Source of the DNA: Protofrankia sp. CiT1
GTDB lineage: Bacteria; Actinomycetota; Actinomycetes; Frankiales; Frankiaceae
Direction: 5' to 3'
DNA length: 52,206 nt
Assembly: GCF_917627385.1 (NCBI RefSeq)
Contig: NZ_CAKJTL010000122.1
Location: forward strand, 1-52,206
The notes beneath the pieces were generated by a model that was not told where the DNA came from, searched no databases, and saw nothing but the letters and a program-made list of their open reading frames with translations. The position numbers were made by a program, and so were the translations under genes. Of the stretch, positions 1-52,206 are shown one piece after another; the stretch's first letter is position 1, and the number at the start of each line of letters is the position of its first letter.

Positions 1-567
1 CCTGATATCCGGGACGGCCGCCCTGAGCTGTTGCTCGACCGTCCGCACCAACGCGGTCACCTCGGCCTCGCGCTCCAGACCGGCACCGGTCAGCCGCACC
101 GAGACCACACCGTCGGCGACTCCGACGACAGCCGCGTCACGGCCGGCGAGCTGCAGGTGCGGCCGGATGTACTGGATCGCCACGTTCGCCTTCTGCAGCA
201 GGGAGGTCTCCACCCCGTCGGGCTGGACGGGGGGCACGAACGAGGGCCCGCACAGGCAGCCGCCGCGCGCGTTCGGGTTGTAGAAGGTGAAGCCGGACGA
301 CATCAGCGACTCGCTGTAGTCGACACGCATGCCGTCGAACTGCTCGGCCGCATCCGCGGGGACGAACACCTCGAAATCCCCGACCCGGGTGACGACATCA
401 CCGTCGGCCGGCACAGGCACGACCGCAAGCCGGTAGCGGTGGCCCGCACAGTTACCGGACGTGTCGACACCGATCCGCAGGCCCGACGCGGGCGCTGTCG
501 GCGCCCGGTCGAGCAGTACGCGGACCTGGCCCGCGGCCCGCTCGGTGAAGCTGATCGCGATACTCAC
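1..567 (-). CDS. HesB/IscA-NifU C-terminal fusion protein, diverged paralogue (partial)
   Basis: The reading frame starts at GTG 567 (GGGAG lies a few bases upstream; the ATG at 574 hits a stop after three codons) and stays open to base 1, so the 3' end is outside the window. The 189 residues seen align throughout with the neighbouring 197-aa HesB-NifU protein. The A-type Fe-S carrier domain keeps NCAGHRY and the C-terminal GGCLCG pair. The NifU-like domain follows (IQYIRPHLQLAGRDAAVV), but the expected CGGC cluster site reads LTGAGLEREAE, with no cysteine. It lies 30 bp after its paralogue in the same orientation, so it is probably in the nif operon. It may be a carrier with altered cluster chemistry or a decaying duplicate. 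Confidence 0.8.
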   Translation of the reverse strand, partial: MSIAISFTERAAGQVRVLLDRAPTAPASGLRIGVDTSGNCAGHRYRLAVVPVPADGDVVTRVGDFEVFVPADAAEQFDGMRVDYSESLMSSGFTFYNPNARGGCLCGPSFVPPVQPDGVETSLLQKANVAIQYIRPHLQLAGRDAAVVGVADGVVSVRLTGAGLEREAEVTALVRTVEQQLRAAVPDIR

Positions 568-597
568 TGGTCCATCTCCCGATACACCCAGGCGCGG

Positions 598-1191
598 TCA
601 GGAAGCGAGGACGACTCGCTTAACCGCGGGCACCGATTCCTTCAGTTGACGCTCGATGACGCCGGCCAGCGTGTCCAGCGCGGAGGAGCACCCCCCGCAG
701 GCGCCGGTCAGCCGCACCGACACGACACCGCCGGTGACGTCGACCACCGACGCGTCTCCGCCGTCACGCTGCAGGAACGGCCGGATCAGCGCCATCGCGT
801 CCTCCACCTGCCGCCACACCTCGGCCTCGTTCCCGTCCGGCCGCGGCGCCGAGAACGACGATCCGCACGAGCACGGGTCTGAGTTGTCGGGATTGGCGAA
901 GACGAAACCGGACGAGGTCAGCGACTCGACATAGTCGATGCGGACCCCGTCGACCATCGACGCCGACGCCGTGTCGACGAGCACGTCGAACCCGTCCTGG
1001 CGGACGATGACATCTCCCTTTGCGGCGGCGGGCGCGAGTGCCAGGCTGTACCGGTAACCCGAGCAGCCACCGGGCTCAGCGCCGACCCGCAGGCCGTAGC
1101 CGGCGGTCGCCTCGTCCCTGGCGAGCAGGGCACGCACCTGCTCACTCGCACGCTCGGTGAGAGTGACTCGAAGCTTACTAATCATGATCAT
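598..1191 (-). CDS. HesB/IscA-NifU C-terminal fusion Fe-S cluster carrier
   Basis: A 197-aa protein likely carries or assembles Fe-S clusters for nitrogenase proteins. Residues 1 to about 110 form an A-type (HesB/IscA) domain with GGCSGYRYSL and the terminal CSCG pair, which supply the three conserved cysteines. The rest is a NifU C-terminal domain with the CxxC site LTGACGGCSSALDTL. The ATG at 1191 overlaps the nifB stop (ATGA), so translation is probably coupled to nifB; a second ATG at 1185 is possible. Fusions of these two domains are known next to actinobacterial nif genes. The exact cluster recipient cannot be read from sequence. Confidence 0.9.
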   Translation of the reverse strand: MIMISKLRVTLTERASEQVRALLARDEATAGYGLRVGAEPGGCSGYRYSLALAPAAAKGDVIVRQDGFDVLVDTASASMVDGVRIDYVESLTSSGFVFANPDNSDPCSCGSSFSAPRPDGNEAEVWRQVEDAMALIRPFLQRDGGDASVVDVTGGVVSVRLTGACGGCSSALDTLAGVIERQLKESVPAVKRVVLAS

Positions 1192-2780
1192 GCCTTCGCT
1201 ACGAGGTGGCCCGCCAACGGCGCCCGCCCGGCCCGCGGCTCGTCGGCCGGCTCGACCGGCTCGACCGGCTCGACCGGCAGCCGGGCCGCCAGGCGCGCAC
1301 CCTCGGCCGCGACCGCGGACTCGATGAGGTCGTACCGCTCCACGGCTTCGATCCCGGCCGCGCCCAGTGCCTCCCGCGGCCCATTGCCGATCTTGCTGCA
1401 CAGCACGGCCGCGCAGTCCGACAGCAGCCGGACGGTCTTGTCGAGAACCGGCTCGTCCTCGTCGCATGCGGACGGGCCCTCGCAGTAGCGCTCGACGCTG
1501 CGGGTCCCGACCAGGCGCGCCCAGTTCTCGCCCGCCTCGTAGACCCAGAACTCCTCGGCATGGCCGAAGTGCTGGTTGACCACGCCGCCGCCCTTGGTGG
1601 CGACCGCGACCAGGACGGTCCGGTCCGGCCGGGTGATCCCGTCCGCGGAGAGCCGCAGCTCCTCGCGGGTGGCCCGCACATCGGCGCGCCAGCGTTCGAT
1701 CGCGGCCTGGGCCGCCTGACGACCGGCCAGGTCGTAGGTGACCTCGCCGGCATAGGTCTCCGGGCCGAACTCCTCGCTGCGGTCCTCCCCCAGCAGCCCG
1801 ACCGCGTCGGCCCGGCACTGGCGGCAGTGGCGCATCATGGTCATCTGGGCACCGTCGTCGCCCGCGCAGCGATCCTGCAACGCCTTGAGCTCCTGCGGCG
1901 TCGGCCCGCGCTGCCCGGTCAGGCCGTAGTGCGTGCCGTGCTCGGGCGCGGACACCAGCGGCATCACGTTGTGCAGGAACGCGCCCATGCCCTTGACCGT
2001 CCGGGAGACCTCGACCAGGTGCTCGTCGTTGACCCCGGGGATCATCACCGAGTTGACCTTACAGAGGATCTTGCGCTCGGTCAGTGCGGCCAGCCCTTCC
2101 AGCTGCCGCTCGGACAGGATCTTCGACGCCTCCGTGCCGGTGTAGCGCTTGCCGCGGAAGGTGATCCACGGGTAGATCCGCGCCCCGACCTCGGGATCGG
2201 TCATGTTGATGGTGATCGTGACGTGGTCGATGCCGAGCTGTTCGATGCGATCGACGTGGTCGACGAGGGTGAGGCCGTTGGTGGACACGCACAGTTTGAT
2301 GTCCGGGCAGTCGCGGGCCACCAGCTCCATCGTGGCGAAGGTGCGGCGCGCGTTCGCCAGCGGCTCGCCCGGCCCGGCGACGCCGAGCACGCTCATCTGT
2401 TTGATTTCGCTGGCGACCCGTTTGACCTTGGCGAGCGCCTCCTGCGGGGACAGCAGCCGGCTGGTGACGCCGGGCCGGCTCTCGTTCGCGCAGTCGAACT
2501 TGCGGTTGCAGTAGTTGCACTGGATGTTGCAGCCGGGCGCGACCGGCACGTGCATCCGGGCGTAGTACTGGTGGGCTTCCTGGCTGTAACAGGGATGGTT
2601 CGCGATCTTGTCGGCGATCTCCGGGTCAAGGCCGGTAGCGCCGCTGCCGCAGCCCCTGGTCGACGCGCACCCGCCGCCGGGTGGCGCCTGCTGGCCAGCC
2701 GCCTCCTTCCGCGCGGGCACCGGCCGCTCGCCGGCCCGCGGGGAGGGCAGCACCGTGAGCGGGATGGACCCCTCGGTCAT
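1188..2780 (-). CDS. nifB: Nitrogenase cofactor biosynthesis protein NifB (radical SAM + NifX-like domain)
   Basis: NifB builds NifB-co, the Fe-S-carbide precursor of FeMo-cofactor, from [4Fe-4S] clusters using S-adenosylmethionine. The 530-aa protein has the radical SAM motif CNIQCNYC at residues 84-91, preceded by HPCYSQEAHQYYARMH, and a C-terminal NifX-like domain from about residue 388 (VLVAVATKGGGVVNQHFGHA). Length and domain order match NifB of the fused type. The start overlaps the nifZ stop and the stop overlaps the next gene's ATG. The C-terminus carries a 9-bp tandem repeat (unit CCGGCTCGA on the plus strand, 1247-1278) encoding VEPVEPVEP, a low-complexity tail outside the catalytic domains. 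Confidence 0.98.
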   Translation of the reverse strand: MTEGSIPLTVLPSPRAGERPVPARKEAAGQQAPPGGGCASTRGCGSGATGLDPEIADKIANHPCYSQEAHQYYARMHVPVAPGCNIQCNYCNRKFDCANESRPGVTSRLLSPQEALAKVKRVASEIKQMSVLGVAGPGEPLANARRTFATMELVARDCPDIKLCVSTNGLTLVDHVDRIEQLGIDHVTITINMTDPEVGARIYPWITFRGKRYTGTEASKILSERQLEGLAALTERKILCKVNSVMIPGVNDEHLVEVSRTVKGMGAFLHNVMPLVSAPEHGTHYGLTGQRGPTPQELKALQDRCAGDDGAQMTMMRHCRQCRADAVGLLGEDRSEEFGPETYAGEVTYDLAGRQAAQAAIERWRADVRATREELRLSADGITRPDRTVLVAVATKGGGVVNQHFGHAEEFWVYEAGENWARLVGTRSVERYCEGPSACDEDEPVLDKTVRLLSDCAAVLCSKIGNGPREALGAAGIEAVERYDLIESAVAAEGARLAARLPVEPVEPVEPADEPRAGRAPLAGHLVAKA

Positions 2781-3055
2781 GCCGGCTCACCTCCTTCGTG
2801 ACGGGCCTCGTGGCTTGCCACGACGACGGCCGGTTGCAGTTCCTTCTCCAGGCATCCGACGACTCGGCCGTTGGTGAACGCGACCGCGTAGACGATGTGC
2901 TCCTGCAGGTAGAGCCCGACACCGCGGACATGTCCCACAGACCCTGCGTCCACCAGGACGTCACCGACAGCAATGCCGGGCTCCGGGTAGGTCCCGTCGT
3001 TACGCAGTACCTTGACGGTCACGACCTCGTCGCCGACATCGAACGCAGCCCTCAT
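2777..3055 (-). CDS. nifZ: Nitrogen fixation protein NifZ
   Basis: A 92-aa protein with the NifZ fold signature: FDVGDEVVTVKVLRNDGTYP, a central GDVLVDAGSVGHVRGVG and an end region with IVYAVAF and VGCLEKEL. NifZ helps P-cluster maturation of the MoFe protein in studied diazotrophs. The start codon overlaps the nifW stop by four bases (ATGA) and its own stop overlaps the nifB start, so nifW, nifZ and nifB are very likely translated from one message. No oddities were seen. Confidence 0.95.
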   Translation of the reverse strand: MRAAFDVGDEVVTVKVLRNDGTYPEPGIAVGDVLVDAGSVGHVRGVGLYLQEHIVYAVAFTNGRVVGCLEKELQPAVVVASHEARHEGGEPA

Positions 3056-3384
3056 CGCGCACTCTCCTGTGATTCGACGGTGACGGCGTCCAGCGCGACG
3101 AACGCCCGCGGGGCACGGTCGGCCAGGACCTTGAACAGGCGGTGGTCCAGTGCGGTGCCGGTGGTGAACGCCTCATGGGCGTCGGCGAGCGCCGCCCGAT
3201 ATGCCGCCATGCGGGCATCCGGCGCTGCCACCGCGGCGTCGATCCGGGCAACCGCGGCGGAGAAGTGCCGAAGGATGTGCAGCCGGTTGACGGCGACCAC
3301 CCGCGGATCGTAGGGGACATCGAGGACCTCGAAATACTCCTCGGCGGTCCCGGCACGGCCGAAGGCCGCCAGCAGGCCGCTCAT
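3052..3384 (-). CDS. nifW: Nitrogenase-stabilizing/protective protein NifW
   Basis: A 110-aa protein with the NifW pattern: an N-terminal LLAAFGRAGTAEEYFEVLDV, then PYDPRVVAVNRLHILRHF, and a helical second half. NifW is thought to help assemble or protect the MoFe protein. It starts at ATG 3384, overlapping the stop of the upstream small gene by four bases, and runs into nifZ with the same ATGA overlap. Confidence 0.95.
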   Translation of the reverse strand: MSGLLAAFGRAGTAEEYFEVLDVPYDPRVVAVNRLHILRHFSAAVARIDAAVAAPDARMAAYRAALADAHEAFTTGTALDHRLFKVLADRAPRAFVALDAVTVESQESAR

Positions 3385-3590
3385 CGAGCGTCCACCTTTG
3401 CCAGTTCTCGTTCCAACCGGTGGATCTCGACGTAGGCGTTGTAGGTCGCGGTGGCCGTCTCAATGATCTGCTCCCAGCCGACCGGCAGGTCCTCGGCCAG
3501 GTCGTGCAGGTCGAGCTTCAACCTGGTAGCGAGGCTGTTGAGCTTCTTCAGCTTCGTCTGCAGCTGGGGGATCTCGTTAGAAGTCGTCAC
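3381..3590 (-). CDS. NifX-associated small protein (DUF683 / CCE_0567 type)
   Basis: A 69-aa, mostly helical protein: an N-terminal coiled-coil-like QTKLKKLNSLATRLKLDLHD, then LAEDLPVGWEQI and a terminal helix. It matches the small DUF683 proteins found next to nifX in many diazotrophs, some of which bind metal. The precise role is not known. It starts at GTG 3590, inside the end of the DUF269 gene (14-base overlap), with GGAGGTGG just upstream as ribosome binding site. Confidence 0.9.
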   Translation of the reverse strand: MTTSNEIPQLQTKLKKLNSLATRLKLDLHDLAEDLPVGWEQIIETATATYNAYVEIHRLERELAKVDAR

Positions 3591-4056
3591 GAGCCACCTC
3601 CGGGTAGGTGCCGACGAGTGCGGCGGCGGCGTTTACCAGTGCCGCACCACGCTCGGCGAGATGATCGATGGAGTCGAAGCCGAACCGGTGGGCGTCGCGC
3701 AGCACGTCGCAGATGACCACAAGCCGGCCGACAAACACCACGACTCGGCCGAACCCCTCCTGGCTGAGGTCCAGCACATAGCTGGTGACCTGGCCGGTGG
3801 CCTTCTCGATGCCGGCGGCGACCGCCTGGTAATAGGTGCGCAGCCGGCCCTCGGTCGCCGGATCGACGTCACAGGTGATTCCGAGCTCGCGGCGGCGTGC
3901 CGCGGTGAGCACGAACGGACCGAGCAGCTTCTCGGCGCCGAGCCGGTCGAACTGCCCGTAGGTGTCGCCAGCCCGCAGCTGGTCGACCAGGTCACGCACG
4001 AAGCCGTTGCCGATGGCTGCGCTTACGTCATGCCCGGGGCCGGCCATGCCGCTCAT
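3577..4056 (-). CDS. NifX-associated nitrogen fixation protein (DUF269)
   Basis: A 159-aa protein of the DUF269 family that nearly always lies beside nifX; a role in FeMo-cofactor handling is inferred from that linkage. Recognisable stretches are FVRDLVDQLRAGDTYGQFDR, LLGPFVLTAARRRELG and the C-terminal GRVVVFVGRLVVICDVLRDA. The start was placed at ATG 4056 because it overlaps the nifX stop (ATGA), like the other genes here. The frame stays open 60 bases further upstream but would then overlap nifX needlessly. Confidence 0.92.
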   Translation of the reverse strand: MSGMAGPGHDVSAAIGNGFVRDLVDQLRAGDTYGQFDRLGAEKLLGPFVLTAARRRELGITCDVDPATEGRLRTYYQAVAAGIEKATGQVTSYVLDLSQEGFGRVVVFVGRLVVICDVLRDAHRFGFDSIDHLAERGAALVNAAAALVGTYPEVARDDF

Positions 4057-4451
4057 CGGGGGTTCCAGGTGGGCGCGAGATCCGGCGAGTGCTGGCGCAG
4101 GACCTTGCGCAACCACGGCGGCGGGTTACCAGCGAGCACGCCTTGCAGCCGCTCGATCAGATCGGTCACCCGGGTGTCCTCAGCCGTCTTCACCGGATGG
4201 ACCTTGGCCTTCACCACCCGGGCCGCGGCAGACCCGCCGATCGCGCAGACATGGAGGATCGAGCAGTCGGCCACCGCCGCCAGCCTGCTTTCAATCTTGT
4301 TGTCCTCGTCATCGCCGGCTGGAGCGAGCGTGCGCGTCTCCATCAGCTCGGCCGTGGTCGCCGAGACCTCGTACACGTCGAACCGGCAACACAGCCCAAA
4401 ATGCTGGTCGACGGCGCTGCCGTCACTCGTGGCAAATGCGACTTTCAGCAC
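4053..4451 (-). CDS. nifX: Nitrogen fixation protein NifX
   Basis: A 132-aa NifX protein, a carrier of FeMo-cofactor precursors between NifB and NifEN. It opens with LKVAFATSDGSAVDQHFGLC, the same fold as the NifB C-terminal domain, and contains SILHVCAIGGSAAARVVKA. It starts at GTG 4451 with an AGGAG site, overlapping the nifN stop by seven bases. The tail after residue 100 (PPPWLRKVLRQ) is typical of NifX. Confidence 0.95.
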   Translation of the reverse strand: MLKVAFATSDGSAVDQHFGLCCRFDVYEVSATTAELMETRTLAPAGDDEDNKIESRLAAVADCSILHVCAIGGSAAARVVKAKVHPVKTAEDTRVTDLIERLQGVLAGNPPPWLRKVLRQHSPDLAPTWNPR

Positions 4452-5827
4452 GTCAACTCCTCATAACGCTTGTTCGACCGGGTCGGGGAATGCTCACGTC
4501 CCGATCCGGCACACCGGCCGGAGCGATAATCAAGAAGGCAGTTGGCCGCGTCGACAAGCAGGTGGAGGCTGCCGCGGTAACCCGCGGTGGCCCGCAGCTG
4601 CGCGCCGAGACGGTCATAAACCGGGAAGCCCACGGCCAGGTGGGCCGCGCCGATCCGGTTGGCCACCTCACGACCACGGCTGGACGCGACGACGAGCTCG
4701 GCCCCGGCGGCGGCGGCCCGTTCAGCGAGATCGACGAAGTCACCGACGACCACCTCGTCCCAGGGCGCCCGCTCCAGAACCGCGGCCTCGGTCGGAGACA
4801 CCGCCGCGACGATCTCCGCGCCCGCGTCGTAGAGGAGCGAACCCACCGCGACGAGCTGTTCCGGCTCACCCGCCAGCGCGACCCGCGCGCCACCGAGGAC
4901 GAAGTGGCTGTCCATCAGGCCGTCCGCGAGGCGACGCCGCCACCGGCGGACCTCCTCGGGTGCGGGCACACCGCCGAAATCCATCAACGCGTGCACCAGC
5001 CGGTCGACCGCCGCCAACCCACTCAAATGATCATGAGCCGTGAGAGGCGCGGCCGCGCGGGCGGCCAACACCGCTCCCGCGCCAGCGGCAGTCGCGCCGA
5101 TCGCCGCCACCGCGCCCGAAGCTCCGAGACCGAGCAGGTCCGCCACGCTCGTGCCACCGGTGGTCAGCGGCGACCAGGCTTCGTCGAGATGACCGTCGAG
5201 TGATCCGGACAGGTCCGGGACGAGTACCGGGGCAAGCCCGAACGCCCGCACCAGCCCGGCCACCTCGTCGAGGTCGACAGCGGACAGCGACGGGCCTACC
5301 AGCACCGCCAGCTGCTCCGCACGTGTCGTACCGGCAGCTGGGACCGCTCCGACCAGGGCCTCCAACGCGGCCGCCCAGCCGTCCGACAAACCACCGCGGA
5401 AGTCCGGTGTGGACACCGGGACAACCAGCGGGTGTCCCTGCGCCGGAAAACAGGAGGTCCGCGGCGCGTATCGGGACGTCCGCAGGACACCGAGCAGATC
5501 CTCACCGTTGACCTCTGTCATGCCGGTGGTGAGTACCCCGATCACATCCGGATTATTACGTTCAGTAATAGTATCCAGCGCGGCAATAACCGAATCGGAG
5601 GCGCCGAGTACCGCTGTGACCTCGGTGACCGCGGTGGTCTGCAAAGGAATCGGTTCGCGGAAGTGACGTGTCAGCAGGGCCTTGGCAAACGCCGTGCAGC
5701 CCTGAGCACCGTGCAGCAGCGGGATCGAGCGCGCCAGCCCCAAGAAGACCAGAGCACCGCCGAGAGGTTGGCTGTGCTTGAGCGGATCGAACGCCGCGCC
5801 GGTCGCGCCGGGCACCACACGCGCCAT
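4445..5827 (-). CDS. nifN: Nitrogenase FeMo-cofactor assembly scaffold NifN
   Basis: A 460-aa NifN, the beta-like subunit of the NifEN scaffold on which NifB-co matures. It shows FDPLKHSQPLGGALVFLGL and SIPLLHGAQGCTAF (a cluster cysteine), followed by TTAVTEVTAVLG and a GVLTTGMTEVNGEDL stretch. The longer frame has an upstream ATG at 5869, but the ATG at 5827 overlaps the nifE stop (ATGA) and gives the family's normal N-terminus. nifX follows with a short overlap. Confidence 0.96.
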   Translation of the reverse strand: MARVVPGATGAAFDPLKHSQPLGGALVFLGLARSIPLLHGAQGCTAFAKALLTRHFREPIPLQTTAVTEVTAVLGASDSVIAALDTITERNNPDVIGVLTTGMTEVNGEDLLGVLRTSRYAPRTSCFPAQGHPLVVPVSTPDFRGGLSDGWAAALEALVGAVPAAGTTRAEQLAVLVGPSLSAVDLDEVAGLVRAFGLAPVLVPDLSGSLDGHLDEAWSPLTTGGTSVADLLGLGASGAVAAIGATAAGAGAVLAARAAAPLTAHDHLSGLAAVDRLVHALMDFGGVPAPEEVRRWRRRLADGLMDSHFVLGGARVALAGEPEQLVAVGSLLYDAGAEIVAAVSPTEAAVLERAPWDEVVVGDFVDLAERAAAAGAELVVASSRGREVANRIGAAHLAVGFPVYDRLGAQLRATAGYRGSLHLLVDAANCLLDYRSGRCAGSGREHSPTRSNKRYEELTC

Positions 5828-7233
5828 CAGCTCGCCCCGTCCGTTCCCGCGGCGGCTGGCCGCTCCCACGGGGCTGGCGCGCGGACCTGCTCCCAGACCG
5901 GGCTGGACAGCGCCAGGTCAAGACGGCGGGCGAACTCCACCATCCCGGCGTAGCCAGCGAAAGCGTGCTGCCGTTCCTGGTTGACGTCCAGGAACGGCAG
6001 CCTGCCCTTGAGCGCGGTGTACTGGTTACGCCCACCGGCGATGAGTATGTCGGCCTGGGTCTCGCGGACGAGCCGCAGCAGCTCCGCCGGATTCCCGTCC
6101 CTGATCACCCGGCCATCCGGGCCGAGCAACGAAACAATCTTGTCGACGTCGTCGTCGGTGCTCTTCGTCGCTCCGGAGGCAACGACCTCCACCCCGAGGT
6201 CCTGCAGTGCCGAGACCAACGACCAGCTCTTGACGCCGCCGGTGTAGAGCACGGCACGTGCCCCGGCGAGCCGTTCCCGGTACGGGGCGAGCGCCGCCGC
6301 GACGTCGGCCTCCTCGGCGGCAATGAGCTCGTTCGCGCGCCAGGCGAGCTCGTCACCGCCGAGAAGACCCGCAAATCCACGCAGCGTCGCGGCCATCGCC
6401 CGCAGGCCGTAGAAGCTGCCCTCGAACCACGGGATGCCGTAGCGATCCTCCAGCCCGCGGGCGAGCGAGAGCAGCGCCCGCGAGCAGACGACCATCGTCG
6501 CCCGGGCCCGGTGGGCGGCGGCGACGTCGGCGTACCTGGCGTCGCCGCTGATACTCGCCAGCACTCGGATGCCGAGCTTGGCAAGCACCGGGGCGACATC
6601 CCACAGCTCGCCGGCGATGTTGTACTCGCCGACCAGATTCACGTCGTACGGGGTGCTGAACGCCGGCTCGACCGTACCGATCACATGTTCCAGCAATGCC
6701 TGACCGGCGAGACGGTTGCCGAAGTTCTTACTGCCGGCGAAGCCCGGCGCGTGCACCGGGACGACCGGTATCCCGGTCACGGTCGCCGCAGCCGCGCACA
6801 CCGCGTCGATATCGTCGCCGATCATCGCGGTGACGCAGGTGGAATAGACGAAGACCGCGGGTGGATGGTGGCGCCGGGCGGCCTCGACGATGGTGTCGTA
6901 GAGACGCTGCTCACCGCCGAAGACCACCTCCTGCTCGCCGATGTCGGTGGCGAACCCGCGCCGGTAGAGCGTCGGACCGGAGGAGAGGCTGCCCCGACCG
7001 TCCCACGAGTTGCCGGCACAGGCGATCGGGCCGTGCACCACATGGGCGACGTCGGCGATAGGCACCAATGTGATCATCGAACCGTCGAACGCGCAGCCGC
7101 CGGCAGTGCCGCCCGGCTTGGGTTTCGGGCATCCCGCCTTTCGCGCCGCGGGCTCCTTGGTGCGGTTGTGATCGCATGCCGGCTCGTCGAACAGCTTGCC
7201 TGGTTCGACCGTGCCGCGGGTCAGGGCAGCCAT
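5827..7233 (-). CDS. nifE: Nitrogenase FeMo-cofactor assembly scaffold NifE
   Basis: NifE, the alpha-like subunit of the NifEN scaffold, of 468 aa from ATG 7233. Conserved parts include [33 protein letters not shown], the cysteine in [15 protein letters not shown] and [11 protein letters not shown]. The ATG at 7233 is preferred because GAGG lies five bases upstream of it; a GTG at 7239 is the alternative. The start is only a few bases after the nifK stop, and its stop overlaps the nifN start. Confidence 0.96.
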
Positions 7234-7240
7234 GTTCACC

Positions 7241-8770
7241 TCAGCGAATGACGTCGAAGCTGTGGTCCGGGGCGTTGCGGTCGAGCTCGTCGAGCACGGT
7301 GTTCACGAGCTGGGCGAGCAGGTTGATCCCGCCCTCGTAGCCGACGATGGGGAACCGGTGCAGATGGTGCCGGTCCGGGATGGGGAAGCCGACCCGGATC
7401 AGCGGCAGGTTCGCCTCCCGCGACAGGAACTTCAGGTACGAGTTCCCGACCAGCAGATCGACCGGCTCGGTGAACAGCAGTGACCGCAGGTGCCACTGGT
7501 CCTTGCCCGTCCAGACGGTGGCGTGGCCGCCGTAGGGGCTCGCGGCGAGGACGGCTTCGGCGCGCTGCTTGAATTCCTCGTCACCGTTGGTGGACACCAC
7601 GTGTACCGGCACGATACCGAGCTCCAGCAGGAAGCCGAGCAGCGCCACGACAAGGTCGGGGTCACCCATGACCGCCGCGCGCTTACCGTGCAGGTAGGCG
7701 TGCGAGTCGGTCATCGCGTCGACCAGCCGGCCGCGCTCGGCGGTGACGGCGGCGGGGACCTTGACCCCGGTGAGGGCCGCCACCTCGGTGACGAACCGGT
7801 CGGTGTTGCCCACGCCGATCGGCAGCGGCACCGTGGCGGTCTGCTGCCCCCACTCGGTGCGCACCAGCTCAGCGGTCTTACGCGTGGCGCTCTCCTGCAG
7901 GAACAGGGTCGCCTTGGCGTTGATCGCATCGGCGGCCACCGGCAACGGCGTGCCGCCCGGGTACAGTTCGTAGTCTCCGGTGGCCGGCGAGTCCAGAGCG
8001 TCGGTGTGGTCGCCGAGCAGGACGTGCTTGACGCCCAGCAGGGTGAGCAGCCGCTTGATCTCGCGCAGGTTGCCGGTGTAGGTCTCGAAGCCCGGCACCA
8101 CGTTCAGCGTGCCGTTGGACTTCTTCGCTTTCTTTCCCGCGTTCAGGTAGGAAAGAATACCCTTCATCATGTTGTCGTAACCCGTGAGGTGCGAGCCGAC
8201 AAAACTCGGGGTGTGTGCGTAGGGTACCGGGTAGTCCGCGGAGATGGCACCCTTCTCCCGGGCTATACCGATAAAGTTCTGCAGGTCGTCACCGATGACC
8301 TCGGCCATGCAGGTGGTGGAGACCGCGACCATGTCCGGCTTGTAGAGCGCGGTGGCGTTCTCCAGCGCCTCGATGAGGTTGTTGAGGCCACCGAAGACGG
8401 CGGCGTCCTCGGTCATCGACGACGACGCCGCCGGGAACGGCTCCTTGAAATGCCGGGCGAAGTAGCTGCGGAAGTACGCTACGCAGCCCTGGGAACCGTG
8501 AACGAGCGGGAGCGTGCCGGCGAACCCAATAGCCGCGAGCAGCGCGCCGAGTGGCTGGCAGGCCTTGCCCGGGTCGATGGTGAGTGCCTCCCGGGCGAAG
8601 TTCTTCTCCCGGTACTCCCAGGAACGGGTCCAGTCCGCGACCCGAGCGATCTCGGCGGGGTCGGCGGGGTCCTCGAACTCACGCTTGCGGTCGAACTGCT
8701 CCTGGAAGTGCGGAGCCTTGAACAGCTCGTTGTGGTCGAGCACGCGAAGAGGTACGGGATTGTCTGTCAT
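7241..8770 (-). CDS. nifK: Nitrogenase MoFe protein beta chain NifK
   Basis: NifK, 509 aa, pairs with NifD in the MoFe protein, the site of N2 reduction. P-cluster ligands are present: Cys71 (GKACQPLG), Cys96 (GSQGCVAYF), Cys154 ([12 protein letters not shown]), and Ser189 in TPSFVGSH at the position of the redox-switch serine. The ATG at 8770 has GAGGG eight bases upstream. Unusually, 485 bp separate it from nifD, so it may be expressed less than nifD or from its own promoter; downstream it runs straight into nifE. Confidence 0.98.
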
Positions 8771-8975
8771 GCGAACGCCCTCTTATGTAATCGATGGGGA
8801 GGAAGGAGCGGCTTCCCCCGGACAGCTGCTTGCGCCGCGATCCGGGAGAGACCGATTCGCTACGGCGGACTGGCGTACGGGGCCGCCCGGCCTGCTTCCG
8901 GCGATCGCGCTTCCAACGGAACGCGACCAGCCCTCGGCCGGCGCCTTTCACAACCTGGCGGGGCCACTCCCCCGG

Positions 8976-9012
8976 CGGCTCGGGAGCCGATCAGAAAACG
9001 GTTCCCGAGCCG
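8976..9012. other. Strong inverted repeat (hairpin) upstream of nifK
   Basis: Arms 8976-8989 (CGGCTCGGGAGCCG) and 8999-9012 (CGGTTCCCGAGCCG) pair over 14 positions with one G-T type mismatch and a nine-base loop. There is no clear T-tract on the minus strand, so it looks more like an RNA stability or attenuating hairpin than a full terminator. Confidence 0.6.
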
Positions 9013-9041
9013 CCGGATCACCAGGTCGGTCACCCCGGCCC

Positions 9042-9079
9042 GCCGTCGGCGCGCTCACTGCCGCGCTCGCGCCGACGGC
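9042..9079. other. Perfect 12-bp inverted repeat in the nifD-nifK gap
   Basis: Arms 9042-9053 (GCCGTCGGCGCG) and 9068-9079 (CGCGCCGACGGC) are exact complements around a 14-base loop. The repeat abuts the left end of the MITE-like element. It would form a stable hairpin in the nifD-nifK transcript. Confidence 0.65.
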
Positions 9080-9081
9080 TA

Positions 9082-9248
9082 GGGCGTGTTTCGAAAGCCA
9101 GCTGTCCGGCTCGCCACGCCCAGGCGGCCCCTGGCCGCGTTCTCGGCCACACCGATACCACTCATCCGGTATCGGTGTGGCCCGCGGCCTTGCCAGGAAC
9201 CGCCTGAACGCGGCTCCCTGATCGAACGACAACTTTCGAAACACACCG
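9082..9248. mobile_element. MITE-like element, copy A, between nifD and nifK
   Basis: About 167 bp with terminal inverted repeats: left end from CTAGGGCGTGTTTCGAAAG (9079-9097), right end CTTTCGAAACACACCGTAG (9233-9251), agreeing at 17 of 19 positions. The centre has a 13-bp perfect hairpin (9147-9159 with 9168-9180). Much of the interior, such as GTCCGGCTCGCC and GCCTTGCCAGG, aligns with copies B and C elsewhere in the window. It is the most diverged of the three and its target duplication is not clean. It has no coding capacity. Confidence 0.75.
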
Positions 9249-9255
9249 TAGGGGC

Positions 9256-10716
9256 CTACGCGGCGGCCGTGGACCAGGGCGCCTGGAACAAGTTCCAGGT
9301 CGGGCTGTTGATCGCGATGTCCATGTCGCGGGCGAACACGGCGAAGCCGTCGACACCGTGGTATGGGCCGGAGTAATCCCAGGAGTGCATCTGGCGGAAG
9401 GGAAGCCCCATCTTGTGGAAGACGTACTTCTCCTTCACGCCGGCACCCATCAGGTCGGGCCGCAGCCGGCGGGCGAACTCTTCCAGCTCGTAGGCGCTCG
9501 GGTCGTCGTAGATCACGACGCCCTCGCCGAGCTCGGGGTTGGTGCGGCTGTAGTCATCCTTGTGGGCGAACTCGTAGCCGGTACCGATGATCTCCATGCC
9601 GAGATCCTCGTAGGCGCCGATGGTGTGCCGCGGGCGCAGGCCACCGACGAGCAGCATCACCCGCTTGCCCTCCAGCCGCGGCCGGTACTCGTTGCGCACC
9701 AGGTCGAACAGAGGCTGGTAGCTGGCGATCGCGGCCTCGGTCTTCTCCTTGATCGTGTCATCGAAGAACGACGCGATCTTCCGCATCGACTCAACAATCT
9801 TGGTCGGGCCGAAGAAGTTGAACTCGGTCCACGGAGTGCCGAAACGCTCCTCCATCGTGGTGCAGATGTAGTTCATGGACCGGTAGCAGTGAATCAGGTT
9901 CAGCTTGGTGAGGTGGCTGGTGGACAGCTCGTTGAGCGTGCCGTCGCCGGACCACTGGGCCACCACCCGCAGGCCCATGTCCTCCAGAATGCGCCGGGAT
10001 GCCCACGCGTCGCCACCGATGTTGTAGTCACCGATCAGGGCGACGTCATATGCGGTCTGCTTGGTGGTGTCCCGGGTGCCGAGCACGATGTCCCGGATGG
10101 CGTCGTTGGCGATGTGGTGGCCCAGCGACTGGCTGACGCCGCGGAAACCCTCGCACTTCACCGGGACGACCGGCATGTCCAGTTCCTTCGACGCCTCGCG
10201 GGCGACCGCGTCGATGTCGTCACCGATCAGGCCGATCGGGCACTCGGACTGGATGGAGATACCTTTGGCCAGCGGAAACAGCTCGGAGATCTCCTTGCAG
10301 ATCGCGGCGAGCTTCTTGTCACCGCCGAACACGATGTCGCGTTCCTGGAAGTCGCTGGTGAACTGGAACGTGACGAAGTTGTCGACGCCGCGGGTACCGT
10401 GCGAGTAGTTGCGCCGGGAGGCCCAGGAGTACTGGCCGCAGCCCACCGGGCCATGGCTGATATGGACCATGTCCTTGATCGGGCCCCACACCACGCCCTT
10501 GGAACCGGCGTAGGCGCAGCCGCGGATCGTCATCACACCAGGACGCGACTTGATGTTGGACTTGACCTCGCACTCCTTCGACCCGTCAGGGTCGTTGGGC
10601 TTGATGTGCTTGGCCCGGAACTTCGCGGCCTTGGCCGGATACCCGGCGAGAACATCGTCGATCATTGCCTGGGTGCCGGCGACCGGCGTCCCGGGGGGAG
10701 TCACAGGAGGAGTCAC
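9256..10716 (-). CDS. nifD: Nitrogenase MoFe protein alpha chain NifD
   Basis: NifD, 486 aa, carries the FeMo-cofactor. P-cluster ligands are Cys67 (TIRGCAYAG), Cys93 ([10 protein letters not shown]) and Cys159 ([12 protein letters not shown]). FeMo-cofactor ligands are Cys285 ([13 protein letters not shown]) and His444 ([10 protein letters not shown]); the substrate-channel histidine lies in [11 protein letters not shown]. It starts at GTG 10716 with AAGG upstream, 31 bp after nifH. All catalytic residues are intact, so the enzyme should be active with molybdenum. Confidence 0.98.
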
Positions 10717-10747
10717 GACAGACCTTTCTGATGAGAAGTTCGCCTGG

Positions 10748-11674
<927 letters not shown>

Positions 11675-12847
11675 TCAGGTAGCCGTGCTGGTACAGACAG
11701 CCGTGCTGGTACAGGTGACGGAAACCTGGAACCGCTCGTAGAGATCGCGGATCTCGTCCGAGCGCAACGGGCGCTTGAGCATGCAGACCTGCGAGCGCAG
11801 ACCCTCCAGGACCGGTCCGAGAACGCGCTCGTCCGCATCGATCCCGTGCTTGCGCAGGGCGTGGCGCACCGACGCCCGCCCCGCGTGCTTGCCCACGACC
11901 AGGCGGCGCCGGGCGCCGACCTCAGCGGGGTCGAAGGGCTCGTAGAGGCTGGGCGCCTTGAGCACCCCGTCCACGTGGATACCGGACTCGTGCATGAACG
12001 CCGCCCCACCGACGACGGCCTTCCCGCACGGCACCGGACGGCGTGCCGCGCGCGAGACCAGGGCCGCGAGCGCCCGGAAGGACGTGGTGTCCAGGCCGGC
12101 CCTGAGGCCGAACAGGTGGCGCAGCGCCATCGCCACCTCCTCCATGGGCGCGTTGCCGGCCCGTTCACCCAGCCCCGCCACCGTGGTGCTGACGAACCCG
12201 AAGCCCGCCCGGACCGCCGCGAGCGTGTTGGCGGTGGCGAGACCGAAGTCGTCATGGGCGTGGATCTCCCAGTTGGCGGGCACCGCGCCCACCAGCTGGG
12301 ACGCGCGGGCCCAGGCGCCGAAAGGCTCGAGGACCCCGACGGTGTCGGCCCAGCGCAGGCGGTCGACACCATCGCGGGACAGTTCGCCCGCGAGCTCGAT
12401 GACGAAGCCGTCGTCCGCCCGCGAAGCATCCTCAAACCCGACCCCGACCAGCAGGCCCAGGTCGAGGGCGGCGGCGGCGCACTCGCGGATCCGGGTACGC
12501 GCCCACGCCCGGTCACGACCGAACTTGTGCGCAAGGTGCAGGTCGGAGACGGGGATACTGATGTGAACGCGACGGACGCCAGCGGTGACCGCCGCGTCGA
12601 TGTCGGACCGCATCGCCCGGCACCAAGCGACGATCTCCGCCCGCAGCCCGGCGGACGCGATACGACGCAGTACTTCGCGCTCGGCCGAGCCCATGGCCGG
12701 CACGCCCGCCTCGATCTGCTGTACCCCCGCCTGGTCGAGCGCGACGGCGATGGCGAGCTTCTCCTCGGCCGTGAAGGCAACTCCCGGGGCCTGCTCACCA
12801 TCACGCAGGGTGGTGTCACAGAACCCGATCACGCTGTCGTGCCTCAC
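11675..12847 (-). CDS. nifV: Homocitrate synthase NifV
   Basis: NifV, 390 aa, condenses acetyl-CoA and 2-oxoglutarate to homocitrate, the organic ligand of FeMo-cofactor. It has the family start [17 protein letters not shown], the metal-site [16 protein letters not shown] and [15 protein letters not shown]. It starts at GTG 12847 with GGAGGG five bases upstream. nifV directly ahead of nifH is the Frankia arrangement and suggests homocitrate is made with the enzyme rather than supplied by the plant. The C-terminus contains an 18-bp tandem duplication (11681-11714) encoding [11 protein letters not shown]. Confidence 0.97.
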
Positions 12848-12969
12848 AGTTGCCCTCCGTCGGTCGAAAAGGAAGGTGGCGAGATGCGCGGGCCCGCGGT
12901 CAGCTGTCCGCGACCGGTGGCGACCTCCGCGGGCCTCGCCGTTGAAGCGCCGCGATTAGGAATGTCGTC

Positions 12970-13231
12970 CACCGTTGTTTCACGCTCTTTAAGCGCCGTA
13001 TCTTCGCAGTAACGTTTCGGCCGCATCCGCGATTCTGGGACGAATAGCTGAGGAGCCCCGGGCCGGGTGTCGAAAAGCCCTGGGACCAACGGTGCGAGCG
13101 CCTGGCGCCACATGGTTCACCGCCGGTCGTCACCGGACCCGCCGGCACAATACGACAGCTTGTCTTCGCACTATTGTTTTACGCTCGGAAGCCGTGACCA
13201 AATATCGTGGACAGCCAACTTGGGACGAATG
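12970..13231 (-). promoter_or_regulatory. Duplicated two-box motif upstream of nifV
   Basis: Two composite direct repeats lie 120-385 bp upstream of the nifV start. Box I is ATTCGTCCCA on the minus strand, exact at 13222-13231 and 13036-13045. Box II is GAGCGTRAAACAAYRGTG on the minus strand, at 13169-13186 and 12970-12987 (15 of 18 identical), preceded in both by ACGGC. Box I to ACGGC is 26 bp in one copy and 36 bp in the other. This could be a repeated activator site or two related promoters; the function is inferred from position only. Confidence 0.55.
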
Positions 13232-13331
13232 AACCAGCACCCGCGGGCCAATGACCCGAACAGTTTTTCAAACGCCCCGGAGAAGTCTGCCCCGGGGCAC
13301 GGGCATGACAAACAGTGGCGAGCACAACAAA

Positions 13332-13382
13332 GGCGTTCCCCGGTCGCGGGCGTTGTGACGACGCCGACGACCGGGGAACGCC
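13332..13382 (-). terminator. Rho-independent terminator of the oxidoreductase operon
   Basis: Perfect 15-bp arms GGCGTTCCCCGGTCG (13332-13346) and its complement (13368-13382) lie about 90 bp past the beta-subunit stop. On the minus strand the stem is followed by TTTGTTGTG. This should end the two-gene operon before the nifV promoter region. Confidence 0.75.
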
Positions 13383-13436
13383 AGGGATCAGTGCACCGCG
13401 GGTCTGGGAAAGCGAAGGATCACGTCATACCGATGA

Positions 13437-13471
13437 ATCGGTGGATCGGTGGATCGGTGGATCGGTGGATC
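13437..13471. repeat. Octanucleotide tandem repeat at the end of the beta-subunit gene
   Basis: The unit ATCGGTGG is repeated four times plus three bases (13437-13471), ending on the stop codon of the beta-subunit gene. It is too short and has no spacers, so it is not a CRISPR. Copy number may vary between strains. Confidence 0.85.
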
Positions 13472-14504
13472 AGGCGAGCGTCCAGGTGTTGCCCGCGTGC
13501 AGCAGCTCGGAAAGCAGCTCATCGGGCGTCGATTCCGTGCTGCCCGCCCGCGCGGAGGTGTTCTGCTCCGCCACCATGGCCTCGTACGAGGGCCGGTGCA
13601 CCCGGCGGAACACCCCGATCGGGGTGTTGCTCAGATCGGAGTCGGACAGCCGAGACAGGGTGAAGGCGTAGGCCGGGCCCGCGACCGTCTCGTCGTGAAC
13701 GATGATCTCGCTGCGGGGGACGTTGGCGGTGTCCGCGACCTCGAGCCCGAAACCACGCGGCTCGCGCACGACGCACTTCTCCCCCGACCCGCCGAACGTG
13801 ATCGGCTTACCGTGCTCCAGACGGACCAGCACCGAGTCGCGGCTGGCCGGGTCCTTCAGCACGTCGAACGCACCGTCGTTGAAGATGGCACAGTTCTGGT
13901 AGATCTCGATGAAGGCGCTGCCCTCGTGCGCGGCGGCGGCACGCAGCACCGAGTGCAGGTGCTTGCGGTCGGAGTCGATGGTACGGGCCACGAACGACGC
14001 CTCCGCGCCGAGCGCGAGCGCGATCGGGTTGAACGGGGTGTCGCGGGAGCCGACCGGCGTCGACTTGGTGACCTTGCCGAACTCCGACGTGGGCGAGCAC
14101 TGCCCCTTGGTCAACCCGTAGATCCGGTTGTTGAACATCAGGATCTTGAGGTTGACGTTACGGCGGAGTGCGTGGATGAGGTGGTTGCCGCCGATCGACA
14201 GCGCGTCACCGTCACCGCTGACGACCCATACCGACAGGTCTGGACGGCTGACCGCGAGACCCGTCGCGATCGCCGGTGCCCGGCCGTGGATCGAGTGCAT
14301 GCCGTAGGTGTTGAGGTAGTACGGGAACCGGGACGAACAGCCGATCCCGGAGACGAACGTGATCCGCTCACGCGGGATGCCCAGCTCCGGCATGAACGAC
14401 TGGATGGCCGACAGGATCGCGAAGTCACCGCATCCCGGGCACCAGCGGACCTCCTGATTCGACCTGAAGTCCTTGGCGGTGAGTTTGACGGGCACTTCAG
14501 TCAT
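13470..14504 (-). CDS. korB: 2-oxoacid:ferredoxin oxidoreductase, beta subunit (KorB type)
   Basis: A 344-aa thiamine-diphosphate subunit of a CoA-dependent 2-oxoacid:ferredoxin oxidoreductase, probably for 2-oxoglutarate. It has WCPGCGDFAILSA, VSGIGCSSRFPYY, HGRAPAIATGL and the TPP motif VSGDGDALSIGGNH followed by NNRIYGLTKGQ. It overlaps the alpha-gene stop by eight bases. Actinobacterial two-gene enzymes of this form have a fused gamma-alpha chain plus this beta chain. Being just upstream of the nif genes, it may provide low-potential ferredoxin for nitrogenase; pyruvate as substrate cannot be excluded. Confidence 0.9.
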   Translation of the reverse strand: MTEVPVKLTAKDFRSNQEVRWCPGCGDFAILSAIQSFMPELGIPRERITFVSGIGCSSRFPYYLNTYGMHSIHGRAPAIATGLAVSRPDLSVWVVSGDGDALSIGGNHLIHALRRNVNLKILMFNNRIYGLTKGQCSPTSEFGKVTKSTPVGSRDTPFNPIALALGAEASFVARTIDSDRKHLHSVLRAAAAHEGSAFIEIYQNCAIFNDGAFDVLKDPASRDSVLVRLEHGKPITFGGSGEKCVVREPRGFGLEVADTANVPRSEIIVHDETVAGPAYAFTLSRLSDSDLSNTPIGVFRRVHRPSYEAMVAEQNTSARAGSTESTPDELLSELLHAGNTWTLA

Positions 14505-16341
14505 TACGCACGACCTCCTCGAGAACTGTCTCCAGCTCGGCCGAGGTGAACGGCTGGCCGTTGACCTTGTTGTAGGACACGCTGTCGATCAGGTAGCGCT
14601 CCCGGACCACATGGGCGAGCTGGCCGAGGTTCATCTCCGGGATCACGACGCGGTCGTAGCTGGCGAGCACCGCACCGACGTTCTTCGGCATCGGCGCGAT
14701 GTGACGCAGATGCGCCTGGGCGATGGAGACCCCGCGTTCCCGCAGCTTGCGGCAGGCGGCACCGATCGGCCCGTAGGTGGAGCCCCAGCCGAGCACCAGC
14801 ACCCGGGCAGTACCCGAAGGATCCTCAACCTCAAGGTCAGGCACGTCGATCGCCTCGACCCGGGCCGCGCGCAGCCGCATCATCAGGTCGTGGTCGGCCG
14901 GCACATAGGACACCGCGCCGGTACGGTCCGCCTTCTCCAGCCCACCGATGCGGTGTTCCAGGCCGGGTGTGCCCGGCACCGCCCAGGGGCGGGCCAGCGT
15001 GTGCGGGTCGTGCAGGTAGGGCAGGAACGTGCCGTCGGGGCCGTTGGGCTCGGTCGCGAACTCCACCCGCAGGTCGGGCAGGTCCGCCGGATCCGGCAAC
15101 AGCCACGGCTCGGAGCCATTGGCCAGGTAGCCGTCGGAGAGCAGGATGACCGGCATCCGGTAGGTCAGCGCGATGCGCGCCGCCTCCAGCGCCGCGTCGA
15201 AACAGTCCGCCGGTGAGCGGGCCGCGATCACCGCGAGCGGCGCCTCACCGTGCCGGCCGAACAGGGCGATGTTCAGGTCGGACTGCTCGGTCTTGGTCGG
15301 CAGGCCGGTCGACGGGCCGGCCCGCTGCACGTCGACGATGACCAGCGGAAGCTCCAGCATCACCGCGAGGCCGAGGGTCTCGGTCTTGAGCGCCAGCCCC
15401 GGGCCGGAGGTCGAGGTGACACCGAGCGCACCGCCGTAGGAGGCACCCAGCGCCGAGCCGACCGCAGCGATCTCGTCCTCGGCCTGGAAGGTGGTCACGC
15501 CGTAGCGCTTGTACCCGGACAGCTCGTGCAGGATCTCCGAAGCCGGGGTGATCGGATAGGCACCCAGGAAGAGCGGCAGGCGAGCCCGCAGGGCCGCGGC
15601 GGCCAGGCCGTAGGCGAGCGCCGAGTTGCCGTTGACGCTGCGGTAGGTGCCGGGCTCCAGCTTCGCGGGCTTGACCTCGTAGCGGACGGCGAAGTCCTCG
15701 GTGGTCTCACCATAGTTCCAGCCGGCCTGGAACGCGGCCACGTTCGCGGCGGCCAGCACCGGCTTCTTGGCGAACTTCTGCTTGAGAAACTCGACCGTGC
15801 CCTCGGTGGGCCGGCTGTACATCCACGACAGCAGACCGAGGGCGAACATGTTCTTCGCCCGCTCGGCGTCCTTCTTGGCGACGTCGAGATCGGCGAGCGC
15901 GGCGACCGTCGCGGTCGTCAGCGGCACCCGGTGCACCGTGTACCCGTCGAGCGAGTCGTTCTCCAGTGGATTACTCGTGTAACCGACCTTCTCAAGATTA
16001 CGCGGGGTGAACTCATCTGTGTTGACAATGATCTCCGCATTCGGCGGCAGATCGGCAAGATTGGCCCGCAACGCCGCCGGGTTCATCGCCACCAGTACAT
16101 CCGGCGAGTCACCGGGGGTGAGGACGTCATGGGCGGCGAAATGCACCTGGAAGCTGGACACGCCGTGCAGCGATCCTGATGGGGCGCGGATCTCGGCGGG
16201 GTAGTTGGGCAGGGTGGACAGGTCGTTTCCCAGGATGGCGGTCTCGGAGGCGAAACGGTCGCCGGTGAGCTGCATGCCGTCGCCGGAGTCACCGGCGAAC
16301 CGGATTGCCACCCGGTCCAGATGCTGGATCTGCTTGGCCAC
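14497..16341 (-). CDS. korA: 2-oxoacid:ferredoxin oxidoreductase, fused gamma-alpha subunit (KorA type)
   Basis: A 614-aa subunit. The N-terminal gamma domain starts with RVAIRFAGDSGDGMQLTGDR and runs to about residue 200. The alpha domain follows (NGNSALAYGLAAAALRARLP, YPITPASEILHEL, EDEIAAVGSALGASYGGALG, TSGPGLALKTE). The start was set at GTG 16341 because AGGAGG lies nine bases upstream; the frame stays open further but without a better site. Together with the beta subunit it would oxidise a 2-oxoacid to acyl-CoA and CO2 while reducing ferredoxin. Confidence 0.9.
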   Translation of the reverse strand: MAKQIQHLDRVAIRFAGDSGDGMQLTGDRFASETAILGNDLSTLPNYPAEIRAPSGSLHGVSSFQVHFAAHDVLTPGDSPDVLVAMNPAALRANLADLPPNAEIIVNTDEFTPRNLEKVGYTSNPLENDSLDGYTVHRVPLTTATVAALADLDVAKKDAERAKNMFALGLLSWMYSRPTEGTVEFLKQKFAKKPVLAAANVAAFQAGWNYGETTEDFAVRYEVKPAKLEPGTYRSVNGNSALAYGLAAAALRARLPLFLGAYPITPASEILHELSGYKRYGVTTFQAEDEIAAVGSALGASYGGALGVTSTSGPGLALKTETLGLAVMLELPLVIVDVQRAGPSTGLPTKTEQSDLNIALFGRHGEAPLAVIAARSPADCFDAALEAARIALTYRMPVILLSDGYLANGSEPWLLPDPADLPDLRVEFATEPNGPDGTFLPYLHDPHTLARPWAVPGTPGLEHRIGGLEKADRTGAVSYVPADHDLMMRLRAARVEAIDVPDLEVEDPSGTARVLVLGWGSTYGPIGAACRKLRERGVSIAQAHLRHIAPMPKNVGAVLASYDRVVIPEMNLGQLAHVVRERYLIDSVSYNKVNGQPFTSAELETVLEEVVRND

Positions 16342-16827
16342 GTACGTGGACCTCCTCAATGACCGACGGTCGGCGAGGGTGCATACCCACTGTTCTACAG
16401 CGAGTAGAGCGAACCATGCGGATCGCCCGTCCTTCTTATACGGAGACATTGCTTCAGCGGTGTTTCGCACTGTCAAATCGCCATCTCGCGAAGCGGGCGT
16501 TCCAGCTCACGTCAAATTCGACAACAGCAACGTCACATATATCTCCGGACGTGCGGAAAAAGCCTCGCTCATTGTGCGGACAACACCTTCCGCGGGACCT
16601 TCGGGAGCCAATAGCGGAAAGACGTTTCCCGCCACGGGGGACCACCGCCCCCGCTCTCGCGGCGGCGAAGGTCGGGCGTCTGCCGGTAACCGGCCCACCA
16701 GGGTGTGGCTGGCACCACCTGCCCGGCGGATACGAAAAGTATCCAGCTCATCCGGACCGGTCATCAGTCATCGGTTAACGGCCAGCGGCGGCAGGCGGCA
16801 GGCGGCAGGCGGCGCGCTCTCCCCCGG
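16342..16827. other. Intergenic region upstream of the oxidoreductase operon
   Basis: No convincing gene was found in 486 bp; a minus-strand frame at 16507-16764 (85 codons) has no ribosome site or recognisable content. It holds a possible third copy of the nifV Box II motif and a 7-bp GC repeat (about 16786-16815, unit GGCGGCA, roughly four copies). Confidence 0.6.
16455..16472 (-). promoter_or_regulatory. Possible third Box II motif, upstream of the oxidoreductase operon
   Basis: CAGTGCGAAACACCGCTG on the minus strand matches the nifV-proximal Box II (12970-12987) at 13 of 18 positions, including GAAACA. It lies about 115 bp ahead of the alpha-subunit start and overlaps the hexamer TTGACA (16471-16476, minus strand). 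It suggests, but does not prove, co-regulation with nifV. Confidence 0.3.
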
Positions 16828-17649
16828 TCACCGGGCGAGGCTCGCGAAGATGTCGTCGAGGAGCGGCTGGCCGGGTGCCCGGCCATGTTCGACGTACCAC
16901 TCGGTGCCCAGTGCCCATCTGAACACCGGGTAGGGAAGGCGCAGCAGCACTGTCAGCAGGCGGAGCCCCGACCCCGCGTCGACGCTGGCCTGGCTGGCGT
17001 GAGCGGCCAGGGCCGCTCGCTTCGTACGCGCGTGGCGACGCACGTCGACCCGGTGGGTCAGCGCCTCACGTGGGGTGTACATGCCCGCGGCGCGCGCGGG
17101 GCCGAAGCCCGCCGGGACGCCGGGCAACCGGCTGACGATCCGCAGCGCCCGCCGCAGCACCCCGCGATCCAGCGTCGCCTCCAGGACGACCGCGGTACCG
17201 GCGAGCCGGGCGGCACGAACCCCGACCTGGTGCACCCGCACATGGTCCGGGTGGCCGTAGCCACCGACCGGGTCGTAGATGGTGAGCGCGTCCGCCCGCT
17301 CCACCCGCAGGATCTCAGCCAGCCGCAGGGCCGCTTCACCGACGTCCGCCGCGGCGAATGCCGCCGGCGCGGCGGCGGACGGCGCGGCTGGCATCCCGGA
17401 ATCCTGATAGCCCAGCCACACGACCCGCGCGCATCCGAGCAGCTGGGCGGAGCGCTCCAGCTCGGCCTGGCGCTGGTGGGCCAACGGGCCGCGGGCGAGC
17501 ACCTCACGCGACGCTGAGCCAGCACCGCCGGTGGTAGCGACCACAAGGACCACCCGGTGCCCCTCAGCCGCAGCCCTCGCCAGGGTGCCGCCGGTGAGCA
17601 GCGCCTCGTCGTCGGGATGGGCGTGGAAGGAGACAAGTGTGTACGGCAT
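16828..17649 (-). CDS. PIG-L family deacetylase (LmbE-like)
   Basis: A 273-aa zinc-dependent N-acetylglucosaminyl-type deacetylase. The metal motif AHPDDEALLTGGTLA is near the N-terminus, with YGHPDHVRVHQVG supplying the later histidine. Families of this type include the mycothiol enzymes MshB and Mca and antibiotic-pathway deacetylases; the substrate here cannot be assigned. The start at ATG 17649 places the motif about eight residues in, as usual. The upstream gene is divergent, and 486 bp separate this gene from the oxidoreductase operon. Confidence 0.88.
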   Translation of the reverse strand: MPYTLVSFHAHPDDEALLTGGTLARAAAEGHRVVLVVATTGGAGSASREVLARGPLAHQRQAELERSAQLLGCARVVWLGYQDSGMPAAPSAAAPAAFAAADVGEAALRLAEILRVERADALTIYDPVGGYGHPDHVRVHQVGVRAARLAGTAVVLEATLDRGVLRRALRIVSRLPGVPAGFGPARAAGMYTPREALTHRVDVRRHARTKRAALAAHASQASVDAGSGLRLLTVLLRLPYPVFRWALGTEWYVEHGRAPGQPLLDDIFASLAR

Positions 17650-17766
17650 CGTCCCAGTCTGCGCATCGGGCTCGGGCGAGGATGATCCGCCAGCGACATT
17701 CCACCATGCTCCGCGATGGAAAATCCGCGCGCGCTTGTCTGGTAGCGTCCTGTTACGATAGGAGGT

Positions 17767-19713
17767 GTGAGCCCTGTCACTCGGAAGAGCCCCGGTCAGG
17801 CCCTGATAAGGGACCACAGCCGGAACACGCCGTGGCCGTACGGGCCAGTCCTCGAAGCCGCCGCGCCCCTCCATGATGAGCAGTCGGTGCTCGTCGCTGA
17901 AATGTGGGCGTCGCGGTTACTGGGGCAGATCTGGGTCACCGGTTGGGCCGATGACGCGGCCGGCGACACCCATGACCCGAATGACGTCATGGAAAACCAG
18001 GTCGAGACGTTTATCCACTATCTGGCGGGCCAGTCCAGCGCCGTTGCCCTGACGATCTTGCGCGCGCTGGCGCTGGTGGGTGAGGACTGGATGCGCGACC
18101 TGGCCACGGTGGCCGCGCGCGGCCTGGCCGGACGCGGTGTCCCGGAACCGGCCTGGGCCGCCCATAGCGGTACCACCGAACTGATCGACGCGCTGTCGAC
18201 GACCGACATGTTCGGCGACGTTGAGGTGATCACGCTTGTCTTCCGGCGGGCCGCGATCGACCACGTTGTCGTCGTCTTCGTCGACCATGCCTCCCTCGCG
18301 GGCATCTTTAAGATCATGGTTGGCGAAATGGCGGCCAGCAACCTCACAACGCTGGTCACGACCTTCGGTCCGGCGGGATCGCTCAGCGATCCGATCTCAC
18401 TGACTGCCGCGCAGGCCAGAGCCCGGCTCGATGACGCCCTCGACAGGATGCTCGATCACGGCCCGCCGGAGGCGGACTACCTCCCGGACGCGGCGGACCG
18501 CGACGGCGTTGCCCAGCACGGCGTCGACGACCGCGGCAGCGAGGACGACGAGGACGACGACCCAGCCGGGACCTGGGCACTGCTGCGGGCGAGACTCGAT
18601 CTACTGCCCGACGACGCGCTCGCCGGGACCGGGGCCAGCGACGCCGATATGATCGTTATTGGCGGATCGGATATCAACGGCTCAGACCTGGACCTGGTCG
18701 ATGACAGGGCCGACCGAGTGGAAGCCGGACGCGTCGTCACACGCTTCCTCGCGACAGATCGCGCCAAGGCGTTACCCGATCGCGACGTGGCCCGGATCTG
18801 GGCGCGGATGGCGGCTGATTGGGCCCTCGACCTGGGACGAGCGGCGCAGCACTACGGCCCGCTGTCGCTGGGATATTTCCTCATCACCGAAGTGAGTCAA
18901 CACATTACGATCGGGGATGACGACCTGGCGCTGCTGCCAGCCGTCATCCGGGCCTGGGCGCACTTCACCGCCGACGCCCGCGGGCTGGGCGCCATCGCGC
19001 ACCAGCAGTGGGACGAACAACTGGCGGACGTGCTGGGCCAGTTCGCCTCCGCCTATAAAGAACCTGGCGCGGTCGAGCACCGCGCCACCTGCGCGGATGT
19101 CATCGCCTTCCGGCTGTACGAGACCGAAACCAGCTCCGAGGCCCTCTTCGACAGACTGTACGCATCGGCTCCCGCCCTCATGCGCGGGCAGCTCGACGCG
19201 GCCAGGCTGGCGCTGGACCCGCCGCCTCCACCACCCGCGGTCGCCGCGGCGGGAACCGTCTACCGGGTCAAGGTGCTGCTGCGCGGGTCGAAACCACCGA
19301 TCTGGCGCCGGCTTGAGATCTCCTCGATGAGTACGCTGACAGACCTGCACACGGTGATCCAGGCCGCGTTCGACTGGAATGGCGATCATCTATGGGTGTT
19401 CACGACCGACTACGGACAGTTCGGATACTCCTCCGACCTGGGCGATCAAGATCCGGACTCGGTGACCCTCGCCCAGATCGCCACGGAAGGCACCACGTTC
19501 CGCTACCTGTTCGACTTCGGCGACAATCTGGACCACAACGTCATTGTTGAAAGGACGCTGCTCGCCGCGGCGGGAACCGCTTATCCCCGTTGCGTGGGCG
19601 GCCGCCAGCCCGATCCCGTCCTGTACTACTTCGACGATGAGGACGAGCGCCGTACCGACGCGGTCTTTGACAAAGAAATGATCAATATCCGTCTCGCGAG
19701 GCTACAGACATAA
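17767..19713 (+). CDS. Plasmid pRiA4b ORF-3 family protein with long N-terminal region
   Basis: A 648-aa protein. The last 150 residues match the pRiA4b ORF-3 / IS1096 TnpR-like domain: YRVKVLLRGSKPPIWRRLEI, LHTVIQAAFDWNGDHLWVF and FDFGDNLDHNVIVE, ending in a CVGGRQ motif. The first 480 residues are a mostly helical region with an acidic linker (EDDEDDDPAG). This domain is often carried as a passenger of mobile elements, but its function is unknown. The GTG at 17767 lies one base after GGAGG and about seven bases after a TACGAT hexamer, so a leaderless start is possible. Confidence 0.8.
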   Translation: MSPVTRKSPGQALIRDHSRNTPWPYGPVLEAAAPLHDEQSVLVAEMWASRLLGQIWVTGWADDAAGDTHDPNDVMENQVETFIHYLAGQSSAVALTILRALALVGEDWMRDLATVAARGLAGRGVPEPAWAAHSGTTELIDALSTTDMFGDVEVITLVFRRAAIDHVVVVFVDHASLAGIFKIMVGEMAASNLTTLVTTFGPAGSLSDPISLTAAQARARLDDALDRMLDHGPPEADYLPDAADRDGVAQHGVDDRGSEDDEDDDPAGTWALLRARLDLLPDDALAGTGASDADMIVIGGSDINGSDLDLVDDRADRVEAGRVVTRFLATDRAKALPDRDVARIWARMAADWALDLGRAAQHYGPLSLGYFLITEVSQHITIGDDDLALLPAVIRAWAHFTADARGLGAIAHQQWDEQLADVLGQFASAYKEPGAVEHRATCADVIAFRLYETETSSEALFDRLYASAPALMRGQLDAARLALDPPPPPPAVAAAGTVYRVKVLLRGSKPPIWRRLEISSMSTLTDLHTVIQAAFDWNGDHLWVFTTDYGQFGYSSDLGDQDPDSVTLAQIATEGTTFRYLFDFGDNLDHNVIVERTLLAAAGTAYPRCVGGRQPDPVLYYFDDEDERRTDAVFDKEMINIRLARLQT

Positions 19714-20071
19714 CCCATGGCCTCCCAGCAAAGGCACGTACAGCATCCACGCACGACTCCTTTGCGTATTCAGCGGTTACGGAGCGCGGTTTTTGCTGGA
19801 TCCAGATCTCAAAGGTTTGCGATCCGCTGACTGTAGATCGACACGATGTATCATGTGCGAAACGGATCGTCTGATCAAGCTGGTGTTTGAAGCAGGTCAC
19901 GGCCAGTGCAACGGGGTTCATGGTCTGGCAGCTCAGGCGGTGAGGAGACGGCTGTCGAAGCCGGCGGCGACGAGAGCCTTGAAGGCGGCATACACGTCCT
20001 CCGGGACGTCTTGGGCGATGGCGAACCCGAGCTTCGGGTACTCGATCACCCGTTGCAGGTCACCGACGAGG
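19714..20071. other. Non-coding stretch before the regulator fragment
   Basis: Lower GC than its surroundings; nothing recognisable was found apart from the 34-bp repeat and the end of a doubtful small minus-strand frame. It is probably a recombination scar, because the regulator gene that follows begins abruptly in its C-terminal domain. Confidence 0.5.
19889..19922. repeat. 34-bp dispersed repeat, copy 1
   Basis: A 34-bp sequence ending GGGGTTCATG matches 24415-24448 at 29 of 34 positions. Both copies lie just past the stop codon of a minus-strand frame. It may be the edge of a former mobile element or a conserved 3' signal. Confidence 0.55.
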
Positions 20072-20154
20072 GTGACGATCCAGGTCGTGCCGTTCACCGC
20101 GGGCGCCCACGCCGGCATGATCGCAAGCTTCACGATCCTGGGCTTCCCCGACAC
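19933..20154 (-). CDS. Small hypothetical protein, doubtful
   Basis: A 73-aa frame from ATG 20154. Its C-terminal 45 residues (LQRVIEYPKLGFAIAQDV, then VPEDVYAAFKALVAAGF) look like real protein. Its N-terminal third is antisense to the DUF5753 fragment, so the true protein may be a truncated remnant joined there by recombination. I do not recognise the family. Confidence 0.35.
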   Translation of the reverse strand: MSGKPRIVKLAIMPAWAPAVNGTTWIVTLVGDLQRVIEYPKLGFAIAQDVPEDVYAAFKALVAAGFDSRLLTA

Positions 20155-20332
20155 CGGCGGAGCCTCCGAGACGGTCTACATCGAAGCTCCCACGGGCAGC
20201 CTCTACCTGGAGAAACAGGCCGAGGTCCGACGCTACGAAGCCTGGATGAACCAGCTCCGCAGCTCCGCCCTCGCGCCCACCCCCAACACCCTCTCGATCA
20301 TCAAAGCGGCACGTGAGAACCTACAGCGATGA
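20072..20332 (+). pseudogene. C-terminal remnant of an XRE-family regulator (DUF5753)
   Basis: From about 20072 the plus strand encodes TIQVVPFTAGAHAGM, SFTILGFPD, VYIEAPTGSLYLEKQAEVRR and LRSSALAP, the end of the DUF5753 ligand domain of actinobacterial XRE regulators. The N-terminal helix-turn-helix and most of DUF5753 (about 190 residues) are missing: upstream sequence in frame is unrelated. The stop at 20332 overlaps the DUF397 gene, the normal partner of these regulators. Confidence 0.75.
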
Positions 20333-20540
20333 CCACCCACGGCGCGGACGCCCCCTGAACTGGCGCAAGAGCAGTTACTCCGGCGGCACCGGCGGCAACT
20401 GCGTCGAGGTCGCCACCCTCCCCGACGGCGGCCGAGCCGTCCGCGACTCCAAACACCCAGACGGACCGGCCCTGCACTTCACCGCCACCGAATGGGCTGC
20501 CTTCCTCGCTGGCGCACAGGACGGCGAGTTCGACCAATAG
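20313..20540 (+). CDS. DUF397 domain-containing protein
   Basis: A 75-aa protein with the DUF397 pattern: NWRKSSYSGGTGGNCVEVA, GGRAVRDSKHPDGPALHFT and EWAAFLAGAQDGEFD. Such proteins are small partners of XRE/DUF5753 regulators, like BldB/WhiJ-type pairs in Streptomyces. It starts at GTG 20313, overlapping the truncated regulator by 20 bases, so it may now lack a working partner. Confidence 0.88.
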   Translation: MRTYSDDHPRRGRPLNWRKSSYSGGTGGNCVEVATLPDGGRAVRDSKHPDGPALHFTATEWAAFLAGAQDGEFDQ

Positions 20541-20554
20541 CCGGACGATCACCA

Positions 20555-21481
20555 ATGGCGGCAGGGCAGCCCAAGCCACACGACCTTCGTGCCGCGATCG
20601 CCGACTCCGTCGCCGAGCACGTGAAGGCTTACGACGTCGCAGAGTTCTGCGAGGGTCTCGGCCTCGCTCCTGTGGTGGAGGGCGAGGACCCGTTCCGCAG
20701 CAAGCGGATCTACGTCCAAAGCAAGCTCACGGGCAAGCCGATGGCGGAGCTGCGGCGGATCGCCGGCCGCCTCCTGGAGGAGTGGAACGATCCGTCCCTG
20801 CAGACGATGGTCGACGGTCTTGCGGCACGCGGCGTCCGCGGCGAGGTTCGCAATCTCATCTTCGCCTCAACGGGACCCAAACCCAAGATCGTGCTTCGCG
20901 ACGCCATCGACAACGTGGTCGAAGTTGTCGAGAACGGGCAGTTCTGCCTTTACTACGATCGACCCGTCAGCGAAGGCGGGCTCATGTGGTCGGAGCTCGT
21001 GGGCTGGTGGTCAGCAGCCTTGAAGACGGCCAACACCGATGTCGCCGCCCGACATCTGTGGACCCGTCTTCACACATCCCTCGACAGCGATCCCGAGAAG
21101 ACGCTGTTTCGCAGCTATACGAAGCGGTACCAGGCCGGCTTCGACCAGCCCGCCCTGATCCCGCAGGTGTATCTGCACTACGACCCGTACAGCAGCACAG
21201 GTGGCCGACGCTCGGCACTCGTGCGGCAGCGGATGGACTTCCTGCTTCTGCTGCCAGGTCGGCGACGGGTGGTCATCGAGATCGACGGCAAGCACCACTA
21301 TGCCCGCCCTGACGGGACGGCCGATCCCGCAGCGTACGCGGCCATGATGGCCGAGGACCGGCGTCTACGGCTGCGGGGATACGAAGTGCACCGGTTCGGT
21401 GGCTGGGAGTTCGTCGACAACACTGCTGCCCACGTAACGCTGGATGCGTTCTTCGACGAGCTGCTCGACGGCCCAACGTAG
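20555..21481 (+). CDS. Abi-like protein with PD-(D/E)XK nuclease domain
   Basis: A 308-aa protein. The N-terminal part (LRAAIADSVAEHVKAYDVAE, FCEGLGLAP, DPFRSKRIYVQSKL) resembles the N-terminal domain of AbiJ-type abortive infection proteins. The C-terminal part looks like a restriction-type nuclease: RMDFLLLLPG with Asp228, then IEIDGKHHYA with Asp244 and Lys246, giving D...DxK, followed by DRRLRLRGYEVHRFGGWEF as in DUF559-like and Vsr-like folds. Hence a phage-defence nuclease is a reasonable inference. The start is ATG 20555, 14 bp after the DUF397 gene. Confidence 0.7.
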   Translation: MAAGQPKPHDLRAAIADSVAEHVKAYDVAEFCEGLGLAPVVEGEDPFRSKRIYVQSKLTGKPMAELRRIAGRLLEEWNDPSLQTMVDGLAARGVRGEVRNLIFASTGPKPKIVLRDAIDNVVEVVENGQFCLYYDRPVSEGGLMWSELVGWWSAALKTANTDVAARHLWTRLHTSLDSDPEKTLFRSYTKRYQAGFDQPALIPQVYLHYDPYSSTGGRRSALVRQRMDFLLLLPGRRRVVIEIDGKHHYARPDGTADPAAYAAMMAEDRRLRLRGYEVHRFGGWEFVDNTAAHVTLDAFFDELLDGPT

Positions 21482-21676
21482 TCATCACACAACGTCAGTC
21501 GGCAGTCAGCCCGCGGAACGATCTTTTGCTCTTCGCCAAGGAACGCCGCAGCAAGCACGCTCCGGAGCACGGCGCGCGCTAACGTGACAGATCCATACCG
21601 TAGGATCGCTTCCGGTGGCTGATCGCGGCGGGAGGCGGCCTCATTTTCCCAGTCCAGAGGGTTGGGTGAGCCGGCA

Positions 21677-23365
21677 GTGGCCCGTGTCAGTCAACGCGCC
21701 GAGCAGCGGCAGCTTCGTGGTCGGATGCGCGAGTTCGGTATGAGCCATGACGAGATCGCCGGTGAGTTCGGACGGCGGTTCCGCTTCCGGCCGCGAGCCG
21801 CGTTCCGGCACGCGTTCGGGTGGACGCTCCAGGAGGCCGCCGACGCGATCAATGCTCAGGCAGCGAGCCTCGGGCTCGATCCGGTGGGCCGGGCGAGCAT
21901 GACGGGGCCGCGGCTGTCGGAGCTTGAGTCGTGGCCGGCTTCGGGGGCGCGGCGGCCCACCCCGCAGATCCTCGCCCTGCTCGCGCACGTGTATGGCACG
22001 GGCATCCATCATCTTCTCGACCTTGAAGACCGCGAGCACCTGGCACCCGCGGACCTTCTTCTCCTCGACAGCTGCGTGCGCGAGGTCAGCGCGGCGCGCG
22101 GCCGGCCGCCGGCCACGTCAGCCGGCGCCGTTCGTGGTCGCGACACTCCTCGGTGGCCCGGGGCTGCGGGCGGGCTGCCGCAGCCTGCGCTTCTGCCGGC
22201 ATTCGTGGACAATGAGCCAATATCCAAGCCTCCTGCCGTGCGTTCGCGGACGCCGGTGTCTGTCGGGGTCGAGGGAGAGGGGTCACCGACGAAGCGTCGC
22301 GAGGTTCTCGCTGCTGCGGGCGCGTCTGCCGTCACGGCCTTACTCGCCCAGTCGGCGGTGGAGTCGGCGATGTTCGGGCAGCGCTGGGAGGAGTCCGATC
22401 TCGGCTCGACGACGCTGGAGCACCTTGATCTGGAGGTGCAGCGGTTCGGCCTGTCCTACTTGCATACGCCGCCCGAGCAGCTGTTCGTCCAGGTCCGCGA
22501 GTGCCGGCAGCGGGTCTCCGTGATGGCGGCGGGCCGACAGACGCTGAGCCAGCGGCAGCGCCTGTGTGTCGTCGGTGGATGGCTGTCGGGACTGATGGGG
22601 CATCTGGCGCTCGATCTCGGTGACAGCGCCGTGGCGCACGCGCACTGCCTGACGGCGTGGCAGCTCGCCGTGGAGTCCGGCGACGCCCGGCTGGGCGGGT
22701 GGGTCCGAGGAACCCAGGCGATGATCGCCTTTTACACCGGCGACGCGACGGACGCGTTACGTTACGCCCTGGCTGGCCTGGACGTCGCCCCGCGGAACTC
22801 CTTCGTCCAGACTCGACTTCTCGCGGCCCATGCGCGCCTGGGTGATGCCGACGGTGTCAGCGTCGCGTTCGCCCGTGCGGAGGGCTCCTTCGAGTCGGTG
22901 ACGGAGAAGGCCTCGCACAGCATCTTCTCCTTCGACTACCCCTACCTGCCGTTCTACGCCGGCACGGCCTACACGGCGCTCGGCCGGCCCGAGAAGGCGC
23001 GGACCTTCGCCCAGCAGGCGGTGACGTTGTGCGACGCGACGGCGGTGAACTGGCCGGTCGCGCGGGCCCTGGCCCGGGTCGACCTCGCGCTCGCCGCGGT
23101 GCGACAGAAGGAACCGGACAGAGCGTGCGCCGTGACCGTCGAGGCGCTGGAGATCTGCGCGACCGAACGCCCGGTGGATCTGATCGTTCGCCGCACTGGT
23201 GAGGTCGTGCGGGAGCTGCGCCCCTACCAGGAGCTGTCGGCCGTCCGCGACCTACGTGAGCGCCAGATGAACCTGTCCCGCACGGTCCGCAGCATGCAGC
23301 GGCGGGCCCCTTCCAACCCCGGCGCCGGTTCAGCGGCACATGATCGACAGGCGGACATCCTCTAG
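21677..23365 (+). CDS. XRE-family transcriptional regulator with tetratricopeptide-like C-terminus
   Basis: A 562-aa regulator common in Frankia and Streptomyces. The N-terminus has RMREFGMSHDEIAGEF and RAAFRHAFGWTLQEAADAIN, a helix-turn-helix-like region, then LSELESWP. A hinge rich in Pro and Gly (about 140-210) leads to an all-helical region with alternating Ala/Leu helices that resembles TPR repeats (LALDLGDSAVAHAHCLTAWQ, YTALGRPEKARTFAQQA). The start was set at GTG 21677 by family pattern; TTG 21662 is possible. Its stop overlaps the start of the SDR gene by one base, so the two are probably coupled. Confidence 0.8.
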   Translation: MARVSQRAEQRQLRGRMREFGMSHDEIAGEFGRRFRFRPRAAFRHAFGWTLQEAADAINAQAASLGLDPVGRASMTGPRLSELESWPASGARRPTPQILALLAHVYGTGIHHLLDLEDREHLAPADLLLLDSCVREVSAARGRPPATSAGAVRGRDTPRWPGAAGGLPQPALLPAFVDNEPISKPPAVRSRTPVSVGVEGEGSPTKRREVLAAAGASAVTALLAQSAVESAMFGQRWEESDLGSTTLEHLDLEVQRFGLSYLHTPPEQLFVQVRECRQRVSVMAAGRQTLSQRQRLCVVGGWLSGLMGHLALDLGDSAVAHAHCLTAWQLAVESGDARLGGWVRGTQAMIAFYTGDATDALRYALAGLDVAPRNSFVQTRLLAAHARLGDADGVSVAFARAEGSFESVTEKASHSIFSFDYPYLPFYAGTAYTALGRPEKARTFAQQAVTLCDATAVNWPVARALARVDLALAAVRQKEPDRACAVTVEALEICATERPVDLIVRRTGEVVRELRPYQELSAVRDLRERQMNLSRTVRSMQRRAPSNPGAGSAAHDRQADIL

Positions 23366-24144
23366 TGGATCTTCATCTGAACGGCAAGGTCGCGCTCGTC
23401 ACCGGTGGCTCTCGCGGCATCGGCCGGGCGATCGCGTCCCGCCTTGCGTCCGAGGGCTGCCGGGTCGGGATCTGCGGACGCGACTCCGACGCCCTCGCCC
23501 AGGCCGCAGCGAGCCTCGGCCTGGGCGACTCGGACGTCTTCAGCCTGATCGCCGACGTGACCCAGCCTGGCCAGGTCGAACGGTTCGTCGAGGAGGCAGC
23601 CAATCGCTTCGGAGGCGTCGACCTGTTGGTCGCGAACGTCGGTGGCACCGTCGGAGGAGACCTTCTCGACTCGACCCCTGAAGACTGGGCGCAGACGTTC
23701 GACCTCAACGCCGGCCACGCCGTCCGAGCCATCCGCACGGCCGTCCCGCACATGAAGAATAACGGCGGCGGATCGGTCGTCATCGTCTCGTCGATCTCGG
23801 CCTCGAAGCCGTCGCCCCGGGCACAGTACGGGGCAGCCAAGGTCGCAGAGATCTACCTGGCCTCAGCCTTCGCCCGGGAGCTGGGGCCGTTCAACGTGCG
23901 GGTCAACGCGGTGAGCCCCGGGTCCATCCTCTTCCCCGGCGGCGGCTGGGAGAACTACGCCCGCCAGCATCCGGAGGACTTCGAGACCTTCGTACACCGG
24001 GACTTCCCCGCGCACCGGCTCGGCACAGCCGAGGAAGTCGCGGACGTGGTGACCTTCCTGCTCTCCGACCGGGCCAGCTGGGTCAACGGAGCCGACATCG
24101 CCGTCGACGGTGCTCAAGGCCGGCCGAGCGCCCGCGGGTACTGA
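23365..24144 (+). CDS. Short-chain dehydrogenase/reductase
   Basis: A 259-aa classical SDR. The NAD(P) motif TGGSRGIG is at residues 13-20, NVGG replaces the usual NNAG at 91-94, and the catalytic set is in VSSISAS with Tyr155 and Lys159 (YGAAK). The end has HRLGTAEEVADVVTFLLSD and WVNGADIAVDG. The start is GTG 23365 within the stop of the upstream regulator gene (TAGTG). The substrate is unknown; a role tied to that regulator is likely. Confidence 0.88.
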   Translation: MDLHLNGKVALVTGGSRGIGRAIASRLASEGCRVGICGRDSDALAQAAASLGLGDSDVFSLIADVTQPGQVERFVEEAANRFGGVDLLVANVGGTVGGDLLDSTPEDWAQTFDLNAGHAVRAIRTAVPHMKNNGGGSVVIVSSISASKPSPRAQYGAAKVAEIYLASAFARELGPFNVRVNAVSPGSILFPGGGWENYARQHPEDFETFVHRDFPAHRLGTAEEVADVVTFLLSDRASWVNGADIAVDGAQGRPSARGY

Positions 24145-24453
24145 CCGAGATCACCGTCACTGAGGGTGTATCGACGTAACGATCGCAGCTTCGGCGGTGC
24201 GGGCGGAGCTGAGAACGGACTCCAGTAGCGGTTCAGGCAGGGTTCCCGCTCTCAGGCCGGGGGCGTTGAGTAGGTGTGTCCTCAGCACAGATCACTTCCA
24301 GACAGGCTGCCGCCTGGAGCTCCCACGAGTATGTCGGCGTGCTCTCCGCCAAGGCCGTGCGGGCCTCGGCTGAGAGGCGGGCAGGCAAGGCGGGGACGGC
24401 CGATTCAAGGGGAAGAAGCAAGCCACGGCCAATGCTACGGGATTCATGATCCG
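24145..24453. other. Region between the convergent SDR gene and lanthipeptide operon
   Basis: No gene is supported. Minus-strand frames here (including one rich in Cys, Ser and Thr near 24298-24450) lack a ribosome site or a leader motif. It contains the second copy of the 34-bp repeat; no clear terminator was seen. Confidence 0.5.
24415..24448. repeat. 34-bp dispersed repeat, copy 2
   Basis: The second copy of the 19889-19922 sequence with five differences. It begins six bases past the stop codon of the SpaB_C protein gene on the minus strand. Confidence 0.55.
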
Positions 24454-25431
24454 CTAGCCCCCAGGCAGGAGGGCGGTGGCAGCCGCGCGGGCGAGAACGG
24501 CCTGGCTGGTGGCGGACAGGCCGAACCGGTTCCACTGGAAGATCAGCACATGGGTGAGGATCGCCCGGAGTCCGCGGCCGAGCTTTGTCTGTGCGGCGGC
24601 GTCGCCGAGTTGACGGCCGGCGGTGTCGAAGGCGGTGAGCCAGGGGGCGGCATGCGCGACCGGCCCGCCGGAGGCGAACAGGTCGCTGGTGGGCAGGTCG
24701 GGGATGGACAGAAGCAGCCGCACGTTCGCGGCGAGCTGAGCGATCTTCGGGTGGTCGGCGGCCGGTGAGACGGGACGTAGCCCGGCGACCCGGGCGAAGA
24801 CGTCGCCGCGTTCAAAGGTGTCGAGGCCAGCCGCCTGTAGGAGGCCGTTGATCAGCAGGATCGAGAGTTCGCGGCGGCCGAGGCCGGGGGTGTCGTGGCG
24901 CAGGTAGTCGAGGACGCCGCGGCTGTCGGCGCAGAACAGCTCATGGACGGCGTTCATCCCGGTTGGGCCGCCGAAGGCGAAGGTTTCCGGTTCGTAGACC
25001 GTCGACCACCAGCGAGTGAGTGCTCCGGTGGCGGTCAGCTCATCGAGCACTTGGTCGACGGCCGTGGTGTCCGCGCGGTGCAGGCGGAGCCGCCAGCAGG
25101 GGTGCTTGCGCAGGAACCACCAGCCGCCGACCGCGCCGCCGGCCTGGAGCTGGTCCAGGCGTGGGCCGAGCTGTGTGGCGGCGGTGGCTTCGGCGGTGGA
25201 CCAGTCGGGGAACTGGACCCGTACCTGGTAGCAGTTCTGGTCGGCGCGCTGTTCAAGCGCCGCGAGTCCAGCCGCCTGGTAGACCCGTACCGCGTCGGCC
25301 AGGTCGGAGGGACTGAGCGCGTTGCTGGTGGCTGTGGCGTGCAGGTCGGCGCCGGCGAGCACCGCGATGACGCCGGCAGCGAGGTCTTGGGGGGCGGTGA
25401 TGCTCAGGCTATGAGCAGACATGTGTCCCAT
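24454..25431 (-). CDS. Stand-alone thiopeptide/lanthipeptide biosynthesis SpaB_C domain protein
   Basis: A 325-aa protein of the SpaB C-terminal / thiopeptide-type biosynthesis family (TIGR03891-like), which catalyses glutamate elimination in LanB enzymes or cycloaddition in thiopeptide pathways. Typical stretches are WWFLRKHPCWRLRLH, ELTATGALTRWWSTVYEPET, FGGPTGMNAVHELF and LLINGLLQAAGLD. The 1035-aa LanB encoded upstream already ends in such a domain, so this is a second copy with an unknown task. It starts at ATG 25431 (or ATG 25422), overlapping the LanC gene by 28 bases, and is the last gene of the operon. Confidence 0.85.
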   Translation of the reverse strand: MGHMSAHSLSITAPQDLAAGVIAVLAGADLHATATSNALSPSDLADAVRVYQAAGLAALEQRADQNCYQVRVQFPDWSTAEATAATQLGPRLDQLQAGGAVGGWWFLRKHPCWRLRLHRADTTAVDQVLDELTATGALTRWWSTVYEPETFAFGGPTGMNAVHELFCADSRGVLDYLRHDTPGLGRRELSILLINGLLQAAGLDTFERGDVFARVAGLRPVSPAADHPKIAQLAANVRLLLSIPDLPTSDLFASGGPVAHAAPWLTAFDTAGRQLGDAAAQTKLGRGLRAILTHVLIFQWNRFGLSATSQAVLARAAATALLPGG

Positions 25432-26588
25432 CCCGTGCGTGGCGGTCCGACATGTCGGGTGGATTCCAGCGCCAGAGCGACCCCGGCGGCGCCGGTCAGC
25501 AGCCCGCTGTCCTGCCCGCTGGAGGTGGAAGAGGCGGTGGCGTGCCGCGCGAGCCGGGTGGCGATCGTGGGAAGCCGGCGGCCGATGGCGGAGCTTCGCG
25601 CGTCACGGGCGGCTCGATAGGCGGTTTGGTAGATCCCGGCCAGGCCGTGGCACAGGCCGAGATCGCTGATCCGGTCGAGCTGGGAATCGGTCAGAGCGGC
25701 GGCGAGGATGGCCTCGGCGTCCTGTGCCCGTCGATGATCGTGGATGGCGAGGGCGGCAAGCTGCTGAGCGCGGACGATGCCGATCGTGCCGTAGCACCAG
25801 GAGAGGCGGCCGGGGCTGGTCTGGGTGGGGCGGCCGGTGCGCAGATCCTCGCGGGTGATCCACTGCGGCCACCAGGGGCCGTCCGCGCCGTCTTGGCGCC
25901 ACTGGTCGAACCAGTCGGTCAGGGTGGCTATCGCTTCGTCCTGGCCGTCGACCAGGCTCCTTTCCGCGGCGGCGAGAGCGAGGAAGGCGAGCAGGCCGGC
26001 CGCGCCGTGTGCCATGCCGAGGTTCGCGTGCCCACCCGGGGTCGGCAGAGCGTCGTCCGGGTCATGTGCGACCCACCAGCCCGGCGGATCAACGCCGTTC
26101 TCGCGACGTGGCCGGGTCAGGCTGACCGTGTACCGCAGGAGGTCGGCGAGGATCTCACTGTCGGGGTGGCTGCGGAGCAGGAGGGCGCCGATGCCGGTCA
26201 GGCCGTAGAACAGGTCGTATTCGGCGAACGTGGTGGGCTCGCCGCGTTCGGCTCTGCTGGCAGCGAGGGTCAGCCGCTGGCGGGTCAGACGCAGCACGTG
26301 GGTGTCCAGCGTGTCGCGGGCGCTGCGGTAGCGGGGATTCCCGTCGGCGGCGGCGTGCAGGAGGAAGGCGAGGGCGGGCGCCCCGTAGTACAGGCCGGTG
26401 TGCTCGGCGGCGTCGACCGGCCCGGCGACGGCCCGCCGGATGTGGGCCTGCGCGGTGCCCCAGCTGCCCGAGCCGGTCCGGGCCCGCTCGATGTGCAGGA
26501 GCGCCGTCCCGGCCGGGCCTCGGGCCAGGGACTGTCTGACCGCGTCGTCGGTGGAGAACGTCTCCACCGCGGCGGCGCCGGGGGTCAC
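25404..26588 (-). CDS. Lanthionine synthetase LanC (cyclase)
   Basis: A 394-aa LanC that closes thioether rings by adding cysteine thiols to dehydrated Ser/Thr. Zinc ligands are Cys265 (SWCYGTIG), Cys313 and His314 (GLCHGLAGIY); the catalytic histidine is in GMAHGAAG (194). The alpha-toroid repeats GLYYGAPA, LFYGLTGIG and GLLTGAAGV are visible. It starts at GTG 26588, overlapping the LanB stop (GTGA), so LanB and LanC should be made together. Confidence 0.93.
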   Translation of the reverse strand: MTPGAAAVETFSTDDAVRQSLARGPAGTALLHIERARTGSGSWGTAQAHIRRAVAGPVDAAEHTGLYYGAPALAFLLHAAADGNPRYRSARDTLDTHVLRLTRQRLTLAASRAERGEPTTFAEYDLFYGLTGIGALLLRSHPDSEILADLLRYTVSLTRPRRENGVDPPGWWVAHDPDDALPTPGGHANLGMAHGAAGLLAFLALAAAERSLVDGQDEAIATLTDWFDQWRQDGADGPWWPQWITREDLRTGRPTQTSPGRLSWCYGTIGIVRAQQLAALAIHDHRRAQDAEAILAAALTDSQLDRISDLGLCHGLAGIYQTAYRAARDARSSAIGRRLPTIATRLARHATASSTSSGQDSGLLTGAAGVALALESTRHVGPPRTGWDTCLLIA

Positions 26589-29500
26589 CGGGCACCGGCC
26601 AGGGCAAGGTGGCGCAGTGCGGCGGCGCGGGCGAGGCGCCCGGTCTCCTTCTCCAGGGTGGGATCGACACCGACAGCGCGCACATGGTGCTCGTGCAGGA
26701 GGGTCCGCAGCACCGTCCGCGGATCACGCTGCCGCACGAGGGTCTGGTAGTACAGGGCCAGCGCGGTGGCTCGGGCGTTCCAGGCTCGGACGACTGCCTC
26801 ACCGCCGGCCAGCGCACGAACCGCCTGGTGCTCGCTACCGGGTTCGGCCAGGTCGAGAGCTTGGTCCCGCAGGGTCCGGTCCAGGGCCCCGTGCTCCTGC
26901 CAAAGGCAGGCGACGAGTGCCCGGTACCCGGCCGGCGGGTCGAGGGCGAAGGAGGCGGCCAGGTCCACCATCGATGCCGCGGCCAGGGCCTGGGCGGAGA
27001 TCCCGGACGTCTGGGCCGTCGTGATCTGGGCGATGGCGCAGAGGGTGTCGGCAGCGAACACCGACTCGGCGGCGGCCAGAGCGTCACCGTCGCCGTAGCG
27101 GGCGGTGTGCTGCGGAGAGGTGGCCAGGGTGAGCTGGTTGGGAAGGCCGCGGCTCTCCAGGTCGGCTGCGAAGGCGGCCACAGCGGCGGAGACCGGCCCG
27201 TAGTGGTCTGGGCTGTGCAGGCGCAGGAGCACCGCAAGGTACTGATCACTCTCAGGAAGGATCATGTCGCGGTGTCGCCGGACCCACCACAGCCCGACAA
27301 GCCCTTCCATGCTGGCGACCAGCCTCGGCAGGTGGCCGGTGAGGATGTCGTCGAACCGGGCTGGGTTTCCGACGAGCTGCACCTGCAGCAGCGCCGAGTT
27401 ACCCGGGCGAAGGACCGCTCCCGGCGCTGCGGTCACGGGCAGTGGCCGTGCCGGTGGGCTGATCGCGGTCAACGGGATCAGCAGCTCGGCCGGCCGGCCT
27501 ATCCAGCCCTGCGCGTCGGGCGGACCGTCCTCCTGCACCTCGATGCGGCCGGCCCGCTCCAGGTGGGTCAGCAGCAGCGCCCGGTCCAGATGACGGTCCA
27601 GGTCAAGGGATAGGCGAAGCTCGCCGTGGCAGAGCACGACCCGTGCGGGCACGCGCCACCGGTGCCGCCAGGCGCACAGGGCTTCCTGCTGTCCGTCGCC
27701 TGACTGGCTACGGGGCAGGTCGGTGGAAGTGAGGATCCAGCGGGCGACGGCCAGCACCGTGCGGCCGTAGCGGATGCGCGGGACGTAGGGCAGGACGCGG
27801 GCCGCGCCGAGGTCGAGCCCGCCGAACACGGCGCTGCGGGCATCGGCGACCTCGGCGAGGAAGCGGGCCAGCGGCGGGCTCTGCACGCTGGTGTCCAGCG
27901 CGTGCGGAATTCGAGGGATCACCCGCCGGCCGGTGGAGCGCTGCACCAGGTACATCTGCGCGCCGTCGGCGGTGACCGCCAGATCGTCAAGTCCGATCAG
28001 CTTGACCTCGGGGCGGCCGGGGTCAGGATGCTCCGAGAGGGAGACGACGTCCGGCAGCAGCGGTTCGACACGCGCCACGTTCTCGTTGTGCGGACGGCGC
28101 GGCGGGAAGGACAGCTGCGCCGCCAGCGGCTGGTCCCGCTCCCCCGCCTTCGCCCTGGCTGTGTACGTCGCGGCCAGCCGGTCGCGGTCGGCCGGATCGA
28201 GCAGGTGGGCGAACCGTCCGGCCATACTGGTGTGCGTCCGCGGGGCGGCGGTGACCCGCAGCCGGAAGTCCCCGCGGTCGAGCGCACGGGTCGAGACCGC
28301 CCACACCTCGACACCGAGCTCGACCCGCTGCGGCGGCACGATGTCCTGGTGCTCCCCGACAGCCAGTTCCTCGACGTCCGCGTCGGTCAGCGCGATCTCC
28401 TCGGCCCCGTCCACGGCGGCCTGCTGGATCAGGGTCAGGAGCGCGGTGTCGCGGTCGGTCAGCATCCGCCAGGCAGGCCTCGCTCGCGGTGCACCGAGAT
28501 ACCCGCCGGGATAGCCCAGCCCCGACTCGGCAACCAGCTCCCGAACCGGAACCAGAGCGCCGGGGCCGTAGCGGGCCCGGAACCGCGCGTGATAGTCCAG
28601 CCAGGCTGTCGAGCCGAACGGCTGGCGGGACAGCCGCAGCAGCACGCTGGCCGCGAGCGCCGCCTCGGTGAGAACCCGCTCGGGGACGGCGATCTGCGCG
28701 TCGAGCCGGGTGTCGACCGCGAGCATCTGGCCGGCTCGCGGTGCAAGCGAGGTCATCCGCGCGGCGACCGTCCGGCGCGTCTGCGCGGCCTGCTGCGGAT
28801 CATTCGTGCGGTTGTGAGCGTTCAGCATGGCGCGGAGGCTGTCGAGTTCCCGCAGCAGGTCGCTCACGTCGGTCAGGCCCTCCGGGCCAGCTGCGCGTAA
28901 CGCGTCGGCCAGATGGGTCAGGGCATCGACGGCTGTCATCGGTGGTCGCAGGTTCGTGATCAGAAGGCCGCCGTCGACCAGACCGTGTACCAGCGCGCGG
29001 ATCTTGTCCGGGGAGGCGGTGGGGAACCTGGTTGCCGTCCGTGCGACGAGCGCGTCCAGCTGGATCGGGTTGCCGGCCTCCGCCAAGGCGAAGCGGACCG
29101 GTCGGGTCAGCCGTACAGACGACTCTCGCAGCGGCCCCGGGCTCGAGGCACCCGCCTCGGCCCGCCGGTGCACGATGACCCGACCGTCGCGCACGATCCG
29201 CGCGCTGTCGGCCACCACCGTCAGCCGCCCACGCAGCTCCGGATGCCCTTCGAGCTGATCGACGAGCGCCGTGACCCACTCGGCGTCCGCGCGTGCCACG
29301 GCTTGATGTGCGCGTCCCACCTCGGCGGTAGCCGGCCCGACGGTCGCGGTGCTGATGCCGGCGAACATTCCGAACGGTGTCGCGCGCCGCTGCCACCGCA
29401 GTAGGTAGGACGCCACGGCGGTGAGGGCTCGCCGGACCTCCGTCCCGGACCGCCGTCCGGCACCGTCGTCAAGGATCTGCTCGACGCGGGTACAGAGATC

Positions 29501-29692
29501 GGTACTCGCCAGTAGCAGCGCCGCCCGCACCTCCGGGTGCGCCCAGGTCTTGGACAGCCATGCCCGGCCTTCCTGCTCGACCGCGGCGGAGTCGGACCGA
29601 TCGAGATCAGTCGGCAGTTCGAGGCCGCCCGGGTCCGTCGAAGCGCGGACCTGGATGAAGCTGGTGTGCTGGTAGCGCGGGGGCACGGCCAT
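26585..29692 (-). CDS. Class I lanthipeptide dehydratase LanB
   Basis: A 1035-aa LanB. The N-terminal two thirds form the glutamyl-tRNA-dependent glutamylation domain (SFIQVRASTDP, YLLRWQRRATPFGMFAGIST, YHARFRARYGPGALVPVREL). The final third is the SpaB_C elimination domain (LWWVRRHRDMI, LAVLLRLHSPDHYGPVSAAV). It would dehydrate Ser/Thr in the precursor core. It starts at ATG 29692 after GAGAGGGGATC, 79 bp downstream of the precursor gene. No gene for a dedicated transporter or protease follows. Confidence 0.93.
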   Translation of the reverse strand: MAVPPRYQHTSFIQVRASTDPGGLELPTDLDRSDSAAVEQEGRAWLSKTWAHPEVRAALLLASTDLCTRVEQILDDGAGRRSGTEVRRALTAVASYLLRWQRRATPFGMFAGISTATVGPATAEVGRAHQAVARADAEWVTALVDQLEGHPELRGRLTVVADSARIVRDGRVIVHRRAEAGASSPGPLRESSVRLTRPVRFALAEAGNPIQLDALVARTATRFPTASPDKIRALVHGLVDGGLLITNLRPPMTAVDALTHLADALRAAGPEGLTDVSDLLRELDSLRAMLNAHNRTNDPQQAAQTRRTVAARMTSLAPRAGQMLAVDTRLDAQIAVPERVLTEAALAASVLLRLSRQPFGSTAWLDYHARFRARYGPGALVPVRELVAESGLGYPGGYLGAPRARPAWRMLTDRDTALLTLIQQAAVDGAEEIALTDADVEELAVGEHQDIVPPQRVELGVEVWAVSTRALDRGDFRLRVTAAPRTHTSMAGRFAHLLDPADRDRLAATYTARAKAGERDQPLAAQLSFPPRRPHNENVARVEPLLPDVVSLSEHPDPGRPEVKLIGLDDLAVTADGAQMYLVQRSTGRRVIPRIPHALDTSVQSPPLARFLAEVADARSAVFGGLDLGAARVLPYVPRIRYGRTVLAVARWILTSTDLPRSQSGDGQQEALCAWRHRWRVPARVVLCHGELRLSLDLDRHLDRALLLTHLERAGRIEVQEDGPPDAQGWIGRPAELLIPLTAISPPARPLPVTAAPGAVLRPGNSALLQVQLVGNPARFDDILTGHLPRLVASMEGLVGLWWVRRHRDMILPESDQYLAVLLRLHSPDHYGPVSAAVAAFAADLESRGLPNQLTLATSPQHTARYGDGDALAAAESVFAADTLCAIAQITTAQTSGISAQALAAASMVDLAASFALDPPAGYRALVACLWQEHGALDRTLRDQALDLAEPGSEHQAVRALAGGEAVVRAWNARATALALYYQTLVRQRDPRTVLRTLLHEHHVRAVGVDPTLEKETGRLARAAALRHLALAGAR

Positions 29693-29771
29693 GGCGATCC
29701 CCTCTCCTCGCCGGTGCGGGATCCGCCGTCGGCACCCAAGTCGGGCAGGTACCGACGGCGGGACGGCTAGA

Positions 29772-29963
29772 TCAGGACGGGTCGTTGGAGGAGGTGCTGC
29801 ACGCGCTGGTGCTGCAGCTCTGGCCGCAGCCGTCGCTCGTGTCGCACATCATGATCACGATCCGGGTGGTGGACTCCACCACCCGCATGTCCAGTTCCAG
29901 CTCCGCGTCGTCGAGCGCGAAGTCCACGGACTCCGCCTGGTCGGCCATCAGCACCGGCGACAT
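29772..29963 (-). CDS. FxLD-type lanthipeptide precursor
   Basis: A 63-aa precursor. The leader contains the FxLD motif (DFALDD, residues 14-19) and ELELDMRVVES; the core begins near residue 35. The core has four cysteines (40, 46, 50, 55) among many Ser/Thr: CDTSDGCGQSC, then STSACSTSSNDPS to the end, enough for up to four thioether rings. It starts at ATG 29963 with AAGGAG eight bases upstream. It lies between the methyltransferase and LanB genes, the order of known FxLD clusters. Asp41, Asp44 and Asp61 are candidate sites for the encoded methyltransferase. Confidence 0.9.
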   Translation of the reverse strand: MSPVLMADQAESVDFALDDAELELDMRVVESTTRIVIMMCDTSDGCGQSCSTSACSTSSNDPS

Positions 29964-30027
29964 CGAGATCACTCCTTGTTCTGGTGGGGGATTTCTCGGG
30001 TGGGTGGTGCGTCCTGGACCGGCCAGG

Positions 30028-31275
30028 TCAGTCCGCGACCGGCCAGGAGATCGAGACCAGGCCGTGGGTCTTCGCCAGCACGGCCGTGCCCTCGCCGGCC
30101 GGCGGACGGTCGGTGCCCGTCGGCCAGTAGGCGAAGGTCGGGGCCGGTCCGCCCCATGCCTGGCGATCCCAGGCCTGGATCTGCTTGACGAGCGCGGTGG
30201 CAGCGGCCTCGCCGTGCGGGCCGTACGCTCGCCCGCCGAACTCGACCCCGGCGCCGTCCAACGCCGGGCGCACCGCCAGATAGGCGAACGAGTCGCCCTG
30301 CACGGCCCCGAAGGGGAACCAGCTCTTGCGGTCGGCAGCCAGGTCGGTTCCCTCGTCCGCCGCCAGCCGGCAGAAGCCCGGCAGGAAGCAGGCGAACCAC
30401 AGATGCAGGTCGGCGAACGACACTCCGTGCCGGATCGTGACCCCGGAGCACACCTCGGTCCGCGGTGTCGCGAGGACACCGTCCAGAAGATCCAGATCCT
30501 GGGGCGGGTCGGCGTCGAACCGCAGCCGGACGTGACGGCCGTGCCCGTCAGGCAGGAGGAAGACCCGCTCGTCATGGGCGCCGGCACCCTGCATGGGGAC
30601 GAACCCGCACACCTCGGCCGAGGTGCTCACCAGGTGATCGCCGTCGCGGCGAAACCCGATCGATCGGGTGATCCCGTTCATCCGCAGCGGTACGACGATC
30701 CGGCCGTCCTCGGCCAGCTGCGCGAGCCACGCCGGCGAGAGGTCCCAGGCACCGGCCGTCACCAGGATCGCGTCGACCCGGTCGCCGAGCTCGGCCACGC
30801 CGTCCTCAGCGTCCGCGCGGATCACCGCGACCCGGTCCGCGTACCCGGTCGTCTCCAGAAGCTCGCGGGCCCGGTCGGTCACCTCGGGATCGATGTCCAC
30901 GCTGATTACCCGGCCCGAGGGACCGACGACCTCGGCGAGGAGCGCGGCGTTGTAGCCACTGGACCCGATCTCGATCACGCTCATCCCGGGACCGAGCCCG
31001 GCCTGTTCGATCATCCGAGCCTGGATGAACGGAGCACTGATCGACGAGATGATCACGTCGTCCGCGGCCCGCTTGACCGCCACCGAGTCGTCGGCATTGT
31101 AGGCAACCTCCAGCGAGGTGCCCTCGGGAACGAACAGGTGCCGCGGCACGGCACGAAACGCCCGCTCCACCTCCAGAGAGGTGATCATGCCGGTCACGCA
31201 GAGCTTGTCCACCAGCGCGTTACGGACCTCAGTCGCCCGGTCCGGGGCGCTGGACGTGCCAGTCATCTGAGTCAA
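30028..31275 (-). CDS. FxLD-system methyltransferase (protein isoaspartyl methyltransferase homologue, LanS type)
   Basis: A 415-aa protein. Residues 1-220 form a protein-L-isoaspartate O-methyltransferase-like domain: MITSLEVERAFRAVPRHLFV, SSISAPFIQARMIEQAGL, the SAM motif VIEIGSSGYNAALLAEVVG, VISVDIDPEV and LVTAGAWDLSP. The C-terminal half is specific to the FxLD methyltransferase family. Characterised LanS(A) homologues methylate an Asp that becomes isoaspartate through a succinimide. TTG 31275 is chosen since AAGGA sits six bases upstream; ATG 31266 is the alternative. It is the first gene of the operon. Confidence 0.88.
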   Translation of the reverse strand: MTQMTGTSSAPDRATEVRNALVDKLCVTGMITSLEVERAFRAVPRHLFVPEGTSLEVAYNADDSVAVKRAADDVIISSISAPFIQARMIEQAGLGPGMSVIEIGSSGYNAALLAEVVGPSGRVISVDIDPEVTDRARELLETTGYADRVAVIRADAEDGVAELGDRVDAILVTAGAWDLSPAWLAQLAEDGRIVVPLRMNGITRSIGFRRDGDHLVSTSAEVCGFVPMQGAGAHDERVFLLPDGHGRHVRLRFDADPPQDLDLLDGVLATPRTEVCSGVTIRHGVSFADLHLWFACFLPGFCRLAADEGTDLAADRKSWFPFGAVQGDSFAYLAVRPALDGAGVEFGGRAYGPHGEAAATALVKQIQAWDRQAWGGPAPTFAYWPTGTDRPPAGEGTAVLAKTHGLVSISWPVAD

Positions 31276-31554
31276 CGAAGATCCTTCCGAGCCGTCCCGC
31301 CCCCAGCTCCGCGGCACCACAGGCGGAAGATCGCCTGTGCTCTGGTGGGGTGCGTTGTAACGATGACCCATGCCCAGGCGCGACTCATTCCCCGGGCGGG
31401 GAAGATTTGACCTCGGCCACGCGTGGGCATCTGAGCTGCGGAAACGATGATCGACGCCCTCTCCGATTCGGCGCATCGGCCCCGGATGCGGGTCGGAAAG
31501 TTCGCCAGCCGGGCCGTCTGCCGCGCGGGCCAACAGATCTTGACCGGATGGCAT
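31276..31554. promoter_or_regulatory. Presumed promoter region of the lanthipeptide operon
   Basis: 279 bp between the hypothetical gene and the methyltransferase gene on the minus strand. The methyltransferase frame remains open through it but has no start with a ribosome site before 31275. No confident promoter hexamers were seen, so this call is by position only. Confidence 0.35.
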
Positions 31555-32034
31555 TCAGGGTCGCTGCGGAAGCGCCGAGGCGAGGTCGGGGATGCCGGAG
31601 GTGAGGAGGCGGTGCAGGGCGGCGCCGGGGTGGCGGGGCAGCGGGTGCATCGGGACGGCGAAGTACTCAGGTTCGTCGAAGACGGACTCGTCGTTGGGAC
31701 GGCGGGCGAACTCGACCCGGCCGTAGTCGATGCCATCGCCGTCGTCGTAGCTCATCCAGCTGATCGTCTCGGTCTCGCCAGGCTGAAAAGGGGCGGTGAA
31801 CAGGGGCCGGGCCTGGATGGTGTCGCCGTCGTCGCACAAGACGTGCGGGACGGCGAAGACCCACCGGTGAACGTGGATGGCCTGGGCCTGCGCCGCCGCG
31901 CGGACCTCGAACGCGAGGCTGGTCGCCCAGCTGGCCAGGTAGTCGTAGTCGCTGAGGATCAGCGTCCGAGCCAGAGACCAGACCCGCAAGCGCTGCGCGG
32001 GCCAGCCAGGAGTGCTCGCGACGTGTGGGATCAT
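31555..32034 (-). CDS. Hypothetical protein
   Basis: A 159-aa protein from ATG 32034. Codon use is normal for the neighbourhood (high GC at third positions). It has aromatic stretches (SDYDYLASWATSLAFEV, HVHRWVFAVPHVLCDDGD) and an acidic middle (MSYDDGDGIDYG); no membrane segment or signal peptide. I do not recognise a family. It lies 280 bp upstream of and in the same direction as the lanthipeptide operon, so a link is possible but unproven. Confidence 0.6.
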   Translation of the reverse strand: MIPHVASTPGWPAQRLRVWSLARTLILSDYDYLASWATSLAFEVRAAAQAQAIHVHRWVFAVPHVLCDDGDTIQARPLFTAPFQPGETETISWMSYDDGDGIDYGRVEFARRPNDESVFDEPEYFAVPMHPLPRHPGAALHRLLTSGIPDLASALPQRP

Positions 32035-32377
32035 CGTGTGCCGTCTGCGTTCCTCCGTGTATCGCGTCCGGTACTGCGCGGCCGACCGGCCGACAGCGCC
32101 CCCCGGTCAGTGCGCGCGCCGCCGCCGGCTGGGATCCGTCACTGGACGTGATAAGTGTGCAGGTACGCGGGCCGACACGACCAGGCTCGCTTTGACCTGG
32201 TTCTGTGTGGATGCTGTCCGAGCCTCCCCAGGGGCGCTCGACCGTGTCCACGAACATCGGCACACGGCGTGACCCGCGGATGTGGACAGTGCGGTTGAGC
32301 CGGACGCTCGAGGAAGTCCAGGTAAGGGCGTCGCTGGGCTTCCTCAGACACTTCTCGGAAATTCCTCGGACACGCTC
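32035..32377. other. Intergenic region, no gene seen
   Basis: 343 bp between the small membrane protein gene and the hypothetical gene. Frames here are short or antisense and have no recognisable product; no hairpin terminator was identified. Confidence 0.5.
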
Positions 32378-32596
32378 TCAGCGCCGTTCCCGGCGCATCC
32401 GCCGCATGATGACAACGAGGTCGGCCACCGCTGTCAAGGCGATCAGAGCGAGTACGGCGGCGGGCAACGGCCGATCGGAAACCGCGTAATAGGCGCAAGC
32501 GCCGACGCAGAACAGGAGCCCGAACAGGGCGAGCGCCACGCGCAGACCCAATGCGCTGCGGGCGGGCGGGAATCCACCTGGGCCACCGTCATCCAC
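32378..32596 (-). CDS. Small membrane protein (DUF6343-like)
   Basis: A 72-aa protein with two predicted membrane segments: ALALFGLLFCVGACAYYAV (about 20-38) and AVLALIALTAVADLVVIM (about 47-64), with a basic C-terminal RRMRRERR. The layout GLRVALALFGLL...VVIMRRMR resembles actinobacterial DUF6343 proteins. Function unknown. MITE 2a lies 23 bp upstream of its start, so its promoter may have come from or been altered by that element. Confidence 0.65.
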   Translation of the reverse strand: MDDGGPGGFPPARSALGLRVALALFGLLFCVGACAYYAVSDRPLPAAVLALIALTAVADLVVIMRRMRRERR

Positions 32597-32619
32597 AGCT
32601 GCCCGCTACTCCGGGCTCA

Positions 32620-32780
32620 GAGCGACCGGCAACAGGAGACGCGGCGCGCGGGGCCGGGGTACACACCTCGCATCGTTGTCGTCGGTCGACACCCACAACC
32701 TCCGGTGCCTCCCTCCGCCGCCTCGCGATCTACGCACCCCGGCCCCGCTCCTTGAACCACACCCCTCTTGCCGGGCACTC
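32620..32780. mobile_element. MITE family 2, copy a
   Basis: 161 bp flanked by a perfect 3-bp duplication TCA (32617-32619 and 32781-32783). The left end GAGCGACCGGCAACAGGAGA is imperfectly complementary to the right end, which finishes CTTGCCGGGCACTC. The outer parts match copy 2b at 52054-52168; the centre is about 45 bp longer. It directly abuts MITE copy B. No transposase is encoded. Confidence 0.75.
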
Positions 32781-32783
32781 TCA

Positions 32784-32947
32784 GAGCGCGTTTGAGATCA
32801 TCATTCCGGCTCGCCGCGCCCAGGCGCCCCCTGGCTGCGTTGTCAGCCAAACCCATACAACTCATCCGGTATCGCTTCGGCCTTCCGCCTTGCCAGGGGG
32901 TGCCTGGACGCGGCTCACTGATCGAAAGCCCGATCTCAAACACGCTC
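32784..32947. mobile_element. MITE family 1, copy B, at the serS stop codon
   Basis: 164 bp with ends GAGCGCGTTTGAGATC and its near-perfect complement (32932-32947, one mismatch), flanked by TCA (32781-32783) and TTA (32948-32950). It matches copy C with about 13 differences over 164 bp when reverse-complemented. The right TTA is the serS stop codon (TAA on the minus strand), so insertion took place at the stop and left it intact. The GAG ends and TNA target fit the IS1031 subgroup of the IS5 family. Confidence 0.85.
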
Positions 32948-34210
32948 TTAGATGATCTCGCGGTCGCCGAGATAAGGCCGCAGCACCTTGGGGACGCGGA
33001 CATGATGATCAGCGGTCTGGAAGTTCTCCATGATTGCGGCCAGTAGCCGAGGTGTTGCCACCGCCGTGTTGTTCAGCGTGTGGGCGAACCGGACCCGCCC
33101 GTCAGCGTCCTTATAGCGGATGTTCGCCCGGCGGGCCTGCCAGTCGTGCAGGGTCGAGCAGCTGTGGGTCTCCCGGAAGCGCTCCAGCGACGGGAACCAC
33201 GTATTGATGTCGTTCATCCGGAACTTGCCGAGGCCCATGTCGCCGGTGGCGCACTCCACCACCTCGTAGGCCAGGCCCAGGGACTGCAGGACGTGTTCAG
33301 CGGTGCCGAGCAGCTCGGCGTGCCAGCGGGCCGACTCCGCCTCGTCGGCCACGCAGATCACGAACTGTTCGACCTTCTCGAACTGGTGCACGCGCAGCAG
33401 CCCACGGACGTCACGCCCGGCGCTGCCGACCTCCCGACGGAAGCAGGGCGAGATCCCGGCATAGCGCAACGGCAGGTCACGCAGGGACAGCATCTCCCCG
33501 GAGTGCAGACCGACCAGCGCGACCTCGGCGGTACCAGCGAGATAGAGATCGTCCCCGGGCAGCTGGTAGATCTCCTCACCGTGCCCCGGCAGGAAACCGG
33601 TGCCGACCAGCGCGTCACGCTTGACCAGCGACGGCACCGACAGCAGCCGGAAGTCCCGGCTTGCCAGCAGGTCCAGCGCGTAGGAGTGCACGGCCCGCTC
33701 CAACAGCACGAGGTCACCGGCGAGCGCGTACGCTCGCTCCCCCGAGGCGCTACGGGCCCGTTCGAACTCCGCCCAGCCACGCTTCTCGGCCAGCTCGACA
33801 TGGTCGACGGGGGTGAAGTCGAACGCCGGGCGCTCGCCCCACACCCGGATGACGGTGTTCGCCGCCTCATCCGGTCCGACCGGCGCCCCGCTCCACGGGA
33901 TGTTCGGTGTCCGCAGCAGCAGGTCCCGCAGGTGCGCGCTGGCCCGCTCCAGCTCCTCCCGGGTCTGGCGCAGCCGCTCGTCGAGAACGCCGGAACGTTC
34001 CCGCAGGCGCTCACGCTCTGCCTCGCCCGCGGCCTTGAACCCACCGGCGAGCTCCCTGCGCTCACGCTGGGCGGTGTCCAGCGTATGCTGCAGTGCCCGC
34101 ACGGAGCGGTCGAGGAGCAGGATGCCATCGACGTCGAGGTCGACTCCCTTGACCCGAGCGGCTGCCCGCACGGTGTCGGGATTCTCCCGGATGAACCGTC
34201 TGTCCAGCAT
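32948..34210 (-). CDS. serS: Seryl-tRNA synthetase
   Basis: A 420-aa class II synthetase that charges tRNA-Ser. The N-terminal coiled-coil arm spans about residues 30-105; the catalytic core has the TAEVALVGLHSGE region, motif 2 FRREVGSAGRDVRGLLRVHQ, the serine-pocket stretch ETHSCSTLHDWQARR and motif 3 LNNTAVATPRLLAAIMENFQ. From memory, the sequence around residues 320-400 differs from the usual actinobacterial SerRS, so this may be a second, possibly inhibitor-tolerant copy. Only a full-genome search could show whether it is the sole SerRS. Its stop codon is formed within a MITE target site. Confidence 0.93.
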   Translation of the reverse strand: MLDRRFIRENPDTVRAAARVKGVDLDVDGILLLDRSVRALQHTLDTAQRERRELAGGFKAAGEAERERLRERSGVLDERLRQTREELERASAHLRDLLLRTPNIPWSGAPVGPDEAANTVIRVWGERPAFDFTPVDHVELAEKRGWAEFERARSASGERAYALAGDLVLLERAVHSYALDLLASRDFRLLSVPSLVKRDALVGTGFLPGHGEEIYQLPGDDLYLAGTAEVALVGLHSGEMLSLRDLPLRYAGISPCFRREVGSAGRDVRGLLRVHQFEKVEQFVICVADEAESARWHAELLGTAEHVLQSLGLAYEVVECATGDMGLGKFRMNDINTWFPSLERFRETHSCSTLHDWQARRANIRYKDADGRVRFAHTLNNTAVATPRLLAAIMENFQTADHHVRVPKVLRPYLGDREII

Positions 34211-34285
34211 CTGGCCTCGTCGCCCTCCAGCGGGATCCCTGCGTATCGCTGAGAAGCCTACCGCCCGCGCCGCAGCCGCTGACGA

Positions 34286-35728
34286 TCATCTCCGGGTCGG
34301 AACGACCGGTTCGGGCAGCTCGCTGCTGCCACGCAGATAACGGTCCACCGCCGCGGCGGCAGCCCGGCCCTCCGCGATCGCCCACACGATCAGGGACTGG
34401 CCCCGGCCGATGTCTCCGGCAACGAACACCTTCGCGACCGAACTCGCCCAGCCGGCGTCCCGGGCAACGTTGCCACGGCTGTCGAACGCGACGCCGAGCT
34501 GTTCCAGCAGGCCTGGCCGTTCCGGCCCGGTAAAACCCATCGCCAGCAGCACGAGGTCGCAGGCCAGCTCGACGTCGGTGTCCGGCACCCGCTCGAAGCG
34601 GCCGTCGACCATGGCGACCTCGTGCATGCGCAACGCGCGGACCTGACCCAGGTCATCACCGAGAAAACATTCGGTGGAGACGGCGAAGAGCCGTTCCCCG
34701 CCCTCCTCGTGCGCGCTCGACACCCGGTAGACGACCGGCCAGGTCGGCCATGGGTTGCTCACGGGACGCAGCCGTGGCGGCCGCGGCATGATCTCCAGTT
34801 GGTGCACGGACACCGCGCCCTGGCGGTGCGCGGTACCCAGGCAGTCCGCGCCGGTGTCACCACCACCGATGATGACAACCCGCTTGCCCGCCGCGTTGAT
34901 CGGCGATTCGGTACAGTCGCCCTGCTGTACCCGGTTCGCGGGAACCAGGTACTCCATGGCGAGATGGATACCGGCCAGCTCCCGGCCGGGCACGTCCAGG
35001 TCACGCCCGATCGTCGAGCCGCCGGCAAGCACGATCGCGTCATAGGAGGCGCGCAGTTCGTCCGCGGTGATGTCCACACCCACGTTGCACGAGGGTATGA
35101 ACACGGTGCCCTCGGCTCGCATCTGCGCGAGCCGGCGGTCCAGCAGCCGCTTTTCCAGCTTGAACTCGGGAATGCCATAACGCAGCAGCCCACCGATACG
35201 GTCGGCTCGCTCATACACGACGACGTTGTGACCAGCCCGGGTGAGCTGCTGAGCCGCGGCGAGCCCCGCCGGGCCAGACCCGACCACGGCGACCCGCTGA
35301 TCGGTGCGGGAGGACGGCAGGACCGGCCGGACCGTACCATCAGCCCACGCCCGGTCAATGATCGATACCTCGACCTGCTTGATGGTCACCGGATCATCAG
35401 AGATGCCCAGCACACACGCGGTCTCACATGGCGCCGGGCACAGCCGTCCGGTGAACTCCGGGAAGTTGTTGGTCGCGTGCAGCCGCTCGATCGCCTCGCC
35501 CCAGCCGGAGCGCCGCACCAGGTCGTTCCACTCTGGGATGATGTTCCCGAGCGGGCAGCCGTTGTGACAGAAGGGAATGCCGCAGTCCATGCACCGTGCC
35601 GCCTGCTGCCGCAGGGATTCGACCGGGAACGGTTCGTAGACCTCGTGCCAGTCCGCGATGCGCACATCGACGGGCCGGCGCGTCGGCAGCTCCCGGTGGT
35701 GCTTGAGGAAACCGGTCGGGTCAGCCAT
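34286..35728 (-). CDS. gltD: Glutamate synthase small subunit
   Basis: A 480-aa NADPH-dependent GltD. It has N-terminal Fe-S cysteines (CMDCGIPFCHNGCPLGN, then GRLCPAPCETACVLG), the FAD motif VAVVGSGPAGLAAAQQL, the NADPH motif VVIIGGGDTGADCLG and the closing VFVAGDIGRGQSLIVWAI. It delivers electrons to GltB to make glutamate from glutamine and 2-oxoglutarate, the step following ammonium capture from nitrogenase. It starts at ATG 35728 with AGGAG, 47 bp after gltB. Confidence 0.97.
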   Translation of the reverse strand: MADPTGFLKHHRELPTRRPVDVRIADWHEVYEPFPVESLRQQAARCMDCGIPFCHNGCPLGNIIPEWNDLVRRSGWGEAIERLHATNNFPEFTGRLCPAPCETACVLGISDDPVTIKQVEVSIIDRAWADGTVRPVLPSSRTDQRVAVVGSGPAGLAAAQQLTRAGHNVVVYERADRIGGLLRYGIPEFKLEKRLLDRRLAQMRAEGTVFIPSCNVGVDITADELRASYDAIVLAGGSTIGRDLDVPGRELAGIHLAMEYLVPANRVQQGDCTESPINAAGKRVVIIGGGDTGADCLGTAHRQGAVSVHQLEIMPRPPRLRPVSNPWPTWPVVYRVSSAHEEGGERLFAVSTECFLGDDLGQVRALRMHEVAMVDGRFERVPDTDVELACDLVLLAMGFTGPERPGLLEQLGVAFDSRGNVARDAGWASSVAKVFVAGDIGRGQSLIVWAIAEGRAAAAAVDRYLRGSSELPEPVVPTRR

Positions 35729-35775
35729 GCCACTCCTGTCGAATGATCTTATCGGGACCGCTGCCGGAACGCCGG

Positions 35776-38700
35776 TCAGACACGGGACGACGACATGATC
35801 AAGTCTTCGGCCGGCAGGCCGTCCTCCTCGGCTTTGCGCATCGCGGCAAGCACCCGCTTGTAATCTCGAGGCATGATCTTGACGAAGGAGGACTGCTCGG
35901 AGTCCCAGTCCGCGAGCAGGCCCGCCGCCACGGTCGACCCGGTCTCCCGCCGGTGCCGGGCGATCAGGGTGAGCAGCAGCGCCCGGTCGCCGTCGTCCAG
36001 CAGGTCCACGTCGACCATCTCGGTGTTGATCCGGCGCAGGACCGGGTTGTGGAGAAAGGCCACGCCACCGCTCATCCCGGCCGCGAAGTTACGGCCCGTG
36101 GGCCCGAGCACGACCACGGTGCCGCCGGTCATGTACTCGCATCCATGATCGCCAAGGCCTTCGACGACGGCGGTCGCGCCGGAGTTACGGACGCAGAAGC
36201 GCTCCCCCACGATGCCCCGGAAGAACGCCTCGCCGGCCGTGGCGCCGTAGAGCAGCACGTTGCCGGCGACGATGTTCTCCTCGGCGCGCAACGGCGCCTC
36301 CTTGGGCGGGAAGACGATGATCCGTCCACCGGACAGGCCCTTGCCGGTGTAGTCGTTGGCGTCGCCCTCCAGGGTGAGGGTCACCCCGCGTGGCACGAAC
36401 GCGCCGAAACTCTGCCCGGCCGAACCGGTGAACCGCAGCGAGATCGTGTCATCGGGAAGGCCCACAGCGCCGTAACGCCTGGTCACTTCGAAACCGAGCA
36501 TGGTGCCGACCGTCCGGTTGACATTACGGATCGGCATCTCCAGCCACACGGGCCGGCCATCCTCCAGCGCCCCCTCGCAGAGCTGGATCAGGGAGTTGTC
36601 CAGGGCCTTGTCCAGACCATGGTCTTGAGCGGTCGTGCAGTGCAGGGAGCCCTCGAAGGGACGTTCCGGCGCGTGCAGCAACGGGGTGAGGTCAAGGCCG
36701 GCGGCCTTCCAGTGGTCGACCGCGGCGCGCGCGTCGAGTACCTCCACGCGGCCAACAGCCTCGTGCAGCGAGCGAAAGCCCAACGCCGCGAGGTACTCAC
36801 GCACCTCCTCGGCGATGAAGGTGAAGAAGGTCTCCACGAACTCGGGCCTACCGGTGAAGCGGGCGCGCAGCTCCGGGTTCTGGGTCGCCACGCCCACCGG
36901 GCAGGTGTCGAGGTGACACACCCGCATCATCACGCACCCAGCGACCACCAGCGGCGCGGTCGCGAAGCCGAACTCCTCCGCGCCCAGCAGCGCGCTGACG
37001 ATGACATCCCGACCGGTCTTGAGCTGGCCGTCCACCTGGACGACGATCCGGTCGCGCAGGCCGTTGAGCAGCAGCGTCTGCTGAGTCTCGGCCAGCCCCA
37101 GCTCCCAGGGGGCGCCGGCGTGCTTGAGCGAGGTCAGCGGGGATGCGCCGGTACCACCGTCATGCCCGGAGATCAGGACGACATCGGCGTGGGCCTTGGA
37201 CACTCCGGCGGCCACCGTGCCCACACCGACCTCGGCGACGAGCTTGACGTGCACCCGAGCCCGCGGGTTGGCGTTCTTCAGGTCGTGGATGAGCTGGGCG
37301 AGATCCTCGATGGAATAGATGTCGTGGTGCGGCGGTGGTGAGATCAGGCCCACGCCCGCCGTCGAGTGCCTGGTGCGCGCGATCCACGGGTAGACCTTGT
37401 GCCCGGGCAGCTGGCCGCCCTCACCAGGCTTGGCGCCCTGTGCCATCTTGATCTGGATGTCGTCGGCGTTGGCGAGGTACTCGCTGGTCACGCCGAAGCG
37501 GCCGCTGGCGACCTGTTTGATCGAGGATCGGCGGAGGTCGCCGTTGGCGTCCGGGGTGAACCGTTCGGCGTCCTCGCCGCCCTCGCCGGTGTTGGACTTC
37601 GCCCCGATCCGGTTCATCGCGATCGCCAGCGTCTCGTGCGCCTCGGCGCTGATGGATCCGTAGGACATCGCACCGGTGGCGAACCGTTTGAGGATCTCCG
37701 ACACGGGCTCGACCTGGTCGATCGGAACCGGCGGGCGCAGTCCCTCGCGCAGCGAGAACAAGCCGCGCAGGGTGGCGCTGCGCCGCGACAACTCGTCGAC
37801 GGTGGCGGTGTACTGCCTGAACACCTCGTACTGACGGCTGCGCGTGGCGTGCTGGAGCAGGAAGACCGTCTCCGGGTTGAACAGGTGCACCTCACCCTCG
37901 CGGCGCCACTGGTATTCACCGCCGGTGTCCAGGTTGCGGTGGGCAAGCTCCGAGGAGACCACCGAGTACGCCTTGTGGTGACGGGCCGCCACCTCATCCG
38001 CGATGACGTCGATGCCCACACCGTCCAGCCGGGACGGCGTCCCGGTGAAGTAGGTGCCCACCAGCTGCTGGGACAGGCCGATCGCCTCGAACACCTGGGC
38101 TCCGGTGTAGCTGGCCACGGTGGAGATGCCCATCTTGCTCATCACCTTGAGCACGCCCTTGCCCAGCGCCTTGATGAGGTTCTTCTGGGCCTGCTCACGG
38201 GTGATGCCGGCCAGCTCGCCGCCGTCGAGGATGTTGTCGATCGACTCGAAGGCCAGATAGGGGTTGACAGCGGCCGCACCGTATCCGAGAAGCAGGGCGA
38301 CATGGTGGACCTCGCGGGCGTCACCACACTCCACGATGAGACCGACCTTGGTCCGGGTCTTCTCCCGGATGAGGTGGTGGTGGACGGCCGCGGTGAGCAG
38401 CAGCGAGGGAATCGGCGCCTTGTGCCGATCGGAATCGCGGTCGGACAGGACGACGACGCGGGCACCGTCCGCGATCGCCTCGCTGACGCCACGGCAGATC
38501 TCGTCGAGCCGCTCGGCGAGCGCCGTGCCGCCGCCGTCCACATCGTAGAGGCCACGGACAGTCACCGCCGCGAACCCAGGCATGTCACCGTCGTCGTTGA
38601 TGCCAACGATCTTGGCAAGCTCCGTGTTGCTGATAACCGGGAACGGCAGGTGCACCAGCCGGCACGACGCCGGTGACGGCGCCAGCAGATTGCCCTCAGG

Positions 38701-40320
38701 GCCGAGCGTCCGGCCCAGGCTCGTGACCATCTCCTCCCGGATCGCGTCCAACGGAGGGTTGGTCACCTGCGCGAACAGTTGGCTGAAGTAGTCGAAGAGC
38801 AGGCGCGGGCGTCCGGAGAGCACCGCGACCGGCGTGTCGGTGCCCATCGAGCCGATGGGTTCGACACCGGCTCGGGCCATGGGCGCGATGATGACGCGCA
38901 GTTCCTCCTCGGTGTAACCGAAGACCTGCTGGCGCCGGCGGACCGAGGAGTGGCCGTAGACGACGTGCTCGCGTTCGGGTAGATCATCCAGGGCGATCAG
39001 GCCCGCGTGCAGCCATTCCCCGTACGGCGCGGCGGCGGCCAGGTCCGACTTGATCTCCTCGTCGTCGACGATCCGGCCCTGCGCGGTGTCGATCAGGAAC
39101 ATCTTCCCCGGCTGGAGCCGGCCCTTCTGCACCACTCTGTGCGCGGGAAGATCCAGGACGCCGACCTCGGAAGCCATGACAACCAGACCGTCATCGGTTA
39201 CCCAGTAACGAGACGGACGCAATCCGTTACGATCGAGCACCGCGCCGATGACCGTTCCATCGGTGAACGCAATGGACGCCGGACCGTCCCACGGCTCCAT
39301 CAGCGCCGAGTGGAACCGGTAGAACGCCCGGCGAGCCGAGTCGATCTCGTCGTGGTTCTCCCAAGCCTCCGGGATCATCATGAGAACGGCATGCGGGAGG
39401 CTGCGCCCGCCCAAGTGGAGCAGTTCCAGAACCTCGTCGAAACTGGCCGAGTCGCTCGCGCCGTCCGCGCAGATGGGGAAGATCCGGCGCAGGTCACCGG
39501 GGATGAGATCGCTGGCTAGCAGTGCCTCGCGAGCCCGCATCCAGTTACGGTTGCCACGTACCGTATTGATCTCTCCATTATGAGCGACATAACGGTAGGG
39601 ATGGGCAAGCGGCCAGCTCGGGAAGGTGTTGGTTGAGAACCTGCTGTGCACGAGAGCGATCGCGCTGGCAAAACGCGGATCATCGAGATCGGGGAAGTAG
39701 GCCGAAAGCTGGTGGGTGGTGAGCATGCCCTTGTAGACGGTGGTACGCGCCGACAGTGATGGGAAGTACACACCGGCTTCCCGGCGAGCCCGCTTGCGGA
39801 CGCAGAACGCCCGCCGCTCAAGGTCCAGCAGATCGATGGGCCCATCGGCGGCGCCGGGAGCACCGGCCGCGGCGGGCAGGCCAAGGAAGATCTGCCGCAT
39901 CCGCGGCTCAACCTCGGCCGCGGCCCGGCCGACGATGTGGCTGACCACCGGCACCTCACGCCAGCCCAGCACCCGCAGGCCCTCCCCGCGGACGATACGG
40001 CTGATCGCGCGGACAGCGTTGTCGCGATCACCGGCGACCTGCGGCAGAAAGGCCGTGCCCACCGCGTACTGACCGGCTGGCGGCAGTGGGAAATCGACAA
40101 CGTCACGCAGGAAGGCGTCTGGCACCTGCAACAGGATGCCGGCGCCGTCACCGGTGTCCGGGTCGCAACCGGAAGCGCCCCGATGGTCGAGGTTGCGCAG
40201 CACGGTGAGGCCCTGTTCGATCAGTTCATGACTGCGTCGACCACGGACATCCACGACGAAACCGACCCCGCAGGCGTCGTGCTCGAATGTGGGGTCGTAC
40301 AAGCCTTGTGCGATCGGCAT
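35776..40320 (-). CDS. gltB: Glutamate synthase large subunit
   Basis: A 1514-aa GltB. The N-terminal glutamine amidotransferase domain has its nucleophile at Cys17 ([10 protein letters not shown]) after a short propeptide; the FMN-binding synthase domain contains [16 protein letters not shown] and [15 protein letters not shown]; the 3Fe-4S cysteines are in [15 protein letters not shown]; and the C-terminal beta-helix (GXGXG repeats) closes the protein. The start was placed at ATG 40320 (AGGA eight bases upstream) because this yields the standard propeptide; the open frame upstream is not family-like. Confidence 0.97.
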
Positions 40321-40606
40321 CCGGCGGGTCCTGTCCGTCTTCAGGGATTCTCCGTGAGGCGGACGACGTTGTCCGGACGCGCCACCGTGACGGGGCTGTC
40401 CCGGCCAGGCGCACTCCTGAGTGTGCCACGTGTGCCCGGGATTCGCCGTGATCGCTAAAAGCCCGGAGCCCGATGTGGCCAACCGGGCATGAAACCGTCT
40501 TTACGGGCCGCGCTGGGATACTTCGCCGGCCGATGATGCCGGGCGCGACCGCCGACGGGGACGGGACGGGGACGCTGGGACGGGGAGGAGGCCCGACGTG
40601 GATCTT

Positions 40607-41581
40607 TTACCCTGTCGGGTGGCCGGCCGACGGCTGGCCCGCTTCGGCCTCCCGCGCCGCGCCCCCCTCGGCCTCCCGCGCCGGAGCGACGTTCGCCGCG
40701 GCCTGTACCACGGGTTCGGCCGCCGGCCGCGGGGCGGGGCCGGCATCCCCCCGCGCCGGGGCCGGGCCGGCGCTGGCCGGCGGATCGATGGGCCGGCGCA
40801 CGAGGACGATGGCGGTCACCGCGATGGCAAGGACGACAATCGACACCCAGTCGTTGAGGCGCATCCCGAGGAACGTGTGGGCATCGTCGATGCGCAGCGC
40901 CTCGACCCAGGCGCGTCCAGCAGTGTACAGAATCACGTAGAGGATGAACAGCTTGCCGCGGCCAAGCCTGCGGTGAGCATCCACCCACAGCAGGACAGCG
41001 GCGACGCTGACATCCCACAGCGACTCGTACAGGAACGTCGGATGGTAGAGCGAGACGCCGGGGACGACCTGATGCGCGGGGTCGATCCGCACAGCCCAGG
41101 GCAGATCGGTCGCCCGGCCATAGAGCTCCTGGTTGAACCAGTTGCCCCAACGCCCGATGGCCTGGGCAAGCACGAGCCCGGGGGCCGCGGCGTCCGCGAA
41201 GAGACCGAACGGCGTCCCGTGGCGGCGGCAGACAAGCCACACGCCGAGCGCGCCCCCGGCGACCCCGCCCCAGATCCCCAGCCCGCCGTGCCAGATCTTG
41301 AGCGCGTCGGCCGGATGGCCACCGTCGCCGAAGTACGCGTCCGGACTGGTGATCACATGGTAGATCCGCGCACCGACGATCCCGAACGGGACGGCCCAGG
41401 CCGCGGCGTCCGCGGCGAGGCCGGCCGGCTGACCGCGGGCCCGCAGGCGCCGGTCGGTGAGCACAACCGCGACCAGGACACCAATTATGATCATAAAGGC
41501 ATACGCCCGCAACGGGATGGGGCCCACGTGCAGGACGCCCGTCGATGGGCTGGGAATCGCGGCTAGAACCACGAGGCCCAA
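40607..41581 (-). CDS. lgt: Prolipoprotein diacylglyceryl transferase
   Basis: A 324-aa integral membrane enzyme that transfers diacylglycerol from phosphatidylglycerol to lipoprotein cysteines. About seven membrane segments are visible, with the Lgt signature GRWGNWFNQELYG, the HGGLGIWGG loop and the YHPTFLYESLWD region. The C-terminal 55 residues are a Pro/Ala/Glu-rich cytoplasmic tail. The start may be TTG 41581 or the GTG four codons later; neither has a strong ribosome site. Position after trpA matches other Actinobacteria. Confidence 0.95.
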   Translation of the reverse strand: MGLVVLAAIPSPSTGVLHVGPIPLRAYAFMIIIGVLVAVVLTDRRLRARGQPAGLAADAAAWAVPFGIVGARIYHVITSPDAYFGDGGHPADALKIWHGGLGIWGGVAGGALGVWLVCRRHGTPFGLFADAAAPGLVLAQAIGRWGNWFNQELYGRATDLPWAVRIDPAHQVVPGVSLYHPTFLYESLWDVSVAAVLLWVDAHRRLGRGKLFILYVILYTAGRAWVEALRIDDAHTFLGMRLNDWVSIVVLAIAVTAIVLVRRPIDPPASAGPAPARGDAGPAPRPAAEPVVQAAANVAPAREAEGGAAREAEAGQPSAGHPTG

Positions 41582-41624
41582 CGTATACCGCCGCTCACGC
41601 GGCCCGTTCTCGCCGTCGTCATAA

Positions 41625-41705
41625 AAGAAGCTCCGGTAACAGGCCTGTCCGGCTCGCGCCGCCCAGGCGCCGCCCTGATTGAACGCCCTGTTCCCGGAGC
41701 CTCTT
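41625..41705. repeat. Short palindromic element between trpA and lgt
   Basis: Inverted arms of about 20 bp: 41625-41644 (AAGAAGCTCCGGTAACAGGC) and 41685-41705, with three or so mismatches. The interior CTGTCCGGCTCGC resembles part of MITE copy A, so it may be a shortened relative. It lies just past the trpA stop on the minus strand and could also act as a weak transcription end for the trp genes; there is no T-tract. Confidence 0.5.
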
Positions 41706-41724
41706 CAGCAGGCGCTACCAGGCG

Positions 41725-42630
41725 CTACCAGGCGCTACCGGAGGGCAGGGGCCGGGGGCCGGCCCGGCCCGAGCGCACGCCGGTGGCGAGGGCGGCCACG
41801 GTCCCCCGCACTGCCGCGGCGGCGGCACCCGGATCGTCGCCCGCGCGGTCGGCGTCCACCAGCGCGCTCACCAGCGCCGAGCCCACGATCACCCCGTCGG
41901 CGAAACCGGCCACCTCGGCCGCCTGCGCGGGCGTGCCCACGCCCACGCCCACCCCGACCGGCGTGTCGCTGATCGCTCGGACCCGGCTCACCAGCCCAGC
42001 CGCCTGCGCGCCCAGCGTCGACCGGGCACCGGTGACCCCCATGAGCGAAGCCGCGTAGATGAAGCCTCGGCTGACCTCGGCAACCCGCGCGATGCGTGCG
42101 TCGGACGAGCTTGGGGCGACCAGGAACACCGGGTCGAGACCGACCTCGGCGGTGGCCGCGAGCAAGGGCTCGGCCTCCTCGGGGGGCAGGTCCGGAGTGA
42201 TCGTCCCAGCACCGCCAGCCGCCGCGAGATCCCGGGCGAACGCGGTGACCCCGTACCGCTCGACCGGATTCCAGTAGCTCATCACCAGAGTGGGCACACC
42301 GGTCGCGGCCACCGCCTCCACCGTGCGCAGGACATCGCGGGTGGTGACACCACGGCTCAACGCCGCACCGGTCGCGGCCTGGATCACCGGGCCGTCCATG
42401 GTCGGGTCGGAGTAGGGCAGGCCGATTTCGACGATCTCCACTCCTGCCTCGACCATGGCCAGCATGGCGCTGATACCACCGTCGACCGAGGGAAAGCCCG
42501 CCGGCAGGTAGCCGATCAGCGCCGCTCGCGCCGCCTCGCGTGCCAGCACGAACGTGTGGCTCAGCCGGTCCCGCTCACCTGGTCGGCACTGGTCGCCTGA
42601 TCGGCCTCGGTCACCCGCGAAACTCTGCAC
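41725..42630 (-). CDS. trpA: Tryptophan synthase alpha chain
   Basis: TrpA cleaves indole-3-glycerol phosphate to indole for TrpB. It has LIGYLPAGFPSVDGG, VEIVEIGLPYSDPTMDGPVI (catalytic Glu and Asp), TITPDLPPEEAEP and GVGVGVGTPAQAAEV. The true start is uncertain: family alignment begins near DRLSHTF (about 42570), where no in-frame ATG or GTG exists, and a GTG at about 42580 is in another frame. The in-frame GTG at 42630 is used here and gives a 301-aa protein with about 20 extra residues. Confidence 0.9.
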   Translation of the reverse strand: MQSFAGDRGRSGDQCRPGERDRLSHTFVLAREAARAALIGYLPAGFPSVDGGISAMLAMVEAGVEIVEIGLPYSDPTMDGPVIQAATGAALSRGVTTRDVLRTVEAVAATGVPTLVMSYWNPVERYGVTAFARDLAAAGGAGTITPDLPPEEAEPLLAATAEVGLDPVFLVAPSSSDARIARVAEVSRGFIYAASLMGVTGARSTLGAQAAGLVSRVRAISDTPVGVGVGVGTPAQAAEVAGFADGVIVGSALVSALVDADRAGDDPGAAAAAVRGTVAALATGVRSGRAGPRPLPSGSAW

Positions 42631-42693
42631 CGCACGTCCGTTCCGTTGTCAGCCGGTGACACGATCCGGTGAAGCCACCGCGGCCCGGCCAGC

Positions 42694-43941
42694 TCATGAA
42701 TGATCAAGAAGGTCAAACCAGCGGGCCGCGGTGTCAACGTCCTTGTCACCGCGACCGGAGCAGTTCACCACGACGACCGCGTCAGGACCCAGTTCCCGGG
42801 CAAGATCGAACGCCCCGGCGAACGCGTGCGCGCTCTCGATCGCGACCAGGATGCCCTCCAGCCGCGCGACCGTCCGCAGCGCGTCCATGGCTTCGCGGTC
42901 GTCGACGACCCGGTAGGTCGCCCGGCCGGTCTCATGGAGCCAGGCGTGTTCCGGGCCGATGCCCGGATAGTCGAGCCCGGCCGAGATCGAGTGTGACACC
43001 TGGGTCTGCCCGTCCGCGTCCTGGAGCAGGAAGGTCCGCATCCCGTGCAGCACACCGGGCGCCCCGCCCGCGATCGCGGCCGCGTGGCGCCCGGTGGACA
43101 CCCCGTCACCACCGGCCTCGAGGCCCACCAGCCGGACGGACGGGTCGGCGATGAACGGGTGGAAGATGCCCATCGCGTTGGAGCCGCCACCGACACAGGC
43201 CACCACCGCGTCCGGCAGCCGCCCGGTACGGTCGAGAACCTGGGCTCGGGCCTCCACACCGATGACCCGCTGGAAGTCGCGGACCAGCATCGGGAAGGGA
43301 TGCGGCCCCATGACCGAGCCGATGCAGTAGTGCGTCGTGCCCACGGTGGCCACCCAGTCCCGCATGGCCTCGTTGATCGCGTCCTTGAGCGTCCGGCTGC
43401 CCGCGGCGACCGCCACGACCTCGGCCCCGAGCAGCCGCATCCGCGCGACGTTGAGCGCCTGGCGGCGGGTGTCCTGCTCGCCCATGTAGACCACACAGTC
43501 CAGGCCGAGCAGCGCACAGGCCGTCGCCGTGGCGACGCCGTGCTGACCGGCACCGGTCTCGGCGATCACCCGGCTCTTGCCCATCCGGCGGGCGAGCAGG
43601 CACTGGCCAAGCACGTTGTTGATCTTATGCGAACCGGTGTGCGCCAGATCCTCCCGCTTGAGCAGGATGCGGGCGCCACCGACATGGGCACTCAGCCGGG
43701 CCGCGTCGGTGAGCGGGGTGGGCCGGCCGGCATACGCCGTGAGCAGTCCGTCGAGTTCCGCGGCGAAGGCGGGATCGTCCCGGGCGGCCGCGTACGCCGC
43801 CGTCAGGCCGTCCAGAGCGGCGAACAGCGCCTCCGGGACGAAACGGCCACCGAAGCGACCGAAGTGACCGGCGCTGTCCGGCAGCGGGCCGCCCGGGAGG
43901 AGATCCTCAGGAGTTCGGCCGACGGTTCCAGCGGAAGTCAT
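42694..43941 (-). CDS. trpB: Tryptophan synthase beta chain
   Basis: A 415-aa PLP enzyme joining indole and serine. The N-terminal [16 protein letters not shown], the PLP lysine Lys106 in [13 protein letters not shown], the catalytic [12 protein letters not shown], the phosphate loop GGGSNAMG and [17 protein letters not shown] are all present. It starts at ATG 43941, 16 bp after trpC. trpA follows after 63 bp. Confidence 0.97.
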
Positions 43942-43957
43942 CGGCTGACTGTATCGG

Positions 43958-44764
43958 TCAACGCCCCACCCTGGTCGCCGGGTGAGCGCCCGCGGTGACG
44001 AGATCCGCGACCGCCTGCTGGGGATTGCTTCCCGTCACCGCGGCCTCCCCCACGAGAACCGCGTCCGCGCCGGCCGCCGCGTAGGCGAGCAGATCGTGCG
44101 GACCGCGCACCCCGGACTCGGCGACTTTGGTCACCTCCACGGGCAACAGCGGTGCCAGCTGGGCGAAGGTGTCGCGATCGACTTCGAGTGTCCGGAGGCT
44201 GCGTGCGTTGACGCCGATCAGGCGCGCACCCGCGTCGACCGCACGCGCGGCCTCGTCGCTGTCGTGCACCTCGACCAGGGCGGTCATGCCCAGCGACTCG
44301 ACGCGGTCGAGCAAACCGATCAGGCGCGGCTGCTCCAGCGCCGCCACGATCAGGAGAACGATGTCCGCACCGTGCGCCCGTGCCTCGAAGACCTGGTACG
44401 GGGAAATGATGAAGTCCTTGCGCAGCACGGGCACGTCCACCGCCATCCGCACGGCGTCCAGGTCGGCGAGCGTCCCACCGAACCGGCGCCGCTCCGTCAG
44501 GACGCTCACCGCCGCCGCGCCCGCGGCCTCGAACTGCGCGGCGAGGGCCGCCGGATCCGCGATCGGCGCAAGATCGCCCTTTGACGGGGAGCGACGCTTC
44601 ACCTCGGCAATCACCGAAACGGCCCGAGTGCGCAGTGCCGCGAGCGCGTCCCGTGGATCCGGGACACGCTCAACACGCCGTTTGAGCGTCGCCAGGGAGA
44701 CCGTGGCCTCCCGTTCGGCGAGGTCGGCTCGCACCCCGTCAAGGATGTCGTCAAGGACACTCAT
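43958..44764 (-). CDS. trpC: Indole-3-glycerol phosphate synthase
   Basis: A 268-aa TIM-barrel enzyme converting CdRP to indole-3-glycerol phosphate. It has [15 protein letters not shown] (catalytic Glu and Lys), [46 protein letters not shown] and [12 protein letters not shown]. The start is ATG 44764 with no strong ribosome site. Unlike in many relatives, 845 bp rather than a small gene separates it from the Trp-associated membrane protein gene. Confidence 0.96.
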
Positions 44765-45203
44765 CGGCCGGTGCCCAGGGCTGTCGCAGCCATGGCGCCG
44801 ATGTTAGGCCAGCGGGCGGCCGGCGGCAGCAGGCCCCCGTCGAGGATCGCTGACTGTCACACTCGGCGGTTGCCCGTTGGTTGGCACAAGCCGGAAACAC
44901 ACCGACATGGGCGAGGCGAAAACCGTCCCACGCCAGGCATGCTCGCCCTCTCCCTACGCATCGTGATTGTCCCGCCGTTGTCAAACGATCTCTGTTGCCG
45001 CCGAGAGTGAGCCGCGCCGACCTCGCCTCGGCCCGGCCTCAGCCCGGCCTCGTCCAGACCGGGCCCCCGCGTCGGGCAACCGGCGGAACTGTCGATGGCG
45101 GAGCTGCCCGCACCGAGCAACCGGCGGCGAACAACCGGCGGCGCAAAAACGGCGAAATCGGTATGCGGCACCCCTGGCCACATGAACACGCCATGACCTA
45201 CCA

Positions 45204-45219
45204 TCGAACGCGGGTTCGA
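45204..45219. promoter_or_regulatory. Putative LexA (SOS) box
   Basis: TCGAACGCGGGTTCGA is a 6-4-6 palindrome that fits the actinobacterial SOS consensus CGAAC-N4-GTTCG exactly. It lies 50 bp upstream of a plus-strand ATG (45269) with GGAGG, and about 440 bp from trpC on the other strand. A plus-strand SOS gene that has since been disrupted is the simplest reading. Confidence 0.55.
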
Positions 45220-45268
45220 TTACATTCGATGAACCACATCCAGCCGGATCTCTACCGCGGAGGTAACG

Positions 45269-45345
45269 ATGGAGGCGGGCATGTTCCGTGACCCACGGCC
45301 TGGCAGCCGAGCTCGATCGGTGCGCTCTACCGCCGCCGCGGCTGA
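45269..45345 (+). pseudogene. 5' remnant of a gene cut by MITE copy C
   Basis: ATG 45269 has an excellent ribosome site (GCGGAGGTAACG) and opens a frame of about 26 codons (MEAGMFRDPRPGSRARSV) that then enters MITE C. Beyond the element the frame is antisense to the Trp-associated membrane protein gene, so no downstream part of the gene remains. The product is unrecognised. The upstream LexA box supports a former SOS-regulated gene. Confidence 0.35.
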
Positions 45346-45509
45346 GAGCGTGTGTGAGATCGGGCTTTCGATCAGTGAGCCGCGGCCAGGCGGCCCCTGG
45401 CAAGGCGGAAGGCCGAAGCGATACCGAATGAGTTGTATCGGTGTGGCCGACAACGCGGCCAAGGCGCGCCTGGGCGCGGCGAGCCGGAATGACGATCTCA
45501 CACGCGCTC
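45346..45509. mobile_element. MITE family 1, copy C
   Basis: 164 bp with 17-bp terminal inverted repeats GAGCGTGTGTGAGATCG (45346-45362) and CGATCTCACACGCGCTC (45493-45509), one mismatch, and a perfect 3-bp duplication TGA on each side (45343-45345, 45510-45512). Same length as copy B and about 92% identical by eye. This best-preserved copy defines the element ends. Confidence 0.88.
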
Positions 45510-45609
45510 TGATACCGGCGCCATCCCGGCCGGCTGGGTGCTCCCCGGGCCACGCGACCGGTGCCGCGGCGGCCATCCACGCCTGCTGGGCGCGACGCGG
45601 GCGCCCCGG

Positions 45610-46227
45610 TCAGGTCGGGTCGTCACCCCGGTCGATAGCCTCCCAGGCGTCGACCGGTCGGGCTGCCGGGGTCTCGTACCGGACGGACAGCGTCGACCAG
45701 GTGTGCCCACGGAGCGCGACGATAGCGCCACCCAGAGCGAGAAGCGCTCCCCCACAGGTGGCAAGCCACGGCGCGGCTGTGCCCCGGATGTCGCGCAGGT
45801 TGGTGGTGACGCTCGGGGTGATCTGGCGCACCTGGGTGGCTACGCGCGCGGCCGGCAGCGGGTCCGCGGCGATGCGGCCGGCGACGATGGCGACTGCCGC
45901 GCCGGCCAGCAGAACCAGCAGACCGACGAGTACACGCCCCCTGCGTCTGGTGGCGGCGGTCGCAACCACTCCCGCGAGCCCGACCAGGCCCAGCCCGGCC
46001 ACGGCCGGGGCAAGATCCGATCCGGACAGCCGTACCGCCAACGGTGCGGCCGTGACCGCATCCTGTGCCGCGGCCCCGGCCGCCACACTCAGCTGTACCC
46101 AGGTCGCCCCGACGGTGACAAGCACCAGCACAGCGCCCAGCAGGCAACAGAGCACCGCCGCAGCCATCGCCCGCCGCCGTCCACGGTGGCCTGGGGACAT
46201 GTCAACGGGCCGCTGATGGGTGATCAT
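45610..46227 (-). CDS. Trp biosynthesis-associated membrane protein (TIGR02234 type)
   Basis: A 205-aa protein with four predicted membrane segments: AAAVLCCLLGAVLVLVTVGA, a segment around LAPAVAGLGLVGLAGVVATA, VLVGLLVLLAGAAVAIVAG and LATCGGALLALGGAIVALRG. The loop after the first, ATWVQLSVAAG, is typical of the family found next to trpE in Actinobacteria. Function unknown. Its ATG overlaps the trpE stop (ATGA). Confidence 0.88.
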   Translation of the reverse strand: MITHQRPVDMSPGHRGRRRAMAAAVLCCLLGAVLVLVTVGATWVQLSVAAGAAAQDAVTAAPLAVRLSGSDLAPAVAGLGLVGLAGVVATAATRRRGRVLVGLLVLLAGAAVAIVAGRIAADPLPAARVATQVRQITPSVTTNLRDIRGTAAPWLATCGGALLALGGAIVALRGHTWSTLSVRYETPAARPVDAWEAIDRGDDPT

Positions 46228-47729
46228 ATCGGCGAACGCAACGACTCTGCGATCTCGATCGCCCGCAGCACCGCCGCCGCCTTGGTTCGGCTCTCGTTGT
46301 TCTCGGCCACGGGCACGGAATCGGCAACGATTCCGGCGCCGGCCTGCACGTAGGCCCGCCCGTCGCGGAGCACAGCGGTCCGGATGGCGATCGCGGTGTC
46401 CAGATCGCCGCCGAAATCCAGGTAGCCGACCACACCCCCGTACAGCCCCCGGCGGGTTGACTCAAGCCCCTCGATGATCTCCATCGCACGCACTTTCGGC
46501 GCACCGGTGAGGGTGCCCGCGGGAAACGTCGCCGTGAGGACGTCGATGGCCGAGCGGTCCTCGGCAAGTTCACCGATCACCGTGGAGACAATGTGCATGA
46601 TCTGCGAAAAACGCTCAACCGCGGCGAACTCGACCACACGCACCGAACCCGGCACGCAGACTCGTCCCAGGTCGTTACGCACCAGATCGACGAGCATCAC
46701 GTGCTCGGCCCGCTCCTTTGGGTCAGCCAGCAGCTGCGCGGCGAGCTCAGCATCCCGCTCGGCCGTGGCGCCACGGGGACGGCTACCGGCGATCGGGTGC
46801 AGCAACGCCTGCCGGCCCGTCACCTTCACGTGTGCCTCCGGCGACGACCCGACGACATCGTGATCATCAAACCGGAGAAGGTACATGTAGGGGCTCGGGT
46901 TCGACGCCCTCAGCACCCGGTAGATATCAAGAGGCGCGGCTGTCGTCTGCCGCTCGAAGCGCTGGGAGACCACGATCTGGAAACACTCACCGGCCAGGAT
47001 CTGCTCGATGGCGGCCTCGACGGAGGCTTCGAAGCGCTCTGGCGAGGTCCGCGACGCGAACCCGGCGAGCGAGAGGTCTGGTGGCACCATGGTGGTCGCG
47101 ACCGTCGGTTCGGTCCACTTGCCGAGGTCGGCGGTCATGACCTCGAGCCGATGCACGGCGTCGTCGTAGGCCGTGTCCAGATCGCCGTCCCCGGTGAACA
47201 CGTTTGCGATCAGCAGACAGGACCCGTCACTGTGATCAAAAACCGCGAGATCGGCGGTCAGCATCATGCGCAGCTCGGGCATGCCCAGGTCGTCCACGCA
47301 ACCGGACGGCAGCCGTTCGACCCGCCGGACGATGTCGTACGACAGATAGCCGACCAAGCCGCCGGTGAGCGGTGGCGCGTCCGGCAGCGTGGGAGTACGC
47401 AACGCCAGCTGAACCGCGCGAAGCACCTCGAGCGGGTCGCCACCGGTGGGAACGCCCGACGGCGCCTGGCCGCCCACCCAGACGGCCGACCCGTCCCGTT
47501 CGGTGAGGGTCGCCGCGGCCCGGACACCGATGAACGAGTACCGCGACCACACCCCGCCGTTCTCGGCGGACTCCAGCAGGAAGGTGCCAGGTCCCCCGGC
47601 GAGCTTGCGGTAGATCCCGACCGGGGTCTCGCCGTCGGCGAGCAGGCGGCGGGTGACCGCGACCACCGGGTACTCGGCGGCGAGCGCGTGGAAGTCGGCC
47701 CGGCCCGGAATGATCTCACCTGTCGTCAC
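46224..47729 (-). CDS. trpE: Anthranilate synthase component I
   Basis: A 501-aa TrpE that makes anthranilate from chorismate. The feedback-site [18 protein letters not shown] is present near the N-terminus, and the catalytic domain has [63 protein letters not shown] and [19 protein letters not shown]. It starts at GTG 47729, overlapping the hisI stop (GTGA). The glutaminase subunit gene (trpG) is not in the window. Confidence 0.96.
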
Positions 47730-48118
47730 GACTCGGCGCTCCTCGGGGACTTCACGGTAACGGCGACGGCCGGCAGGCTCCGGTTGTCGAAACATGTCCG
47801 GCTGCCCGTGTGGCAGGCCGATCCCACCTGTTCCACCCGGACCAGGACGGTGTCCCCGTCACAGTCAAGGGAGACCGACCGGACCAGTTGGCGGTGGCCG
47901 CTGCTGTCCCCCTTGACCCAGTACTCACGACGGCTGCGGCTCCAGTATGTGGCCCGCCCGGTGGTGAGCGTGCGGTGCAGCGCCTCGTCATCCATCCAGC
48001 CGACCATCAGCACCTCACCGGTGTCGTACTGCTGCGCGACAGCGGGGAACAGGCCAGCCTCGTCGCGCTTGAGCAGACCGGCTATGGCGGGGTCCAGACG
48101 GGACGCGGGGACGCACAC
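47726..48118 (-). CDS. hisI: Phosphoribosyl-AMP cyclohydrolase
   Basis: A 130-aa HisI acting in histidine synthesis. It has [39 protein letters not shown], the metal site [13 protein letters not shown] and [10 protein letters not shown]. The start is uncertain: GTG 48118 gives the normal length, GTG 48154 would overlap the exporter gene's stop. It is translationally coupled to trpE. Confidence 0.93.
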
Positions 48119-48140
48119 GTGCCCATTGTGCCGTGCTCGG

Positions 48141-50057
48141 TCATGGCAGGTCACCGGCCACGCCCGCCGTCCACGAAGCGTGCAGGCGCTGATACACACC
48201 GGGGACGGCAACGAGTTCGGCGTGGGCCCCCCGCTGGACGATCCGGCCCGCGTCAACCACCACCACGATGTCCGCGGCCTCCGCGGTGGACAGCCGGTGG
48301 GCGATCGTGACCGATGTCCGCCCTCGGGTCAACGCGGCCAGCGCACGGGCGAGCCGCACCTCCGTGGCCGGGTCGACCGACGATGTCGCCTCGTCCAGGA
48401 CGAGCAGGTCCGGTACCGCGACATGGGCACGGGCGAGGGCGACCAGCTGACGTTCTCCGGCGGACAGCAAGCTCCCACGTTCACCGACCCGGGTGCGCAC
48501 ACCGTCGGCGAGCCCAGCGATCCAGTCCGCAAGCCCCAGCGCGGTGAAGGCGTCCGCAACATCGGCGTCGCCGGCCTCCGGGCATCCGTAGCGAACGTTG
48601 TCCGCGATGCTCAGATCGAACAGGAAGCCATCCTGCGGGACCATGACAACCCGCCGACGCAACGAGGCGAACCGGACCTGCTCCGCGGGCACACCGCCGA
48701 GCAGCACCTGGCCAGCTGTCGGGTCCATCAGCCGCGTGAGCAGTTTCGCCAGGGTGGTCTTGCCCGATCCCGTCTCACCGACCACGGCGACCCTGGTCTG
48801 TGGCGCTATGTCCAGGTCGATGGCCTGCAGGACGGGCGGTCCTCCTGGATAAGCGAACGCGACACCGTCGAAACGCACCCCGAGCGGGCCAACAGGAAGA
48901 TCTTTTCCAGTTTCGGAGCCAGGGTCACGGACATCCTGCGGTGTGTCCAGCACATCAAGGACACGGCGCAGGCCCGCAAGCGCGTTCGCGCCCTCATTGA
49001 GCACCTCGGTCAGCGTCTGCAACGGCACCACGAACAGGGTGACCAGGAACAGGAAGGCCACCAGCCGGCCAGCGCTGAGATGACCGTCCACCCCGAGCAG
49101 CACCCCGCCGACCACCACGGCGCTGGTCGCGCATGCCGCCACCAGCTCACCGGCCGAGAAGACCGTGGCGACCAGTCGCTGCGCAGCGGTCTGCGCCGAT
49201 CGGTAGCGGTCGACGGAGGTGTCGACCCGCGTCTCGGTGCGCGCCTGAGCGCCGTAGGCGCGTACCACCGCGGCGCCGACCACGGACTCCGCAATCGCGC
49301 CCAGCATGTCCGCAACCCGCTCTCGAACCGCCCGGTAGCGTTGCGCAAGGAGCGGCTGAAAGCGCCTTACCGCAACAGCCATCGGCACAAAGGAGGCGTA
49401 GACAACGATGGTCAAAGGCCAGGAATAGATCGTCATAAGCGCGGTCGCGATCAACATCTGCCCGGAGGACAACAGCAAGATCATGCCGCCGAGCTGCAGA
49501 AACTGCGACATCTGGTCAACATCGCTGGTCACCCGCGAGGTGAGGGCTCCCCGCCGCTGCTCCAGCTGGGTCAACGCGGACAGACCGTGGATGTGCCCGA
49601 AAACACGTATCCGCAGTGTCGCCAACGCAGCCTCGGACATCCGATACAGGCGGACGTTCATGCGGTAGGCCGCTGCGGCCGTCACCACGATCGCCAGCAT
49701 CGCGCCCGCCGCCGCCCAGCCGACCACGCGCAGCTTGGGCGCTCCGTGCAGCAGGCCGTGGTCGACGGTCTGCTGGACCGCGATCGGGATCACCACTCGT
49801 CCCGTGGTGGCGATGAGCGCAAGAGCGATGGTCGCAGGCAGGCCCGCGGTGAGCTCCGGTACGAGCCGCCGGATCTTACCGAGCGTCGCCCCCAGCGACT
49901 CTCCAGACCGGGCCGGAGCGCTGCCGGTGCCGTCGGGAGCGGCAGCCGGGTGTCCCTCGTTGCGGGTTCCGCGGATCACGGAGCCGCTCTCCGGCGCCAT
50001 GCCATCCAGCCGGGGATCCGGATCCTCCTGGCGGGGCGCCGGAACGGTGACGCTCAC
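48141..50057 (-). CDS. ABC exporter, ATP-binding/permease subunit (canonical site)
   Basis: A 638-aa half-transporter with a disordered first 55 residues, six membrane helices (about 75-350) and a C-terminal ATPase. Walker A is GETGSGKTT, the signature [15 protein letters not shown] and Walker [13 protein letters not shown], with the catalytic Glu present. It starts at GTG 50057, overlapping the stop of its partner by four bases, so the two form a heterodimer, similar to TM287/288-type multidrug or peptide exporters. The substrate is unknown. Confidence 0.93.
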
Positions 50058-51964
50058 CGTGCCACCGTGGCATCCTCAACAGCCTCAACAGCCTCAACAG
50101 CCTCAACAGCCCCGGCAGCCCCGGCAGCCTCCTCGCCCGAGCTGTCGCCTTCGCTCCTCGACTGGTAGGCGGTCAGCAGCGCCGCATACCCGGGCGAGGC
50201 AGCCATCAGCTCATGATGGCTGCCTCGCCCGGCCACCCGTCCTCGATCCAGGTACACGACCTCGTCAGCCAGCTCGATCGTTGCCCGCCGGTGCGCGACG
50301 ACAACCACCGTGGACGCACCTGCCCGCTCCCGCAGGCCAGCGAGGATGGCGGCCTCGACCCGCGGGTCAACGCCGGATGTCGCGTCGTCGAGAACAAGCA
50401 GACGCGGCTGGCGGACCAGCGCCCGGGCCAAGGCGATCCGCTGCCGCTGCCCGCCGGACAGCGTGGTACCCCGTTCGCCGACCTGCGTGTCAAGACCGGC
50501 GGGCAGCGCCGCGACAAAGCGGTCCGCCTGTGCGCGAGCGAGCGCTTCCCACACTGCCGCGTCGTCCACGGCCACACCGAGCGTGACGTTGCCGCGGACC
50601 GTGTCGTCGAACAGGAAGGCCTGCTGGGAAACCAGCGAGACGGTCGTGGTGACCGCACCGTCGGCGAGGTCCCGCAGATCGGCCCCGTCCATGCGGACCG
50701 CGCCAGCGTCAGGATCGTAGAGCCTGACCAGCAGACCGGCCAACGTCGACTTCCCCGACCCGGTCCGTCCGGCCAGGGCCACCACGCGGCCAGCGGCGAC
50801 ATCGAAACTCACCGCGTCCAGCGCCGGGGCGCTCGACCCGGCCGGATCAACCGATCGCGGATAGGTGTAGGTGACAGCCGCCACGGTCAGCGTTGCCGGT
50901 CCGGCGGCGCTCAACGTCTTCGGTCCAAAGCCCTGTTCGCCGCGGGCGTCCAGTACCGCGCGCACCCGGCCGTAGCCGACAACCGACCGAGGCAGCTCAC
51001 CGAACACCCAGCCGATCGCCCGCAGCGGGAATGCCAGGACCGTGAACAGGTAGGCGACGCGTACCAGATCGCCGACATCGAGTGCGCCCGCGGCGATCCT
51101 GGCCGTACCGACCAGCAGGACCACGAGAACGCCGATGTTCGGCAACGCGTCCATCACCGGATCGAACAGGCCGCGCACCCGCCCGGCACGTATCATTGCC
51201 GCTTTGAGCTCGTCCGCTTTGCGCGCAAACCGGGCTGTCTCGGCGGCTTCCCGCCCCATTGTCTTGATCACAAGAGCACCATCGAACGACTCGTGTGCCA
51301 CCGCGCTCACCTCCGCCCGCAGCTGCTGGGCGTGCGAGAGCAACGGCGAGACCTTCCGCCCGTAAATGATATTAATGACCCCAAAAAGCGGAAAAATGAC
51401 ACATCCAATGGCGGTCAACAACGGATCCGTCATGATCAATACCACCAGAGCGACAACAATCATGACTAGCACCCCCACCGCGAACGGCAGCGGAAGAACC
51501 GGAGCCCAGGCCGCCTCGACATCCGCGTTGGCGTTGGACAGCAGCAGACCGGTCGAGTGGCGCTGATGCCACGACAGCGGCAGGCGCAGATACTGCCGAA
51601 TCACCCGGCGGCGGTAGAGTGCCTGCAGCCGGAACGTCATCATCCCGCCGCCGAGCCGGCGCACGAACATGCCCACAGCCTTGGCAACGCCGACCGCGAC
51701 CAGTGACACCACCGCGAGCGCGAGGCTGCCCACCGTCACCCGCCCGGCCGCGAGGGACGGCAGCAGGACTCTGTCGATGACCTCGCCGAGCACGATCGAA
51801 CTCGCCACGGTCATAAAACCGAACAACGAACTGCCGGCAACCGCCAGGGCGAACGAGCGAGGTTCCTCGCGGATACCCATCCCAAGGACTGCCAGACCTT
51901 TGCGGATAACATCAGGTGAACCTGCGGAAACCAGCCGTGTCGATCCCGCCGGATCATTGGGCAT
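50054..51964 (-). CDS. ABC exporter, ATP-binding/permease subunit (degenerate site)
   Basis: A 636-aa half-transporter with six membrane helices and an ATPase domain: Walker A GRTGSGKST, signature TLSGGQRQRIALARAL, Walker B LLVLDDATSGVD, where Asp replaces the catalytic Glu. This pattern marks the degenerate site of heterodimeric exporters. The ATG at 51964 follows AGGAGAACC. The C-terminus ends in an (AVE)n repeat encoded by 9-bp units at 50074-50127. It is first in a two-gene operon placed upstream of hisI. Confidence 0.93.
   Translation of the reverse strand: MPNDPAGSTRLVSAGSPDVIRKGLAVLGMGIREEPRSFALAVAGSSLFGFMTVASSIVLGEVIDRVLLPSLAAGRVTVGSLALAVVSLVAVGVAKAVGMFVRRLGGGMMTFRLQALYRRRVIRQYLRLPLSWHQRHSTGLLLSNANADVEAAWAPVLPLPFAVGVLVMIVVALVVLIMTDPLLTAIGCVIFPLFGVINIIYGRKVSPLLSHAQQLRAEVSAVAHESFDGALVIKTMGREAAETARFARKADELKAAMIRAGRVRGLFDPVMDALPNIGVLVVLLVGTARIAAGALDVGDLVRVAYLFTVLAFPLRAIGWVFGELPRSVVGYGRVRAVLDARGEQGFGPKTLSAAGPATLTVAAVTYTYPRSVDPAGSSAPALDAVSFDVAAGRVVALAGRTGSGKSTLAGLLVRLYDPDAGAVRMDGADLRDLADGAVTTTVSLVSQQAFLFDDTVRGNVTLGVAVDDAAVWEALARAQADRFVAALPAGLDTQVGERGTTLSGGQRQRIALARALVRQPRLLVLDDATSGVDPRVEAAILAGLRERAGASTVVVVAHRRATIELADEVVYLDRGRVAGRGSHHELMAASPGYAALLTAYQSRSEGDSSGEEAAGAAGAVEAVEAVEAVEDATVAR
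50074..50127. repeat. 9-bp in-frame tandem repeat in the exporter C-terminus
   Basis: Four units CCTCAACAG followed by two variant units CCCCGGCAG on the plus strand. Read on the minus strand, the unit encodes AVE repeats near the protein end. Such a repeat can gain or lose units without shifting the frame. Confidence 0.85.
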
Positions 51965-52053
51965 GGTTCTCCTCTCGTCGCTCACTACACCGCCGACGCT
52001 GGCACCACCCAGACGAATTGAAACCAAAAAAACAGCCCGCCACAACAAACTTA
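51965..52053 (-). promoter_or_regulatory. Presumed exporter promoter region
   Basis: 89 bp between MITE 2b and the exporter start, containing the AGGAG site and a minus-strand run GTTTTTTTGG around 52021-52032. It is AT-richer than its surroundings. No clear promoter hexamers were assigned. Confidence 0.35.
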
Positions 52054-52168
52054 GAGCGACCGGCAATAGGGGACGCGGTGTCGCGGGGCTGGGGCACGCA
52101 CCTCGCCGCCTTGCGCCGCCCGCACCCCAACCCCATTCCTTGATCCACTCCCCTATTACCGGGCGCTC
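52054..52168. mobile_element. MITE family 2, copy b
   Basis: 115 bp with ends GAGCGACCGGCAATAGGGGA and a right end complementary to it (TCCCCTATTACCGGGCGCTC) at 18 of 20 positions, flanked by perfect TTA duplications (52051-52053 and 52169-52171). The outer thirds match copy 2a. It lies 90 bp upstream of the exporter operon start codon. Confidence 0.82.
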
Positions 52169-52206
52169 TTAGCCAGCATCCCGCTCCCATCGAACGCCCC
52201 CGCGAC

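Follow-up and report, generated by a model that had tools for sequence, protein, structure and literature searches.

A full-length LanB that has lost two lyase arginines stands beside a syn-glutamyl-lyase-like protein in an actinobacterial lanthipeptide cluster

Introduction

Which protein releases glutamate during lanthipeptide dehydration when a full-length LanB has lost key arginines of its lyase site and a separate lyase-like protein is encoded two genes away? This question is raised by a five-gene cluster in the window, by which we mean the whole analysed stretch of 52,206 nucleotides. In a published survey, every full-length LanB is assigned to the anti-lyases (PMC9486935). The arrangement described here points instead to a division of labour that we consider probable, in which the full-length LanB glutamylates the precursor and a stand-alone SpaB_C protein carries out all glutamate release, making dehydration syn-only.

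Results

The earlier note described an FxLD class I lanthipeptide operon, and profile matches and open frames bear this out. Five minus-strand genes, all open and intact, follow one another in the stated order of methyltransferase, precursor, LanB, LanC and SpaB_C:

30028..31275, minus strand: LanSA-type O-methyltransferase of the FxLD system, a PIMT homologue of 415 aa (TIGR04364, 522.9 bits, above the cut-off of 320; PF01135, 118.2 bits)
29772..29963, minus strand: FxLD precursor peptide, 63 aa (TIGR04363, 44.8 bits against a cut-off of 30)
26585..29692, minus strand: full-length LanB (PF04738, 704.6 bits, plus PF14028, 71.7 bits)
25404..26588, minus strand: LanC cyclase, 394 aa (PF05147, 141.5 bits)
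24454..25431, minus strand: stand-alone syn-glutamyl-lyase-like SpaB_C protein, 325 aa, with the domain at about residues 65-325 (TIGR03891, 189 bits; PF14028, 94.9 bits)

By type the cluster belongs with the known class I lanthipeptide clusters of coi and olv ("lanthimiditide" clusters), which have been on record in Frankia since 2010. The order methyltransferase, LanB, LanC, SpaB_C recurs in 83 of the compared loci, which is beyond chance, and dN/dS across the four enzyme genes is 0.11-0.39 relative to Frankia sp. AiPa1 and R82. The methyltransferase, correctly assigned to the LanSA type before, is 96-97% identical in these two genomes (dN/dS 0.11-0.19); its start codon is TTG, with an ATG three codons further in. 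In LanC, which has NisC and MadC as homologues, the zinc ligands (WCYG, LCHG) and the AHG and EYD motifs align with NisC, and the catalytic His and Asp are in place. We also agree that no protease or transporter gene lies within the cluster; the coi and olv clusters in the literature are normally without them too (PMC9486935). The host had been read as a nitrogen-fixing actinobacterium, in keeping with the nifB-, nifE/N-type, nifK, nifD, nifH and nifV-like genes at 1188-12847 of the same contig. The seryl-tRNA synthetase gene beside the cluster is an ordinary serS and not a dedicated enzyme; the other matches to that Pfam domain in this genome are single genes on other contigs.

The precursor, MSPVLMADQAESVDFALDDAELELDMRVVESTTRIVIMMCDTSDGCGQSCSTSACSTSSNDPS, combines an FxLD-like leader (ELELDMRV) with the core ...MMCDTSDGCGQSCSTSACSTSSNDPS. 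Thr42, Asp44, Cys46, Cys50 and Cys55 are invariant among 22 aligned FxLD precursors. LanSA enzymes convert Asp to isoAsp within TXDGC, the lanthimiditide motif (PMC13001092); the core here holds TSDGC, with the LanSA gene adjacent, and the predicted site is:

29832..29834, minus strand: Asp44 codon within TSDGC, in an invariant column

The precursor is conserved in relatives, as the earlier reading had supposed, with 97-98% identity in Frankia sp. AiPa1 and R82. The suggestion that the product is probably new in sequence is weak, as two or more further Frankia genomes encode an identical core. A phmmer search with a 33-residue FxLD core for an NMR entry of OlvA gave no match.

The glutamyl-transfer half of LanB has an intact Y..R...R.TPFG motif, with Tyr96, Arg99, Arg103 and Thr105 invariant in 24 LanBs. 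Lyase residues were mapped onto NisB (4wd9/6m7y) by profile alignment and are given in NisB numbering:

27227..27235, minus strand: Ala-Val-Leu codons at positions 784-786, where NisB has Arg-x-Arg
27098..27100, minus strand: Arg at the Arg826 position, kept
26693..26695, minus strand: His at the His961 position, kept

A canonical anti-glutamyl lyase has Arg784/Arg786, Arg826 and His961; here, Ala and Leu occupy 784 and 786. The NisB variants R786A, R826A and H961A glutamylate without elimination (PMC4979651); a point on the other side is that R784A comes close to being active in vivo (PMC4341554). Because both arginines are replaced, the LanB anti-lyase site would be unable to hold the glutamyl gamma-carboxylate. 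Catalytic motifs had been recorded for these enzymes in general; that holds for the glutamyl-transfer half of LanB, LanC and the methyltransferase, but not for the LanB lyase site. Damage to LanB or LanC, which the earlier note had named as an outcome that would speak against it, is thus present in the sense that Arg784 and Arg786 are gone, but the loss is clade-wide and not a lesion of this genome. An assembly error or local damage can be discarded, as the change recurs in 86 of the 132 distinct LanBs compared and purifying selection acts on the genes. The dN/dS of 0.31-0.39 for the altered domain in the Frankia comparison gives no support to simple pseudogenisation either.

The stand-alone SpaB_C protein had merely been named before. 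At the residue level it fits the family of syn-glutamyl lyases:

25084..25107, minus strand: Lys109, the predicted syn-lyase lysine, and Arg114/Arg116, the putative gamma-carboxylate pair, in KHPCWRLR (conserved in the family)

Lys109 falls at the NisB Tyr776 position, and Ala152 and an Ile take the places of Arg826 and His961. Across the family Lys, Arg, Arg, Tyr, Glu and Glu are conserved, Ala replaces Arg826 and His961 is missing, which is the published syn-glutamyl lyase signature of SptBb and CoiSA (PMC9011353, PMC9486935); the role of the lysine comes from CoiSA K46A (PMC9011353). The predicted SpaB_C structure (pLDDT 87.9) has LanB elimination domains as its nearest folds (NisB Z 20.3, rmsd 3.0 over 222). 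This signature and the loss of Arg784/Arg786 from LanB are what goes beyond the earlier reading.

The comparison covered 132 distinct LanBs whose lyase domain could be read, 86 without Arg786 and 46 that keep it, a set in which the former are over-sampled because relatives were picked by their likeness to this LanB. Nearly all LanBs without Arg786 form one well-supported clade spanning more than 25 genera. Arg-x-Arg is present at 784-786 in 45 of the 46 keepers; 24 of the 86 others have Asp or Glu at 784, an acidic residue that would be expected to repel a carboxylate. Position 823 is Glu in 45/46 keepers and Gln or His in most of the rest. About 90% of the altered domains retain Arg826 and His961; one or the other is additionally lost in 14/86, versus 0/46 keepers (Fisher p = 0.002, uncorrected for kinship). 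The clade has its own conserved six-residue insertion, RP[DE][AS]DQ, and a change of Tyr776 to His, and the altered domain is not simply junk.

Loss of Arg786 goes with a separate lyase and a distinct core layout. An intact separate lyase accompanies 85 of the 86 Arg786-less LanBs, the remaining cluster (L204) retaining a lyase fragment, and every such cluster with sufficient contig has a separate syn-lyase. In the near-copy L178, an IS element sits inside lanC at the contig end and the lyase gene is on a different contig. Conversely, the nine clusters without a syn-lyase all keep Arg786, Arg826 and His961. In five more loci (L031, L066, L076, L081 and L090) no lyase domain was found in LanB, and the only lyase is a syn-lyase-methyltransferase fusion; L031 is a second cluster of this same genome. 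The gap between Cys2 and Cys3 is at least 4 in 52/56 cores of the lossy clade versus 2/32 elsewhere, and a penultimate Pro occurs in 52/56 versus 3/32. The tree needs only three changes at Arg786 and four for the lyase state, so that the association involves few events, and when lyase loss was tested against the presence of a syn-lyase with phylogenetically independent pairs, there were five pairs and no power.

Discussion

From these observations we infer the reaction steps and their stereochemistry as follows. LanB, judging from its intact N domain, would move Glu from Glu-tRNA onto core Ser/Thr, and by analogy with NisB R786A its anti-lyase would not release Glu efficiently. Since LanB lacks residues that finish dehydration, the small separate enzyme probably does the whole step, with an unusual ring handedness: as a putative syn-glutamyl lyase with the SptBb/CoiSA signature, SpaB_C would strip Glu from all modified residues to give Dha and (E)-Dhb, the latter leading to D-allo-L-MeLan. 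Leader removal and export would fall to enzymes encoded elsewhere. There is a precedent in that CoiB-H994A, a dead anti-lyase, together with CoiSA(ED) and CoiC gives 3-fold dehydration, but cyclisation of the dehydrated product was faulty (PMC9486935), which counts against this route. So does the statement that lyases tolerate different leaving groups (PMC9890492).

Both lyases could instead be at work, LanB anti-eliminating at some residues via other glutamate-holding groups and SpaB_C syn-eliminating at others, with mixed MeLan stereochemistry. Coi does apply both lyases to one peptide (PMC9486935), and most members of the clade still have Arg826, His961, His963 and Arg966, in a domain under purifying selection; we nevertheless regard this as unlikely, as Arg784, Arg786 and Glu823 are lost together, 784 is acidic in 24/86, and only Arg786-less LanBs have also lost Arg826 or His961. 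Arg at 788, two residues on, is frequent in the clade (51/86) but is no clear replacement, because keepers have it too (17/46).

Purifying selection suggests that the altered LanB domain may keep another role. It might bind the peptide or the syn-lyase, or act on another group, and leave glutamate release to the syn-lyase. The clade-specific insertion and substitutions (Tyr776 to His, Glu823 to Gln/His), a dN/dS well below 1 and a predicted fold that is intact (MibB Z 27.7 for the LanB model) would fit such repurposing. Yet this role has no known reaction or partner, and folding needs alone can explain conservation in a multidomain protein, which makes it, in our view, rather unlikely. An active site split between LanB Arg826/His961 and the SpaB_C Arg pair was set aside, because SpaB_C has the same residues in the five loci whose LanB is without a lyase domain. 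A different modification by SpaB_C, such as the cycloaddition of thiopeptide pyridine synthases once suggested for such proteins (PMC7268733), seems very improbable: PbtD, TbtD and TsrL belong to the same superfamily and are structural neighbours of the model (Z 16-18), but its closest folds are LanB elimination domains, it carries the Lys/Arg/Arg signature of experimentally tested syn-lyases, and no thiopeptide genes were seen near the cluster.

Four described systems come closest to this cluster. Coi of Streptomyces coelicolor A3(2) (CoiA1, CoiB, CoiC, CoiSA; PMC9486935, PMC9011353) likewise has an FxLD-type precursor with a conserved Thr-x-Asp-Gly/Asn-Cys, a full-length LanB, LanC, LanSA and a syn-glutamyl lyase. 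However, the CoiB anti-lyase is canonical and active whereas both gamma-carboxylate arginines are missing here, and the coi syn-lyase is fused to the methyltransferase whereas ours is stand-alone; the core differs as well, with more residues between Cys2 and Cys3 here, one additional Cys and a tail of 8 residues that closes with Pro-x. Olv of Streptomyces olivaceus NRRL B-3009 (OlvA, OlvB, OlvC, OlvSA; PMC13001092, PMC7268733) shares the class I LanB and LanC and a LanSA acting on a conserved core Asp, but has no syn-lyase, and OlvB is grouped with canonical anti-lyases by description in PMC9486935. In spt (SapT; SptBa, SptBb; PMC9011353, PMC9890492), glutamyl transfer and syn-lyase are on separate proteins and the syn-lyase is the sole lyase, as predicted here; SptBa is without a lyase domain, whereas our LanB still has a folded one minus key residues, and the accessible portions of those two papers describe no isoaspartyl methyltransferase. 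Marsh et al. 2010 (PMC3091789) described class I clusters from Frankia, the same genus, with the same gene set of LanA, LanB, LanC and an O-methyltransferase; the accessible portion of that paper contains no discussion of lyase residues or a stand-alone SpaB_C.

It is possible, and we say so tentatively, that a large clade of full-length LanBs gave up its anti-lyase and now relies entirely on a syn-lyase encoded as a protein of its own, yielding widespread lanthipeptides across many actinobacterial genera with all-(E)-Dhb-derived MeLan rings, the old domain having been rebuilt for a new role (insertion, His776, Gln/His823). Should the clade be syn-only, a large set of lanthipeptides that await characterisation would share a ring stereochemistry that very few other products are known to have, and any structure prediction going by the presence of a LanB alone would get the products of this clade wrong. 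The arrangement offers a direct test of glutamate release moving from a domain to a separate protein, and the natural loss of two residues with a known role in NisB is a starting point for it.

A known kind of cluster in a nif-bearing contig

The earlier note described a five-gene minus-strand lanthipeptide operon, and each of its genes indeed matches a curated model:

30028-31275, minus strand: LanSA-type FxLD methyltransferase; TIGR04364, 522.9 bits (cut-off 320)
29772-29963, minus strand: FxLD precursor; TIGR04363, 44.8 bits (cut-off 30)
26585-29692, minus strand: LanB; PF04738, 704.6 bits, and PF14028, 71.7 bits
25404-26588, minus strand: LanC; PF05147, 141.5 bits
24454-25431, minus strand: stand-alone SpaB_C protein; TIGR03891, 189 bits

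The LanC zinc ligands and catalytic residues are present upon alignment with NisC and MadC. The operon is a known kind of cluster: Frankia class I clusters with an O-methyltransferase have been on record since 2010 (PMC3091789), families I 1-4 of PMC7268733 combine a conserved Asp with a PF01135 methyltransferase, and a 2026 review names such clusters lanthimiditides, with the motif TXDGC (PMC13001092), to which the precursor's TSDGC conforms. Thr42, Asp44, Cys46, Cys50 and Cys55 are invariant across 22 FxLD precursors, and a search of 196 genomes around that of the window gave a methyltransferase above the family cut-off in 52.

The nitrogen-fixation setting claimed for the operon is also correct, since nifH, nifD, nifK, nifE/N-type, nifV and nifB-like genes lie at 1188-12847 of the same contig, in a genome of 5.0 Mb. 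These nif genes, of which nifB carries a fused NifX-like domain and the nifV-like gene encodes a homocitrate synthase, share the stretch 1188-16476, approximately 8 kb from the operon, with a gene resembling pyruvate:ferredoxin oxidoreductase. Adjoining the operon, at 21662-24144, are an NsdA-family TPR regulator, possibly a linked regulator, and an SDR oxidoreductase, approximately 95% conserved in two other Frankia genomes. Frankia sp. R82 and AiPa1 carry the closest named LanB relatives (92-93% identity), and there the flanking SDR, NsdA-type TPR regulator and a small upstream gene are kept at 93-96%. Two large neighbouring minus-strand genes at 48141-52066, the first of which Pfam assigns to the ABC transporters, are 17 kb away; nothing was found tying either to peptide export.

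LanB has lost lyase residues

Profile alignment to NisB, whose numbering we use, shows that the LanB C domain has Ala for Arg784 and Leu for Arg786, with Arg826 and His961 retained. The glutamyl-transfer motif of LanB is intact. NisB R786A, R826A and H961A leave the peptide glutamylated without elimination (PMC4979651), while the R784A single mutant is close to active in vivo (PMC4341554). Among the 132 distinct LanBs whose lyase domain could be read, 86 lack Arg786. All but two of these 86 fall within a single fully supported clade of 85, in which L215 is the sole LanB to keep Arg786 and whose named members span more than 25 genera; the loss in L062/L123 is separate. In most of the 86, Ala, Asp, Val, Ser or Glu occupies position 784 (acidic in 24), Gln or His stands in place of Glu823, and His in place of Tyr776; residues at position 786 include Tyr, Phe and Thr, and many of these LanBs carry a six-residue insertion, RP[DE][AS]DQ. 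By contrast, nearly all 46 LanBs that retain Arg786 have Arg784, Glu823 and Tyr776, and none has lost Arg826 or His961, compared to 14 of the 86.

Core peptides follow the same division. In the Arg786-losing clade, 52 of 56 cores have at least 4 residues between the second and third Cys (2 of 32 elsewhere), and 52 of 56 have a penultimate Pro, mostly behind an 8-residue tail (3 of 32 elsewhere), i.e., this clade goes with its own core layout. In genome G193, two adjacent FxLD clusters (L033, 1-13257) hold one layout each, QCSTSDGCGSTCNDGASACNSSIEPPLS and LMRLTDDGCGTTCESACPAQSGC.

The SpaB_C protein as a predicted syn-glutamyl lyase

Across the SpaB_C protein and about 140 relatives, a Lys, two Arg, a Tyr and two Glu are nearly invariant, with Ala at the Arg826 position and a hydrophobic residue at that of His961. 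This pattern is the published syn-glutamyl lyase signature, which predicts a lyase role. According to PMC9011353, PMC9486935 and PMC9890492, in SptBb of SapT and the fused CoiSA domain the Arg pair that binds the glutamyl gamma-carboxylate is retained, Arg826 and His961 are missing, and Lys replaces the NisB Tyr; CoiSA K46A accumulates glutamylated peptide, and SptBb produces (E)-Dhb. In the coi-like fusions compared here the signature Lys is open-frame residue 48-49, consistent with CoiSA Lys46. The AlphaFold2 model (pLDDT 87.9) is nearest to LanB elimination domains (NisB, Z 20.3, rmsd 3.0, 222 residues), with thiopeptide pyridine synthases more distant (Z 16-18). Since the PMC9486935 network already includes stand-alone syn-lyases next to full-length LanBs, the SpaB_C protein adds a member to a kind already known. 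Four loci (L043, L078, L087 and L136) have a separate SpaB_C of divergent type, with the syn-lyase Lys replaced by Arg and YEPE by HEPD.

Loss of lyase residues goes with a separate syn-lyase

An intact separate syn-lyase accompanies 85 of the 86 Arg786-losing LanBs; the remaining one, L204, retains only a 62-residue fragment next to a truncated lanC. At this locus (Streptomyces mexicanus, 3187-3868), lanC and the adjoining syn-lyase are both truncated, as though an internal stretch were deleted, and the upstream genes lie beyond the contig. In Prauserella muralis (L178, 9900-12357), a near-copy of another locus, an IS/transposase-type element lies inside lanC at a contig end, and a syn-lyase gene is on a different contig. 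Conversely, all nine clusters without a syn-lyase retain Arg786, Arg826 and His961, so that no intact sampled cluster is without both. The association is not statistically independent evidence, since few changes suffice on the tree: Arg786 needs 3 and the intact/lost state 4. The named relatives were also picked by their similarity to the window's LanB.

Five additional loci pair a syn-lyase-methyltransferase fusion with a LanB for which a lyase domain was not found. One is a second FxLD cluster of the source genome (L031, contig C85, 2370-7872), encoding a 716-aa LanB with no lyase domain found, a LanC, the fusion and a precursor with core MCSTNDTCGSSCPSACTTS; this natural split system is predicted to be likewise syn-only. 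In a comparable published experiment, CoiB H994A, a dead anti-lyase, gives three dehydrations with CoiSA(ED), and the product is incompletely cyclised by CoiC (PMC9486935), which suggests that cyclase and lyase would have to match. The enzyme activities, ring stereochemistry, isoaspartate and product of the operon are what we infer from its genes.

PMC9486935 predicts all full-length LanBs to be anti-lyases, and no description of full-length LanBs without the Arg pair was found in the literature searched, which did not extend to that paper's supplementary network. In Frankia, dN/dS is 0.31-0.39 for the LanB C domain and 0.16-0.20 for the syn-lyase. The altered C domain is thus under purifying selection rather than a plain relic, and it may be needed for folding, docking or a new role.
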